In this document: positions 1 to 64,000 of the stretch, piece after piece
Layout: each line of letters starts with the position of its first letter
How positions within the stretch are numbered: position 1 is the stretch's first letter
Source of the DNA: Ophiura sarsii
Taxonomy: Eukaryota; Echinodermata; Ophiuroidea; Amphilepidida; Ophiuridae
DNA: 64,000 bases
Reading direction: 5' to 3'
NCBI GenBank assembly: GCA_035610835.1
Contig: CM069454.1
Coordinates: forward strand, 65,929,613-65,993,612
Notes under the pieces: generated by a model
Told to the model about the DNA's origin: nothing
What the model saw: only the letters and a program-made list of their open reading frames with translations
The model's database searches: none
Program-made: the position numbers and the translations under genes

Positions 1-504
1 GTTAAAAGGTCGTAAGAAAATATGCGCGAAGCGCAGAAAAAAATGGCATTTACACTCCAAAATAGCCTCTAAAATTACCCCACAACCATCTTTATAGTAA
101 ACAAAAGTTACACGACCCCCCCTGTTTAAGAATAAAAAGTTACATAGCCCCCCCTATTTCAACATATGAAAGTTACATGACCCCCCCTATATTTTACCCA
201 ACCGCCCTCCACCATAAATAATGAACGGTCCCTATAGCTTTATTTGTTCTGAGTGAGACAGGCATATTACAATTTTCTTAATAACCTGAAAACACTGTAG
301 TATGGGATAGTTACAGACATACAGAAGTGATAGATTTCTAAACTTGAAATTTGATGTCTTGGGCAAGCTTCCCGATAGTCAACGGGCGCTGGTTTGGACA
401 AAATATCAGCGCTTGGTTATTTATTTTTCAGCATTACCGGGCGCTATGGCAGAAGGACCGAGGGGTAAAAATCGCCCAGCGCCCGCTTAATATCTTGAGC
501 CTTG
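1..504. other. Non-coding flank with short tandem repeats
   Basis: Three imperfect copies of a roughly 31-bp unit (AAAGTTACAYGACCCCCCCT) lie at about 107-195. The motif ATGCGCGAAGCGCAG near position 22 resembles the GCGC-rich motif inside the hAT element at 27576-29348. No gene was seen. Confidence 0.5.
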
Positions 505-1010
505 ATCGATTACAAGACGTTCAAACGTGGTTAGACGTCCCATTCATATTACAATGGATACAATAGACTGCAATTGTCCTTTGTTTGATGTCTTTCAAAT
601 CGTTTTAATCGGCGGCCACTTGACGAACGCGACATGATGATAGATATTGACATGGTTGATCGATAATTACGTCATGACCGTGTAATCAGGAGAGGTAGGA
701 TACTATTATTGACAAAGCGTACCGCCCTCTATTAAAAATGATCATTGAAGTTCGGCAGGTATAAAAGACAGAATGCTGACACAACCGAAACGACCGAAAC
801 AAACCATTAAAATTAATCCAGAAGTATCAACGTGGGGAGTTCAGCACTAGTGTAGCTACAACAGAGTACACAATTTGCAATGCACCCGAACTTTAATAAC
901 ATATTACTGTTGGGTTAACCTGCAGTGGGGTTGTGTAGGATAGGGGTGTGTTCCCGGGTGTGTTGTTGAATTGGGGGGTGTTGATCTAATAAATAGGACA
1001 TATATTTTGT
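505..1010 (+). repeat. Outer left arm
   Basis: Matches the reverse complement of 11740-12345. Clear blocks are 505-590 and 770-1010 (for example CAACGTGGGGAGTTCAGCAC); the middle part, 600-770, is more diverged. Confidence 0.8.
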
Positions 1011-1713
1011 TGGGCCCCATTGGGATCATATAGAAGTGTGTTGATACTATTTTAAAATTCTATAAGTCATGGAACAAAAGTGACTACAACATAATGTATA
1101 CATCACAAACATGATTAAAATTTCAACAGCATTATCAACAATTTAATTAATAATAAAGGATCCCGTTATTTCTTTATTACCTTTAGGTCTGAGAAACAAG
1201 GTTTTTATCTCACTAGCCACCAATATGGCATGTCAATTAGTTCTGATCTACATTGCCTGTGGGCGTCTGTGGGAGGTTGCATGCATGGTATTGTAGATCT
1301 GAGTACAACCACTGCAGGGTACACTGAAAATCTTGACCATATGAGTACTAGTATTCAATGTACATAACAACTTGATTTGCAGATAGCAGCATGGATCTTG
1401 GTCTATCATATCTTATGGGCCAGAAAGTTGGCCCCATAAGATGATAAGATCCTATTTTAATACATCCCAGTGACAGGACTAACAACTCTAAATGGATAAA
1501 TTTCTACCGGGATCTCCTAGCAAAATTAGCGAAATTAAATCACAGCGAAATTAAGTTTCACAATATTATGAAACACAGCACTCGCTTCCATTCCCGCTCT
1601 TCGGTGCATTACTCTGTTAGGTCATTTGGTGGTGGGAGGGTGGGGATTACAATGGAGGGGTGTGGGGGGTGGGGGCTACTAATAGGATCTTAGGTGATAT
1701 TATAACTCTCAAT
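1011..1713. other. Sequence between outer and inner left arms; no gene
   Basis: No coding signal. A short hairpin CTTATGGGCC / GGCCCCATAAG lies at about 1410-1441. Confidence 0.5.
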
Positions 1714-3362
1714 CACCTCATATCCACAAAGTACTCCCCCCGTAGCGTAGCGGGGAAGAGGGGAAGAAGGGAAGAGGGGAAGAGGGGAAGAGGGGGGGGG
1801 GGGGGGGGGGGGGAGGGGAAAAGGGGAAAATTTCAATTAAAAAATAAATAAAAAAGACCCCCCGCCCGCCCACGCCCCGTCGCATATTTCAACTCCAAGG
1901 CCTAAACCTATACATCTCCCGTACCCAACCCGTCACTTCCCCGCCCTGCCCCCGCCCACCCCGCCCCATGGCATATCCGTTACGAAATTAGCACATTTCT
2001 TCATTAACCCCTGCCTCCCAAACCACATTACATCATTACAAACAACCCCCATGCGTCACGGCCCCGCCCGCCCCGTGGCATATCTCAATCCCAAGACCTA
2101 AAATTCCCCGCCCCGCGGCTTATCCCAACGCTCTTTTCTATTCCTATGTTCATGGTTCGATTCGATTCATAATGTTCTTCCCAGTGATGAAGCCAAAGTG
2201 GCCCAGATGATGTCATGACTACTTTAGACAAAATCTCTGCTTCCTGACCACCGATTTTCATGAAACAAAGCGTATCAAAAAATTAAGAAAACATCCTTTG
2301 CAGTGACATTAAACATCGAAACAGAATTTTTTTTGGAATTATTTTTAACATATCTATTAAAATTATGTAATTTATAAATAGGCCTACATAAATGTTGCTA
2401 ATCAACAAAAAGGAAAGAAAATACTGACTGACAATGGGCTACCGACCTCGTTATATATTTCCATGCTTTGTCTATGGTGTTAAAATCAAACTTTTCTTGA
2501 ACGTAGCAGGGTTAGTGCGCACACTCGCTAACATATGCAAATCAAAACGTTACCATGAATAACAATTGGTGTTTACTCATGCCTTTATCCCGGAGCGATC
2601 AGATACGCTTTATATATTTATATAGTATTAGTAAACAAAAATGCCGGGAAAATGATGTTAGCGATTTTTTTCTGAAGTTTTAGTTCATTCGGGTACATTT
2701 AGGTTAAATAGACGAGAGTTAAACGTATATCAAGTTATGTGGTTATGATTTTGGGAAGGAATTATTGTTATGGTTGAGGGTTAAACGATCGATCTATATA
2801 ACGTGCATTAGTGAACAACTAGAATCTTAACCGTTCATGTGGTCTAGTGGTTAGGATTTAGCGCTCTAACCACCACGAATCGGGTTCAAGTCATGGGAGG
2901 TGCACCAGTTATTTTGTTAGTTTTCAATAACCAAAAAAATCAAGGAGTTTTATTTCATTTCAGTAAATTAGATTTATAAAATTTAATAATAAATAAATAA
3001 ATAATATCAATTTTTTTAGTGTACAGCGTGTCCCAAAAAACTGGGTTCAAAAGTTTGCGAGCTTATAACGAAATAAGTAGGAATTATAGATAGTTTATAT
3101 TTAAGGATATCAAACAAAATATACCTGACCTTGATTGGGTAAATTTGGAGACCAATCCAATGTAAACTTTTTTGAAATACAAAGATTTGAACAGAGCGTG
3201 GTCAGAACCCATTTGTCCCGATTTTTAAAGGGAATAAACCATCCGTGCGTTGCATGAAACTGTGCGCTATGTGCAGTATTCCCGGCATGGGGTTTATTCT
3301 CCGAAAGAACTTAACAATAACTCGGACTATAACAAAAACATTTTTGTTAATGTTTATGTAAA
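1714..3362 (+). repeat. Inner left arm of the inverted repeat
   Basis: About 1.65 kb mirrored at 6215-8529. It includes CACAAAGTACTCCCCC, a purine/G tract (1750-1820), GC-rich CCCCGCCC clusters (1860-2120), a tRNA-like segment (2831-2907) and a TACAGCGTGTCCC segment from about 3020. Confidence 0.85.
2831..2907 (+). repeat. tRNA-Glu-like (SINE promoter) segment
   Basis: TGGTCTAGTGGTTAGGATTT (A box) and CGGGTTCAAGTC (B box) match tRNA-Glu. The acceptor and anticodon stems do not pair, so it is a pol III promoter relic, not a working tRNA. Confidence 0.65.
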
Positions 3363-3521
3363 TAACGTCCTGGGACGTCGGCCTTTTACCGAAGTCTACA
3401 TGTAGAAGGTGTTAAGCATACAGCCGACCATTGCACTGCCGGTCGGTGATGATAGCGCTCCTGCCATGTCAAGCAAAGCTTCATGGTTTTTTCAGGACGC
3501 TTAGTCAGTATGTAAGGGATC

Positions 3522-4044
3522 ACGTCAAAACTCGACCGCCCGGCAACCGCCGGTTACGGCCGGTTCCGTTAGGTTCTCACAAAACGTGTCGTCTGTTATA
3601 ATATACACACATAATGAGGTCAAATAGTAACACTCTGGTGAACACGACCGGTTGAAAGTGCCTCGTCACACACGTGAGCAATAACATCTTGAAGTAATGG
3701 GCTCTTTTAAGACTTAAAAGTCTCAGATGACAACCAGTACAATACAGCTATTGATTTTCGCTGGGGTTGGCTTTTTCAATCTGTTTATAGCTCAATTAAC
3801 TTTTTAAAATCAATACCGAAAGTCTATGAATGTGTTTTTTTTATAGAACGATTATAGAGAGAGCTATTATGACCGCAAAGTAACAGATTGATAGTGTAAA
3901 TTGGTCAGATTACAGCATTAAGTCAACCGGCGGTTGTTCAGTGTTGCGTGCGCGAATATTCATATACCAGTAAAACATTTGACCTGAAAGAACCGGGCGG
4001 AACCGCCCGTAACCGGCAGTCAACGGGCGGTCGAGTTTTGACGT
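3522..4044. mobile_element. MITE with CCGCCCGG-rich inverted ends
   Basis: The left end ACGTCAAAACTCGACCGCCC is mirrored at 4021-4044 (GGGCGGTCGAGTTTTGACGT). Ends are about 45 bp with further GC-rich palindromes (ACCGGCGG, CCGTAACCGG). It is 523 bp with no coding content. Confidence 0.7.
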
Positions 4045-4550
4045 CTCCCCTAAGGCATCATCGTTGGGCTCATTTTTATATATAGTCCCCGCGTGCTATG
4101 CAGACCAGGGAGGGTCAGTTTGGATTGCCTGTCCAGCCATTCTGCCAGGTTTGTAATACGGGGCCATAAGGGGAGGCCGGTGGTGTCATCTCCTGTCCCT
4201 TGAAGGTTTTTACTTTGACCTGGGCTTGCCTTGGTCAGGGGTTTCCCTTCTTGGAGGCGAACAAAAAAAACAACAACAAAAAACATTTGAATTCAGATTC
4301 AGGCCTTGTGGTAGAGTCTATGAATTGCTTTCATGTATCTTGAATCAGTATTTGTACCCAGATGTCTTTAAAATGTATATTAGATCTGGATATGAAAATA
4401 TGAACACATATATTGTTACAATTGTGGAGAAATGGTTTAAATAATATAAAGCAAATGATAGAGTTTTGCAAAATCTGCGACATTCGTCGTGTTTACTATA
4501 TTCTGTTTGGTATATAAATAATTTTCCACTCTTCATTTCTGTATGTAGTG

Positions 4551-4625
4551 GTGGCCGAGTGGTTAAGGTGCTGGACTAACGTTCTTTTTGGAAAATTTAC
4601 GGGAGTTCGAGCCCGGTCTGGAGCG
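4551..4625 (+). repeat. tRNA-Ser/Leu-like segment
   Basis: GTGGCCGAGTGGTTAAGG (A box) and GAGTTCGAGCCC (B box) are spaced as in a class II tRNA, but the body does not fold convincingly. Most likely a SINE head or pseudo-tRNA. Confidence 0.55.
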
Positions 4626-4689
4626 TGTACTTTTCTTGTTTATCTATAAAATTTGTCATCAATTATATTATTCATTTAGTTTCACTAAT

Positions 4690-5292
4690 GCACTTTATAT
4701 ACACCTAGCACATAAAGTCCCTGACCAGGTGCTTTGAGGTTCGCTAATTCAAAATATATAATCGGTTCAAAAAATCTGAGATATACATTAAAGGGGAATC
4801 TTTCTTTTGCGCAGTTTGATGCCCCATTCAACAAAATCGAATGGATACTTTTAAAGTTATGGCGATTTCAATGACCGCGCATGCAACAGAAAAGTTGCAC
4901 TAGGTATAGGAATCATTGATTTGTGTGTGATTACTGTCATAACTTTGTGCTATCTGAACGAGACAGATGAATGGGTCTGGAGTGATAACCGCAATGTGTA
5001 TCTGGCTGTGAAGAATACAAGTCTTAGCTGATTAGCTGTGAGTTTTTTCAGTGCGTAATCACACACAAATCAATGATTTCCTATACCTAGTGCAACTTTT
5101 CTGTTACATGCGCGGTCATTGAAATCGCCATAACTTTAAAAGTATCCATTCGATTTTGTTGAATGAGGTATCAAACTGCGGAGAAGAAATTTGCTCATTC
5201 AATGTTTATCTCAGATTTTTGGTACCGATTATCTATTTTGAATTAGCGAACCTCAAAGCACCTGGTCAGGGACTTTATATGCTAGGTGTAGA
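4690..5292. mobile_element. Near-perfect palindromic MITE
   Basis: Arms of about 250 bp (left 4690-4940, right 5045-5292) share CACCTAGCA..AAAGTCCCTGACCAGGTG and mirrored sequence around a spacer of about 100 bp. Partial relatives lie at 9147-9285 and 36208-36330. Confidence 0.8.
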
Positions 5293-6214
5293 TCGATCGT
5301 TTAACCCTCAACCATAACAATAATTCCTTCCCAAAATCATAACCACATAACTTGATATACGTCTATTTAACTAAATGTACCCGAATGAACTAAAACTTCA
5401 GAAAAAAAATCGCTAACATCATTTTCCCGGCATTTTTGCCCGGCATTTTTGTTTACTATATAAACATATAAAGCGTATCTGATCGCTCCGGGATAAAGGC
5501 ATGAGTAAACACCAATTGTTATTCATGGTAACGTTTTGATTTGCATATGTTAGCGAGTGTGCGCACTAACCCTGCTACGTTCAAGAAAAGTTTGATTTTA
5601 ACACCATAGACAAAGCATGAAAATATATAAAGAGGTCGGTAGCCCATATTGTCAGACAGAAATTGCTTGTTCAGGCAGGAATCTTTGGTGATGGAACTTT
5701 GATTCTACCTATCTTCATAATAGATGGGAACATAAATGCCACTGCCTTGCTCTGTTCAATAACACACGAACACTGTACTGTGGTACCTGAATTGTTAATG
5801 TAGCACATGGAATATACTTGTTGAACCAGATTGGCTCCATATCTCGTTTCATGGTGGATTTAGTATGGGCTATTTCATTTATACAGCGTATCCCCAAAAA
5901 CTGGGTTCAAAAGTTTGCGAGGTTACAACTAAAAAAGTAGAAAGCATAGATAGTTTATATTTTAAGATATTAAACAAAATATACATGACCTTAATTGGTT
6001 GAACTCTGTAATTAACTCTATACACTTTTTGAAATACAAAGATTTTAATAGAGCGTGGTCAAAACCCATTTGTCCCACTTTTCAAGGAACATCCCGATGT
6101 GTTGCAATTGCAATTGTTGTGATTTCGTCAATGTTTTGCCTTTGCATTCATTCTTTACAAAGACTTGGGCAGTAAATAACATTATCTTGGTCATATACCA
6201 ATAATACAAGTTCA
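5293..6214. repeat. Extra partial copies of inner-arm sequence
   Basis: 5293-5640 repeats the reverse complement of about 2440-2800. 5880-6090 is a diverged direct copy of about 3018-3220 (TACAGCGT.TCCC, CTGGGTTCAAAAGTTTGCGA). No gene. Confidence 0.7.
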
Positions 6215-6261
6215 TTATTTACATAAACATTAACAAAAATGTTCTTTGTTATAGTCCGAGT

Positions 6262-6923
6262 TACACTCAGAACAAAGGTTAAAATCTTTAACCATGTTGG
6301 TTAAAATTTTAACCAACGGGAGGTTACCAGGTGAACCACACAATTGGTTGGTTAAAACTGTAACCAACAGCTGTTGGTTAAACTTTAACCTGTGGTTGGT
6401 TACAAATTTTAATCATTTGTTGGTTATATGTTTTGACCAACAGTGGTTGGTTAAACTTTAACCTGTGGTTGGTTACAATTTTTAATCATTTGTTGGTTAA
6501 TATGTTTTAACCAACAGTAGTTGGTTAAAAAATGTTGGTTAAACTTTTATTTTTTTTTGCTAAATTTTAACCCATACAACATTACAATATTGGCTTTCAA
6601 TAATGGCGCCAACTTCAAACAGTGGCCGCAATTTTTAGACCACGTCAGAATATGTATATGAAATCAATCGTGTTATTTTCGCAAAATATTTTCCTCGCCA
6701 ATGAAATTCTTTGGCGGGAATCTTGTTATGACCTATTGTTGGTTAAAATTATGATGCCTTAACCAACGTTGAATAAACTAAAAATTAATCATACTTTCAC
6801 TCTTTAACCAACGCAGTATTAAAAGTAATTTTTAACCAACGCTTCATTTTTAACCAATGTTGTATACTTTTTAACCAACATTCTTTTAACCCATGATTAT
6901 TTAATACCTGTTCTGAGAGTGTA
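6262..6923. mobile_element. TA-flanked MITE rich in GGTTAA/TTAACC
   Basis: Inverted ends CACTCAGAACA and TGTTCTGAGAGTG, with TA on both sides. The interior is an array of TTGGTTAAA/TTTAACCAA palindromes with two 73-bp tandem units starting at 6374 and 6447. The matching site in the left arm (about 3312-3332, AACAATAACTCGG) lacks it, giving the empty site. Confidence 0.8.
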
Positions 6924-7334
6924 TTGTTAAGTTCTTTCGGAGAATAAACCCCATGCCGGGAAAACTGCGCATAGCGCACAGTTTCATGCAACGCACGGAT
7001 GGTTTATTCCCTTTAAAAATCGGGACAAATGGGTTCTGACCACGCTCTGTTCAAATCTTTGTATTTCAAAAAAGTTTACATTGGATTGGTCTCCAAATTT
7101 ACCCAATCAAGGTCAGATATATTTTGTTTGATATCCTTAAATATAAACTATTTATAATTCCTACTTATTTCGTTATAAGCTCGCAAACTTTTGAACCCAG
7201 TTTTTGGGACACGCTGTACACTAAAAAAATGATATTATTTATTTATTTATTATTAAATTTTATAAATCTAATTTACTGAAATGAAATAAAACTACTTGAT
7301 TTTTTTGGTTATTGAAAACTAACAAAACAACTGG

Positions 7335-7410
7335 TGCACCTCCTATGACTTGAACCCGATTCGTGGTGGTTAAATCGCTAAATCCTAACCGCTAGACCAC
7401 ATGAACGGTT
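7335..7410 (-). repeat. tRNA-Glu-like segment, right-arm copy
   Basis: Inverted counterpart of 2831-2907 with a few differences, including in the anticodon loop. Not a functional tRNA. Confidence 0.65.
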
Positions 7411-8529
7411 AAGATCCTAGTTGTTCACTAATGCACTTTATATAGATCGATCGTTTAACCCTCAACCATAACAATAATTCCTTCCCAAAATCATAACCAC
7501 ATAACTTGATATACGTTTAACCCTCGTCTATAACCTAAATGTACCCGAATGAACTAAAACTTCAGAAAAAATCGCTAACATCATTTTCCCGGCATTTTGG
7601 TTTACTATATAAACATATAAATCGTGTCTGATCGCTCCGGGATAAAGGCATGAGTAAACACCAATTGTTATTCATGGTAACGTTTTGATTTGCATATGTT
7701 AGCGAGTGTGCGCACTAACCCTGCTACGTTCAAGAAAAGTTTGATTTTAACACCATAGACAAAGCATGGAAATATATAACGAGGTCGGTAGCCCATTGTC
7801 AGTCAGTTTTTTCTTTCCATTTTGTTGATTAGCAATATTTTATGTAGGCCTATTTATAAATTACACAATTTTAATAGAAATGTTAAAAATAATTCCAAAG
7901 AAATTTCTGTTTCGATGTTTAATGTCACGCAAAGGATATTTTCTTAATATTTTGATACGCTTTGTTTCATGAAAATCGGTGGTCAGGAAGCAGAGATGTG
8001 ATCAATTGTCTAAAGTAGTCATGACATCATCTGGGCCACTTTGGCTACATCACTGAGAAGAGCATTATGAATCGAATCGAACCATGAAAATAGGAATAGA
8101 AAAGAGCGTTGAGATAAAGCCGCGGGGTGGGGAATTTTAGGTCTTGGGATTGAGATATGCCACGGGGCGGGGCGGGGCGGGGCGGTGACGAATGGTGGTT
8201 GTTTGTAATGATGTAATGTGGTTTGGGAGGCAGGGGTTAATGAAGAAATGTGCTAATTTCGCCACGGGCGGGGGCGAGCGGGGCAGGGCGGGAGAGTGAC
8301 GGGTGGGGTACGGGAGATGGTTAAGGTTTAGGCCTGGGGTTTAGGCCTTGGAGTTGAAATATGCGACGGGCGTGGGCGGGCGGGGGGTCTTTTTTATTTA
8401 TTTTTAATTGAAATTTTCCCCTCTCCCCCTCTTTCCCTCTTCCCTTCTTCCCCTCTTCCCCTTTTCCCCTCTTCCCGCTACACTACTGGGGGGGGGGGGG
8501 GGGGAGTACTTTGTGGATATGAGGTTACG

Positions 8530-9370
8530 GGGATGTGTCGCCATTTCACCCTATGGTAAATGGATGACCCCTTTTCAAAGCCAATTCTGGTAAATATGGG
8601 TCTGAAATCCTTAATTTTGATGTTTTTCACCGAATTTTAGCCAAATCTGTCAATCATATAGGACAATTATGGGTTTCCGGTAAACAAATAGATTCATTTC
8701 CCCCGAAAATTGGTAAATGTTTGGGTCAATTTTTAATTATATCTGAGTAACCTCCCCGGGGGATAACATGTGCAGTCAGTAGCTGGGTCACGTTGAGTGA
8801 ACATACAAGTCTAAAATGTGGAGGGGCGGGCGGGGTATGCGTTGCGTCAAAAATTGAGAGTGGGGATGGGGAATTGGCATACCCCCCAAATCGGCACACT
8901 CGATAACCGAGAGTATCCTGTTCGACCCAGTATTTCGAGTCGGGGCTAGGGTTGGGATTGGAAGGTACCGTTTCGCTGCCCCAGTTGGTGCGGCACTCCG
9001 TTTACTGACGCGCTCGACATTTGTGCGGAAGATCCCACCACCCGGGTGTTACGTGAAGTTAATGGGGTTAACGAGACAACATCCAAAAAGAAGGAAAAGC
9101 TTTTCTGGTCTTTCCCCCTGAAACAATCAAAACTATCCACTCGTTATATGAATGAGGTAGGCTATCAAACTACGGAGAAGAAATTTTTTCATCAAATGTA
9201 TATATCTCAGATTTTTCGTACCGATTATTTATTTTGGATAAACCAACATCAAATCATCTGGTCCGGGACTTTTTGTGTTGGTGTATACCATCGCCGCCTT
9301 ACCAACCGCGAAAGCCATGGATCGCGCTCTATATTTTTAAAATGTAAAATTATTTTGTTTTTTGAAAATT
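8530..9370. other. Unassigned segment; no gene
   Basis: No coding signal. 9147-9285 is a diverged copy of one arm of the palindromic MITE at 4690-5292. Confidence 0.5.
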
Positions 9371-10020
9371 AACAAAACAATTGGTGCACCTACCAAGAAT
9401 TGAACCCGATTCGTGGTAGTCAGAGCGGTAAATCCTAACCACTAGACCACACGAAAGGTTATGATTCAGGTTGTTCACCAATGCACTTGATAGATCTATC
9501 GTTTAAAACCCTCAACCATAACTATAATTCCTACTCAAAATCATAATACCCTTGATATATGTTTAACTTCCGTCTATTTAACTTGAATGTACCCCAGCGA
9601 ATGAACTAAAAACATTTTCACCGGCATTTTTGTTTATTATTATGAAGCGTATCATCGCTCCGTGATAGTAAACAGCAATTATTATTCATGTCACGTTGAT
9701 TTGCATATTAAATAAGGTTAGCGAGTGTGCGCACTTACCCTGCTCCGTTCAAGAAACGATTGATTTGACACCTGAGACTTTACATTGAAATTTATTACCA
9801 GGTTTCTCAATTACAACTACTGTTTTAAATTTATCCCGTCTTGACAGCCACACTTCTGTAACACACAACAGATGTGGGATAATTGTGAACTTTCGGGCTA
9901 TGGTCGAACGATCCGTAGGAAGCACTGTTCACTTTATCATGAGCTTGTCGTCGGAATAAATTGTAAAACCCATAACCTCTGTTCCTTTCAACGGTGTTGT
10001 TAGGAACTCCCGGGTTATGG
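9371..10020 (-). repeat. Third copy of inner-arm sequence
   Basis: 9371-9770 follows the order of the right arm at about 7320-7740 with shortening and substitutions. 9780-10020 is unassigned. Confidence 0.65.
9385..9460 (-). repeat. tRNA-Glu-like segment, third copy
   Basis: Same A and B boxes as the arm copies but more diverged. It is followed by 9480-9770, which repeats sequence of the inner right arm. Confidence 0.6.
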
Positions 10021-10263
10021 ACCCCTTTTTCACCCTTTCCTCCCCCTTCTCTCCCAACGCTTCTTCCTTCCCCTTCGCCTTCTCTTCCACCCTTTTTTTC
10101 TTCCTCTTCTTTTCCTTCTTTCTCTTCTGCCCTGCCTTCTCTTCACTCCCTTCTTTTCTTCCCTCCTTCTGTTCTTCCCTCTCTTCCCTACTTCTCTTCT
10201 TCCCTCCTTCTGTTCTACTTCTCTTCTTCCCTCCTTCTCTTCTTCCCTCCTTCTCTTCTTCCC
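10021..10263. repeat. Pyrimidine-rich tract (plus strand)
   Basis: Almost only C and T (TTCTTCCCTCCTTCT-type repeats). It ends abruptly at CCCAAGAGGG, where the strand becomes purine-rich. Confidence 0.85.
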
Positions 10264-10264
10264 A

Positions 10265-11556
10265 AGAGGGAAAGAGGGAAAGAGGGAAAGAGGGAAAGAG
10301 GGAAAGAGGGAAAGAGGGAAAGAGGGAAAGAGGGAAAGAGGGAAAGAGGGAAAGAGGGAAAGAGGGAAAGAGGGAAAGAGGGAAAGAGGGAAAGAGGGAA
10401 AGAGGGAAAGAGGGAAAGAGGGAAAGAGGGAAAGAGGGAAAGAGGGAAAGAGGGAAAGAGGGAAAGAGGGAAAGAGGGAAAGAGGGAAAGAGGGAAAGAG
10501 GGAAAGAGGGAAAGAGGGAAAGAGGGAAAGAGGGAAAGAGGGAAAGAGGGAAAGAGGGAAAGAGGGAAAGAGGGAAAGAGGGAAAGAGGGAAAGAGGGAA
10601 AGAGGGAAAGAGGGAAAGAGGGAAAGAGGGAAAGAGGGAAAGCGGGAAAGAGGGAAAGAGGGAAAGAGGGAAAGAGGGAAAGAGGGAAAGAGGGAAAGAG
10701 GGAAAGAGGGAAAGAGGGAAAGAGGGAAAGAGGGAAAGAGGGAAAGAGGGAAAGAGGGAAAGAGGGAAAGAGGGAAAGAGGGAAAGAGGGAAAGAGGGAA
10801 AGAGGGAAAGAGGGAAAGAGGGAAAGAGGGAAAGAGGGAAAGAGGGAAAGAGGGAAAGAGGGAAAGAGGGAAAGAGGGAAAGAGGGAAAGAGGGAAAGAG
10901 GGAAAGAGGGAAAGAGGGAAAGAGGGAAAGAGGGAAAGAGGGAAAGAGGGAAAGAGGGAAAGAGGGAAAGAGGGAAAGAGGGAAAGAGGGAAAGAGGGAA
11001 AGAGGGAAAGAGGGAAAGAGGGAAAGAGGGAAAGAGGGAAAGAGGGAAAGAGGGAAAGAGGGAAAGAGGGAAAGAGGGAAAGAGGGAAAGAGGGAAAGAG
11101 GGAAAGAGGGAAAGAGGGAAAGAGGGAAAGAGGGAAAGAGGGAAAGAGGGAAAGAGGGAAAGAGGGAAAGAGGGAAAGAGGGAAAGAGGGAAAGAGGGAA
11201 AGAGGGAAAGAGGGAAAGAGGGAAAGAGGGAAAGAGGGAAAGAGGGAAAGAGGGAAAGAGGGAAAGAGGGAAAGAGGGAAAGAGGGAAAGAGGGAAAGAG
11301 GGAAAGAGGGAAAGAGGGAAAGAGGGAAAGAGGGAAAGAGGGAAAGAGGGAAAGAGGGAAAGAGGGAAAGAGGGAAAGAGGGAAAGAGGGAAAGAGGGAA
11401 AGAGGGAAAGAGGGAAAGAGGGAAAGAGGGAAAGAGGGAAAGAGGGAAAGAGGGAAAGAGGGAAAGAGGGAAAGAGGGAAAGAGGGAAAGAGGGAAAGAG
11501 GGAAAGAGGGAAAGAGGGAAAGAGGGAAAGAGGGAAAGAGGGAAAGAGGGAAAGAG
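10265..11556. repeat. (GGGAAAGA)n satellite, about 161 copies
   Basis: 1292 bp of an exact 8-bp unit with one visible substitution (A to C at 10643). Because 8 is not a multiple of 3, all six frames stay open with a 24-bp coding period, which explains the long but meaningless reading frames here. Pure purine/pyrimidine mirror symmetry favours triplex (H-DNA) structures. Confidence 0.97.
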
Positions 11557-11739
11557 CTCCCATACTCCACCCGTCACTCCCCCGCCCTGCCCCCGCCCGC
11601 CCCGCCCCGCCCCGTGACATATCCGTTACGAAATGTATTCATTAACCTCTGCCTCCCAAACCACATTACAAACAACCCCCAGACAGAAAAAGACAGAATT
11701 GACAGAACAGTGAGGAATCCCAGTGCGAGTTTAACAAAA
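11557..11739 (+). repeat. Left-arm-like segment after satellite
   Basis: CCGCCCTGCCCCCGCCC, ATATCCGTTACGAAAT and CTGCCTCCCAAACCACATTA match 1925-2040 of the left arm in direct orientation. Confidence 0.75.
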
Positions 11740-12345
11740 TATATGTCCTATTTTTTAGATCAACGCCCCCAATTCAACAACACACCCCTATCCTACACAA
11801 CCCCACTGCAGGTTAACCCAACAGTAATATGTTATTCAAGTTCGGGTGCATTGCAAATTGTGTACTCTGATGTAGCTATACACTAGTGCTGAACTCCCCA
11901 CGTTGATACTTCTGGATTAATTTTAATGGTTTGCAGCTGTTTCTGTCGTTTCTGTCGTTTCAGCATTCTGTCTTTTATACCTGCCGATCAGCGTCATAAC
12001 TAACTCAGTATCAATTTCGAACTTAAATTAGTGATAAAACAACCTCCCGATATTTGAAAAGAATTCCCGCATATTGCAAAATTTAATTTCAGTCCTGCCA
12101 TCCTGCCTGGGTTGAAACATGACGTCATCACATTTTAGCGGCTCGCGTATTATTAGATAGTCGATCGTGTAATCGATAACTGGATAATTGATCTACTAGC
12201 GCAAATCCTGAAAGTTGAAGTGGCTCTCATAACGATCGGAGGAAGAGGATTTTGTATTGTGACAACAAAGGAAGATTGCAGTCTATTGTATCCATTGTAA
12301 TATGAATGGGACGTCTAACCACGTTTGAACGTCTTGTGATCGATT
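11740..12345 (-). repeat. Outer right arm
   Basis: Reverse complement of 505-1010 in blocks (11740-11990 and 12278-12345), with a diverged middle. Confidence 0.8.
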
Positions 12346-12983
12346 GGCCATCATGGGACTATTTATCATAACAATGCTTCCGTACCGTACGTTGCACTGT
12401 GGAATGAATAGCTGGGAGTCTTGCTGTTGATCCCTTTAGGTATATTGGTCTCAAAGTAAACCAGTACATGGGACCTATTAAATACACCTTTTACCCAATT
12501 TTCAATTATACAAAATAACTATAATTTCCATTGTTGGAAAATAAATGCAAATACAAGGTGAGTCAAAAAGAAGTTGTACAGGAATGAATATTGGTTTAAA
12601 AATAGACCAAACAAATTTGAGTGGGCAGCAAATGAGATTAAAGCCCAGGAGTTTCAAACAAGTGGGAATGGTGTGCATAAAACAAATGCATTTTGAGTTT
12701 GATATGATCTTCACTTTTCTAATTTTATTGCTACTTTAATCTCATTTGAATATGAATGACCGTGTGTATATTTTGCTGCCCACTTAGAGTGGATAGATTT
12801 CAAGAGGATTAAGCGTTCCATGGACAGCTAAAAAAGGGGTTATTTTATTAAAACTGGCACAGCTCCTGATTTAATTGACCGATTTTAATGATTCCTTTTG
12901 TGTGTGCATTATCAATTGTTTCGTGAATAATGTAATAAAAACTAACTAAACATTTGATAAACATTTGATTATAATATTTATAA
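12346..12983. other. Non-coding; small shared repeat
   Basis: 12508-12552 (AACTATAATTTCCATTGTTG) recurs at about 35029-35065. At 12557 a GGTGAGTCAAAAA motif resembles the mariner-type MITE ends used elsewhere, but no partner end was found. No gene. Confidence 0.5.
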
Positions 12984-13183
12984 ATATAAATATTTTAAAC
13001 AGGTTCGCCGTCGTGGATAGAAAAGAGACAATTATGGGAAAACGATCTCGCCCGGGAATCGAACCCAGGATCTGTTGCTTGCTTGGCAACTGCCTTATCC
13101 ATTGGGCCACAAGACCTCGCATGGTAAAGCATCTGAAATTCAAACCTAAGCGATCTCGTTTCCCAGTCTCCTGCCACAAGTAT
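12984..13183 (-). repeat. tRNA-derived SINE-like repeat, copy 1
   Basis: On the minus strand GTGGCCCAATGGATAAGGCA (A box) and CTGGGTTCGATTCCCGGG (B box) at about 13043-13122 resemble a tRNA-Arg-type gene. The acceptor ends do not pair. About 200 bp, repeated at 13291-13489. Confidence 0.75.
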
Positions 13184-13290
13184 TACCCGGAGTAGCTCGG
13201 GCCTATACAAGTGTAATAATCAAGTGCCGTCCTCCCTGTAGAGGAAAATTCATAGAAATAATAGGCATATACGACGGGTATTAAACAAAT

Positions 13291-13489
13291 TATAAATATT
13301 TTAAACAGGTTCGCCGTCGTGGATAGAAAAGAGACAATTATGGAAAAACGATCTCGCCCGGGAATCGAACCCAGGATCTGTTGCTTGCTTGGCAACTGCC
13401 TTATCCATTGGGCCACAAGACCTCGCATGGTAAAGCATCTGAAATTCAAACCTTAGCGAACTCGTTTCCCGGTCTCCTGCCACAAGTAT
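13291..13489 (-). repeat. tRNA-derived SINE-like repeat, copy 2
   Basis: Nearly identical to 12984-13183 in the same orientation about 306 bp away, suggesting tandem duplication or paired insertion. It ends beside the DIRS-type element leader. Confidence 0.75.
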
Positions 13490-13699
13490 GAGATTTCCTA
13501 TTGCAGGCCTAAAAGGTGTTGCATTGTTATGCAAATGAGATGCTCCGGTGTTTTCAGACACCGGGTGAGTGGGAACTCTCATTGGCCGTGTTCACTTCGA
13601 GCAAGCCGGTTCGTTTTGTTTTTTACGTCTTGTTGCTGTGCTGAGCTTGTTTTCGTGGCGGGAATTTGAATACAGTGATTGCACCAGTTTTGATTTTCC

Positions 13700-14629
13700 G
13701 TGGTTATGTCTCAACGACCGCAAGTTAGACTCTCGTCAGCTGCAAGTGCTAGTACGAGCGCAAGTAGGGAGGAAGAAGAAGAAGGAGAGATTTTCGATCA
13801 TCTTAGGCAAATACAAGCACAACCTCAGGACGGTTACGCCCAATCCGGAGCTCAGCCTCAACAATCAGCGCCTCCACCACCAGTGCTAAACCAACAACAG
13901 CCTCAGCCTGTCCAGCAACCGCAGCAGGGTTTGCAGAATCTTCAAGTGGTTTCTTTGGAGAACATAAATCAACTCATTTCACAGACTGTCGGTGGGTTTA
14001 AAGAGTATTTCGACGAGAAGCTTTCAGCTCAGAATCTCCAAACAGAGAGGGTGTTAGAATCGGCTAAGGTAAAAATCCAGTACAAGGGCAACCGCGTACA
14101 ATTTGATTTTAATAACAAACAGAAAGATAGTCTACAAAAGGCTATTGCAGCCATCAATAAAGGTGATACCAACAAGGCTGTGGTGGTTTTACAACACGCA
14201 AGTCAAGAGGTTGATAAAAGAAACAAACTGATACGTATAGCTGATAAATCGGAGGATGGTTGGAAAGTCATCGAGGAATATTTGTCCGATGATCTTGCCA
14301 GTAATTCAGAAGATGAGAAAAGGATCAAATCTGCGCAAAATAGGGCGGCCATCAAGAGAAGGAAAGCTAAGTCCACTAGAGGTAGCAGGCGGGCGCCGTA
14401 TCGCAGACCAGCTGCTGTTGAGACGTATCCTAATCCGGATTCCAATCTTAGTCATAGTTTTCGTCGCTTTAACTAGTCCAACATGGCCAAGCAGTTCGGG
14501 TATGGTAACGGTAGCGGGAGTGCGCCAAGAGATCTTTGTTTCGCCTGCGGCAAACCCGGGCACTGGCGTCGGAATTGTCCAGTTGCAGCCAGCTATGGCA
14601 ACAAATCTAAAGATGGTGGTGGTCAATAG
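13700..14629 (+). pseudogene. DIRS-type gag-like frame with in-frame TAG before zinc knuckle
   Basis: The frame from the ATG region at 13700 encodes 258 residues: a Glu-rich start (EEEEEGEIFDHL), a Gln/Pro-rich stretch, then a helical region with an Arg/Lys-rich end. A TAG at 14474-14476 interrupts it, but the same frame continues for another 50 codons to a TAG at 14627-14629. That part contains the zinc knuckle CFACGKPGHWRRNC (CX2CX4HX4C). The knuckle may be lost by a nonsense mutation, or made only by readthrough or re-initiation at ATG 14483. ATG 13706 is an alternative start. Confidence 0.7.
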
Positions 14630-14954
14630 TTCCAATTCAACTATAGGTGAGATATTTTGAGACCATTTGAATTGTTTAATTTATTGCACTTGCAAATGTT
14701 TTTGTTTTCTGTCATATACAGGAGTTTTTTGGGAAGAATGTTTTCAGTCCCTATGAATGATTGACAGGACCGGTATAATAGCCTAGTGTGATTGTCACGA
14801 GACAAATCAGAAGGAGGGAGATGAAGGATGAGAAGAAACGTCGTTATTTACAGAATAGCATGACAGTTGGTGGTATGTTTTATCATGATAGTTTTCTGAT
14901 ATGTTTATGTTGTTTGTTTTCAAATAACTATTGTTCTTTTTTATCTCCATAAAT

Positions 14955-16249
14955 ATGTTTGATTATGCATCAGATTCTTTATATGGAAGTGGACGGCATG
15001 ATTCGGTGACGGTTAGACAACAGGGTAAAAGGGATCTGCAGGATTCAATGACAGTTGGACAACAGGCAACCAGTTCAGGGGCTGCCCATAGAAGAACTGA
15101 GGATTTTTATGTTCAGGACATTTATGAACGGTATGATTCCGAGTTTTATTTACAAAACTTTCATGAATATGAACAAGGTGGTGTTAGTCCTATTATTAGA
15201 GGTCGTTTGAGGGCTAACATTGAATTTTGGAGACTTATTGAAGCTAATGAGGAAGTCCTCGAGATCATTGATTCGGGATACAAAATCCCCCTTGTTTCTA
15301 CGCCTTTACCTACGCATTTAAAGAACAATAAGTCTGCGTTAAAGTATTCTGATTTTGTATCTGGTGCCATTATAGAATTATTGAACAGTAATTTAATTGT
15401 CGAGTTAAACTCTCCTCCAGATATCATCAATCCATTGACGGTTTCAGTTCAATCCTCAGGTAAAAATGCGATTGATTCTTGACCTGCGATACATTAATTC
15501 ATTTGTTTGGAAACAGAAAGTGTCAATTGATGATTGGCGTGTTGCTCTTGAATATTTTCACAAAGATGATCATATGTTTGCATTTGATTTGAAATCGGCA
15601 TACCATCACATTGAGATCTTCTCAGATCACTGTAAGTTTTTGTCGTTTTCATGGGTTATTAATGGAGTCAACAGGTTTTTCTCCTTTCAAGTACTTCCTT
15701 CTGGTTTATCTTCTGCTCCATATGTTTTTACCAAGTGTATCAGACCTCTTGTCAAATATTGGAGAAGCAAAGGTTACTTTATTGTTGTATATCTAGATGA
15801 CGGCTGGGGCAGAGCTTCATCCAAGCTTGAATGCTCTAGGATTGCCAATTCAGTCAAAAGTGATCTTTTGAAAGCAGGCCTGGTTCCCAACACACAAAAA
15901 TCAGTTTGGATACCGGTTCAAAACGTTGACTGGTTGGGCATGACATGGAACGCAGCATTAGGTTCACTGAAAGTTGTTGATAGAAGGATAGATGATATTT
16001 TGACATGCATCAATGATATTACTCATAGACTCCCTTATGTTACGGCCAGGCAGCTAGCTGGTTTTGTGGGGAAAATTATTTCCTTGGCACCAGTCACTGG
16101 ACATGTTGTGCAATTGAGAACTAGATATTCCACTCTGCATATTTGCATGCGCAAACACTGGGACAGTGTTATCAATCTATCTAATAGTAGTGTAGTTATT
16201 GAAGAATTGTTCTTCTGGAAATTTAATGTATGTGCTTTGAATAACAGAT
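14955..16249 (+). pseudogene. DIRS-type reverse transcriptase frame with +1 frameshift
   Basis: ATG 14955 opens a frame ending at TGA 15480-15482. The reverse transcriptase continues from 15466 in the next frame (MRLILDLRYINSFV), so an extra A in the run at 15462-15466 appears to break the protein. Motifs are FAFDLKSAYHHIEIF, QVLPSGLSSAPYVFTK and the catalytic VYLDDGWG. The thumb-like region (KSVWIPVQNVDWLGMTW) continues into the N gap. Programmed frameshifting at the A run is an alternative. Confidence 0.8.
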
Positions 16250-16349
16250 NNNNNNNNNNNNNNNNNNNNNNNNNNNNNNNNNNNNNNNNNNNNNNNNNNN
16301 NNNNNNNNNNNNNNNNNNNNNNNNNNNNNNNNNNNNNNNNNNNNNNNNN
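16250..16349. other. Assembly gap (100 N)
   Basis: Exactly 100 unknown bases, a conventional placeholder. The true distance between the retrotransposon and GK5 is therefore unknown. Confidence 0.99.
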
Positions 16350-16613
16350 TGATTTTCAAATGGGATCTTGCAAACAAAAATTTGGACGGAATTTGAACCT
16401 ATGTATGAGGATAACTGGCCAAAAATGGCCCTAAGGAGTGGCCAGGTTTTAGGCTCTTGTTATGCTCTCCTATAAAATTACTCATAGTCAAAAGGAAAAG
16501 CATTGAGTTGTTTTACCAGCAAAGGACTTTCCTCGTAATAACCTGGCTGGATTTGTATTATTATTGTGCTGTGCAATACCCTGTAGTCTTAGCCTTCAAA
16601 AAGTGTCCCCCTT

Positions 16614-16650
<37 letters not shown>

Positions 16651-16879
16651 CCCTCTGGCTACTCAAATGTTTATTTTAGTCAATTCCGCTATAGCGCCAT
16701 TTTGGGTATATCAATTTCTCTGTGATGGTTCAAAAGGTTAAGGATTTATCTACATCTTTACAAAACACATTCAAAAATCTTTGAAATGTTGTCAAATGTG
16801 GGTGTTTTCCGTATTAAAACATTTTGGAATAAAAATACAATAGCTTAATTGTACCTTAATTTTGTCCTTTTGTTTTCAG
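16350..16879. other. GK5 intron part; no gene seen
   Basis: Unidentified sequence after the gap, a C homopolymer at about 16619-16646, then intron ending in the polypyrimidine tract and TTTTCAG acceptor at 16879. No exon was recognised. Confidence 0.6.
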
Positions 16880-17013
16880 GGTTGATGGCGGAGTGTCTAA
16901 CAATGATTTTATAGTCAACTTGATTAGCAATCTGCTGCAGAAATCCATTGATAGACCAGTTAACCTGGATATGTCATGCTTAGGGGCTGCATTTATGGCT
17001 GGGTTAAGTGCAG
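16880..17013 (+). CDS. GK5: Glycerol kinase 5, penultimate coding exon
   Basis: A 134-nt exon between acceptor TTTTCAG and donor GTAAGAATG. It encodes VDGGVSNNDFIVNL and, further on, CLGAAFMAGL, the ATP-binding end of the FGGY carbohydrate kinase fold; VDGGVSNNDF and the Ser-Cys-Leu-Gly-Ala-Ala stretch match GK5 (putative glycerol kinase 5) better than ordinary glycerol kinase, as far as memory allows. The exon starts with the last base of a split codon (probably Arg) and ends in phase 1. It joins in frame to 18104. The family phosphorylates glycerol; the role of GK5 is less clear. Upstream exons were not found and probably lie beyond the retrotransposon block or outside the window. Confidence 0.85.
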
Positions 17014-17641
17014 GTAAGAATGTGTTTAGGGAATGGTCATTTTTTAAAGAATAGGGGGTGTAGGGAAGATCCTCATTTTTATATTGTAAAAGACAAAGTC
17101 AATAGAGCTCTACACTGTTACGTCAATGTAACACTTCAGTGATCATTCGACACAGTTATTCTTTTGAGCACGAAATAGTGGCAATTTTGGCACATTCACA
17201 TTGTGACCTCCCCATGTTCTCAAGCAAGTTGCTGAGCACTGTAAAAAGTGATTGCTACAAATGGGGTATCGTTGGAAAAAGGAACACATCCGCTTTTCAT
17301 AGAGAGGAAACACAATATGAATTCACTACATAATATCCAGAAAATTGGTAATTGAAAAAAACGTTCTGAACTTTTTTGAGGAGTTTAGAACCATATGTGC
17401 CAATGATCAGATTAAGATTTCAAATCACAGCCTTCATCTCAATTGGAAGATATTACCTATACTGAAATGCTACACTGGCCAAATTCTGTGAATCTACTAA
17501 AAGAATAATTCCAACATTACTATTTGCAATAATAAATTTGATTAAACTTAAAAAAGATGTATTGGGATCTATACTAATTTATTCTAATGTGCCGTATGCA
17601 TTAGGACACAGTGCAGTTAAAGGCATATTATGTGATCTTTT

Positions 17642-17693
<52 letters not shown>

Positions 17694-18103
17694 GCTCGAT
17701 CCTAGAGTTTTGTTTGAAAGTAGATTTTCTTGCAGATATACATTTATTATTATAAATCATAAATATATTCTGAGTTACAGAGCGATATGATTTTTCCTAA
17801 TTACCTCAAAATCATGGTTTTTAGAGTGAAAATTGGAAATAAACTGTCAGCTAGCAGACAATTTATTTTCAACACTTAAAAACCATGAATTTGAAGTAAT
17901 TAGGAATCGTATCGCTCTGTTACTCAGAATATATTTATGATTTATGATCAGAAATGTCAATCTGCAAGAAAATCTACTTTCTAAAAAAATCATTGGTAGG
18001 GGTCGCCCCTTGGAAAAGATCACATATTAAGTTTATTTGTTCATTAGTCATTTTCATAAGTAGATTGTTGACAATTTTTAAAATTATTTGTATGACCCCA
18101 TAG
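17014..18103. other. GK5 last intron
   Basis: GT-AG intron. The only recognisable content is the palindromic MITE at 17618-18030. Confidence 0.75.
17618..18030. mobile_element. TTAA-flanked palindromic MITE with 49-G run
   Basis: Left TTAAAGGCATATTATGTGATC, right GATCACATATTAA; arms of about 190 bp mirror each other (ACAGAGCGATAY, AAAATCTACTTTC). G homopolymer at 17644-17692. A left-half copy lies at 56519-56715 and a diverged piece near 25555-25640. Confidence 0.75.
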
Positions 18104-18254
18104 GAATCTGGAAAGACAAGGAAGAACTCAAGACCATACGGAAGACTCAGAACTATTCGAACCGCAATCGCCGAACGATGACTACGCAGAGGTACTGGAA
18201 GATTGGGGGAGGGCGGTACAGCGATCGTTGTCATGGTACGCCATTTCTGATTGA
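18104..18254 (+). CDS. GK5: Glycerol kinase 5, last coding exon with apparent one-base deletion
   Basis: Acceptor CCCATAG, joining in phase to 17013 to give LSAG-IWKDKEELKTIRKTQ, the conserved GK5 C-terminal start. At about 18154-18157 homology jumps to another frame, which reads FEPQSPNDDYAEVLEDWGRA and then a Gln-Arg-Ser-Leu-Ser-Trp-Tyr tail to a TGA at 18252-18254. One missing T in CTATTCG would restore a single frame. In the uninterrupted frame the protein runs on with low-complexity residues to a stop near 18306. Whether the deletion is genuine or a sequencing error cannot be told here. Confidence 0.8.
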
Positions 18255-18445
18255 CAAGAGTCTATCCGTGCTGTTGAGCAACGAACAGAGAATGGCCGAA
18301 ATGTAATCAAATTGATCAAATACCTCTAGAGAATGACAGCAGCTATGAATAACAGAGAATGACCTCAAGGGGAGGGGTACTCCCATGCATAGGTATATGT
18401 GCAGCGCTGAAGACCCTCTTCTGACACCTCTTGGCAGTTCACTAA

Positions 18446-18704
18446 TGCTGATAACATACTAGCCAGTCGCAGATATTGGTGATTGGGAATCGCTCAAGTG
18501 GACTATGGAATGAAGATCGCTCACAGCAACTCGAAAGATCGACCAACGAGTCGCGCACAAGTTGGATTGAGGTCAACTGCAGCGATTCAGGTTGTGCGAC
18601 CTGGTGCTCAGAAAGTCGTGTGAGGTCGCCTCTGACTTAAATGGAAACGTTTGAAGATCGGAAGCGACTCGGATCACAAAGCGACCCTTAGTATGTTATC
18701 AGCA
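18446..18704. mobile_element. PIF/Harbinger-like MITE
   Basis: Ends TGCTGATAACATACTA / TAGTATGTTATCAGCA with TAA on both sides (18443-18445, 18705-18707), the usual 3-bp TWA target. The interior is rich in GTCGC/GCGAC. 259 bp, just after the GK5 stop codon, so it may lie in the 3' UTR. Confidence 0.75.
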
Positions 18705-20636
18705 TAAGACTCACATTTGTAGCATGTTTCGGTTCTTCAATCCCTCCATTTCAACCCAAAATCACAGCCACATGAAAATTCTTTAGTTCTAGAGCATCAA
18801 ATTTGGCTCAAATTCATGAAAATTCAATTCCGAAGCACAATGTGATGTAAGAATTCAGTTCCTTAAGACCCCAAATGTTACACAGCACATCAAAAAAGGG
18901 GGGGGGGGGGGGAGGGACTTTGCAGGTGAAGTCAATTTTGAGTTTATTATGCATGCTCTCAGAATATTTTGTAAGCTTTAAAATGACACCATGTTTAATT
19001 GACAATGGCATATTACGCCAATACATCATTTTGGGAGAGGGGCCTCAACGAAAACCTGTTTTTCAGTTTGAATTTATAATTTTCTAAGCTTTAACATTGC
19101 ACCATATTTATCCAAATTCAGATTTTACGATTCAAATGACCCCAAAATTAATCTTATTTTCTTTCTTTTTTCTGTCCATTTTCATCTATATCTTGAAAAA
19201 CACACAGCCGCAAAGTCCCCCCTTTTGATGTGCTGCATCACAAATGTGGGTTATTTTCAATTCACCCAACAATTAAGCCCTCAGATCTGACGCCTCGCAC
19301 TGCACACTTTATACCAAAATGATAGTGGAGTACCCCCCAAGGTTACAAGCTGTAGGCATGATTATGGTTGCCATGACAATTGATTTAGTGATCCGTTTTT
19401 TGGTTTGGTTGAAAAGCTTAGTGATTCGGAGAAAGACCACCCCAAGGTAACAATCTGTAGGCATGATTATGGTTGCGATGACAATTGATTGGTACAGCGG
19501 CGATTGGACTTTTAGTGATCCGTTTTTTGGTTTGGTTTGAAAAGCTTAGTGATTCGGAGAAAGACCACCCCAAGGTAACAATCTGTAGGCATGATTATGG
19601 TTGCCATGACAATTGTTTGAAAATACCCTACCTCTTTTGTAGAATTAAAATCGATACCTCGACACCAGCTGGTCTAGTGGTCGTGACATTCGTGTTGGGA
19701 CCGAATCCCAGTATCGTCAGATTTTATGTACCGGTAACACCTTTGCTTTCAATTTATATTTCTCAAATGAAGACAAAGTTTGTAGATTGGAAGACTTACA
19801 ACTAGGCTAATTTGTGGTATAGGTAACACCTAAAAATGGCTGAATCGGATATAGGTTCAGCGGCGATTGGACTATTAGTGATCCGTTTTTAGATTCGGTT
19901 TGAAAAGCTTAGCGATTCCTTCAAACAACATAAATTGATGCAATGAAATAATAAACAAATAGTCAGTTTGAAGTATGTATATTTACCCGGGGGGGGGGGG
20001 GTAGTCGGATTTGGTTTGGTTGGACGTGTGCCGCTGGAGATTCAAAACCCCTACCCATTTCTAAGTAAGATACGGTACCCTTTTCTAAGGATTTTGCCTC
20101 ATTATAGACCCAATTTTCGCAAATTATCGGGAAAATAGACCACATTTTTTTAAACTACAAATTTTTGCAAAAAGAGACAAAATGTTTCGCGAAAATAGAC
20201 CCATTTGTAAAAAGTTATTAGGCATTTCCAGCTCAAAATCATACCCCATGTTTAAGGATTTGTTGCAAAAAAGTGACCCATTAGAGCGGCACATCCCCGT
20301 ATTATACGAGTACCACCCAACACCAACCCCCACCCCCGGATAACGTGTGTTTCAATGTCTAATACAAGGTGTTTCAGAATGACATATACCGGGTGTCTCA
20401 AAATGACTTACACCAGGACATTTTCATTAATTTAGCTATGAATACCATTGTTATGCATGTGTTTCTACCATCTACATTATATTTCGCTTAAGATTTTTGG
20501 ATTTGAAAAAGTTTTTGATAGAAATTAACCTTTTTTGTAATTTTGACCAGAATTATCTCTTTTGAAATCCTATACAATCAGTAACCATGTTCAGTTATTT
20601 ATTGTGTATTCTGTTCTAATGTTCACTAAAAACTTA
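18705..20636. repeat. Non-coding with tandem repeats and tRNA-like piece
   Basis: Three copies of a unit containing GTAGGCATGATTATGGTTG start at 19352, 19457 and 19585, with a partial at about 19852. Segment 19668-19712 (GGTCTAGTGG, ACCGAATCCC) is weakly tRNA-like. G runs at 18898-18911 and 19989-20000. No gene. Confidence 0.6.
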
Positions 20637-21083
20637 GGGCTGTATTCTTGTACTAAACACAGTTTTAGCTTTTAAAAACAGTGTCTAAATTAAACATGAG
20701 TTTATCATTTAAACATGCAAATCTCGTTCCCAGAGTGGTGGTGCTCTCACTGTATACAAATATTCCATTTATTGTGGCCCAAATGGGTTACAATATCGAC
20801 CAAATTCCTCAAATGCATGTGTATTTGTAAGCCTACGCGATATGCATGTCAGCTTGCACCAGGCACGGTTGAGTAATCATTCAAGGCATACAGTTGGTGT
20901 GTGAGTTTAGTTAAACTTCCCCATACCCATGTTCAAAGTTGGACACTTTTTCAGTGAGTACAACACATGTTTGAATTTAACAATTTTTTTGAGAATTGCG
21001 TTTAGTTAAACGATGTGTTAAAAGTCAAAGCTAAACATGTGTTTAGCTTATACCAAGATTAATTATGGACAAGAATACGGGCC
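20637..21083. mobile_element. PIF/Harbinger-like MITE (TTA-flanked)
   Basis: Left GGGCTGTATTCTTGTAC, right GGACAAGAATACGGGCC, with TTA on both sides (20634-20636 and 21084-21086). 447 bp, no coding content. Confidence 0.65.
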
Positions 21084-21839
21084 TTAGTATCTAACGATTG
21101 TTTGTGACGTTAACGAAGCGATAACTGTATGAAACAAAGTGTTATTTCTGCACCAGTGACCTAAAACGTATCCTTCATTTTTGCAGCTATTTTGAATACA
21201 ATTATTGGTGTGAAGTTTATCATTTGATATGCCTATAGAAACTGAAAAACAGGTTTTCACTGATTTTCAGTCATGTCATGCCATACAAATACAGGTCTGA
21301 AACTTCAGACCTTTTTCAATCAGCCAGTTGGGCAGGTTAACTCTCAAAAAATACCTGCCCAACAGAAATTTCACCAGCCAGTGTAACACACTTACACTGT
21401 GAGTTCGAAAAATGTTACCCACGAGTTTTGTATCTTCACCAGCCGACGCACAAGTTACCATCTATGGGCAGGCGGGCAGGTGCTATTTCCAGGCCTAAAT
21501 AAAGATATCTTGATTAAATTAAGGGGGCTAGCAACCCTAAAAACTTGAAATTTATCAAGCGTTGTAACTTTTTGGGCACTTTTTGGTCAAAAATTAAACA
21601 ACTAAACATTTTCATGTCAAAACTAAAAAAACATCCCTATGGAAGTGTCTTTAGACGATGCAATTTCAGCATGTTTTACCAAAAACTGAATTTGCTACGA
21701 ATGCAGCTAATTTTGAGCCCAAAAAAAGGGCTTTTACGGTCAAAAAAAAAAAAAAAACCAGCATTACTAGTGAAATTTGATACCAAAAATGGATTCTCCG
21801 ACTCATTTCCTTTCCAAAAATGTATACTTTTATAACATA
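21084..21839. other. Non-coding; no gene
   Basis: 21770-21838 (ATTCTCCGACTCATTTCCTT) is a short member of a dispersed repeat also at 33317-33400 and 42721-42830. Confidence 0.5.
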
Positions 21840-22191
21840 TTAAAGGTAGATGTTCCGATTTTCAACTTGAAGTTTTCTATTCTACATGAAAGGTCATCCT
21901 TAAAAACGTCGTGTCCCAAAATTTGAGATGCATAGCTATTATGGTTCTTATTTTAGACGCACAAGATGCTGTGAACTGTACCCATTGAGTAGTACACAAC
22001 TATATCGGTGGTAACCACCATTCGCGGTAATTCAACGCTTTTTCGTCGATTTCTCTGTCATTATACCGAATTAGGCCGTCAAATTTCAGTATGATGATGA
22101 GAAAAATACGAGCTTTCATATGATATGAAAATCTCCGTATGTTTGAAATAATTCTGTGTTACGAAAATGTGATCGGGTCATCTACCTTTAA
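21840..22191. mobile_element. TTAA-bounded MITE
   Basis: Ends TTAAAGGTAGATG and CATCTACCTTTAA. 352 bp. The TTAA at each end suits piggyBac-type targeting, though it could be part of the inverted repeat. Confidence 0.6.
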
Positions 22192-22472
22192 TGGTTCAAA
22201 AGACGGAGGAAATATATCCACCATTCATCTTGCATGACTGTATATGAGACCTACTTTTGATTTTATATTTCTTGTATTGTTTTTTCAACACGGTATAATT
22301 AATTCTAGGTCACCCTGTATTAGGGACTGCCGATTTTATAACTTGTATATGATAATCATGTGCCTTAAATTTTTGAAAACTCCTTATTAATCGTATATGC
22401 AAAGCTATGTAGAATAAATAAAGGGGCAAATACCTTGATGCATTCCATTTTTGTAAGAAAAATTGCATTATA

Positions 22473-22750
22473 GGCGACGAAAAAAATAAATTCGGTTGTA
22501 CGGGTCCTACTGATGACCCATTTTTTATAAATATGTGAAAAAAAGATTTCACGTGCAAATGAATACCGACCCAAAATATTTCTTTTTGCTTTTCAAAAAA
22601 CAGCAGATTTTTTTAACATATTTGTTAAAATGTTGACAGATATTTGGTGATTTTTATGGTCAAAAAAAGAAAGAACAAAAAAGGCTTACCGACCAACCCG
22701 ACCTGAGAGGTCCAATTGCCCGTACATAAGAGTTTCTTTTTTTCGTCGCC
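22473..22750. mobile_element. GGCGACGAAAA-ended MITE, copy 1
   Basis: Ends GGCGACGAAAAAAA and TTTTTTTCGTCGCC with inner GTACGGGTC / TTGCCCGTAC. 278 bp. Relatives at about 24340-24602, 26950-27480 and 35252-35565. Confidence 0.7.
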
Positions 22751-23104
22751 TTATCAGCCAATTTTAATTTAATACCCCGACTGGCTTTAATGGTATAGTT
22801 CAATCAGTTCCAAATTGGCAAACCTGTTTGCTGCAGCGAATTAATACGGGCGCGCAAACAGCTTGCATAGTAGGCCTACACTGTGAAACGTATGTGTGAT
22901 GCACATGTTTTTCTTCTTTTTTTTCTCTTTTTTTTTCTTCTTATTCTCCTTCATACAAATATATACATAATGTTAATGATTCATGTTATCTTTGAATATA
23001 GTAATCTTGTAAAAAATGTTTATATTAATTTTCCCCCTCAACATCATGTATGTAAAGTTTATCTTATTAAATGATGTAATATGTAAACCTATGAAGGTGT
23101 GATC
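22751..23104. other. Non-coding; no gene
   Basis: AT- and T-rich sequence without recognisable genes or repeats. Confidence 0.4.
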
Positions 23105-23919
23105 TTAAAGGTCCAGCGACGTGCTCATAAAACTTATTTTTAAAAGTTAAACAATATATTAGTTAGAACATTTCACATGTTATTTTTTATAAAATGTGAA
23201 TAAATATATTTAAAAAAGATAAAATACGTTCGGCCGTATACCAAATCCAATACCTTCGCCAGAAACGCAATGAACCATGAAGAGGTTTGGGCGACTTCAA
23301 TGGTGACGTAGATCCGGGAGGAACTGAAGTGTCAACACGGTCGCATCTACGTCACAGTTTCCGTGTTGCCTAAGAGGAGGACTCGTAGTCAGCAAACAAT
23401 GCACCACGGTCTAAAAATATGGCCACAAAATAAAAATAACATGACTTTTTTGTGTATCAAGTTGCAAAGGTTGCCTTACAAACAGTATTATGACCTCGAT
23501 CTATCACTGAATGTGATAATACGGCTCATACACTCGTGATTGTATGGTTTTGAATGCACACAGCATGGATACACATATTTAAAGTTCGCGCGGTCATCAA
23601 TTGTTCAGCGAGGCATGATGATGGGAAGAGGCTAACGTAGCATGCATTGTAAAGAGTGTGTGTAGACATATAGACCCTGTCACAATTTTACACTAGTGCA
23701 TTGTTTGCTAACTATGATTTCTCCTCTGTGTTGCCTGGTAGAGCGGGTTTTTCAAAATACGAAGATCGTTTTTAACACGGATTTTGGGCGCATTTATTAT
23801 TTTTGTAAATTTCTTCTTTCCCTATAATGGATCGTTCATAAAATGTTTATTTTCGAAATCCTTGTGATTTTGTCTTTATTTTGATATGTAATAAACTATG
23901 CATTTCGGTGGACCTTTAA
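23105..23919. mobile_element. TTAA-bounded MITE
   Basis: Ends TTAAAGGTCCAGCGA and TCGGTGGACCTTTAA. 815 bp, no coding content recognised. Confidence 0.55.
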
Positions 23920-24339
23920 GGCGATGAATCCCCCTGTTTTATGGGTGGACGGACCTGTCAAGTAGGGTCAGTCGACCTGTCAAGTAGGGTCAGTCGGTAG
24001 TTTTTAAAATTTATTTTTTACCTAAAATGTCACAAAAATCTGCCAAAATCAGGAATTTGTGAAACAATTTTTCGCCAGATTTTCGGCCAAAAAAAATTCT
24101 CCAAACAAATCTTGAAAAACGCAAAAAGTGGGTCGGTCGGGCCCGTAAAACGGTGTTTTTTCCTCACCTAAGGTGGATTCAGCCAAGTAGAGTAGATCAG
24201 TTGGACATATTCCCCTCCCCACCCCCCTCCAAACAAAAAATGACACTAAATTTCACTAAAATCTTTTAAAACTTTTGAAAAACTTTATATATAGGCCAGT
24301 AAGTCCTGTAGAACAGGATTTGTTTCACCGCCTAAAGAA

Positions 24340-24602
24340 ATGAAAAAAAGAAACACTGTTTTACGGGCTCGACCGACCCATTTTTTAGAAATTGATGGGA
24401 CAAATGTCATGTGCAAATGAATACCGACCCTAACATTTTGTTTTGCTTGTCAAATAACGGCAAATGTCAAATTTTGTTTGCATTTTACAGATTTTTTAGA
24501 TCATTTTCAAGGGAAAATAATAATAAGAAAAAAAGCCTGACCGATCAACCCGCCCTGAGAGGTCCGTTTGCCCGTACAACAGGGTTTCTTTTTTTCGTCG
24601 CC
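24340..24602. mobile_element. GGCGACGAAAA-ended MITE, copy 2
   Basis: Shares ACTGTTTTACGGGC, GTGCAAATGAATACCGACCC and CGTTTGCCCGTACAACAG with the copy at 22473-22750; the left end is degraded. Confidence 0.65.
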
Positions 24603-26430
24603 GAAGGGGCATATTATTCTGTGTTATTTTGTTTGATATGAGCACTTCGTATTTGCCAATATCTGAAATAAGACAGAATGAATTAATTTAGCAATATTAT
24701 GTGAACCTTACTCAAATTTGTATACTTATTGTTTTCTCTCTTATAATGACGTTTGACTTTTTTTTTGTATATTAAGAGCCAATGTGAACAATTAAAGGGA
24801 CACAATCATGTTGATTTTTTTTAATTTTAATTAATTTACTTCAGAATTCAAGATGAACATTAAAAATTTCCATTATTGTTGTTTTTACTAAAAAACCCTA
24901 GCAAAACTTGATTAAAACAATATACCACCCTTAACCATGTAAAATGCTGGTTGCGGCTCTACCAGCATTCTTTAATCGACGTTTTGTTGTACAAAGATGG
25001 CTGATTTTTCTTAATCCTTATTAAGAAACTTCATACACGTAATACAATTGTTAAAATATACAAATCCCAGTTTTTATCATATATTTTTGTAATTGAGGGA
25101 GCTGCCTCCACCAGATCTCTTAATGCCTCTTTAAGCCCAACAGATATTAATTAACAAGGATAATGAACTGAGCGATTAGAAATCAAACTGGTAACTCTCT
25201 ACAAAGAGCCCTGAAAGGCCAATCAATTGGTTTACTGGAACTCAGAAAATATGCATAAAACAGTTTTGACTTATCAAAAAAACTTTCCTGGACTCATAAA
25301 TCTATTTTGACTGTATTGTCCATAAAAACCCATCACAGAACTTAACTTTTAAATCATGAACGACACTGCTTCCAATTTTTGGAATTTGTCAACATATTTG
25401 TTTAGATGTTCATCATAAAGCATTCCCTATGATATTGTATTCGCTTTTGTACCATCGTGGTTGTAAACTGAGACACTGCAAACGGATTGTCAAACCATGG
25501 AATTCTGTTTACAAACGAGAAAACAACTCCGAAAAAAAAATGTTGTGTTAAAACTTATTTCCAAATTTGATTTTGAAGTAATTAGGAAACGTATTGCTCT
25601 GTTACTTAAATTATAATTTAAGTTCATGTTTATATAAATGTAATTTGACAACAAATGCATTTAGAGGACGAAATCGAGGGCTGAGCGCCAGAAGCCCGTA
25701 ACCCCAAAAATGCTATTTTGAGATAATCAACTTTCAAATATTCGAGACTCATTACAATACACTGTAGCACCCAACTTATAACTCTAGTTTTAGTCAAATT
25801 AAGAGTGTTTATGAGTTATCTCTTTATGGTTCTGACAATCTAGGTTATATGGATTATTTTGGTACCAAAATCTTATTTTGCCCAAAAGTTGAGTTACGGC
25901 CTTCTGGCGCTCAACGAGAAATGAGAAAGATCGCATAATATGCATTTTAGTATTGGCACTGTTAAATTTAACTCAAAATTGTACTTAATTATTTTCTATA
26001 AGGTGAGTCTAAAAGAACTGGCACTCTTTTCACATCAGTTTGTCCGAGTCTTTATACTCCTTTTTTTTTAGGGGGGGGGGGGGGCAAATTGGTTATGGAA
26101 ATTTCAGATATGTATGTTCAAAATCAATTTGATGGCTAAGTGTTATCCTATTATCACTCATGAGTACCGAACTCTGATTGAAATGATCGCTACATAAAGT
26201 CTATGGCGTGAACTATCATTCCAAAAGGTGAAGATCCAGTTACCAGAAACTTTAATAGTAATTTGGCTGGCGAATATTCATGCTAGAATATGATAAGTTA
26301 GAACAAAGATTCCACTAAAATTGGGATAACATCATAATGCTATCATCAATTTCCAAAAAATCTTTTTGAGTTCAAACTAAATTAAATTATATTTCCAGCT
26401 TTTGGGCATGCCTGAAAGGGAAATGGGAAA
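24603..26430. other. Non-coding; no gene
   Basis: Contains a diverged piece of the palindromic MITE of GK5's intron (about 25555-25640) and a G run near 26070. CTGAGCGCCAGAAG (25682) and CTTCTGGCGCTCA (25901) form an inverted pair, possibly the ends of a 230-bp element. Confidence 0.5.
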
Positions 26431-26781
26431 AAGGTGGACTTTAGGTCTCAGATTCTGAACTGTACTAGTATGTACTAGTATCGTCCGATACTGGAACACC
26501 ATGTATCGTTCGATACTGGTACAAGTCAGTGTTCCAGTATCGGGTGATGCTGGCACATACAAAATGTTCCAGTATCGGGAGACGATACTGGCACATACAA
26601 AATGTTTGTGTACCAGTATCGTTCAATACTGGGGCAAATCACTATTGGTAGCATGTGTACCAGTATCGCTTGATACTGGAACAGTAAAATCGTACCAGTA
26701 TCAAGCGATACTGGCAACTTTTATGTTCCAGTATTGGACGATACTGGTATAACAGTATTTGGGACCTAAAGTACGCCTTGT
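26431..26781. mobile_element. Hairpin-array element, copy 1
   Basis: About 22-bp inverted ends (GGACTTTAGGTCTCAGA / GGGACCTAAAGTAC) enclose roughly eight imperfect palindromes of the type CCAGTATCG-N2-4-CGATACTGG spaced 30-45 bp apart. No coding potential. A second copy, split by insertions, lies at 32015-34055. Confidence 0.8.
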
Positions 26782-26949
26782 CCCATATTTGCCAAAAAGT
26801 GCCAGTTATTTTTGACTCAGAAAGGCTTTATGTAAATCAGTACTATTTGATACAAATGATGGATGCAATGTTAATAGAAGGGCTTCGTTTTTATTGTATT
26901 CTATAAATTAGTTTAAAATAGTTTGTACATGTACTGTTATTTAGCTTGG

Positions 26950-27480
26950 TAAAGGCCACAAAAAACACCCTGTTGTATACGGGCCTGACTGATTCATTTT
27001 TTTGATTCCGGCCCCCCCCACCCCCAATTTTTTGTTGTTTACATTTTTGAAAGTCCCTGTAGCCTAGTGGAGTAACCAATCGCCGCGATAGCGAGAGGGA
27101 CCGGGTTCGAGGCTGTGTATTTTTAAGGTGTTTGTTAATTTAATTCTCGCCAGTTTGTCCGAGTCTATATATTATTTTTTGAAATGTGTTCGAAATTTTG
27201 AGAAAATTGCTGGAAACTAACCAAAATAATAGTGTACTGTCGTTTTTTTTGCACCGGTTATGGGGACACCACATCACACCCACCCACGCTATCAATTTTC
27301 TGACTCAGCACCCCCACCCTGCTCTTAGACTGACTCTGCAGCAACCCCCACCTCGCTCTCAAATCAAATTTCTGTCTTGGCGGCAATTCTCAAAAGGTAA
27401 AAAAAAAAGCTCGCCCAACCGACCCTACCTGTGAGGAGAGGTCCGTTTGCCCGTTGAGCAGTGTTTTTTTTGTCACCTTA
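26950..27480. mobile_element. GGCGACGAAAA-type MITE interrupted by SINE-like piece
   Basis: The left end GGCCACAAAAAACACC and the right GTTTGCCCGTTGAGCAGTG belong to the family at 22473. The middle holds a tRNA-derived segment. Confidence 0.55.
27053..27115 (+). repeat. tRNA-like segment
   Basis: GTAGCCTAGTGGAGTAACC (A box) and CCGGGTTCGAGGCTG (B box), followed by T-rich sequence. It looks like a SINE head, not a working tRNA. Confidence 0.55.
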
Positions 27481-27575
27481 TTTACCTAATGGCTATATTT
27501 TGTGTCGCCTGAAAATGGGGCGGGTGAGGGTAGCGTATTCTACAGTCTCCTCGTACATCATGATTCACTTCCCTG

Positions 27576-29348
27576 CAGTGGCGTATCCAGGGGGGGCCCA
27601 GCAGGCCATGGCCCCCCCATTGAAAAATTGGTAAAACAAAAAAAGGAGGAAGAGGAGAAGGAGGAAGAGGAGAAGGAGGAAGAGGAGAAGGAGGAAGAGA
27701 AGGAGGAAGAGGAGAAGAAGAAGGAAGAGGAGGTAGGGGGAGGAGGAAGGGTAGGGACATATGCGGCGCAAATAGGGGTTACGGGGGTCACGTCCCCATA
27801 ATTTTAATGTGATGGACGTTAAAAACGTTATACTAGACCTTTTTAGTGTTAAAAATGCCAATTTTTGCGCGCCTTGCACGTATAAGTTTCAATGTTTCAA
27901 TATTCAAACTTAACAAGAGGGCTTCAGGAACTTTTTTTCTGGACCATTTAAGTTCAAAAACCGTTGGGGTTTTTTGCTCGATTTGCGCTCACTTTTTCAA
28001 CAGGTTTAACATTATAATTGGTCTCAAAACACACCAAATATTCTAAATATTATGTTTGACGTTAAAAACGTCATACTGGTGTTAGAAATGCCAATTTTTG
28101 CGCGCTTTGCGGGTATTAATTTCAATATTTTATTATGTGTTAGAAATTTCAATTTTTGCGTACTTCGCGCATTAGTATCAATGTTTCATTATTCAAGCTT
28201 GACAAGATGGTTTCAAAACAGTTTTCCATGACCATTTTAGTTCAAAAAGTCAAAAATTTTGCGCGCTCTGCGCAAATATTTTAAGCAGGTTTAACATTAT
28301 ATTGGCCTTCAGACCCACCAAATATTCTAAATATGTGGGGGACGTTAAACACATACTGAACCAAAGTTTTAATGCAAAAACCACACCAAATATTATAAAT
28401 ATTATGTAGGGGACGTTATTATCTTACAGGACCATAAGTGTTAGAAATGCAATTTCTTCCGCGCTTCGCGCGCGTATATTTTAATATTTAATTATTTAAG
28501 CTTAACAAGGTGGCTTCAGGACAGTTTTCCATGACCATTTTAGTTAAAACTCAAGAATTTTGCGCGCTTTGCGCGCATATTTTCTACAGGTTTTAACATT
28601 ATAATGGCCCTCAAACCATAACAAATATTCTAATTATTATGTGGGGGATGTTAAAAACATCATACTGGACCATTTAAGTGTTAGAAATGCAAATTTTTAT
28701 TATTTGTTATGTGGGGGACGTTATTATAATACTGGACCATTAGTGTTAGAAATGCAATTTTTTTCGCGCTTTGCGCGCTTATTAATTTTAATATTTTATT
28801 ATTTAAGCTTAACAAGGTGGCTTCAGGACAGTTTTCCATGATCAATTTTAATTCAAATACTCAAAAAATGTGTGCGCTCTGCGCGAATACAGGTTTTAAC
28901 ATCATTATGACCATCAAACAACACAAGAAATTCTAAATATTATGTGGGGGACGTTATTATCACTGGACCATTAGTGTTCAAATTGCAATTTTTTGCGCGC
29001 TCTGCGCGCGTATTGGTTTCAATATTTAATTATTTAAGCTTAACAAGATAGCTGCAGGACAGTTTTTCATGACCCGTTTTGTTCAAAAACTCCAAATTTT
29101 TCGCGCTCCGCGCTCATGTTTTCTAGAGGTTTTGATATTATAATGGCCCTCAAGCCACACCAAATTATCTATACTAAATATTATGTGGGGGACGTTAAAA
29201 GCTTCATACTGTATCTTTTTAGTGTTAAAATCACAATTTTTGCACGCTTCGCGCGTATAAGGTTCAACTTTTCAATTTTTCAGATCAACAAGATGGCTTC
29301 AGGTTTTTTTGGCCCCCCCCCATCAAAACAGTCCTGGATACGCCATTG
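27576..29348. mobile_element. Non-autonomous hAT element with internal monomer array
   Basis: Ends CAGTGGCGTATCCAGG and CCTGGATACGCCATTG are flanked by a perfect 8-bp target duplication CTTCCCTG (27568-27575 and 29349-29356), diagnostic of hAT. The interior starts with a GA-rich tract (27640-27745) and then about eight truncated copies of a unit containing GTGGGGGACGTTA, a TTTGCGCGCTTTGCGC motif and AACAAGGTGGCTTCAGGACA. No transposase. Confidence 0.9.
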
Positions 29349-30063
29349 CTTCCCTGTCACGAACAAAAACCTCTGCGACCTCCCTCTCCAACAAGCCACT
29401 AGGTAAAAAAAGAATGTGCTGAGTTTGGGTGATTTTTACGGTCATTTGAAGGAAAAATAAGAAGAAAAAAAGAAAGAAAAAAATGGCAGACCGACCGACT
29501 CGACCGTTTGCCTGTACATGTACAACAGGTGTTTTCTGGTGGCCTAATGGAAACAAAATTGTGTTATCACCTAACATGAGTAAGATATACATGCACAGAT
29601 TTAATAGAGCCACCATTTTCCGATTTTACCGGGAAAATGGAACTTATTTTACGGTTTTCTAACTAATTTGAATCCAAAATTGTGCAATAACTATTTGTTT
29701 TTCAGTAGTTCACTATGTTAGATTTGATGCTTGAATCACTATGAACTATCAAAATATATAGATGATGTGACCTGTGACGTAATGTCCCTGCAGTATGCAT
29801 GCGTATCTACAGGGAATGTGCTTGATTGACTTGATTGATCATTACGTTGTAAAATAGTGTAGTAGTCATGGTCTGCGTCCCTAGCGCAATGAGAGACCAG
29901 GTACTACATCTGGTTATCCGGTAGTATGCATACGCACAAGGGCAGGTGCTTTTAAAATTGGCGCTCAGTGATGAGTATTGCTTTTGAATAGTATGTATGC
30001 AGTCATGACCAGGAGCTAATCAATTTGTAAACACTATAGCTGTAAATAACGATCACATCATCT
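29349..30063. other. Non-coding; no gene
   Basis: 29404-29545 carries the right half of a GGCGACGAAAA-family MITE (GACCGACCGACTCGACCG, TGTACAACAGG). The rest is unassigned. Confidence 0.5.
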
Positions 30064-30628
30064 AGTCCTCAAAATAAGTAACTGACCAGGTAATTAATAT
30101 ACTCTCAACTCCAAAACTATAGTTCTTACCTAAAAATATTAAATTACAAAGTTGTGAGGAAATCTCTTTTCTTCAATTTGAGATATAACACGTGAAGACT
30201 GAATGAATATTAACTCAGTTATTTGCCCAACCAAAACCAAGTCAGTTTTTCATTTTAACATTTTGTTCGTCGACACGCAGCCTCAAACTATCAACTGGCA
30301 GATTATTGATTAACTGGTAGCGATAACTCACGGGTCGATAGTAAGATGATGATTGTGGATGTTTCAATTGATCAATGCAGCCCATACACATACCTGTCAC
30401 ACGGTCCTGCGTGTTCAAAACCCAAGTGTGAAATTGTAAACTGCACTTTGTTCTAACCTTATCAATGTAGTGTTCTCAATTATTAACCGATCTTCATGAA
30501 CAATGTTTAAAATTTAAGAGAAGAGATTTCCTTACAACTTTGAAATTTAATATGTTACATAGGAGCTATAGTTTTGGAGTTAAAAACATATTTATTACCT
30601 GGTCAGTTACTTATTTTGAGGACTGTAT
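30064..30628. mobile_element. Fold-back MITE
   Basis: Left GTCCTCAAAATAAGTAACTG is mirrored on the right by CAGTTACTTATTTTGAGGAC. Arms of about 110 bp. A diverged single arm may lie at 35908-36020. Confidence 0.7.
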
Positions 30629-32014
30629 AGTATGTGCATGCTTTGATCCAGGTGAACATGTAGTGTGTGCTATTAGAAAATCAGAGAATTATCTTACTCA
30701 TAGGTAGAACCAACATTGTGATAATCAGAAACATTTCCAACAAACAATAAACAAAGACTATCAACATTATTTTATATGAATGTATCATGTACATTTATTC
30801 ATAGTACTTCATAGAATTATATAAACATTGAATGTATGTCTTCCAATATTTTGGGTACAAACATCATAGATTTAAAAACAATTGATTGTTCTGCCAAACA
30901 CTTGTAGAATGTAGTTAATCAGAGTAGAGTGGTCATCAGTGAGGCCATTGATTTGCCAATGCTTGCATAGGGGTTACAGTAAGATTTATGGTTAGTGGTA
31001 AAGGTTAGGGCTAGAGTTAAGGTTAGTTAAAAATGTTGTCTAAAAGTACTATTTTCTTTAATATTATCTTTAAAATTCCGTATTTTATAAACATAGATAT
31101 TTGGCCTGGTAATGCTAGCCTCTGATTTGATAAAATAGAATTTGTCTTCTTCTAAATAGCCAAAAATGGGTTAATCTGTTTTTGAACCACCCTGTATACC
31201 AGGGATGAATAAAAGTGCATCCTCCCATTGCTGGGACTAATACGAGCGCACATTAATGCCTCGCCTTGCTATGTATGTAACAAGATTGTAAGGCAAGGAC
31301 ATCCCACCGCAAGTCCCCGCTATGTAGTCACTGTCATAATGCTATTGACGAAATTCAAGCTATTTCACGCAAGTGTGTTTTGTTGTTGTTTGCGGAGCTG
31401 TGTCCAAATGCATGATATGCGCGAACAACTATGCATGTATGCGCGTGGCGATTTCATGATTGCTGCACGGTCATTTTTTAAAGCGACCTGTATGCACTTC
31501 AGAGTTAACACACATATGTTTGTATGCACACGCACTACGCATGCATTGTTGGAATTATGTCCATAGCATAAATATGATCTTTGATACCCTCGGGCCAGAG
31601 TTTATTTTTATGTTTTACACATAATCTATAGTCATTTACATTCAATTGTTTTTGTAATTTTAAAAAGAGACAATAAACTATTAATTATCTTAAAGAGACA
31701 AATGTCCAAGTTTGTTCGTTTGTTTCTTAGTTTTGTTTACCTGGTTGGTTTACGTAGACACAGGTTTGTTTATGTTTTAAGAAAGCTTGTTTCTTGTTTA
31801 ACATCAAAACCCAAAATGTGAAATGTGTTTTTGTATTTTTGCATCTTGGATTGTTTTTAAGATTAATTGTCAAAGATGTAACTGGCCTTCTAAAATATTT
31901 CCTGAAAATGCCAAAAATGTCATGAAAATTATATATTTTTAATCCTTTTCCTATGATAACCACCAATGACAACTGATTTCAGTAAATTTCCTGAAGAGTT
32001 ACATCTCTGTAGTA
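30629..32014. other. Non-coding; no gene
   Basis: A degenerate GGTTAGGG-like stretch at about 30985-31030 is the only notable feature. The reading frames seen have no recognisable protein features. Confidence 0.5.
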
Positions 32015-32034
32015 CCAATTTTGAAAAAGTGTTC

Positions 32035-32283
32035 TTAACACTTTCCACGCGGCTATTAGTTTTACCAAAATATAAGACAGATTTTTAGAAACCTTTCCCA
32101 ACTTTCAAAGTCTATTTCAAGGATTACTAAACCAATACTAGACATGTTTGTACTGATTTCAATGCATTTCTCATGGTGACTCCAAATATGGTAATGAAAT
32201 TCAATAATGTTCATATTTTGTGAAACATTTTGTGAAAAAAATGGAATGTCGTCTGCAGACACCTGCCGCGTGGAAAGTGTTAA
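32035..32283. mobile_element. piggyBac-like MITE, copy 1
   Basis: TTAA + CACTTTCCACGCGG at the left and CCGCGTGGAAAGTG + TTAA at the right. 249 bp. TTAA target duplication is the hallmark of piggyBac. About 80-85% similar by eye to 45588-45834. Confidence 0.85.
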
Positions 32284-32335
32284 GGTCCCAGATTTTGGAC
32301 TGCACTTGTTTAGTCCGATACTGGAACACCCAGTA

Positions 32336-33783
32336 TACAGGAGAGTCAAAAAAAGATTTACTCAACTTTGGGATTTTATATCTTTAAATCTGTGCACAAA
32401 TTTCACAGATTTTTTTTATTGAGGTAGACAGGTTATCTCATTAGCTTTCTAAAGAATTTAAGTTGATTGAAATTGGTTGTGGTAAACATATTTTGTATGC
32501 CCATTTACGTAAAAGTGAACATTTTATAAACCGAACAAGATTTGCGATATTTTCTCTTATAAGATCTATTGAATTCCGCTATAATTGAAAACGGTTCACA
32601 CTCTAGTCCGACTATCACAAAAGCCACAATTGCGATTGTTGTTGCTAAATTCGTGTAATAATGACATTGTTTTGTCATTAGGCCAAAAAAAAAAAGTTGA
32701 CTTGCCCTTTCAGGTCCAGAATCTGGGTCGGACGGTCGGATTTAAAATATTAAAAAAAAAACATGTTTAAAAGATTTTTTTTTTTGATTTTTTTTTTTGA
32801 TTTTTAAACAAGCAGATACTACTCAAAAACACGTTTTCATCTTTCTTTATTGTTATGTGCTTCTTTCAATTTTTTTTTTTTTACTTTGAAAAAAAAAAAG
32901 TAGATTTTTTGAGAAAATCACAAAATTCACTTTTTTGACCCAAATTTTTTTGAACAAAGCTAACAAAAAATAATTTTGAGTAAAAAATGTCCAAATCACT
33001 TTTTAATGATGTTAAGACACTAATGAAGGGACAATTTTTTTTTTTTAAAACCTTATCTAATATTTTTGAAAATTTTGACCAAAAAGTGCCAAAAAACGTG
33101 AAAAATGGATTTTTAATTTTTTTAACACTTTTTTGTCAAAATGTCAAAAAATATTGGATAAGATTTTTTTTAAAAAAATTCGTCCCTCCAGTAGTGTCTT
33201 AACATCATCATCAAGTGATTTGGGCATTTTTAACTCAAAATTATGTTTGTTAGCTTTGTTCAAAAAAATTGGGTCAAAAAGTGATTTTTTTTGTGATTTT
33301 CTCAAAAAATCAACATTTTTGGTCAAAATTGATGCCAAATTTGGATTCTCTGATCCATTTCCTTTCCAAAAAGGTATACTTTTATACACATTTGAGTCAT
33401 GGTTCAATAATTACAGCACTAACAAAATTCAACAAAAAACTTCCGTAAGTCCCCCCTTAATGTTTGAAAAAATAACTGAGAATGTTTGATTTGTCTTTAT
33501 ATATAGTTAGCTAATGTGTACCATACATGAATCCACTTGTTTATTTATATCAAGCATTATTGAGTAAAATATTCAATATTGTGTTCGGTTTCAAAAAGCA
33601 GTAACTTTACTTCAAAATAGTCATACCTGGTAAATGGTACCATGAAATGTCATGATTCTTTTTGCTGATAACAATGAATAAATGCATCTTTTGCCGCATT
33701 TATTGATCGTCTTCATATTCTGATAACAAATATTTTTAATAATTATTTCACTTTCAGTACACTTTTTTTTGACTCACCCTGTA
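32336..33783. mobile_element. Mariner-type MITE (TA-flanked) with internal palindrome
   Basis: Left TACAGGAGAGTCAAAAAAAG, right TTTTTTTTGACTCACCCTGTA, TA on both sides. It contains a large T/A-rich palindrome centred near 33110 (arms about 32900-33090 and 33130-33320), itself likely a nested fold-back element. No transposase. Confidence 0.75.
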
Positions 33784-34055
33784 TACTGGTACAAAGTCAG
33801 TTTTCCAGTATTGGACGATACTGGCACATATAAAAATGTACTAGATACTGGTACCAGTATCGTTCAATGCTGGGACGGACAAATCATTGCTGGTAGCTGG
33901 TAGCATACCAGTTTTATCGCCCGACACTCCAGTATAGATTGATACTGGAACAGTAAATTTGTACCAGTGTCGAGCGATACTGGCAACTTTTATGTTTAGT
34001 ATTGAACGATACTGGTTTACCAGTATTTTTGGGACCTGAAGTACACTTTTTACCA

Positions 34056-35251
34056 GTGTTCTCTTCGTATTCACTATTCAGAAGGGTAAGACATGATCGT
34101 TTCAGGATCTCGAAATACCCCCCTTATTATTAAATGTGACGCCCTTATTTGCCCAAAAGCTCAGACATTTGATGTGAAAATAACCCCCCCTTTTTCACCA
34201 TTTCAAAGTCGTCTCTCTTTTTGTGCAAAAACAAGGTCACATTTAATTCAAATACCCCTATTTCCTATTCCCTGGACAATTTGATATATATGACACAACA
34301 CTCATTCTAATTTGTTTTCTTTTATTGCAGACATTAGCCTCCAAAAATATCCCTAATTTTTTTAAATCGCGGACATAGCTTCCAAAACATGGACATAGCT
34401 TCCAAAACACCCTTTAAAATTGTTATGAAATCGCGGACATCGCTTACAAAATTAAACACCCCTTATTTTGGAAAATCGCAGAAATGGTATGAAAACCCCC
34501 TCTTTCCCCCCGGGGGGTGGGCACTCATGTATAAAAGTTGTAATCATCCGTGTGAATCCACTCTCAAAAACCACCCTTAACGCGGATTCTCAAAGAAGGA
34601 AAAAGTGACCCTTAACAAGGATTACAACTCGAAGAATCATACTCATGCAAAGAATATAGGCCCTCAAGACAGAATTTAGACTGACATAAACGATGAAGTA
34701 ATGCATGAGTCAGTTTTGTTTGTAAATTTATCCCTACGGGCCAACCATTTTGGGAGCTATCTTATTGATGACACATGACTATCGCCCCAAGCAACCCCTT
34801 ATCGCGGAATCATGTTGAAAAAGACACCCTTATTCTCTGAAATTGGCGATTTTGATACCCTTAGCACGGGTCCTTAGCACAGGTATGATTATTACAACAT
34901 CATACCTGATTGCCCCCCCCCCCCCCTCCCCCCCCCCCCGGGTCTTTCCCGCGATTTCTGAAACGATCATGCATACCCAAAGTCAATAAAAACCACTGGG
35001 ACTTTTCCACAAGTTTGCAATTATACAAAATAACTATAATTTCCATTGTTGAAAATAAATGCAAATATGTACAGATTGAAAGAACAGTTTTGAAAAGAAA
35101 TGTATTTTGCCACATCCTGATACACCAGGAAAGTTGCAACCCGTCTGCCACCAAGTGTGTGCATCACTTTGGAAGATGTCATGATGGGTGTATATCCCTC
35201 AATGGTTGCCAGTGAGGTGTAGAAATGCATGAAAAGAAATTTGGTCTATAA
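34056..35251. other. Non-coding; no gene
   Basis: Short direct repeats GGACATAGCTTCCAAAACA at 34373-34412, C runs at about 34912-34940, and a 40-bp repeat shared with 12508-12552. No gene. Confidence 0.5.
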
Positions 35252-35565
35252 GGCGACGAAAAACCCACCCTGTTCAGGTATAGGGTCGGCCGGTCTTTTT
35301 TTTTAATACCACTTGTACCAGGCTGTCAACTTTTGAGAATTGCTGCCCGCCGAGTCACAAATTTGAGAGTGGCATTCTTTTTTTACTAGGCTGTCAACTT
35401 TTGAGAATTGCTGCCCGCTGCGTCAAAAATTTGAGAGGGGGGGGTGGTGTTGTGAAGACGTGGTGTCTCCCAAACCGGGGCAAAACATTAAAAAAAATAC
35501 ATTAAAAAACAAAAAACAAAAATGGGTTGGTCTGGACCGTGGAACAGGTTTTTTTTCTCGTGGCC
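35252..35565. mobile_element. GGCGACGAAAA-ended MITE, copy 3
   Basis: TATAAGGCGACGAAAA at the left and TCGTGGCCTTATA at the right. The interior has two copies of GCTGTCAACTTTTGAGAATTG (35321 and 35391). Confidence 0.6.
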
Positions 35566-38111
35566 TTATAGGTATGGTCAAAAACATCACACAAAGCTTT
35601 GAATTTGTGCATGCAACATGGGGGAAAAACTTGTCACATTTTATTTACAATATCAGTTATATATTTGTGACGCATCATATCATACATTACTTAATATAGG
35701 TATTGTTTATTAAAAGCTTGCTTTTATAGTACTGTACATATCAGATGTTGTCAAAATTTCATTATTGGACAAGATGCAATCCTTATGTTTATATTAAAAA
35801 TAACAGACACTTAAGAAAATACTTCCATCATTACATAAACAGTTTCATAATGCATACATCGGTTATCCTTTAAAAGGCACACTTTTACACCTACTACAGT
35901 CATCACAAAAAATAACTTACTAGGTAATACATGTGGGTATAACTCTCAGAGTGTACTCCTACATGAAAGTATCAAATTATAAAGTTGTTGAGAAATTTCC
36001 CTTCTTTAATAATTTAAGATATTGGACACTAAGAATGGACGATTGTTGAGTAAGTTACAATCCCAAAAATGTAAGTAAAAACAATTTTCATTTTCACATT
36101 TTTTTTCAACACAAGGGAAGATTAACAACACATGTGTGCCATATTGATCCATCGGAACAATGCGACTAGCTATTCAATCAGGGCATTCGGTTGGTGAATG
36201 AGCACTAAAGTATCCATTCGATTTTGTTGAATGAGGTATCAAACTGCGGAGAAGAAATTTGCTCATTCAATGTATATCTCAGATTTTTGGTACCGATTAT
36301 CTATTTTGAATTAGCTAACCTCAAAGGTTATTAGTTTATTTTATTATTAGTTTATTAGTTTATATTAGACCTCAAACCATGCCAGTTCAATTGGATCAAA
36401 GCCTCACAGGTACCATGGGAAATGGCATCCCTACAACCTTATCCCCAAAGTCACAGTGAGGTGCAATAAAACAAATATTACACCGTTTCTATTGAAGAAA
36501 GAGGCACATAATTTTCTTTAGGTACCGTACTGGCCAAGTTACCATCACTTCTTAGTCATCCTTCGGGTACGGTATAGGCTTGTGGGATTTGCTGGGAGGG
36601 AGAGATACAATATTACAAATATGATGGCCAAAGTGTTCCAACAACAAAATTAGTAAAAGGTAGCCCCAATTTTTTTTGCAGTCACCTCATGAATTTCAAG
36701 TAAGTGGGGTGGGTGGGGGTCACAAAATTGTGCACTGTCAAAAAATCGCACAGTCCATAAGGTACAGCAAATGAACGTAGGCGACGGGTTATAAATAGTA
36801 AATTCTGTGTGATTCCGTAGAAGTACGTTGGTGATCAGAAATTGTAAAGCACTGATTTATATCATCTCGCGAAGAGATGTAAACGCGTTGATAAACATTT
36901 TAATTGATACATTTTTGAGGCGCGAGATTTTATATATTAGGCGAGAGTGCGGGAGAAAGAGTGTCTCGGCAGAAGACTCCCGCCTAATGCGGGAGAGTTG
37001 ACAGCCCTGCTTGTAGTCAGAACCTTACAAAAAATAGTTTGCCTTTCCCCTCTACACCATGCAGTATTTGTATAATAGGCTAATGAAAGTCGATTCCTAG
37101 TCTCCCTGTACATATTTTTAAAAGAGTGGGTAGGTGACTATTTCATTAATCATTATTTCACTCAATTTTATTATTGCATAATTTGTAAGTGGTGTTAACT
37201 ACTAGTAAATACCTATTAATTCATGTACCTCAATTAATACTTAAAACAATTAAGGAAGTATTTGTAGATGTGTTGTTGAAAATATATGTCAACAAATTTG
37301 TCTGAAATATTGCAACGTCAATTACACCTGAAATAGGTAATTACGCAAAACAACCATTATTAACCACTAGCGGCGTACCCACGCTACGCACGTAGAACAC
37401 TGCACAAGGGATAGAATCTGGATAAATTATGCTAATGAGTACACCAGCAGCTAGCCAGCGTGACCGCTGGGCTGTTTTGGAGCACTGCGCAGCTCATTAT
37501 GACGTCAGTGTTTTGTGAGGCCGGCCGAACTTTTCACAGACTTGGATTCAAGAATGAATTGAGTGGCCGAACGTCTGTCGATGTTTTCCGATGATGACGT
37601 CATCAGACCTTGATCATTTTTAGATCAAATGAAAACAGACAAAATGGCGGAGTAGTGGGAAAAAGTTCCGTGAAAATCGATGCAGTTTTTCGAAAGTTAT
37701 GCTACTTTTTGGGTACGTTTCCCCCCCCCCCCGCTTTTCGATAAATACTGCAGAATTGCGTAGACAATTCTTTGACAATATGCATGATGGAATGTGGTTA
37801 AAAAATGACATTTAGAAATTTAGTTTAGAACTGGGAATTTAGCGATAGTAAATCTAGACTGTGTTGAATAAGTTAATCATTGAATCAGCAAGAAACCTCT
37901 TGAAACTTTCAGAAACTAGCAGTTTGAATATCACATTTTATTTTATTCTCAAGTCATTTTTACACACGCTAGTATAGTAGTAATATGATCCGTCGCCAAT
38001 TTGGTCCAATTGCGCATGTCTTGTGGCCTCGCTGTGACTGCCGATGTGTCCCTAGTATTTATAAAGAGTACTGTTCTACGTGCTACGCTCGGGTCCCCGC
38101 TAGATGCTTAT
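35566..38111. other. Non-coding with repeat fragments; no gene
   Basis: 36208-36330 matches one arm of the palindromic MITE at 4690-5292 (ATTCGATTTTGTTGAATGAG). 35908-36020 is weakly like the fold-back arm at 30064. A C run lies near 37721. No gene was recognised. Confidence 0.5.
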
Positions 38112-38513
38112 GCAACATTACCTACCTCTGAAACCACATAAACCCCCTACAACCCCCACACACACACAAACCAGGTTGATTTATAATCATAACCCTCCTA
38201 ATCCATTTATCGTGGCAACTTTTATAATAAATTTTTTATATCATATTTATATATAATATAATATAAAGTTAATAATAATATAATATAATATAAAGTTGTT
38301 TACCAACCCACGGTGTTTACAATAACAACAAATATTAACAACTACCGGCGAATGTCGCAACGAAAAATAAGCAAGGACATCCACCGGTGTGGCAACTTTA
38401 TTAACCCCTACCTCTCAAACCGCATAAACCACCTACAACCCCCCTACACACACACCAACCAGGTTGATTTATAATCATAACCCTCCTAAACCATTTATCG
38501 TGGGGACTTCGTT
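38112..38513. repeat. Two direct repeats, period about 287 bp
   Basis: About 115 bp at 38112-38228 recurs at 38400-38513 (ACCAGGTTGATTTATAATCA, CATTTATCGTGG). AT-rich ATAATATAAAG repeats lie between them. Confidence 0.7.
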
Positions 38514-40250
38514 AACTCTCGGTCCCTCGGATTGTTTGGCATGCCGACTTAAAGTCAAGAAATCAGGTTGCTTTATTAACCCCCACAAAATGCTACTTGT
38601 ACCAAATCACTATAACCCTAGGCCTATATCCTCAACCATTTTCTGTGGTTTTACCCCCACCCGGCATGACACCACATCATTACCCCTAACAGGCATATAA
38701 CCATTTCTTATGTGGCTTATGCGCCATGTGTAGGAGTGCGTATAGTGCCGCGGCAGTGAGCCATTGCGCAAACATGCACGCGACGTGTTGCCACGGTATG
38801 ATTGCACGGTAGTACGCGCAACGTACAACAAATCGTGCGATTCTAGTGGCCTTTGTGAGCCAAATTCGAGAAGTTTTTTTGCTGTTTTTGGAGCCAATTG
38901 TTAACCAATTCACTGGAATATACTTTCACTCTTCCCGTTATTTCCTATATCTTTCATGTAAATTAGGCGACACTTTGATCACAACTAACGGAGTACTAAG
39001 GATAACAAACACACACTGTTTCTAGATTTATAGTAAAACATATACCGTGACACCGCTGCCAACCAAATCCCTTTAAATCAACAAGATGAGATGCCTGGTA
39101 TTTTGAGCCACTACAAACTTAGCTTTTCCAAGTTTGTCAGAAAGTGTAATTTTTGCACAAAACAATGAAAGTATTGGTAAAACTGAAAGGTTGAGTCGGT
39201 CAGGAAATGGGAAATCAACTTTCAATAGCCGTATTACACACCTCATACATTTTGCATTACATAATGACTCTTTTTATCAATAAAAATGTAAGAGTAATTA
39301 AACATCATTGATAAGATTTAAGAGATTCACATAGCTATCAAAGGATATTTTAAGGACTTCCCACAATGCATTGCGCGAAAGTTTTATAGAAATAAGAAAA
39401 AGGAACACTGATAACTAATTTATTCATTGATGTAAACGATAAACGCGCTATGAAGTCATGATTGTGTGCATATGTCTATGGGAATCGAGACAAGTTGGAG
39501 ACCAGAATTAAGGCATTTTGCAAAAACACAATGCATTGTGGTGGTGTCTTTAAAATCTTCTTTGCGTAGCTATATGAAGAGCTGTTTTGCAAAAGGGCTT
39601 ACACCCACTTCTGCCTTTTTACTCATTTTGCATTATTCAATAGATGGCTATTCATTATGTGGAATGTGGCTTGTATTGATGGAGCCTCAATTGGCGTAAG
39701 TCATAGAAACAGTAATGAACACAGCCATATAATAATTTGATTAATTCCATGGACTTGTCAATACAAATTCACAAATGCAAAATGAGTAATATGTCGGGGA
39801 TGGTCTGTAGGCCCTGTAGGCATGTCCAAGGACTTTCAAAAAGTACACTAAATAAGTAATTTCATTAATGTGAAAAAGCACCCCTAAACAAGTATGGACA
39901 ATATTTTGCATACCTAAGTAAGTATTATCAGTTTTTTCAATACCCTAAACAAATAGATAAACTATAAAGTATTTCTATACCCTAATTATGTATTGTTTAG
40001 TTTAAAACATCTTATCAAGTACACTTTCAAATTCGTCCTTCCCGAAAATATTAAGAAATAAGTGCTAACTTGACCTACTCAGATTACTTTTATGCGACGG
40101 ATAGTAATTACACTATATCCAGCCCGTAAATCGCAGGTATTATGATCCTCAAGGAACAAATAAGGACCCCGACTACGTAAGACCACAGTATGACAAGTAT
40201 TCCTTAATTTTGCTTCTTTTCACGTTACGTACGTATTGTACCTCGGCTTT
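38514..40250. other. Non-coding; no gene
   Basis: No exon with plausible splice sites or domain, and no clear transposon end. Confidence 0.45.
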
Positions 40251-40697
40251 AAATATTTACGTGATTTTTTGGACACACCCGATACCCCTCTTGTAACAAA
40301 GAGCACCCCGGGAGCGGGAGGGTTCACCATATTTTCCAATTGGGGCCCTAGGTTTAGGTTATGGTTTAGGGTAAGGTTTAGGGTGGGGTTGGGATTAGAG
40401 CTAGAGTTAAGGTAAGGAATACATGGTATTCTTGTTGGCGCATATACAGGGTGAGTCAAAAAACTGCAATAGTTTTAAATAATTACGTGATTTTTTGGAC
40501 ACACCCGATACCCCTCTTGTAACAAAGAGCACCCCGGGAGCGGGAGGGTTCACCATATTTTCCAATTGGGGCCCTAGGTTTAGGTTATGGTTTAGGGTAA
40601 GGTTTAGGGTGGGGTTGGGATTAGAGCTAGAGTTAAGGTAAGGAATACATGGTATTCTTGTTGGCGCATATACAGGGTGAGTCAAAAAACTGCAATA
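40251..40697. repeat. 226-bp tandem duplication including a MITE end
   Basis: The unit beginning ACGTGATTTTTTGGACACAC (40259) recurs at 40485 with near identity and includes GGTTTAGGGT-like repeats and the mariner-type end TACAGGGTGAGTCAAAAAAC, so that end appears at 40445 and 40671. Confidence 0.9.
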
Positions 40698-41336
40698 GTG
40701 GAAAGAAGCCATCTTGTTTTCAAAACCAAGTTGAAGTTGGAAACTTTTTAAACGTTGCAAGAATGATATATTTGTTCCTAACTTTATGTGAATAAATGAA
40801 GTCAATCGCAATTCTCTTTTATCTTTAGTGAACCTTTTACTACACAACCCAATTTACTTGGTTGTCCACGAGTACAGTGATTTTCAATTGAAATTGCACA
40901 CATTTCATGTTCCGATTTGATTATCCCGCCAACAAAAATTTGGAATAATTTCATTTGTATTCAAATCTAGAGCATTATAAGGAATTCATAGCATGGGTTA
41001 TGTAAATTGATCATTTTATTTCCCATGTAAACAAGAAATGAAGCATTAAATTCCAATTACGTCACAAATTTACTCGAATTTTCAATTGTTAATGAGAGAC
41101 GCATTTTGCAATCTTATGCCTGTTTTGGGTGTTTCGTGGACAAGCGTGTGAACTGGGTGCATGGGTAAAAAGGTTCACCAAAGGCAAACGAAAAATGCGA
41201 TTGACTTTATTCTTTCACATGAGATTAGTAACAAATATGTTATTCTTATAACGTGTGCAAAATTTCAAACATCAACTTGGATTTGAAAACAAGATGGCTT
41301 CTTTCCACTATTCCAGTCTTTTTTACTCACCCTGTA
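40671..41336. mobile_element. Mariner-type MITE
   Basis: TA + CAGGGTGAGTCAAAAAAC at the left; AGTCTTTTTACTCACCCTG + TA at the right. About 67-bp inverted ends (GGAAAGAAGCCATCTTG on both). 666 bp. Confidence 0.85.
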
Positions 41337-41880
41337 TGTCGAAGAGGGAATACAGTTAACTCAAAACGAAGTATAGTGATTTATAGCCACGACGAGAATG
41401 CTGTAGTTTTTAAATGGGGTGAACTTTGCACTAATCATAAAATAATTTTAAAGTATTGTTCATGAACAATTTCAATATTTGACCTTACATTCATAAAATA
41501 CACCATTGAAATGTGAAATGTTTGTTGGTAACATTATCTAGGAAATGTAGAAGTTCACAGTTCATTTACATTGCAGTGTGTGGGAGAGATTTAATGTTTA
41601 TATATCGGAGCAATAATTGTTCTGAGCATGATCAGTTGGAAGTTTCCATCTTTGTGTGAAATCACCAATAAGAATAACGTGTATAGGGTTTACTAAGTAG
41701 GAAATTGGTAAAGTAGTACAACGTGCCACTGTCTGTGCCGGTATGTTTTGCACAGATCGTGTTAGGCTGTCCACATGAAATGAACTCGGGGATGGAACAC
41801 TTTAACATACTTATTTCTATAGTTCCCAATTTGGCTATTTCGCTCCTACCAAATGGTATGCGTTCAACGGTTACCGAACG
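41337..41880. other. Non-coding; no gene
   Basis: Nothing recognised. Confidence 0.4.
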
Positions 41881-42260
41881 GTTATTTAAGCGTTCTTATA
41901 ATAAGGGTTCCTTGGCTTGAACGGTTAGCTCATTTAAATATTTAGTTTGCCTAAGCGTTCTTTTTAAAGCGTTCCTTGACTTGTACGGTTAGCTCATTTA
42001 AATATAAGTTCGCCTAAGCGTTCTTTTTAAGCGTTCCTTGGCTTGAACGGTTATAAGCGGTCGACTAGCTTTCGTTACCGGTCACCTAAGCGTTCTTTCT
42101 AAGCCTTCCTTGGCTCGAACGGTTAGCTCATTTAAATAACTAGGCTCCTACGAGCGCTTAACGAACGCTTATAAGCGGTCAATTAGCGTTTGAAGCCGCA
42201 AATGCTTATAAATTATACTAACCATAGGAATTTCCTTAAGCGATCATTGAACGGTTTTCG
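41881..42260. repeat. Degenerate tandem array rich in AAGCGTTC and AACGGTT
   Basis: At least four copies of a roughly 70-75 bp unit: CCTAAGCGTTCTTTTTA, AGCGTTCCTTGGCTTGAACG, GTTAGCTCATTTAAATA. AACGG also fits the core of Myb-type binding sites, but this may be chance. Confidence 0.7.
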
Positions 42261-42720
42261 AAGATTAGTGGAACGCTATATACTGATTTAGGTAAGGGGT
42301 GGTACCAAATATACATTTCCCTATCTTCACCTTTAGACCAAAGAAGATTTTAATGTCACAACCACAATGCATTGCGCCAACTCAAGATTTTTTTTCTGCC
42401 ACGTTGCATTTGGATTTTCCCTTATCGATACTTTTAACAATACGATCGATATATCAGTGACCTTTGGATCCTGAGATATCAATCACGCATGACACGTATC
42501 GGAAAATCTATGGTTCCCCTGTCTTTTTATTTTTCCAATATCTGTGAGTATCAATTTGCTTACTATAGTCCAATTAATTATTGAACAAACAACACGCACG
42601 CAGCACGAAGATGATCGCGCCCAAAATGCTCACGCTTATGGACGGTGGCGCACTTCACACAATGTACGCAATACGCTGCTTCAATGTGTTCGTTCAATTA
42701 ATATTAATCCTACTTTAGTC

Positions 42721-42890
42721 AAGTTCTTCTGGTTTTTGGTCAAAATTGATGCCAAATTTGGCTTCTCTGATCCATTTCCTTTCCAAAAATGTATACTTTT
42801 ATATACATTTGAGTCATAGTTCAATATTAAATTACAGCATTCACAAAATAAAAAAAATAAAAAAATTCCTTAAGTCTCCCCTTAAATACT
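42721..42890. repeat. Dispersed repeat end
   Basis: GTCAAAATTGATGCCAAATT and CCATTTCCTTTCCAAAAA match 33320-33400 and, less well, 21770-21838. Confidence 0.65.
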
Positions 42891-43201
42891 GTGTTTTAGA
42901 TGAGTAGTTTGTATTTGGTGAGATCATGTGCATACTTTGGACTTCTACACCATGCTGCTTCCCAGAATTGATGGACATTTTTTAAATATCACTATGTTAT
43001 ATGGTGAACCCTGGGGTGATTTTGACATAGTGTTTGCTTGAGTGAACTCCATCTTCAGTCATTCTATTTAATCTGTATTGATAGATGAAGGAATTCAACA
43101 TAACGTAATTCTCCATACTGGAATTTTTCGTCACGGAATTCTACAATAAACACGAAAGTTCACTACCATCTTCTATTCCATAATCGGCTAACGTGGTATC
43201 A

Positions 43202-44301
43202 CTATCCAGTTGGTTTTTTGCCGTGAAATACCAAATGGAACAATTCCATGCCCGTCTTCTGTTTGATAGCATGAATCAATGTTGCCACAGTAAAGTCATC
43301 TGGAACTTTTACTATTGAGAACCCAGATCCATCCATTTTGCGAATACGAATGTTGATCATTTTGTTATTGCCACAAGGCCTCAGAACTATGCGGAGAGTG
43401 CTTTTGTCTTCAATACCATAGTCACAAACAGTGCCAATATTCTGAAGCGGTTTTCCAGCGTATATCAGTCGTTGCTGGTCTGGTGGAAATCCGAAAATGT
43501 CCTGGATCTTGACCTTGATTTTGTCAACAGTATCTGCAGGATCAACGTCATGCAAAATTGTCTTCCCTGTCAGAGTCTTGACAAATAGTGTCAAGTGTTC
43601 CTGTGATTTGTTGTTGTATTTATGCAGAAAAACAATCTGACCAGCAACAATATTGTAATCGCATAATCTTGTGTTGGTAAACATAGGAATTGCATTTACC
43701 CGCTTGTTACTTGTGAGACGTTGCTGAGAAGGCAGCATTCCAGTTTGTCTCAGTACTTCCACTTTCAAGTCCTGAACACTGAAACTGGAATTAACTTCTA
43801 CAGTTATGCGTGAGCCATTTTCCTTTTGGACAAAGATAGGAAACATGCCCGACTTGTGACTGGTGACGTCCACATTAAGCACAACTGATGATTCAGTGCA
43901 CCAGCCGACGAGATGTTCATCGTTACGCAACACTTTATCACTGCAGCACAGACGTTGTTGATCTACTGGAATACCGGTACTCGCTGCAATATCAGCTTTG
44001 ATTTGGGAGACCAAAGTATGAGGTAAAAAGGCTCGTCTTATAGTCTTTTTCCTCTCAGGTATCCGGATGCGAACAAGTAACCCAGAGCTCACACTAACAA
44101 TTCCACCTTCTGTGACACGGTACGATGAAATGGTTTGGTCGTCTTCTAGTTGAAGTCTGTTGTGTGTTAAGACTTGGAGATAATGTGGTATGTCATACAC
44201 ATTCTGGATCCGAAGCTTGAGGCTGGCGATGCTGTCTTCTGGCTCTACAATCACTGTTTGCATTCTATATTTTGTGTCCATAGAAAGCCTGAGCTGAATA
44301 C
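43202..44301 (-). CDS. Kinase-UBL gene, last coding exon (UBL6-UBL10)
   Basis: Acceptor TCATTCAG. UBL6 spans residues 681-753, UBL7 754-831, UBL8 832-913, UBL9 914-993 and UBL10 994-1045. UBL9 is the most ubiquitin-like ([25 protein letters not shown]) and keeps the counterparts of Leu8, Ile44, Lys48 and Val70, but ends PCGNNK instead of diglycine. UBL10 stops after 52 residues at TAG 43204-43202. The missing final strands are encoded one frame over (DYGIEDGSEL; stop at 43143-43141), so a one-base gain in the six-base A run (T run 43214-43219 on the plus strand) is the simplest explanation, as a real mutation or an assembly error. Confidence 0.88.
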
Positions 44302-47300
44302 CTGAATGAGACAAACAAATTACATGAATTAAATATTTGTCTAGACAAGGGATAACATGCCCATTTTTGCTTGATAAAATCATTGAGCATTTATTGAGCC
44401 TTGATTATTACTATTAATTTTTTGGAGAGGGGGAGGGGGGGGGGGGGGAAATGGGGGTTGGCAAGACAAAATGCGCTTGAAGCGCGCAAACATCTTGGCT
44501 TTTAATGTAGAAATTGCCTGGAATTAGTTTAATTTGTTCTGAATTAGACATTTTAGACCAATTTGTAAGTAATTTTGACATTTAAACTCCAAATTTTCAA
44601 TTGTTTGGGGGCCAAATGGGCTGGGGTTGAGCTGACTGAGGGGGTAATCGGGGGGGGAGGGGGGGGGGGGGGAAGGTTGCGAGAGGTATTTCCCCCCCCC
44701 CCCACACCTTACTTTGTTGTGTCTACTGAATTATGATGATGTTCAATTCATATGCTAAATACAGGACTTCATGCTCAATAGCTAATTTTATTAATTACCT
44801 ATTGAGCATGAAAAGATGCTCAATAATATTAATCAAGTATAAATAGAACTTATTCCATACCGAAGAGCTTGTGCAGTTTGAGCATATGGAACAGATTCCT
44901 ACGGAGAGGTATCCATAAGGGGATAGAAATATCCTGCACATCGTGCAAAATTCAATTCTTTTGGTTCTGTGTGCGAGTGGTAATAAAAGTTGTGTAATTT
45001 GTTCTTCTTCTAGTTTAACCCATCAAAAAGGTTTGTTTGCCCAAACAAGAGGGAAAAAAGATGGGGGGGGGGGGGGGGGGGGAGGTCAGTCGGTTACTTT
45101 TTCGTTGTTGTTGTTTTTGTTGCTATAGACACTTTTAGAGAAGAAAAAGACTATACAATTTGATTTTAACACACTTTAATACATATGTATTTGGTTTTAA
45201 TATGTACCATAGCTGCAGCTGGCAGCCCGTAGCGGCGTAGCTGGATGGTTTGACATGATCTGTTTTCCACTAGATTGTGGTAGGATCTTGGATTTGCATC
45301 ACCTTGGTGTTTTAAAGGATGGATATGTGGGAATCAGTAAATTACAGGGCAGTTCTGTTGATTAGTTTGGCAAATTAAGATGAAAATATCATTTAATACA
45401 TATATTTTCAACATAAAACATTATTTTAAAAAAAAGAATCTAAAAAAAAATGCATAGGTTTTTGAGATTTTATGGGTTGGTCACGTTCAGGCAAACAAAC
45501 CTTTTTTTATAGGCCTAATGCCAACGCTAAAAGTACCGATATTGACTTGTGATAAGTACTTGTTCAGGGATTTACTGGACTCAAGTATTAACACTTTCCA
45601 CGCGGCTATTATTTCTACCATACACAAAACAGATTTTTCAGAAACCTTTCACAATTTTCAAAGTCTATCTCAATGATTCTTAACACAATACTAGGCATGT
45701 TTGTACTTATGTCAATGCATTTCTCATGGTGATTCCAAATACGGTAATGAAATTCAATAATATTGACATTTTTTAAACATTTTGTGACATTTTGGAATGT
45801 CGTCTGCAGCTGCCTGCCGCGTGGAAAGTGTTAAGATTTCTGATAAAAACTTAATATTGATTGATCGATACTATAAATACCCAATGTACACGGTTGCGCA
45901 TTTGTCGGTGATGTGAAATCACAAATATTGTTTTGTATGTCTACACACAGAAAAATCGCGACCTCGATATGTAAAAAAATAATATGTATAACGATGTTGT
46001 GTATATTTTCGACGAGTTTCTACACAACTTCGGTAGAATTGTTGTCCAACCAGTTTACCAGTTGGCATGTAGATATTAAAAATACACAATTAAACGCAAA
46101 GCGGAAATGTTACATAGTTTGTGTATTTTTTTACATATTAAAAAGGTAAAAGTGTCGAATTACATTCTTATAATGTACAAATCTTTCAAAAATACCACTT
46201 TGCGATGTAATTTTGCGCGCAAGATCGATCACACTTGAGCAAAATGGCGGACATGGCGGAGGCAGAAGAGCTGAAGCCCAAGTGGATAGAATTAATGAAG
46301 GCTTGGGGCCTCCAGTCTTTTGTTGAAGCATTCAAAGGCTATTTGTAAGGAAGTGCACATGCATGTATGATGTAATGTAATACGGCTCGGACCTGGGGAA
46401 GCTTCTATGGTTACGCTATCCGTGCATGTATACTGCACTGCACTCCCGGGACTCATTGCGTGATTGCGGCACTGCATTCAGCCATTCAGCATATCAATGT
46501 ACTATGGTCAGGGGCGTCGATCCTGGGGGGGGGGGACGAGGGGGACGTGTCCCACCTAATAATCACGTATTTAACTTTTAAGTTATACCTAATATTCATG
46601 TATTTAATTTTTAAATTATACCTAATAATCATGTATTTAACTTTTAAATTATACCTAATAATCATGTATTTAACTTACCTAACTGGTGAGGTAAAAGAAC
46701 TACATAAAAAATTATGTTATTATTTTACCTAATATTTATGTATTTTACTTACCTAACTGCTAGGTATATTTTACATAATTACAAATTCGGTAGAATATAC
46801 CTATTTGTTCGAGAGTTCGTATTGCACCTAACGTTATGTATTTTTTTTACATAACTTACGTATTTTTTTTTCTGTGTGTATTATACTCATGTTGTACTGT
46901 ATGCAACATGTTGTCATTCAGTATGGAAACCTCACCTAAAATGGAATAGAAGTTTAAAGTACGCTTACAATGATGCAATGAATTAATGAATTCAGAAACC
47001 GACTACTGCAGTTACAATGTATGTGAAGGATTCTATGCAATGTGGATTGCTTACCTAGATTCAGTATTGATTTATCTTGAACGTTGTAGTCTGACAGAGT
47101 TTGTTTGTTGTGTAACAGTTGCCCGCCATAGAACAGATGCTGGTGATCTGGCTCAATACCGGCCCTTTGGCAAATCTTCTCTTTGGTCATCTCAATGGTA
47201 GCCATTACATCTACTTCAAATGCTACCAACTCACTGCTTGTTGTTTTCACCCTCAAGAACAAGCCTCTACGAGGCTTCGTTGCATTAAGGACCAATCTAT

Positions 47301-50300
47301 CTCCAGAGTTGATGCCATAATCTCCAATAATAAGAGCATCATCCAGCAACGTAAGATCCCGAAGGAAAAGGCGCTGTCTCTCAGGTGCGATACATATCTC
47401 TTTAGAGATTCTCTGTTTTAGGGACAGAATGGAAGTTGTTGGTTTCACATAGACAGATGTTACCTTACATTTCTGGCTGAGTAGTTGTATTTGCATTTCT
47501 GTGGGAAAAAATGGAAATATTTGATATCTTTTGAAACATTTTTATTCACCTTTTAATTTGTTTCAATGTGTACCACACATCTTCATCAAAACGTTTGAAA
47601 GAGATCCAGTGAGGTTATGCCGAATGATTCCCTCTGTTGACCCATGATGTCATAGGAAATGTCATAGGTCACTTGTATAGAAAAGGCAACTTCTAGCTCT
47701 ATTTTTAGGTATAAATGTACATGTATGTGTTGAAATTAGTTCTAGAGGCCTTATTTCAAGTTCAAATAAGAGTTCCCTCCAATCCATTTTCCCCCTTCAA
47801 TTACCATCAGCAAAAAAATTAGGATCGGGCGTCCACAAAAATGTTCAAATCCTTGAGTCAGCATGCAATTACATGTTCTTAATCTATTTTATATTCTAAA
47901 TACGACAAACAATTATGGTCATCGAGCACTAACTAAATATCTTGCTCACTCAGTGCAATCCTCCTCTCAGTGTTCTTCTGGGTACATTTCATTGCTAACT
48001 TTTTATATTTTTATGTTTAGTGCAAAACTTTTATTATGGTAAGCACAAGCAGGCTTGACCCTTTTGGTCCTTTTATCCCCCAGTCAGTGATGGAATACTC
48101 GAGACTGGTCTCAAGTCCCTATTTAGAAGGACTCGGAGGTGAAGGACTTGGTCTTGGACTCGGGCACTAGGGACTCAGGAATTGTGCCCGAGTCCTGTCC
48201 AAGTCCAGTTATATATTGGCTTATTTGTTTGCAGTAATTATTAAAATACTTATTTAGTCATCCAATCTTCAACAGTTTAGAAATAATGTCATAAAGCATC
48301 ATAAATACATTTGAACAGTTAAAAATATGCTGTTGAAAATCCTATTGATAACCATTACAAGCATTAAAACACAATTTGAGGGAACCTACAGATAATCAAA
48401 GTGATAATAATCAAGTGCAATCAAAGGCTGTCTGTATGATGTAAATGGTCTTTAGGTGTTTTGTGTCAGTGTTTATACTGTTAAAAAAATCATAACATTT
48501 CTTACAAAGAGGATATTTTGTTGGCAATTTTCAGCTTCCTAGAGCAGCTCTCTTAAAAAATTGATGGAATTAGGGATGACATTTTCAGGGAAAAGAATAA
48601 GGTGAAATGGCAGGGGAAGGGTTAATTGCTCTACAGCATATCACACCTTTTCAAGTTTGTAATTTCTCAATCTATGAACTTCTGGACACATTCTTATAAA
48701 TGCCTATAATTCAACAATTTTCCATGTATGGGGATGTGAAGGTTAAAATTGCATCATTATGTTGACAATAATGATATGTTGGCCTATTAAAGATAGCAAA
48801 ATTAATGACATGGGATCCGATCTTAAAATACATAAAAGGACTCGAGACTCAGACTTTGTAAGGACTTTGTCTCGGACTCGGACTCGAGAGGTAAGGACTC
48901 GGACTCTGGAAGGGTGGACTCGACTACAACACTGCCCCAGTTTTACATTGGTATTTATTTCCATTATGTATGTTTTCCTTTTTATGTGTCTCATTGTAAT
49001 GTATTTTGTGCAATGCCTGCGAATGATGGTGAAAGGTCTATAATTGCCTACTCCATCCTCTAGTCAGGCTTTATCTGTATGTTTTTCAATGTTGTTTATC
49101 AATAAAATTGGAATGAAAAAAACAAAAAACAAATGAAGTCCTATGTGATAGGATATGATTACACAATACAAAATAAAGATACAGTACATACAGGGTGAGT
49201 CAAAAAAAAGTTTACTCAACTTCAGCGATTTTTTTAGAAAAAAGTTTTCGTTCGTTTTCAAAACAATGTACTACGGTATAAAGACAAATCAATTAGCTTT
49301 AATATGAATTTTATCTGGTTTAGATTGGTTGAGGGAAACTTATTTTACGCTGTTTTGAATAAAAGTGACCAATTTAACGTCCGAACACGCTTCCAGATCT
49401 TGACCATTATATTTCATAAGATACGACCAATACAAAATTACAATACCGACAGCAAAAGGATCAATTCCTTTGTTATGAAATGATTAAAGTGTGGTAATTG
49501 TGTCATAAATAGGCCTTAAAGCTGTCTATTGTTTTAATCTATTAGGAGACAATTTTGAACAAGTCTATTGTCTACTTAATTCTTTTAATAAACAAGATGT
49601 GTAACGCTTTACATCATAATCCTAGTAAACATTATTAAGCTCGTTAAGCTTGAAATTAAAAACCGTGTTTTTGGTGAAAAACCAGCTCCTGTACAGAAAT
49701 AGTCATATTTACTTAACGGTATCATCAAATAGCGTGATTTTATTCCAGATGGTAGCAAAGAAATGGCGCAATCATTTAAAGTTTTGTTTGCCTTGATTTT
49801 GTGGTCAGAAATATTTTTTTAGATTTTTTCAATTAGGGTAAACTTTTTTTGACTCACCCTGTAGTACTCCACATAGTCAAAAATGAAATAATTGCTAGAG
49901 CCTCAAAACTTTGCTAGGGCCTCAAAACAAAAATGTATAGATGCATTGATAAAGGTCGTCCGTTTTTAAGGGTAGATGAGTGAACATCCTGAAGTCAAAT
50001 GATTTCATATGAAGGTTTTCATGTTCACATGAAGGTTCCCATATGAAAATGTTCATGTTGCAGCTATGAACCAAAGTTTGTTTGCAGTTTACTTTACAAC
50101 TTGATCTAAACTGACCTTTGAATTTAATATGTGACCTTTTGAACTCATCCACATATGAATGTTCCCATGTTGCATGTACATGTATTGGACTTTGTATGAA
50201 AAAGAACTGGAGAAAACTAAAAAGTGTATACTAAATGTTTGACAGACACACAACCCACACGAAGGATGCAGGTCTATCCTACGGACGACCTAACAAATGA

Positions 50301-53300
50301 TGAACAAATAAAACACAACAGGTGCGATATTGGCTGGACTTGAACCAGTGACCTTGAAACTATGCAACCCACATGATCCTATGCACAGGAAATTTTGAAA
50401 TGGTTCCTCAGTTAACTGGCACATGTTTTCTTCCACTATTCGTGCACTTCAGCTCTATCTGGATTAACCCTAACTCTACCCCCACTTTTTTCTTCAATGT
50501 GGAATATCGACCAAAAAATTCCCCCCAAATCCCCCGGGATTTGATCCAGGGACGCAGTATATTGCGCCAACTATACAGGGTGTATCAAAAAAATTAGGAC
50601 TCTGTTTCATGATGGTGTAATTATTATTATAATCATTGGACCATGACCTCTCAATGTAAAGCCCAATTAATTATTATGATATCCTGAAAATATGAGATCA
50701 ATCCGATAAAAAATAAGAAAACTAGCGAACTTTGTGTAAACCATGTCATTTACTGGTTTGTACAATGGGAATTCACACAGTAACAGTTTGTACAATGGGA
50801 ATTCAAACAGTAACAGTCGAGTAACATGAAAGTGCTCGATTTGTAACTCAATGAACCATCCACAGTGGGTTCGAGAACTATTTAACGTAACTTTTTTAAT
50901 TTGCACTGAATATGTATGCATCTGTTTTGCGGATTTTTTTAGCCTTGCAGTATTGATTTGTGCCAGAATTAAATGGATTACCAAACTTTGCTATTGACTG
51001 ATAGATTATTTACTATGTTGACAATAATATTATAACGTATTGAAACGTAAACCATGTTGTTTACTAGTCTGTACATGTAGATCCCATTGTACAAACCAGT
51101 AAATGACATGGTTTGCGCAAAGTACGCTAGTTTTCTTATTTTGCATCGGATTGATCTTATATTTTCAGGATATCATAATAATTAATTGGGCTTTACTTTG
51201 AGACTAAATTGGTCATGGTCCAATGATTATAATAAGAATGACACCGTCATGAAACAGAGTCCTAATTTTTTTGATACACCCTGTATGGGCTGGTTCCATT
51301 TTTTCATTGAAAAACGTCCACACCGGGTGGTACCAACGTGCCCAGTCATGGTATTTTGGGGTACAAAGTATATGGTAGGGTTAGGTTATGAACACAAAAA
51401 AAATCAAAAAATTGCTTCTTAACCTTAACTCTACCCCCCACACTTTTTTCAGGGTTTTTTTTCAACGTGGAAAATCGACCAAAAATTCCCCCCGATATTT
51501 GATCCAGGAACCTCCAGCACCAGAGGCGAACAATTCCCTATACTACACCACCATCAAAAAACTTCTATGCCGGGTTGTACTAACGTGCCCAGTCGTGGTA
51601 TTTTGGGGTATATGGTAGGGTTATGATCAATATTAATTTTAAATACATAATTTGCACTTACGCATCTGAAGGATACAATCCTCTGTCACTCCGTACTTGA
51701 TTAAAGTGTTGCCTGATTTCAGATGTTCCGCATCATAGAATATCTCTTGCTCGTGAAAAGGTATACCTTCTTGTTTTTCGATCGCTGCCCTCAACTGATT
51801 GACGGTGGAGTGAGGCGAGATCACCAGATCGAAAGTAGATCCGTCTACTTTCCAGATGTGTATGGTCATTCCGAAGTGAATTGTGCAATCTGACGTGATG
51901 TTGTACTGGAAAAGGTTCTTGTCGTCTTCCAGGTGGCTCCCGGAGAACAGTAGGCACCGTTTACTGGCTGCAGGGATGCCAGTTTGGTCTTCAAGTTTGG
52001 TCCGGACCAAGCCGATTGTATCACCTATATAATATATATTATCAAGGTAAATCATAATGTACAAAAAGGCAACAGTGAATATTGTACAGTTTTTTTCTGT
52101 TATATAGCTTAAAAATAAGCATTAATTGTTTACCTGAATTAGGAAAATGAAAGGATTGATCAGTCGACTTTGTGTGATTGATACCTTTGAGAGGGAAAGA
52201 CTGCACATGGATGTTTAAGGGGCAGTGCTGTCAAAGCATGTCGGATGTGTATGACATTCTCTTTGTTTTGCCAAAATCTCAAATGTACACTCCTTTTAAC
52301 AATATTTAAACAATTTTGATATTTTTATTGGCAATTTAGAATAAAAGTAACATTTCATACTTAACATTTAACATAAGAATATTTTGAAAACACTAAAAGA
52401 AAAAAAATACTAGGATGCATAATATTTCATTATAATTATTTAATTAAGGTGGATTTTTTTTACAGACAATCTGCAAATTCAAGACTAAAAATAATTCCTT
52501 ATACCTGGCTCTACTTCCAGAGTGACCTTCTCTTCAAATGTCTGCACGTTAATTGGCATCACACCGCGCAACGGTAAAAGGCAGAGTACAAGGCTGCCAT
52601 CTTGGATCATGAGAGAGCTCAACACCTGGGAATCATCGTCGAGCAGATTCGACTCATACTTGAGACGCATCTCTGCTGGAGGAATGCCTTTCTCTTTTTC
52701 AATTTTGGACTTGACGGTGCCGATGGTGTTGTGTGGGTAGACTACTAGGTCTAAAACCTCCGAATTCAGAATGCCTATCTTGATGTCAATGGTTTCTACT
52801 CCTGTTGATATTAAAATTTTAGTAATTTAGTAATAGATATTTGCAGAGCTACCAATATATCATAATCTCGTAATCAGGAATATTGATAAATTTGTTAATT
52901 TTAACAAGGCAATATCAATCTATTTTCAGGAAGTCTTACGTGAAGGTTGGCAGCTGGGCAGTTCCGTAATTAGGTAACCCAAATTGAAAAAATTGAAAAT
53001 CATTGATATAACCTAATTTATGTATCATATTAAAGGTTATGGGTTGTAGTTTCATGATATAATTTGGAATTTGATCTAACATTTTCGGTTTGGCTGATTT
53101 TGAGGTTGTTGCGGACGTACAGGGCATTTATAGTAGAAATCGCATCATGGAAGTGCAATTATTTCCATGAATGAACTAAGGCAAGTATTACAAATTGATA
53201 CAATCAATACAACAATGAACATGTGTTATGTATCATATAAAATAGTTACTTAAAATGACCAAAATATTTAAGAATTATGCTTTTTGGATTAAATTTGGTA

Positions 53301-56300
53301 CCTTCTGTTGCCGACGTACACTTCCCAAAAGCTGCTACTTTTAACCACTCTGTTCAATACTTTGGCAATGTTGGATACCAATGAAGTAAGTGTTTTTCTA
53401 AAGCTGATGATTCATACTGAATGTTTAAAACTTATTTTGTTCTGTATCTGTTTACATGTTTAATACATGGTCTCTTGTTAGTGTTGCGGCGGACATCTGT
53501 GTTGGACGTATGTACATCTGTGTTCACAGATATACGTCCTTAACACTAATATGTACGTCCGCAACGGATAAACATCAGTCAGTTTTAACTTAAAGATAAA
53601 GGTTCTGATAATTTTCTCTGTTTGTTTTCTTTAGGTTTGTCCCTCTTACAAACAAAACAATATTAGTTTTCATAACAGACCTGAACACTTCAGAGAACTT
53701 TTGATAGGAATACAGGTGTACTGAAAAAATCACTTTCTCTGCGTACGTCCGCAACGGAGGGTTTTCACACCATATCTCATTAACCGAAAATGGTACAGCA
53801 AAGGAATTTTCAGGTTTTATACTCCTACTAGAGATACTTGAAACCCAGGTGTTAACAATCAAGCAACTGGTATACTTTAGATTTTGCAAGCCCTCAAAGT
53901 GTCTGAAATGTACGTCCGCAACTACGGAACTGCCCAGCTCTGAAATAAAATAGGGAGCCATTATTTTATTTTGTCATTCATGTTGGCACAAATAAAAGTA
54001 CACTCAGCATTACCTAAATGTGTACAACCACAGCAAAAGGGTGCAGTTGTCTCTCAATGAAAGGTGGAGATCTTAATACCAACAAAATGAGCTATTATAT
54101 GAATGCTTCAAAATGACACCTTTGTGGTTCAGTTGATGCTTTCTGATGTTATGAAGACAAATTACTGAAAATTGTCTTTATTTTCTTTGCTTTCCATGAC
54201 CAATTCAGTCAATATCTCAAAATGCATTTTAGTGACAACTGTACCCTTTGCAGCGACAATAGGCCTACACCAAAAATACGACAAGTTATGCTCCAATTTC
54301 TGTAAATGTGTGCAAACCCTAATCAATGTATCAACTGTCATGATCTACACACATAGTAGCTTATGAAGACATGGATGGAGTAGTGGGCATTTCCTTTAAA
54401 TTTCAGATTTAGATCACTTGGGAGATGAGACTGAGGAAACTGGTGATGCTAGGATATATGGGGCTTCATGGCTTTAAGGGTTGTTCTCTCCCAACCAAAG
54501 TAGATTTCTTGTGCAGTACAGCATGTTTAGCATCACTACAGTACCAACAGGGCTTTTCACTAAAACAAACAGTGCCAAACATGTGCTGTAAGTTTACAAC
54601 TGGAGGTCATCTCATCTACTTCCACCTTCTAATACATGGTAAAGATAGGCATAACTTGGCCAAATATATGAAAAAGAAGTTGAATCCTAACTAAAAAACA
54701 TGAAAGGACTGAATTCATTTGTTTAAAAATCACATCAATTGTACTACATGCAGCAGGATTTTCATTTGTTTGACAACATTATCAGCCTTTCATTGTACCA
54801 GTGGTCATGTAATGAAAGTGTAGCATGATGGTGCTGCTCAAAAATATGCTTTCTCTTTCAACATACCTATTTGTACTGGTTTACAGATGAACTCGTACTC
54901 GTCCCTCCGGCCTTCTGCATCATCATCAGTATGTTCAACAACATCAACCAGAATCCATTCATCTTGGAGTTCATTGATCTTCTGTTGTAAGACCTTCAAA
55001 ATATAATTATATATTTTCAAAATATAATTATATATTTTGGATTTAAGTGGTGTAGCCAGCATTTGGTTGTAGGGGGTGGGGTAGGTGGGGTGCCTTGGGG
55101 GTGGGGGAGTGGTGGTGGCAGTGGTGGCAGAGTTATTTTACACAAAAAAACATGGAAACAATATTTTCAAATCGTTCAAATATTTCAGAGCATTTAAAAA
55201 AAATTGCTTCAAAATTATTAAAAATGTTTGAAAATACTGAATAATGGCCAATTGTAAATGAAATTTAAAAAACCCACCTCAACTACAACAAACTAACTAC
55301 ACTAGAGTGACCAACCCTGCCTGAGGTGTGTCCACAGAACGGTTTTGTACGTGTAAAGTCTTACCTGTAAGATATGTTCAATAGTGGGTCTCTTCTTCCG
55401 GTCTCCATCTACGCACTCAGCAATGAGCTGAGCAATTTCATGCGGACAGTCTTCCGGGATTGGTGGTCTTTCGTTATTTTCACACACAGCATAAATGATT
55501 TTCTGTACGTTTGGGTCTTGAAGGTGGGAGAAGGGCTCTTGTCTGGAGACCAATTCCCCGAGGACGATACCAAAAGAGTAGATATCGTAATCGGGAGAAA
55601 GCTTGTATTCGATTAGAACTTCTGGTGCCATCCACGCGACAGATCCCGACGTCTTTGCCGTTGTTATTGTCTTCTCGATATTCTTCGCCAAACCAAAATC
55701 ACCCAATTTTAACGTGAAATCCCTGGCGATCAAGTAATTTGGTGATTTGACATCCCTGTGTAGAATCTTCTTCCGCCTGAGGTACTGAATCGCGCTCGCG
55801 CCCTGTTTTCCCCAATTGTAGACCATTTCTTCACACAGGGAATTGCTCTCTTTGTCTGTGTAGAGGAACGTGTAAAGTGAGCCTTTTGGGCAAAGCTCAA
55901 GGATCAACATGAAATCTGGCTCGCTATCCAGAACACCTAAGAGAGGTATGATATTGGGATGGCTCAATTTAGCGAGGATTTCCAGCTCTCTCCGATCCAC
56001 CGAATTGTGCTTCTTGGCAGCTACTTTGATGCCGGCTGCTGGTAGATTGATATCATAATGGTATCCTGTGGAAGAAGAAAAAATCATTAGGCCAATGAAG
56101 TTCTATGAGCTCGACCTACCCATTGAGAAAAAACTTTTTTTTGATAATTCACAATAATGTAATAAACCCGCCCCCACCCCCCAAAAACACCCACCTAACC
56201 GACCCTACCGGAGAGGTTCCGAAAGTCCATGGAACAAGGTGGTTGTAGATGCTTTTCATTCGGGGTAGATTTTCAGCGTTTTTTGCAATTTTTGCAAATT

Positions 56301-57283
56301 ATAGGCCTATAACAGACAGGTCTATGACTATGTGGTAAAGATTCACCAAAATGTTTATTCTTTATGTATTAAAAACCCTGTCCAAACACCATCAGGTATT
56401 CACCATGAAATATACAATACATTTCTTTGTCTGTTGTCATGTCTCACTCAGACACTCTCCCACCATGAAGGTACTAGACCTCGAAGCTGGTCCATCAAGT
56501 CTCTTACATAACACCTTCTTAAAGGCATATTATGTGATCTTTTCATGAGAGCGCCCTCTATTCATGATTTTTTTTTAGAAAGTAGATTTTCTTGCAGATT
56601 TACATTTCTGATCACAAATACATTCCAAGTTACAGAGCGATACGGTTCCTAATTACCTCAAAATCATGGTTTTAGAGTGAATTTAGAGTGAAAATATAAA
56701 CTGTCGGTTATCCCGACAGTTTATTTTCTGAAGAAAAAATAATTAGAAATATTTCTGAATGGTGTGTGGATTTCTGCACGCTTGCGCACATGTATGTGGA
56801 CAAAATAAAACAAGTAAAATATCATGGAATAGTTTCATCTGGAATTTAGGGTGGGGGGTGCCGTAGAGTCATAAACTTGAAAGCAGGGGGTGTGGTCGGG
56901 AAGACGACGTGCCTTGCCCAAAACCGACGCAAAAAATTGAGCTTGATAACCAACAGTGCTAACTGGTAATCTCAACCGACACAACTCGAAATATTGGGGG
57001 CTTCCCCCCTCCTTCCATGGCTACACAACTACAGTACCAACCCTAAATTCGTTGATGGATTGCTAAAAGTGCCCCTTTTATGATAGCAAAATCTTGACCA
57101 TTTTCGACTGGTTTTTTTTAGCCTGATAGCTCTGTATTGTCACATGTCAAGTGATCCCTAATGTGTATAATTCTTACCTGATTGCTTCTTCCATACAGCC
57201 TCAAATACTTCACTGAATGTGCCGCAACCGATCTTAGGACCAAACTCCAACTCATGTCTCTCCACTGGAATCACATAAGACAT
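43202..57283 (-). CDS. TKL-type protein kinase fused to ten tandem ubiquitin-like domains (seven coding exons)
   Basis: Coding exons, 5' to 3' on the minus strand: 57283-57178, 56065-55365, 54993 (or 54981)-54867, 52801-52505, 52024-51662, 47498-47055 and 44301-43202. All introns are GT-AG and the phases agree (1, 0, 1, 1, 1, 1), giving 1045 residues (1041 with the alternative exon 3 acceptor). Residues 8-269 are a protein kinase: glycine loop GCGTFSEV (19-26), lysine K53, likely helix-C E62, HRD 138-140, DFG 158-160 and APE 182-184. All catalytic residues are present, and the sequence resembles the TKL (MLK/ZAK-like) group. Residues 270-311 form an acidic linker. Ten ubiquitin-like (beta-grasp) domains follow, starting near residues 315, 391, 457, 533, 608, 681, 754, 832, 914 and 994. 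The ninth is closest to ubiquitin. No LRGG-Met junctions are seen, so the repeats should stay joined rather than be processed like polyubiquitin. Kinase substrate and pathway are unknown; a signalling scaffold is only an inference. Confidence 0.85.
45588..45834. mobile_element. piggyBac-like MITE, copy 2 (in kinase-UBL gene intron)
   Basis: Same TTAA-flanked CACTTTCCACGCGG ends as 32035-32283 and the same interior order (AAACCTTTC, AATGCATTTCTCATGGTGA, AATGTCGTCTGCAG). 247 bp. Confidence 0.85.
46244..46344 (+). CDS. Possible first coding exon of an unidentified plus-strand gene (SAM-like N-terminus)
   Basis: The ATG at 46244 sits in a GC-richer context (AAAATGGCGG). It opens 33 codons plus two bases, then reaches a consensus GTAAGG donor at 46345. 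The peptide [20 protein letters not shown] followed by [13 protein letters not shown] has the W..LM..WGL..F...F spacing of the first helices of a SAM-like domain. It lies inside the last intron of the minus-strand kinase-UBL gene and inside a putative TA-flanked inverted-repeat element (45943-46879), so it may be a host exon or part of a transposon. No second exon was found. Confidence 0.4.
46509..46554 (+). repeat. Solitary hAT-like end
   Basis: CAGGGGCGTCGATCCTGGGG resembles hAT ends at 58851 and 27576. No partner end found. Confidence 0.45.
46555..46690. repeat. 33-bp tandem repeat, nearly four units
   Basis: Unit CTAATAATCATGTATTTAAC followed by TTTTAAATTATAC. The 33-bp length keeps a reading frame open but the product ([11 protein letters not shown] repeats) is not a credible gene. 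Confidence 0.8.
47055..47498 (-). CDS. Kinase-UBL gene, coding exon 6 (UBL4 and UBL5)
   Basis: A 444-nt phase 1-1 exon holding exactly two ubiquitin-like domains (residues about 533-607 and 608-679). UBL4 has [21 protein letters not shown]5 has [20 protein letters not shown] and ends [13 protein letters not shown], close to ubiquitin's SDYNIQKESTLHL. Acceptor CCCACAG, donor GTAAGC. An exon carrying a whole domain pair in symmetric phase fits growth by exon duplication. Confidence 0.88.
48085..48934. mobile_element. Non-autonomous hAT element
   Basis: Left CAGTGATGGAATACTCGAG, right CTCGACTACAACACTG. Flanks CCCCCAGT and CCCCAGTT share CCCCAGT, consistent with an 8-bp hAT duplication with one change. 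Sub-ends are rich in GGACTCGG repeats. 850 bp. Confidence 0.75.
49189..49863. mobile_element. Mariner-type MITE
   Basis: TA + CAGGGTGAGTCAAAAAAAAG at the left and CTTTTTTTTGACTCACCCTG + TA at the right. 675 bp, no coding content. Confidence 0.85.
50325..50375 (-). repeat. tRNA-like fragment
   Basis: On the minus strand CACTGGTTCAAGTCCAGCC is a good B box; the A box half is weak. SINE relic. Confidence 0.4.
50465..50573 (-). repeat. SINE-like repeat, left copy
   Basis: GGATCAAATCCCGGGGG (minus strand) resembles a tRNA T-arm; with AACCCTAACTCTACCCCCAC on the plus strand it recurs at 51414-51545. Confidence 0.5.
50574..51285. mobile_element. Mariner-type fold-back MITE with about 200-bp arms
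   Basis: TA + CAGGGTGTATCAAAAAAATT at the left, AATTTTTTTGATACACCCTG + TA at the right. Mirrored arms cover AGTCCTAATTTTTTT, TGGTCCAATGATTATAATAA, ATGATATCCTGAAAATAT. 712 bp. Confidence 0.9.
51286..51545 (-). repeat. SINE-like repeat, right copy
   Basis: Shares AACTCTACCCCC, AATCGACCAAAAATTCCCCC and TTTGATCCAGG with 50465-50573. ACGTGCCCAGTCRTGGTATT is repeated at about 51329 and 51583. Confidence 0.5.
51662..52024 (-). CDS. Kinase-UBL gene, coding exon 5 (rest of UBL2, UBL3)
   Basis: A 363-nt phase 1-1 exon, acceptor TATATAG, donor GTAAGT. UBL2 continues with [18 protein letters not shown], and UBL3 covers residues about 457-531 with [13 protein letters not shown]. Ubiquitin's central helix and following loop are recognisable in both, but there is no diglycine at either end. 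Confidence 0.85.
52505..52801 (-). CDS. Kinase-UBL gene, coding exon 4 (UBL1 and start of UBL2)
   Basis: A 297-nt phase 1-1 exon. It encodes a complete ubiquitin-like fold (residues about 315-389) with the typical [10 protein letters not shown] helix and a PLRG end resembling the ubiquitin tail, then the first two beta strands of UBL2. Acceptor TCAACAG and donor GTATAAG are both good. Confidence 0.85.
52951..53942. mobile_element. Element with GCTGGGCAGTTCCGTA inverted ends
   Basis: CAGCTGGGCAGTTCCGTAAT at 52951 is mirrored by TACGGAACTGCCCAGCTCTG at 53923-53942. GTACGTCCGCAAC or its complement occurs at least four times inside. The ends look hAT-like but no target duplication was seen. In the third intron of the kinase-UBL gene. 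Confidence 0.65.
53943..54866. other. Intron sequence; no gene
   Basis: Rest of the intron between exons 3 and 4 of the kinase-UBL gene. Nothing recognised. Confidence 0.5.
54867..54993 (-). CDS. Kinase-UBL gene, coding exon 3 (linker)
   Basis: It encodes a 38-42 residue acidic linker (motif [19 protein letters not shown]) between the kinase and the first UBL. The donor GTATGT is clear and phase 1. Two acceptors are possible, both in frame: AAG before 54993 and ACAACAG before 54981; they differ by four residues. An AT-rich direct repeat (two copies of about 23 bp) lies immediately upstream, which may obscure the polypyrimidine tract. Confidence 0.7.
55365..56065 (-). CDS. Kinase-UBL gene, coding exon 2 (bulk of kinase domain)
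   Basis: A 701-nt exon between acceptor CCACAG and donor GTAAGAC. It carries kinase subdomains II-XI: VAAK lysine (residue 53), HRDVKSPN catalytic loop (138-145), DFG (158-160), activation segment ending MAPE (181-184), DIYSFG (196-201) and the RPT motif near residue 260. It ends exactly at the end of the kinase domain in phase 0, as expected of an exon-shuffled module. Confidence 0.9.
56066..57177. other. First coding intron of the kinase-UBL gene
   Basis: GT-AG. Contains a half copy (56519-56715) of the palindromic MITE of GK5's intron. Confidence 0.8.
56519..56715. mobile_element. Half copy of the TTAA-flanked palindromic MITE
   Basis: TTAAAGGCATATTATGTGATC through ATCATGGTTTTAGAGTGA match the left arm of 17618-18030. 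It lacks the G run and the right arm. Confidence 0.7.
57178..57283 (-). CDS. Kinase-UBL gene, coding exon 1 (start codon and glycine loop)
   Basis: The ATG is at 57283-57281. The exon encodes 35 residues ending in WKKQSG, with the P-loop GCGTFSEV, and stops at a GTAAG donor in phase 1. A pyrimidine-rich acceptor (CTTTCAG, exon from 57318) lies just upstream of the ATG, suggesting a further 5' untranslated exon that I cannot place. No TATA box or clear promoter was recognised upstream. Confidence 0.85.
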
Positions 57284-57350
57284 ACTGATTGGAATTATGC
57301 AATCTTATTCTGAGAAATCTGAAAGAAAAATTAGTTAAAACAAGATTCTT

Positions 57351-57400
57351 TTAACACTTTCCACACGGATATTATAGTTTTTCAATGCAAAATAGATTTT
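57351..57400. repeat. Possible piggyBac-MITE left end
   Basis: TTAACACTTTCCACACGG resembles the ends at 32035 and 45588, with a similar AAATAGATTTTTC following. No right end found. Confidence 0.4.
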
Positions 57401-58850
57401 TCTATGCCCAGCCCTAAATGCTCAAATTTCTTGAGCAGGTTGAACTTGTAATCATTTTCGTAGCTCTAAACTTTAAAATAGCGAATGGATGAAAACTTCA
57501 AGATAAGCGCCCTCATGGTCAATTTTGACCCAACATGTCATTTGATTAAGAATATGCAAAGTCCAATTTTCATGAAATTTCAATATTAGGTAGTTTGAGC
57601 TCATTTTTAGACACCAAAATCACACAGCAACATGCCAGAAAATGAATAATATGAAAGTTTCTGTAACCTCAAACCACTCCCACCACAAAAAAATAAGGTA
57701 TGGTGATGTGACACAAAGAGGGCGCTGCACACTTTTTTCAGACCTTTGGCTGAAAATGTTGTTATTTCATGTTGAGATATACACCCGCCTGCATTGGTAT
57801 GGTCCAATTTGACGGCCTCGCTTCCCACGCATGGACATGACAATATTTTAACATTTCACAGCGAATTTATCTCAATCAATTAGGGAGAGTTTTGGGTGGA
57901 GTTTTGCATTCAAAATATAACTAAATAATCCGTAATATTTAAGCTGATATAAAAAGGGAGGGACGGATTGATGTTTTCGATTATCCTGTCTTTTCAGTCA
58001 GAAATCTAGACACCAGAAGCATATCACATGAATAACAATAACCCAGTGTACTCCGCAAAAAACCCCAAAAAAACATAGCAACGATCACGCATGTTGCCAT
58101 AGCAACACATTTTAGCGAGGGACGGAAAATAGCGCGAGGGACGGAAAAATAATTTTCCATTATATCCTACCTTTCCAGCTGTGTAACTGTTCACTTTGAG
58201 TATACTGCATAACATTAACAAAGCAACCAATATACTTCAAATCATGGGGAAAATGAAGCATTGCTATGGCAATGCAATTTTAAAACGCAAGGGACGGAAT
58301 TGTCAAAAAAGGGACGGAATGGTTTAAATTGCATCGCCATATTAGTGAAACACTCAACAGTAGCATTTTGTTTTTGCCTGTCATAAAAGCACATGTAGAT
58401 CATTCCAAAAACCCACTCAAGGTGTCAAATCTACCAACAGGAAATTTAGGACAACTAAAAATGTTTCTCAAATTCCGTCTCTTGCAAAACGGAGGTTTTG
58501 GATATGGCCCAACTACGGTAATTTGAAAACATAAGGATGCGCGCAAAACACTAATTTCACAGAAAATAACTTGATTTTACCGAAAAAAATAATGATTTTC
58601 TTAAAATTCCCGACTGTTAAAAGCACAATATTTCACTGAAATAAATATTTTCTGAAAGCACACAATCTCAGTGAGACAGTATAGCTAGATCTAAGGGATA
58701 TTGAAAGCAGTTGTTTTACAATGACGAAAAATGTAAAATTTGAGCCTATTACGACTGCTCTCTTCCATAGGCCAGTAGTGGTAAAATATCGTATTGCAGC
58801 TTATTAGTTCACCTAAGGAATCCATGATAACAAACAAATACAGCGTTATG
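57401..58850. repeat. Non-coding upstream of the kinase-UBL gene; GGGACGGA motif repeats
   Basis: The motif GGGACGGA recurs at about 57960, 58118, 58139, 58271 and 58311, always plus strand and often in AGGGACGGAA. No gene or promoter element was recognised. Confidence 0.5.
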
Positions 58851-59252
58851 CAGGGGCGGATCCAGGAAAATTTTAGGGGGGGGGGGGCAAAAAATGAAAT
58901 TTTGCCGGTACCATCCAAGCGGTGCGCCCTCCGAGCTATGCTCAGACAGGGGGTGTCTGAGGGGGGATGTGCCCCCTGAGATGAGAAGTAGAATTTTTTT
59001 CAATTTTCGAACTTATTTGGTGCGATCTGGTGTATGACCAACATTTTATGGAAAAGCCACCTCTTCATTTCCAATAAATATTTTGGTTTTTTTTATCAAT
59101 GCACGAACAGGGGGAGTCTGAGGGGTGATGTGCCCCCCCTCCCCTCTTCTTCCTCTCTTTCTTTTTCTTCTTCTTTTTTCCCCTTTTGGTAAAGGGGGGG
59201 GGGGGGGGGGCGGGCCCGTCGTGCACCCCCCCCCCCCCTATATCCGCGCCTG
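58851..59252. mobile_element. hAT-type MITE
   Basis: Left CAGGGGCGGATCCAGG, right CTATATCCGCGCCTG. Flanks GCGTTATG (58843-58850) and GAGTTATG (59253-59260) match at 7 of 8 positions. It contains two copies of GTCTGAGGGGNGATGTGCCC. 402 bp. Confidence 0.85.
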
Positions 59253-60426
59253 GAGTTATGACCATATAATGATTTTGACCAAGTATTTTTAGCAACATTT
59301 TTAAGAAAAATTGTCTCAAGAAATTTCTGTGACAGAATTGAGACACCATGAAGATATGGGAAAAATAAATTATACACTCATTTTTTCCAAAAATACTTAG
59401 TCAAAATATGAATTGGGTTGTCAAATTCAGCAGTCATGACACAGAAAATGGTCAAAATACCCCAAATTTAAAAGAGTTGCCTGACCATGAAGGAGAAGAG
59501 TCTCCAAAACACTTTTTGATTCGTATGAAAGGTTAGACATGTATTAACAAATGGTGTGAGTATAAAGTTGGAGATTAAAATGTTACCAAGGTCAAAGGTC
59601 ACGAAGAATGTCGGTTGTTTTTCGATATTTTCTGTCTGGAGCCTACTTTAGACCCCTGCAAACTATTGATTAAATGAGTCAGGGCTCTATCATTGCTTGA
59701 GGGTAACAACATGTGACTGTACAATACAAATATATATGCCATATGAAGCTTTTTTGTGATTATCAACCATGATTGTCCTATGGCTAATTTGTTATTTGAT
59801 ATTTTGATGGAGCTTGCAGAGCTCCACAATAATCTGAACTTTGAGATTGATCGCATGTACAGTTTTCTAGATATATGACAATTTTATTGTCAAAAATCCA
59901 TTTTAAGTCATTTTGAATTCTTTTGTTTTGTATTGTTTTTCGGCCAACAGAGGGCAGTCTATTTTCTTTTGTTTTATATTGTTTTTTTGACTCCCTAGGT
60001 AAAATATCTAAAGAAAATAGTATTTTGTTTTTGCTCTAATTTTTCATTGAAAACTCCATTAGATTCCCGCAGCACAGGAATTAAGGAGAGTTGTATAGCC
60101 AACATATACACCAAGTGGCATATCATTTAGGAAAGGGCATGAACTTGAACAAATTAATTAAGTGTATTAACTAGCCTAATTTTTGTAATTTTTAGTTTTA
60201 GATAATTAAGTATAATTAATTATGCAGTTGTCTTACAGCCTCCTGCAGCACAGGAAACTTTCTAAAAACTATAATTAACAAGCTCCAGTGGCGTACCCAG
60301 AGGGGCCCCTGGAATAGAGTTTGATGCCAGCACCGTGAGGTTGCTCTCGTATCGTTCTCTTCAATTTTCATCATTTTTAGCGGAATTATTGCTTTATATC
60401 GCCAGTGTTTGTGACTGTTAGTTGCT
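59253..60426. other. Non-coding, possibly including LINE 5' leader
   Basis: No reading frame with recognisable features. CAGTGGCGTACCCAG at 60286 resembles a hAT end (27576 type). CAGCACAGGAA occurs at 60069 and 60246. Confidence 0.5.
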
Positions 60427-63400
60427 GTGAATGTGTGGATCGTCAGGATGTTTGTGTTTCCTAGTTATCGTACTTCATTTTTCCATGTTTTATGGACACT
60501 TTCTGTTCTCTCCTTGTTGGATTTTGCCGTTGATTGGGTATGTACTGTACATAACGTAAATCCGTGTACCCCGATTGAACGATCGAGTACCAGGATCAGC
60601 ACCCATCGTGGTCATACCAATTACCCACTCGAGGAACCAAATATAAAGCCCAATATTGATCATCATATCAGATATAGACGTGATAACTTGCTCTCATTTC
60701 AAACATCATCACCCGGCATCAATAATGGTAATATCAATTACCCACTTGAGGAACCAAACACAAAGCCTAAAATTGATCATCATATCAGATACAGCCGTGA
60801 AAACTTGCTCTCATTCCAAACATCACCACCCGGCATCAATAATAACATTGACTGTGGAATAAATGAGAGTTTATGTACCCGTTTAGCAACCTTGAATTTA
60901 CTTCACCATCCTTGCCCGTTTCATGCCCCTACCCCAACTGAAACACGCAGAGTTAAATCTAAGCGGTGGAAGAAAAGAGGAAAGGGTCGCAAGAAAGTAA
61001 CCCAAAGAGGTTTCCCTATTTCTACGGTGCTTGGTAACAGACAGCTAACCGATTGCAATCCAGGACAACTGTCCTCGAACCAAATAAATATACGACAATT
61101 ACGTACACATAATAACAATGTCCTTAATGTTCGCTTGTGGAATGCTCGCTCTGTGCGTCAGAAGACAATTTCCATATTTGAAGACATCATTGCCAATGAT
61201 GTTGACATTTTTGCGCTAACTGAAACGTGGCTCGCTGAGAATGACCCTGTTGTTATTGGTGAGATGCTACCACAAGGTTACTCCTTTTTGAGTTATCCAC
61301 GAAAGGAGGATGAGCACGGTGGTATCGGGTTCATCCATAAGACCAATCTCAGCATTCAAAATACACCTACTGGCATCAGATCAATATCCTTTGAACATGC
61401 TTGTGTCACCCTGAAGAAATCCGGAGTGAAAATTATAGCCGTGTATCGCCCACCCCCTTCAACGATCAATCAATTGACATCTAGTCAGTTTTATGGAGAG
61501 TTTGAGACCTTTATCAATGACGTTAGCCTTGTCTCTAATAAAACCTTGCTGCTTGGTGATTTTAATGTACATGTGGATGTACCATCCAAGCCGTGTGTCG
61601 CTGGCTTCATTGACAATCTTACCGTACATGGTTTTCATCAACACGTAGTTGGAGCTACTCACGATAAAGGGCATACCCTGGACCTCATCATATCACGTCC
61701 TGAAGATATGTTGGTTTCTAACTGTAAAATCTTGCCAAGTTTAGGTTCGGACCACATGCTTATTAGTTGTATCTTGAATTGTGAAAAACCTGAGCCTATC
61801 ACTATCACTCGCACTGTTAGAAATATCAAAAATATGGATAAAAATGGTTTTTCCATTGATCTTGCGTTTGAGATCAGTGATCTTGATTTCAGTGAGTGTA
61901 CTGTTGATGACATGCTTGAACAATTTAACGGCATAGTCCTTGGTGTGTTAGACTCTCATGCACCTCCTCAGCAGCGCTCATGTAGAATAAGATCTCAATC
62001 TCCTTGGTTTAATGACGAAATCAACAAAGCCAGACGTGAAAGAAGGAAATGTGAAAGAAAATGGCTTAAGAGTAAAAGCAAAACTGATCATGATGCTTAT
62101 GTCAAACAACTCAAGGTCACTAATAAGCTCATTAACTGTACCAAAGAGAACCACTACAAAGAGAAACTTGAGGGATCAAATAGCAAGAATATGTATGGTA
62201 CTTTGAACCAATTACTTAACAATAACGTCAAACAACTCCCTGATTGTAGTTCTACTACCGATATGTGTAACTCGTTTGCTACATTTTTCAATGACAAAGT
62301 TATGAAGATACGTAGGAACCTTGATGACAACTCTGAATCTAATGTTGATGATTGTGAACTTGATATAAAAATGTGTGGTAAATCAATGTATGCTTTTTAT
62401 AATGTGACTTATGATGATGTTTGTAATATAATTATGTCGACACCTTCAAAATCGTGTACTCTTCACACATTGCCTATGTGGTTGTTAAAGGAAAATATTG
62501 CTGAGCTTGTAGCTCCACTGACAAATATTATCAACAAATCGTTCAGTAGTGGTATTTTCCCAACACAACTCCGTGAGGCGGTTGTGTCCCCTATTCTCAA
62601 GAAACCTACTCTGGACAGACAGGTTCTTAAGAACTACCGACCTGTATCTAACCTTAGCTATGTGTCCAAGATCATGGAAAAAATCATTTGCGCCCAGATA
62701 AAAGACCACCTCAATGTCCATGGTCTTCAAGAAAGCTTCCAGTCTGCTTATAAAGAACTACACAGCACTGAAACAGCCCTTCTGTGTGTGAGAGCTGATC
62801 TTCTGAGAGCCATTGATGAAAACAAAGCTATTGCGGTCGTGTTACTTGATCTCTCTGCCGCGTTTGACACGGTTGATCATTGTATTTTGTTGAGGCGGCT
62901 TTCTTCCACCTTTGGTATCCGTGGCAAGGCTCTTAGTTGGATTCGTTCTTACTTACAGAACCGTTCGTTTCGTGTTCGTGTTGGGGATTCCGAATCTACA
63001 ACACATGATCTTAGATTTGGTGTTCCCCAGGGCTCTGTTGTTGGGCCACTTTTCTTTACGATGTACACTAGTGATATTGGTAATATAATCCGTAAACATG
63101 GCATTAAATATCATTTGTATGCGGATGATGTCCAACTGTACCTGTCATTTGATCCCAAGATTAGCGGAGACGCTGAAAGATCTGTTGCTCGACTCACATC
63201 TTGTATAAATGAAATCAGTGACTGGATGACTAAAAACAAACTCAAGCTCAATCAAGACAAAACTGAGTTTTTCATCGCATCGTCAAATTACAATTGCAAA
63301 TTCATTAATGACATTACCATCACAATTGGTGACACTGTTATACAGCCATCTCCAACAATCAAAAATCTGGGTGTCGTATTTGATCGTACTATGTCCATGA

Positions 63401-63969
63401 CTGCACATGTTAAATCTACCATCAAAACAGTGAACTTTCATCTCAGGAATATTTATAGAATACGTCGTTTTATTACTGTTGATAGCTGTCACCACCTAGT
63501 CCGGTCACTGGTTTTATCTCGTTTGGATTATTCAAACTCTTTACTTTATGGCATATCAGCGAAAGATCGCAACAAATTACAAACATTGCAGAACAGGGCC
63601 GCAAGAATAATTTTTAGATCAAACAGAATGGATTCGTCTGCACCCCTCCTTAGAGAGCTACACTGGTTACCCATTACATCAAGGATTACATACAAACTCA
63701 TGTTGTTCACCTTCAAAAGTTTTCATGGCCTTCTTCCTATGTACCTGACAAGCTTTCTCACTCCGTACATATCAAAGAGACCTAATCTGAGGTCAGGTGA
63801 TGACAAATTACTTCTCACAATCCCTCGTACGAAGCGTGCTCTTGGTGACAAAGCCTTCTACGCTATTGCTCCACGTCTATGGAACTCTCTACCTGCCTCA
63901 CTCCGCAATTGTTCTACTATTCATAAGTTCAAAAAGGCTCTCAAATTTCATCTATTTCCTAAGCATTAA
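60427..63969 (+). CDS. Intact CR1/L2-like non-LTR retrotransposon ORF (endonuclease + reverse transcriptase)
   Basis: A 1180-codon frame without stops or frameshifts. The APE-type endonuclease starts near residue 234 (NVRLWNARSV), with LTETW, YRPPPS, LLGDFN and SDHM (about residue 441) marking its catalytic motifs. Reverse transcriptase follows from about residue 720, with NYRPVSNL, DLSAAFDTVDH, GVPQGSVVGPL and YADD (898-901). The C-terminus (LHWLP, LWNSLP, ending KALKFHLFPKH) is typical of CR1/L2/Rex-like clades. The first 45 residues are hydrophobic, so the true start may be downstream. Residues about 65-142 are two copies of a 39-residue unit (DNA period 117 bp). No separate upstream ORF1 was seen. 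An unbroken frame suggests a young, perhaps active copy. Confidence 0.9.
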   Translation: MNVWIVRMFVFPSYRTSFFHVLWTLSVLSLLDFAVDWVCTVHNVNPCTPIERSSTRISTHRGHTNYPLEEPNIKPNIDHHIRYRRDNLLSFQTSSPGINNGNINYPLEEPNTKPKIDHHIRYSRENLLSFQTSPPGINNNIDCGINESLCTRLATLNLLHHPCPFHAPTPTETRRVKSKRWKKRGKGRKKVTQRGFPISTVLGNRQLTDCNPGQLSSNQINIRQLRTHNNNVLNVRLWNARSVRQKTISIFEDIIANDVDIFALTETWLAENDPVVIGEMLPQGYSFLSYPRKEDEHGGIGFIHKTNLSIQNTPTGIRSISFEHACVTLKKSGVKIIAVYRPPPSTINQLTSSQFYGEFETFINDVSLVSNKTLLLGDFNVHVDVPSKPCVAGFIDNLTVHGFHQHVVGATHDKGHTLDLIISRPEDMLVSNCKILPSLGSDHMLISCILNCEKPEPITITRTVRNIKNMDKNGFSIDLAFEISDLDFSECTVDDMLEQFNGIVLGVLDSHAPPQQRSCRIRSQSPWFNDEINKARRERRKCERKWLKSKSKTDHDAYVKQLKVTNKLINCTKENHYKEKLEGSNSKNMYGTLNQLLNNNVKQLPDCSSTTDMCNSFATFFNDKVMKIRRNLDDNSESNVDDCELDIKMCGKSMYAFYNVTYDDVCNIIMSTPSKSCTLHTLPMWLLKENIAELVAPLTNIINKSFSSGIFPTQLREAVVSPILKKPTLDRQVLKNYRPVSNLSYVSKIMEKIICAQIKDHLNVHGLQESFQSAYKELHSTETALLCVRADLLRAIDENKAIAVVLLDLSAAFDTVDHCILLRRLSSTFGIRGKALSWIRSYLQNRSFRVRVGDSESTTHDLRFGVPQGSVVGPLFFTMYTSDIGNIIRKHGIKYHLYADDVQLYLSFDPKISGDAERSVARLTSCINEISDWMTKNKLKLNQDKTEFFIASSNYNCKFINDITITIGDTVIQPSPTIKNLGVVFDRTMSMTAHVKSTIKTVNFHLRNIYRIRRFITVDSCHHLVRSLVLSRLDYSNSLLYGISAKDRNKLQTLQNRAARIIFRSNRMDSSAPLLRELHWLPITSRITYKLMLFTFKSFHGLLPMYLTSFLTPYISKRPNLRSGDDKLLLTIPRTKRALGDKAFYAIAPRLWNSLPASLRNCSTIHKFKKALKFHLFPKH
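60619..60852 (+). repeat. 117-bp tandem duplication inside LINE ORF
   Basis: Two adjacent units starting at 60619 and 60736 encode NYPLEEPNIKPNIDHHIRY and NYPLEEPNTKPKIDHHIRY. The period is a multiple of three and the frame is kept, so the N-terminal spacer of the retrotransposon protein has simply grown. Confidence 0.85.
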
Positions 63970-64000
63970 TCCCCCGCCTCACGGTTTCCATTCTGTTTTT

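Follow-up and report, generated by a model that had tools for sequence, protein, structure and literature searches.

The 64,000-nucleotide stretch of the Ophiura sarsii genome analysed here (the window) raises the question of whether a protein kinase and a long row of ubiquitin-like domains (UBLs), lying one after the other on the minus strand, are parts of one protein, and what such a row would do beside a kinase. The gene model has seven minus-strand exons encoding 1,045 residues, and the predicted protein runs from the kinase through a 43-residue linker to nine UBLs and a tenth of which roughly two thirds is present, with the following features:

57178..57283, minus strand: exon 1, start Met and kinase N-lobe, with G-loop GCGTFSEV and donor CAG/GTAAGA
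55365..56065, minus strand: exon 2, remaining kinase domain, including VAAKK and the alpha-C Glu
54867..54993, minus strand: exon 3, linker, with an alternative start at 54981
52505..52801, minus strand: exon 4, UBL1 (52799-52563) and first part of UBL2
51662..52024, minus strand: exon 5, remainder of UBL2, and UBL3
47055..47498, minus strand: exon 6, UBL4 and UBL5
43202..44301, minus strand: exon 7 as originally predicted, UBL6, UBL7, UBL8 and UBL9, followed by the first 52 residues of UBL10 and a TAG at 43204-43202
43376..43588, minus strand: UBL9, the nearest of the chain to ubiquitin (57% identical)
43144..43275, minus strand: other-frame ORF with the apparent end of UBL10, running to its stop

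Matching phases and GT-AG borders had been claimed for the seven exons, and both were borne out when the model was checked against the sequence: the introns are in phase 1, 0, 1, 1, 1 and 1, mutually compatible, and are bordered by GT and AG. A plus-strand ORF in intron 6 was rejected as a gene since it sits within a repeat.

The kinase motifs were complete (G-loop, Lys, alpha-C Glu, HRD, DFG and APE) and the domain scored 183.3 bits with Pfam PF07714 (cut-off 23.1), in agreement with the original prediction of an active-looking TKL kinase that keeps every catalytic motif; judged from these residues, the kinase would be active. The top solved kinases matched (60 best of 2649 sequences) included the TKL members ZAK, DLK, MLK4, RAF and TAK1, with ZAK (MLT) at 142 bits and MAP3K12 at 141.5 bits. 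Rank 1 was a two-kinase EGFR chain, whose score was summed over two domains and comes to 75.5 per domain, and the tyrosine kinases EGFR, TYK2 and ABL were also among these 60. Both the motifs and the nearest solved kinases place the domain in the TKL group, as a MAP3K-like member. In a tree of 28 rows, from which ZAK is absent, the clade of the window's kinase (13 rows, 99/99) lies outside DLK+MLK (97/98). Neither TBK1 nor IKK appeared in these top 60 of the 2649 solved sequences matched, and an IKK-family kinase was rejected on this ground.

When the nine complete UBLs were scanned singly with PF00240, each passed the cut-off of 25.4, with 31.3 to 82.2 bits. They are 24-57% identical to ubiquitin (24-48% for those other than UBL9), and the median identity to each other is 21%. 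Ile44 was lost in eight of the nine complete UBLs and K63 in all nine aligned UBLs, while K48 was kept in UBL7 and UBL9 and, by pairwise alignment, also in UBL8. Only UBL9 keeps I44, together with L8, V70, K6, K11, K27, K29 and K48; its H68 is R, and it has neither K63 nor a GG end. LRGG was absent anywhere in the 1,045 residues, so that the claim that the chain, having no LRGG junctions, is not processed to free ubiquitin was upheld, and an ordinary polyubiquitin or polyubiquitin precursor was rejected for the lack of LRGG and the strong divergence. The profile of the TBK1-type ULD (PF18396) gave at most 18.5 bits on single UBLs (cut-off 31); its 48.8 bits on the whole protein is a sum, in which no stretch passes alone. 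The chain is single-copy, with no second copy in the assembly.

Ten consecutive beta-grasp domains had been proposed; nine were found complete, and the tenth is incomplete. In the predicted frame UBL10 has 52 residues (994-1045) and is halted by the TAG. A custom UBL profile, based on seven of the nine complete domains, gave only 3.0 bits for this in-frame first part, and found UBL positions 44-68 in the other-frame ORF (E 1.9e-4, 18.3 bits), which stops about where the UBL should end. Since the apparent end of UBL10 is read in a different frame and follows six consecutive A's, there is probably a frameshift in UBL10 of the allele or of the assembly, and the feature would probably end near 43144, not 43202. 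Assembly errors are common at runs of one base such as this.

Among the 353 matches listed, eight of them annotated Amphiura filiformis proteins, none combined a kinase with UBLs. For the kinase, one search used residues 1-410 (candidates of about 575-1829 aa, 4083 of 8000 passed, best 120 of 4083) and another 389 aa (candidates of about 214-681 aa, 3010 of 6544 passed, best 120 of 3010). The nearest kinase domains among the matches listed are those of ZAK/DLK/MLK-type MAP3Ks and of an Amphiura filiformis MAP3K20-like protein (48% identical), which differ from the window's gene in that the UBL profile matched 0 of the 233 proteins among these kinase matches; some brittle-star relatives carry NHL repeats. 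Polyubiquitins dominated the UBL-region search, in which 8000 candidates were scored, 1255 passed and the best 120 of 1255 were examined, and the kinase matched none of the 120 proteins listed; a kinase-UBL ortholog could stand below these best 120. Among the open-licence PMC papers listed, no kinase with a UBL chain appeared by title or start of abstract. The statement that no family with a TKL kinase and a long UBL chain is known to have been described stands for these protein matches and for these titles and abstract starts.

The original prediction passed over the break in UBL10 and also the size of the kinase family. The same genome gave 149 other scored kinase matches, 116 of them at 45-54% identity and many in tandem arrays, and the window's kinase is related to these arrayed kinases, forming one clade with three sampled members in the tree. 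Only this one of the 150 kinases adjoins ubiquitin-like exons. Three relatives were read, and in two of them (L031 and L032) the kinase also ends at a GTAAGT donor at the same place, while the third (L033) has no comparable donor. An NHL module was found downstream of the L031 kinase, and three NHL matches in the genome sit just downstream of kinase matches; five ORFs close to the kinases of L032 and L033 showed neither NHL nor UBL. The Amphiura filiformis protein P0250 is also a kinase with NHL (28.7 bits, cut-off 20), and P0254 and P0250 are at most 58% and 63% identical to the Ophiura sarsii genome. A public contig of 1 kb (P0241) holds a kinase exon 66% identical to exon 2 (153/233 residues), with HRD and DFG kept; the similarity starts and stops at the exon 2 limits, and the two pair in the tree (100/98). 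Near the other UBL places of the genome no kinase was matched at E up to 1 in 15 stretches of 10 kb, and these places were rejected as copies of the kinase-UBL gene on this basis. UBLs also occur at the C15 locus, together with a long coiled coil recognised by eye, and none of the kinase matches within 80 kb there surpasses E 0.84; the polyubiquitin repeats of the genome sit on C12.

Splicing of the seven exons into one mRNA is supported, though not proved, by several features of the sequence. The exon 2 donor is in the top 0.5% of 835 GTs with no stop ahead of it. UBL1 has no in-frame Met upstream in the open frame of exon 4 and depends on a phase-1 exon ahead of it, a place that exon 3 fills. 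Read in the joining frame, exon 3 also scores as coding (0.41 bits per codon, against no more than 0.19 for equally long open windows of intron). These points speak against two adjacent genes on the same strand, in which the kinase gene would stop after exon 2 or 3 and the UBL chain would be a gene of its own. So does the fact that among 150 scored kinases only the window's has a PF00240 place at a distance of up to 100 kb, a single case. Such a division would agree with the position of the weak borders, which are those around exons 3-5: the acceptors of exons 3, 4 and 5 have pyrimidine fractions of 0.64, 0.50 and 0.50, the first with a second in-frame AG 12 nt further on, and the donors after exons 4 and 5 are in the top 8-9% of 835 GTs, with the remaining four within the top 1.6%. 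It would also agree with the 2.1 kb between exons 3 and 4, which hold three polyA-signal-like words (not specific), with the in-frame Met at the start of UBL4, and with the C15 locus, a further multi-UBL gene, around which no kinase was seen in the 80 kb read. We consider two genes unlikely on the whole. A decaying gene, in which the broken UBL10 is the beginning of loss, is somewhat less likely still: no ortholog with the chain was present among the protein matches listed, and the assembly has no second copy of the break stretch for comparison, but the 1,045 codons are otherwise open across seven exons, each best in the model frame, the break falls at a run prone to assembly errors, and the stop of the other frame lies roughly at the expected UBL end.

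Protein kinase D (PKD) has one N-terminal ULD and belongs to a different kinase class from the window's kinase. Its ULD dimerises the kinase (PMC6768651), and the likeness to the window's gene would lie in the regulation of a kinase by a ubiquitin-like domain. In TBK1 and IKK-epsilon, as in the window's gene, ubiquitin-like sequence comes immediately after an N-terminal kinase, but theirs is one ULD followed by coiled coils, on another kinase family, where the window's gene has nine or ten UBLs. The ULD of TBK1 (kinase 1-307, ULD 308-384) binds the protein's own kinase domain and substrates (PMC8994244). USP7 resembles the window's gene in having a catalytic domain and then a chain of mutually diverged UBLs, which are less than 15% identical to one another (PMC4457826); UBL4-5 help to activate its catalytic domain and the chain docks partners (PMC4457826, PMC12566277). 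It is a deubiquitinase with five UBLs, however, and serves as an analogy only. Polyubiquitin genes likewise have head-to-tail ubiquitin-like units, from which the window's units differ in their low identity to ubiquitin and lack of LRGG. Another partial likeness is OASL, an enzyme-like domain with C-terminal tandem UBLs (PMC4446440), although it has two UBLs and no kinase.

To the reading of one gene, in which nine or ten diverged UBLs form a permanent arm for docking and regulation at the C-terminus of a MAP3K-like TKL kinase, we give about an even chance. Some UBLs might bind substrates or partners, and some might fold back onto the kinase, or associate with a second chain, and thereby switch the kinase on, by analogy with TBK1, PKD and USP7; UBL9, which has stayed close to ubiquitin, may in addition attract proteins that bind ubiquitin. 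The arm would probably have originated by module shuffling, with a kinase of the expanded family joined to a UBL chain where several relatives have an NHL module. The chain had been proposed to be either a fixed ubiquitin mimic or a multivalent platform. A general mimic is unlikely from the sequence, because LRGG is absent and Ile44 is lost in eight of the nine complete UBLs. An OASL-like mimic engaging ubiquitin-binding partners would have a precedent, as the two UBLs of OASL can replace K63-linked chains on RIG-I (PMC4446440), and UBL9 with its L8, I44 and V70 would suit it; yet no other unit keeps Ile44, the others are 24-48% identical to ubiquitin and K63 is gone from all nine aligned units, which makes this reading rather improbable. 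A multivalent platform is the better fit, probably acting through diverged docking surfaces.

A wider scenario, which we offer as tentative, is that in brittle stars one MAP3K-like kinase was expanded to more than 100 copies, many of them arrayed, with C-terminal modules swapped, and that one member gained a ten-unit UBL arm wiring a MAP3K straight into the ubiquitin system, possibly in immunity. TBK1 and PKD with one ubiquitin-like domain and USP7 with five show that such domains can switch catalysis and select partners. To our knowledge, nine or ten UBLs would be the longest such arm on any kinase. If it belongs to one gene, the chain would allow docking units to be told from regulatory ones, and would raise the question of whether any unit behaves as ubiquitin. 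The kinase and its relatives also point to a large expansion in brittle stars of kinases whose C-terminal modules can be exchanged.

The window is part of contig C14 in the 1.57-Gb genome. The seven exons of the original prediction, with GT-AG borders and matching phases (1, 0, 1, 1, 1, 1), could be reproduced, and when joined they gave 1,045 open codons and a stop.

Exons of the GT-AG model (window positions)
57283-57178, minus strand, exon 1
56065-55365, minus strand, exon 2
54993-54867, minus strand, exon 3 (linker exon), residues 270-312
52801-52505, minus strand, exon 4
52024-51662, minus strand, exon 5
47498-47055, minus strand, exon 6
44301-43202, minus strand, exon 7, including the stop

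The kinase occupied residues 13-271 (Pfam PF07714, 183.3 bits) and carried the predicted catalytic motifs, from the G-loop through APE. The sequence supports reading the kinase and ubiquitin-like (UBL) exons as one gene. Exon 2 ends at a donor among the best 0.5% of the 835 GTs (58000-43000, minus strand), with no stop ahead of it in the kinase frame. The open frame of the first UBL (UBL1) contained no Met ahead of the domain, so UBL1 requires an upstream phase-1 exon, which is supplied by exon 3. The coding score of exon 3 in the joining frame was 0.41 bits per codon, while the open 8.7% of 2,000 same-size intron windows reached at most 0.19; the score was trained on just 1,279 codons, taken from three kinase paralogs and a C15 ORF. 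All seven exons scored highest in the model frame. Of three kinase relatives from the same genome, L031 and L032 had a GTAAGT donor at the corresponding end of the kinase, and L033 had none there. Against one gene stand several weak splice borders: the acceptors of exons 3 to 5 and the donors that follow exons 4 and 5.

Nine of the ten predicted UBLs were complete. UBL1 to UBL9 covered residues 313 to about 991 and, each scanned alone, reached 44.6, 55.5, 45.7, 44.1, 66.5, 35.1, 34.9, 31.3 and 82.2 bits, all above the PF00240 cut-off of 25.4 bits. The tenth was broken by the stop at 43202, which sits within it. UBL positions 44-68 appeared in another frame, within ORF 43275-43144 (E 1.9e-4 with a profile derived from seven of the nine UBLs above), and this ORF stops about where the fold would be expected to end. 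UBL10 is the least certain unit, since its in-frame first part scored only 3.0 bits with the same profile. The break coincides with a run of six A's and may be a sequencing error, an allele or a real truncation. A second copy of the stretch was not found in the assembly, and the two pieces were not merged in the model.

The window held nine of the 67 PF00240 matches of the whole-genome scan. Outside it, the exon 7 UBLs had no genome matches better than polyubiquitin and some weaker UBL places, and neither had UBL1-5.

Other UBL places and elements
C15:69383509-69380809, locus L015, a long charged ORF followed by at least three diverged UBLs (PF00240, three stretches)
window 46180-46420, plus strand, short ORF stretch within intron 6
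window 60415-63966, plus strand, open LINE-type frame with endonuclease and reverse transcriptase domains
window 9929-11886, long minisatellite with KRERGKEG / LFPSFPLS repeats, open on both strands in several frames
window 14928-16434, plus strand, reverse-transcriptase-like ORFs (FAFDLKSAYHHIEI...)

The L015 ORFs overlap in different frames, the charged one resembles a coiled coil by eye, and a kinase match below E 0.84 was not found in 80 kb around the locus. Short UBL exons are clustered on both strands at C3:86.07-86.32 Mb and may belong to a family of small UBL proteins. The intron 6 stretch is probably a recently active mobile element, since at least 25 of its 40 scored genome places (among 76 candidates, own place included) were at 100% identity. 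The open frames at 9929-11886 stem from the minisatellite and are not a gene. The ORFs at 14928-16434, which include a stretch reading X, belong to what we take to be a DIRS-type element; the first (14928-15479) had no Pfam match.

Of 666 first-look candidates from the same genome, 150 were scored as matches to the kinase exon: the exon itself, 116 with 45-54% identity and 33 with 37-43%. These counts are lower bounds from single-exon matches, possibly including pseudogenes. Arrays of three or more (150-kb linking) contained 99 of the 150, and arrays were located on C4, C2, C3, C10, C12, C6, C7, C8 and C14. Just one of the 150 kinase matches, the window's own, had any of the 38 representative PF00240 places no more than 100 kb away. 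The nearest among the listed public proteins was P0241 (277 residues, from a 1,043-base contig), identical at 153 of 233 positions (66%), with similarity starting and stopping at the exon 2 limits. In a 28-row tree it paired with the window kinase (support 100/98), and the two adjoined 11 relatives from the same genome, A. filiformis and other contigs (99/96). This group of 13 (99/99) fell outside DLK and MLK in a tree built without ZAK; among solved structures ZAK (142 bits) and DLK (141.5 bits) were about equally near.

Some relatives carry NHL modules. One lies downstream of the L031 kinase (39 bits, cut-off 20), while Pfam found neither NHL nor UBL in five ORFs close to the kinases of L032 and L033. 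P0250 of A. filiformis is a kinase with NHL; P0249 was also above the cut-off, with P0245 and P0247 narrowly below. Each of the three places where the P0250 NHL matched this genome followed closely downstream of a kinase match, and at two of them kinase and NHL shared an open frame.

C4:22648200-22650380, kinase and NHL in one open frame
C4:33151124-33153223, kinase and NHL in one open frame

The A. filiformis proteins P0250 and P0254 matched the genome at up to 63% and 58%, respectively, which rules out A. filiformis as its source. Arrayed kinases and the kinase-NHL pairing are common to this genome and A. filiformis and point to another brittle star. The more distant A. filiformis P0292 combines a kinase with P2RX7_C.

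Single UBLs on kinases and UBL chains on enzymes both have precedents. A kinase with a UBL chain was found neither among the open-licence papers listed nor among the matches listed in the kinase- and UBL-query protein searches (at most 120 per query), in agreement with the statement that no described family with a TKL kinase followed by so long a UBL chain is known.

The chain had been proposed to act as a fixed ubiquitin mimic, for which OASL gives a precedent (PMC4446440). UBL1-9 were diverged, with a median pairwise identity of 21% and 24-57% identity to ubiquitin. Ile44 was retained in UBL9 only and K63 in none of the nine; K48 was retained in UBL7 and UBL9, and by pairwise alignment also in UBL8. 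LRGG was nowhere in the protein, as predicted, and UBL1 had LRG followed by V. Judged from these residues, the usual route would not free ubiquitin from the chain, and the chain is unlikely to mimic ubiquitin in general, although UBL9 may be able to bind certain ubiquitin receptors; we consider OASL-type mimicry improbable. A fixed docking and regulatory arm of the kinase is favoured by the closest working parallels, TBK1, PKD and USP7. The single ULD of TBK1 binds its own kinase domain and substrates (PMC8994244), the ULD of PKD dimerises and is required for activation (PMC6768651), and the five diverged UBLs of USP7 provide docking for partners and are believed to activate the enzyme and to fold back on it (PMC4457826, PMC12566277). 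TBK1 and PKD each have one ULD on a kinase, whereas the chain here has nine or ten; USP7 shares with it a chain of diverged UBLs on an enzyme. By this analogy, the UBL chain would serve as a fixed docking and regulatory arm of the kinase, a statement which, taken whole, we give about an even chance.
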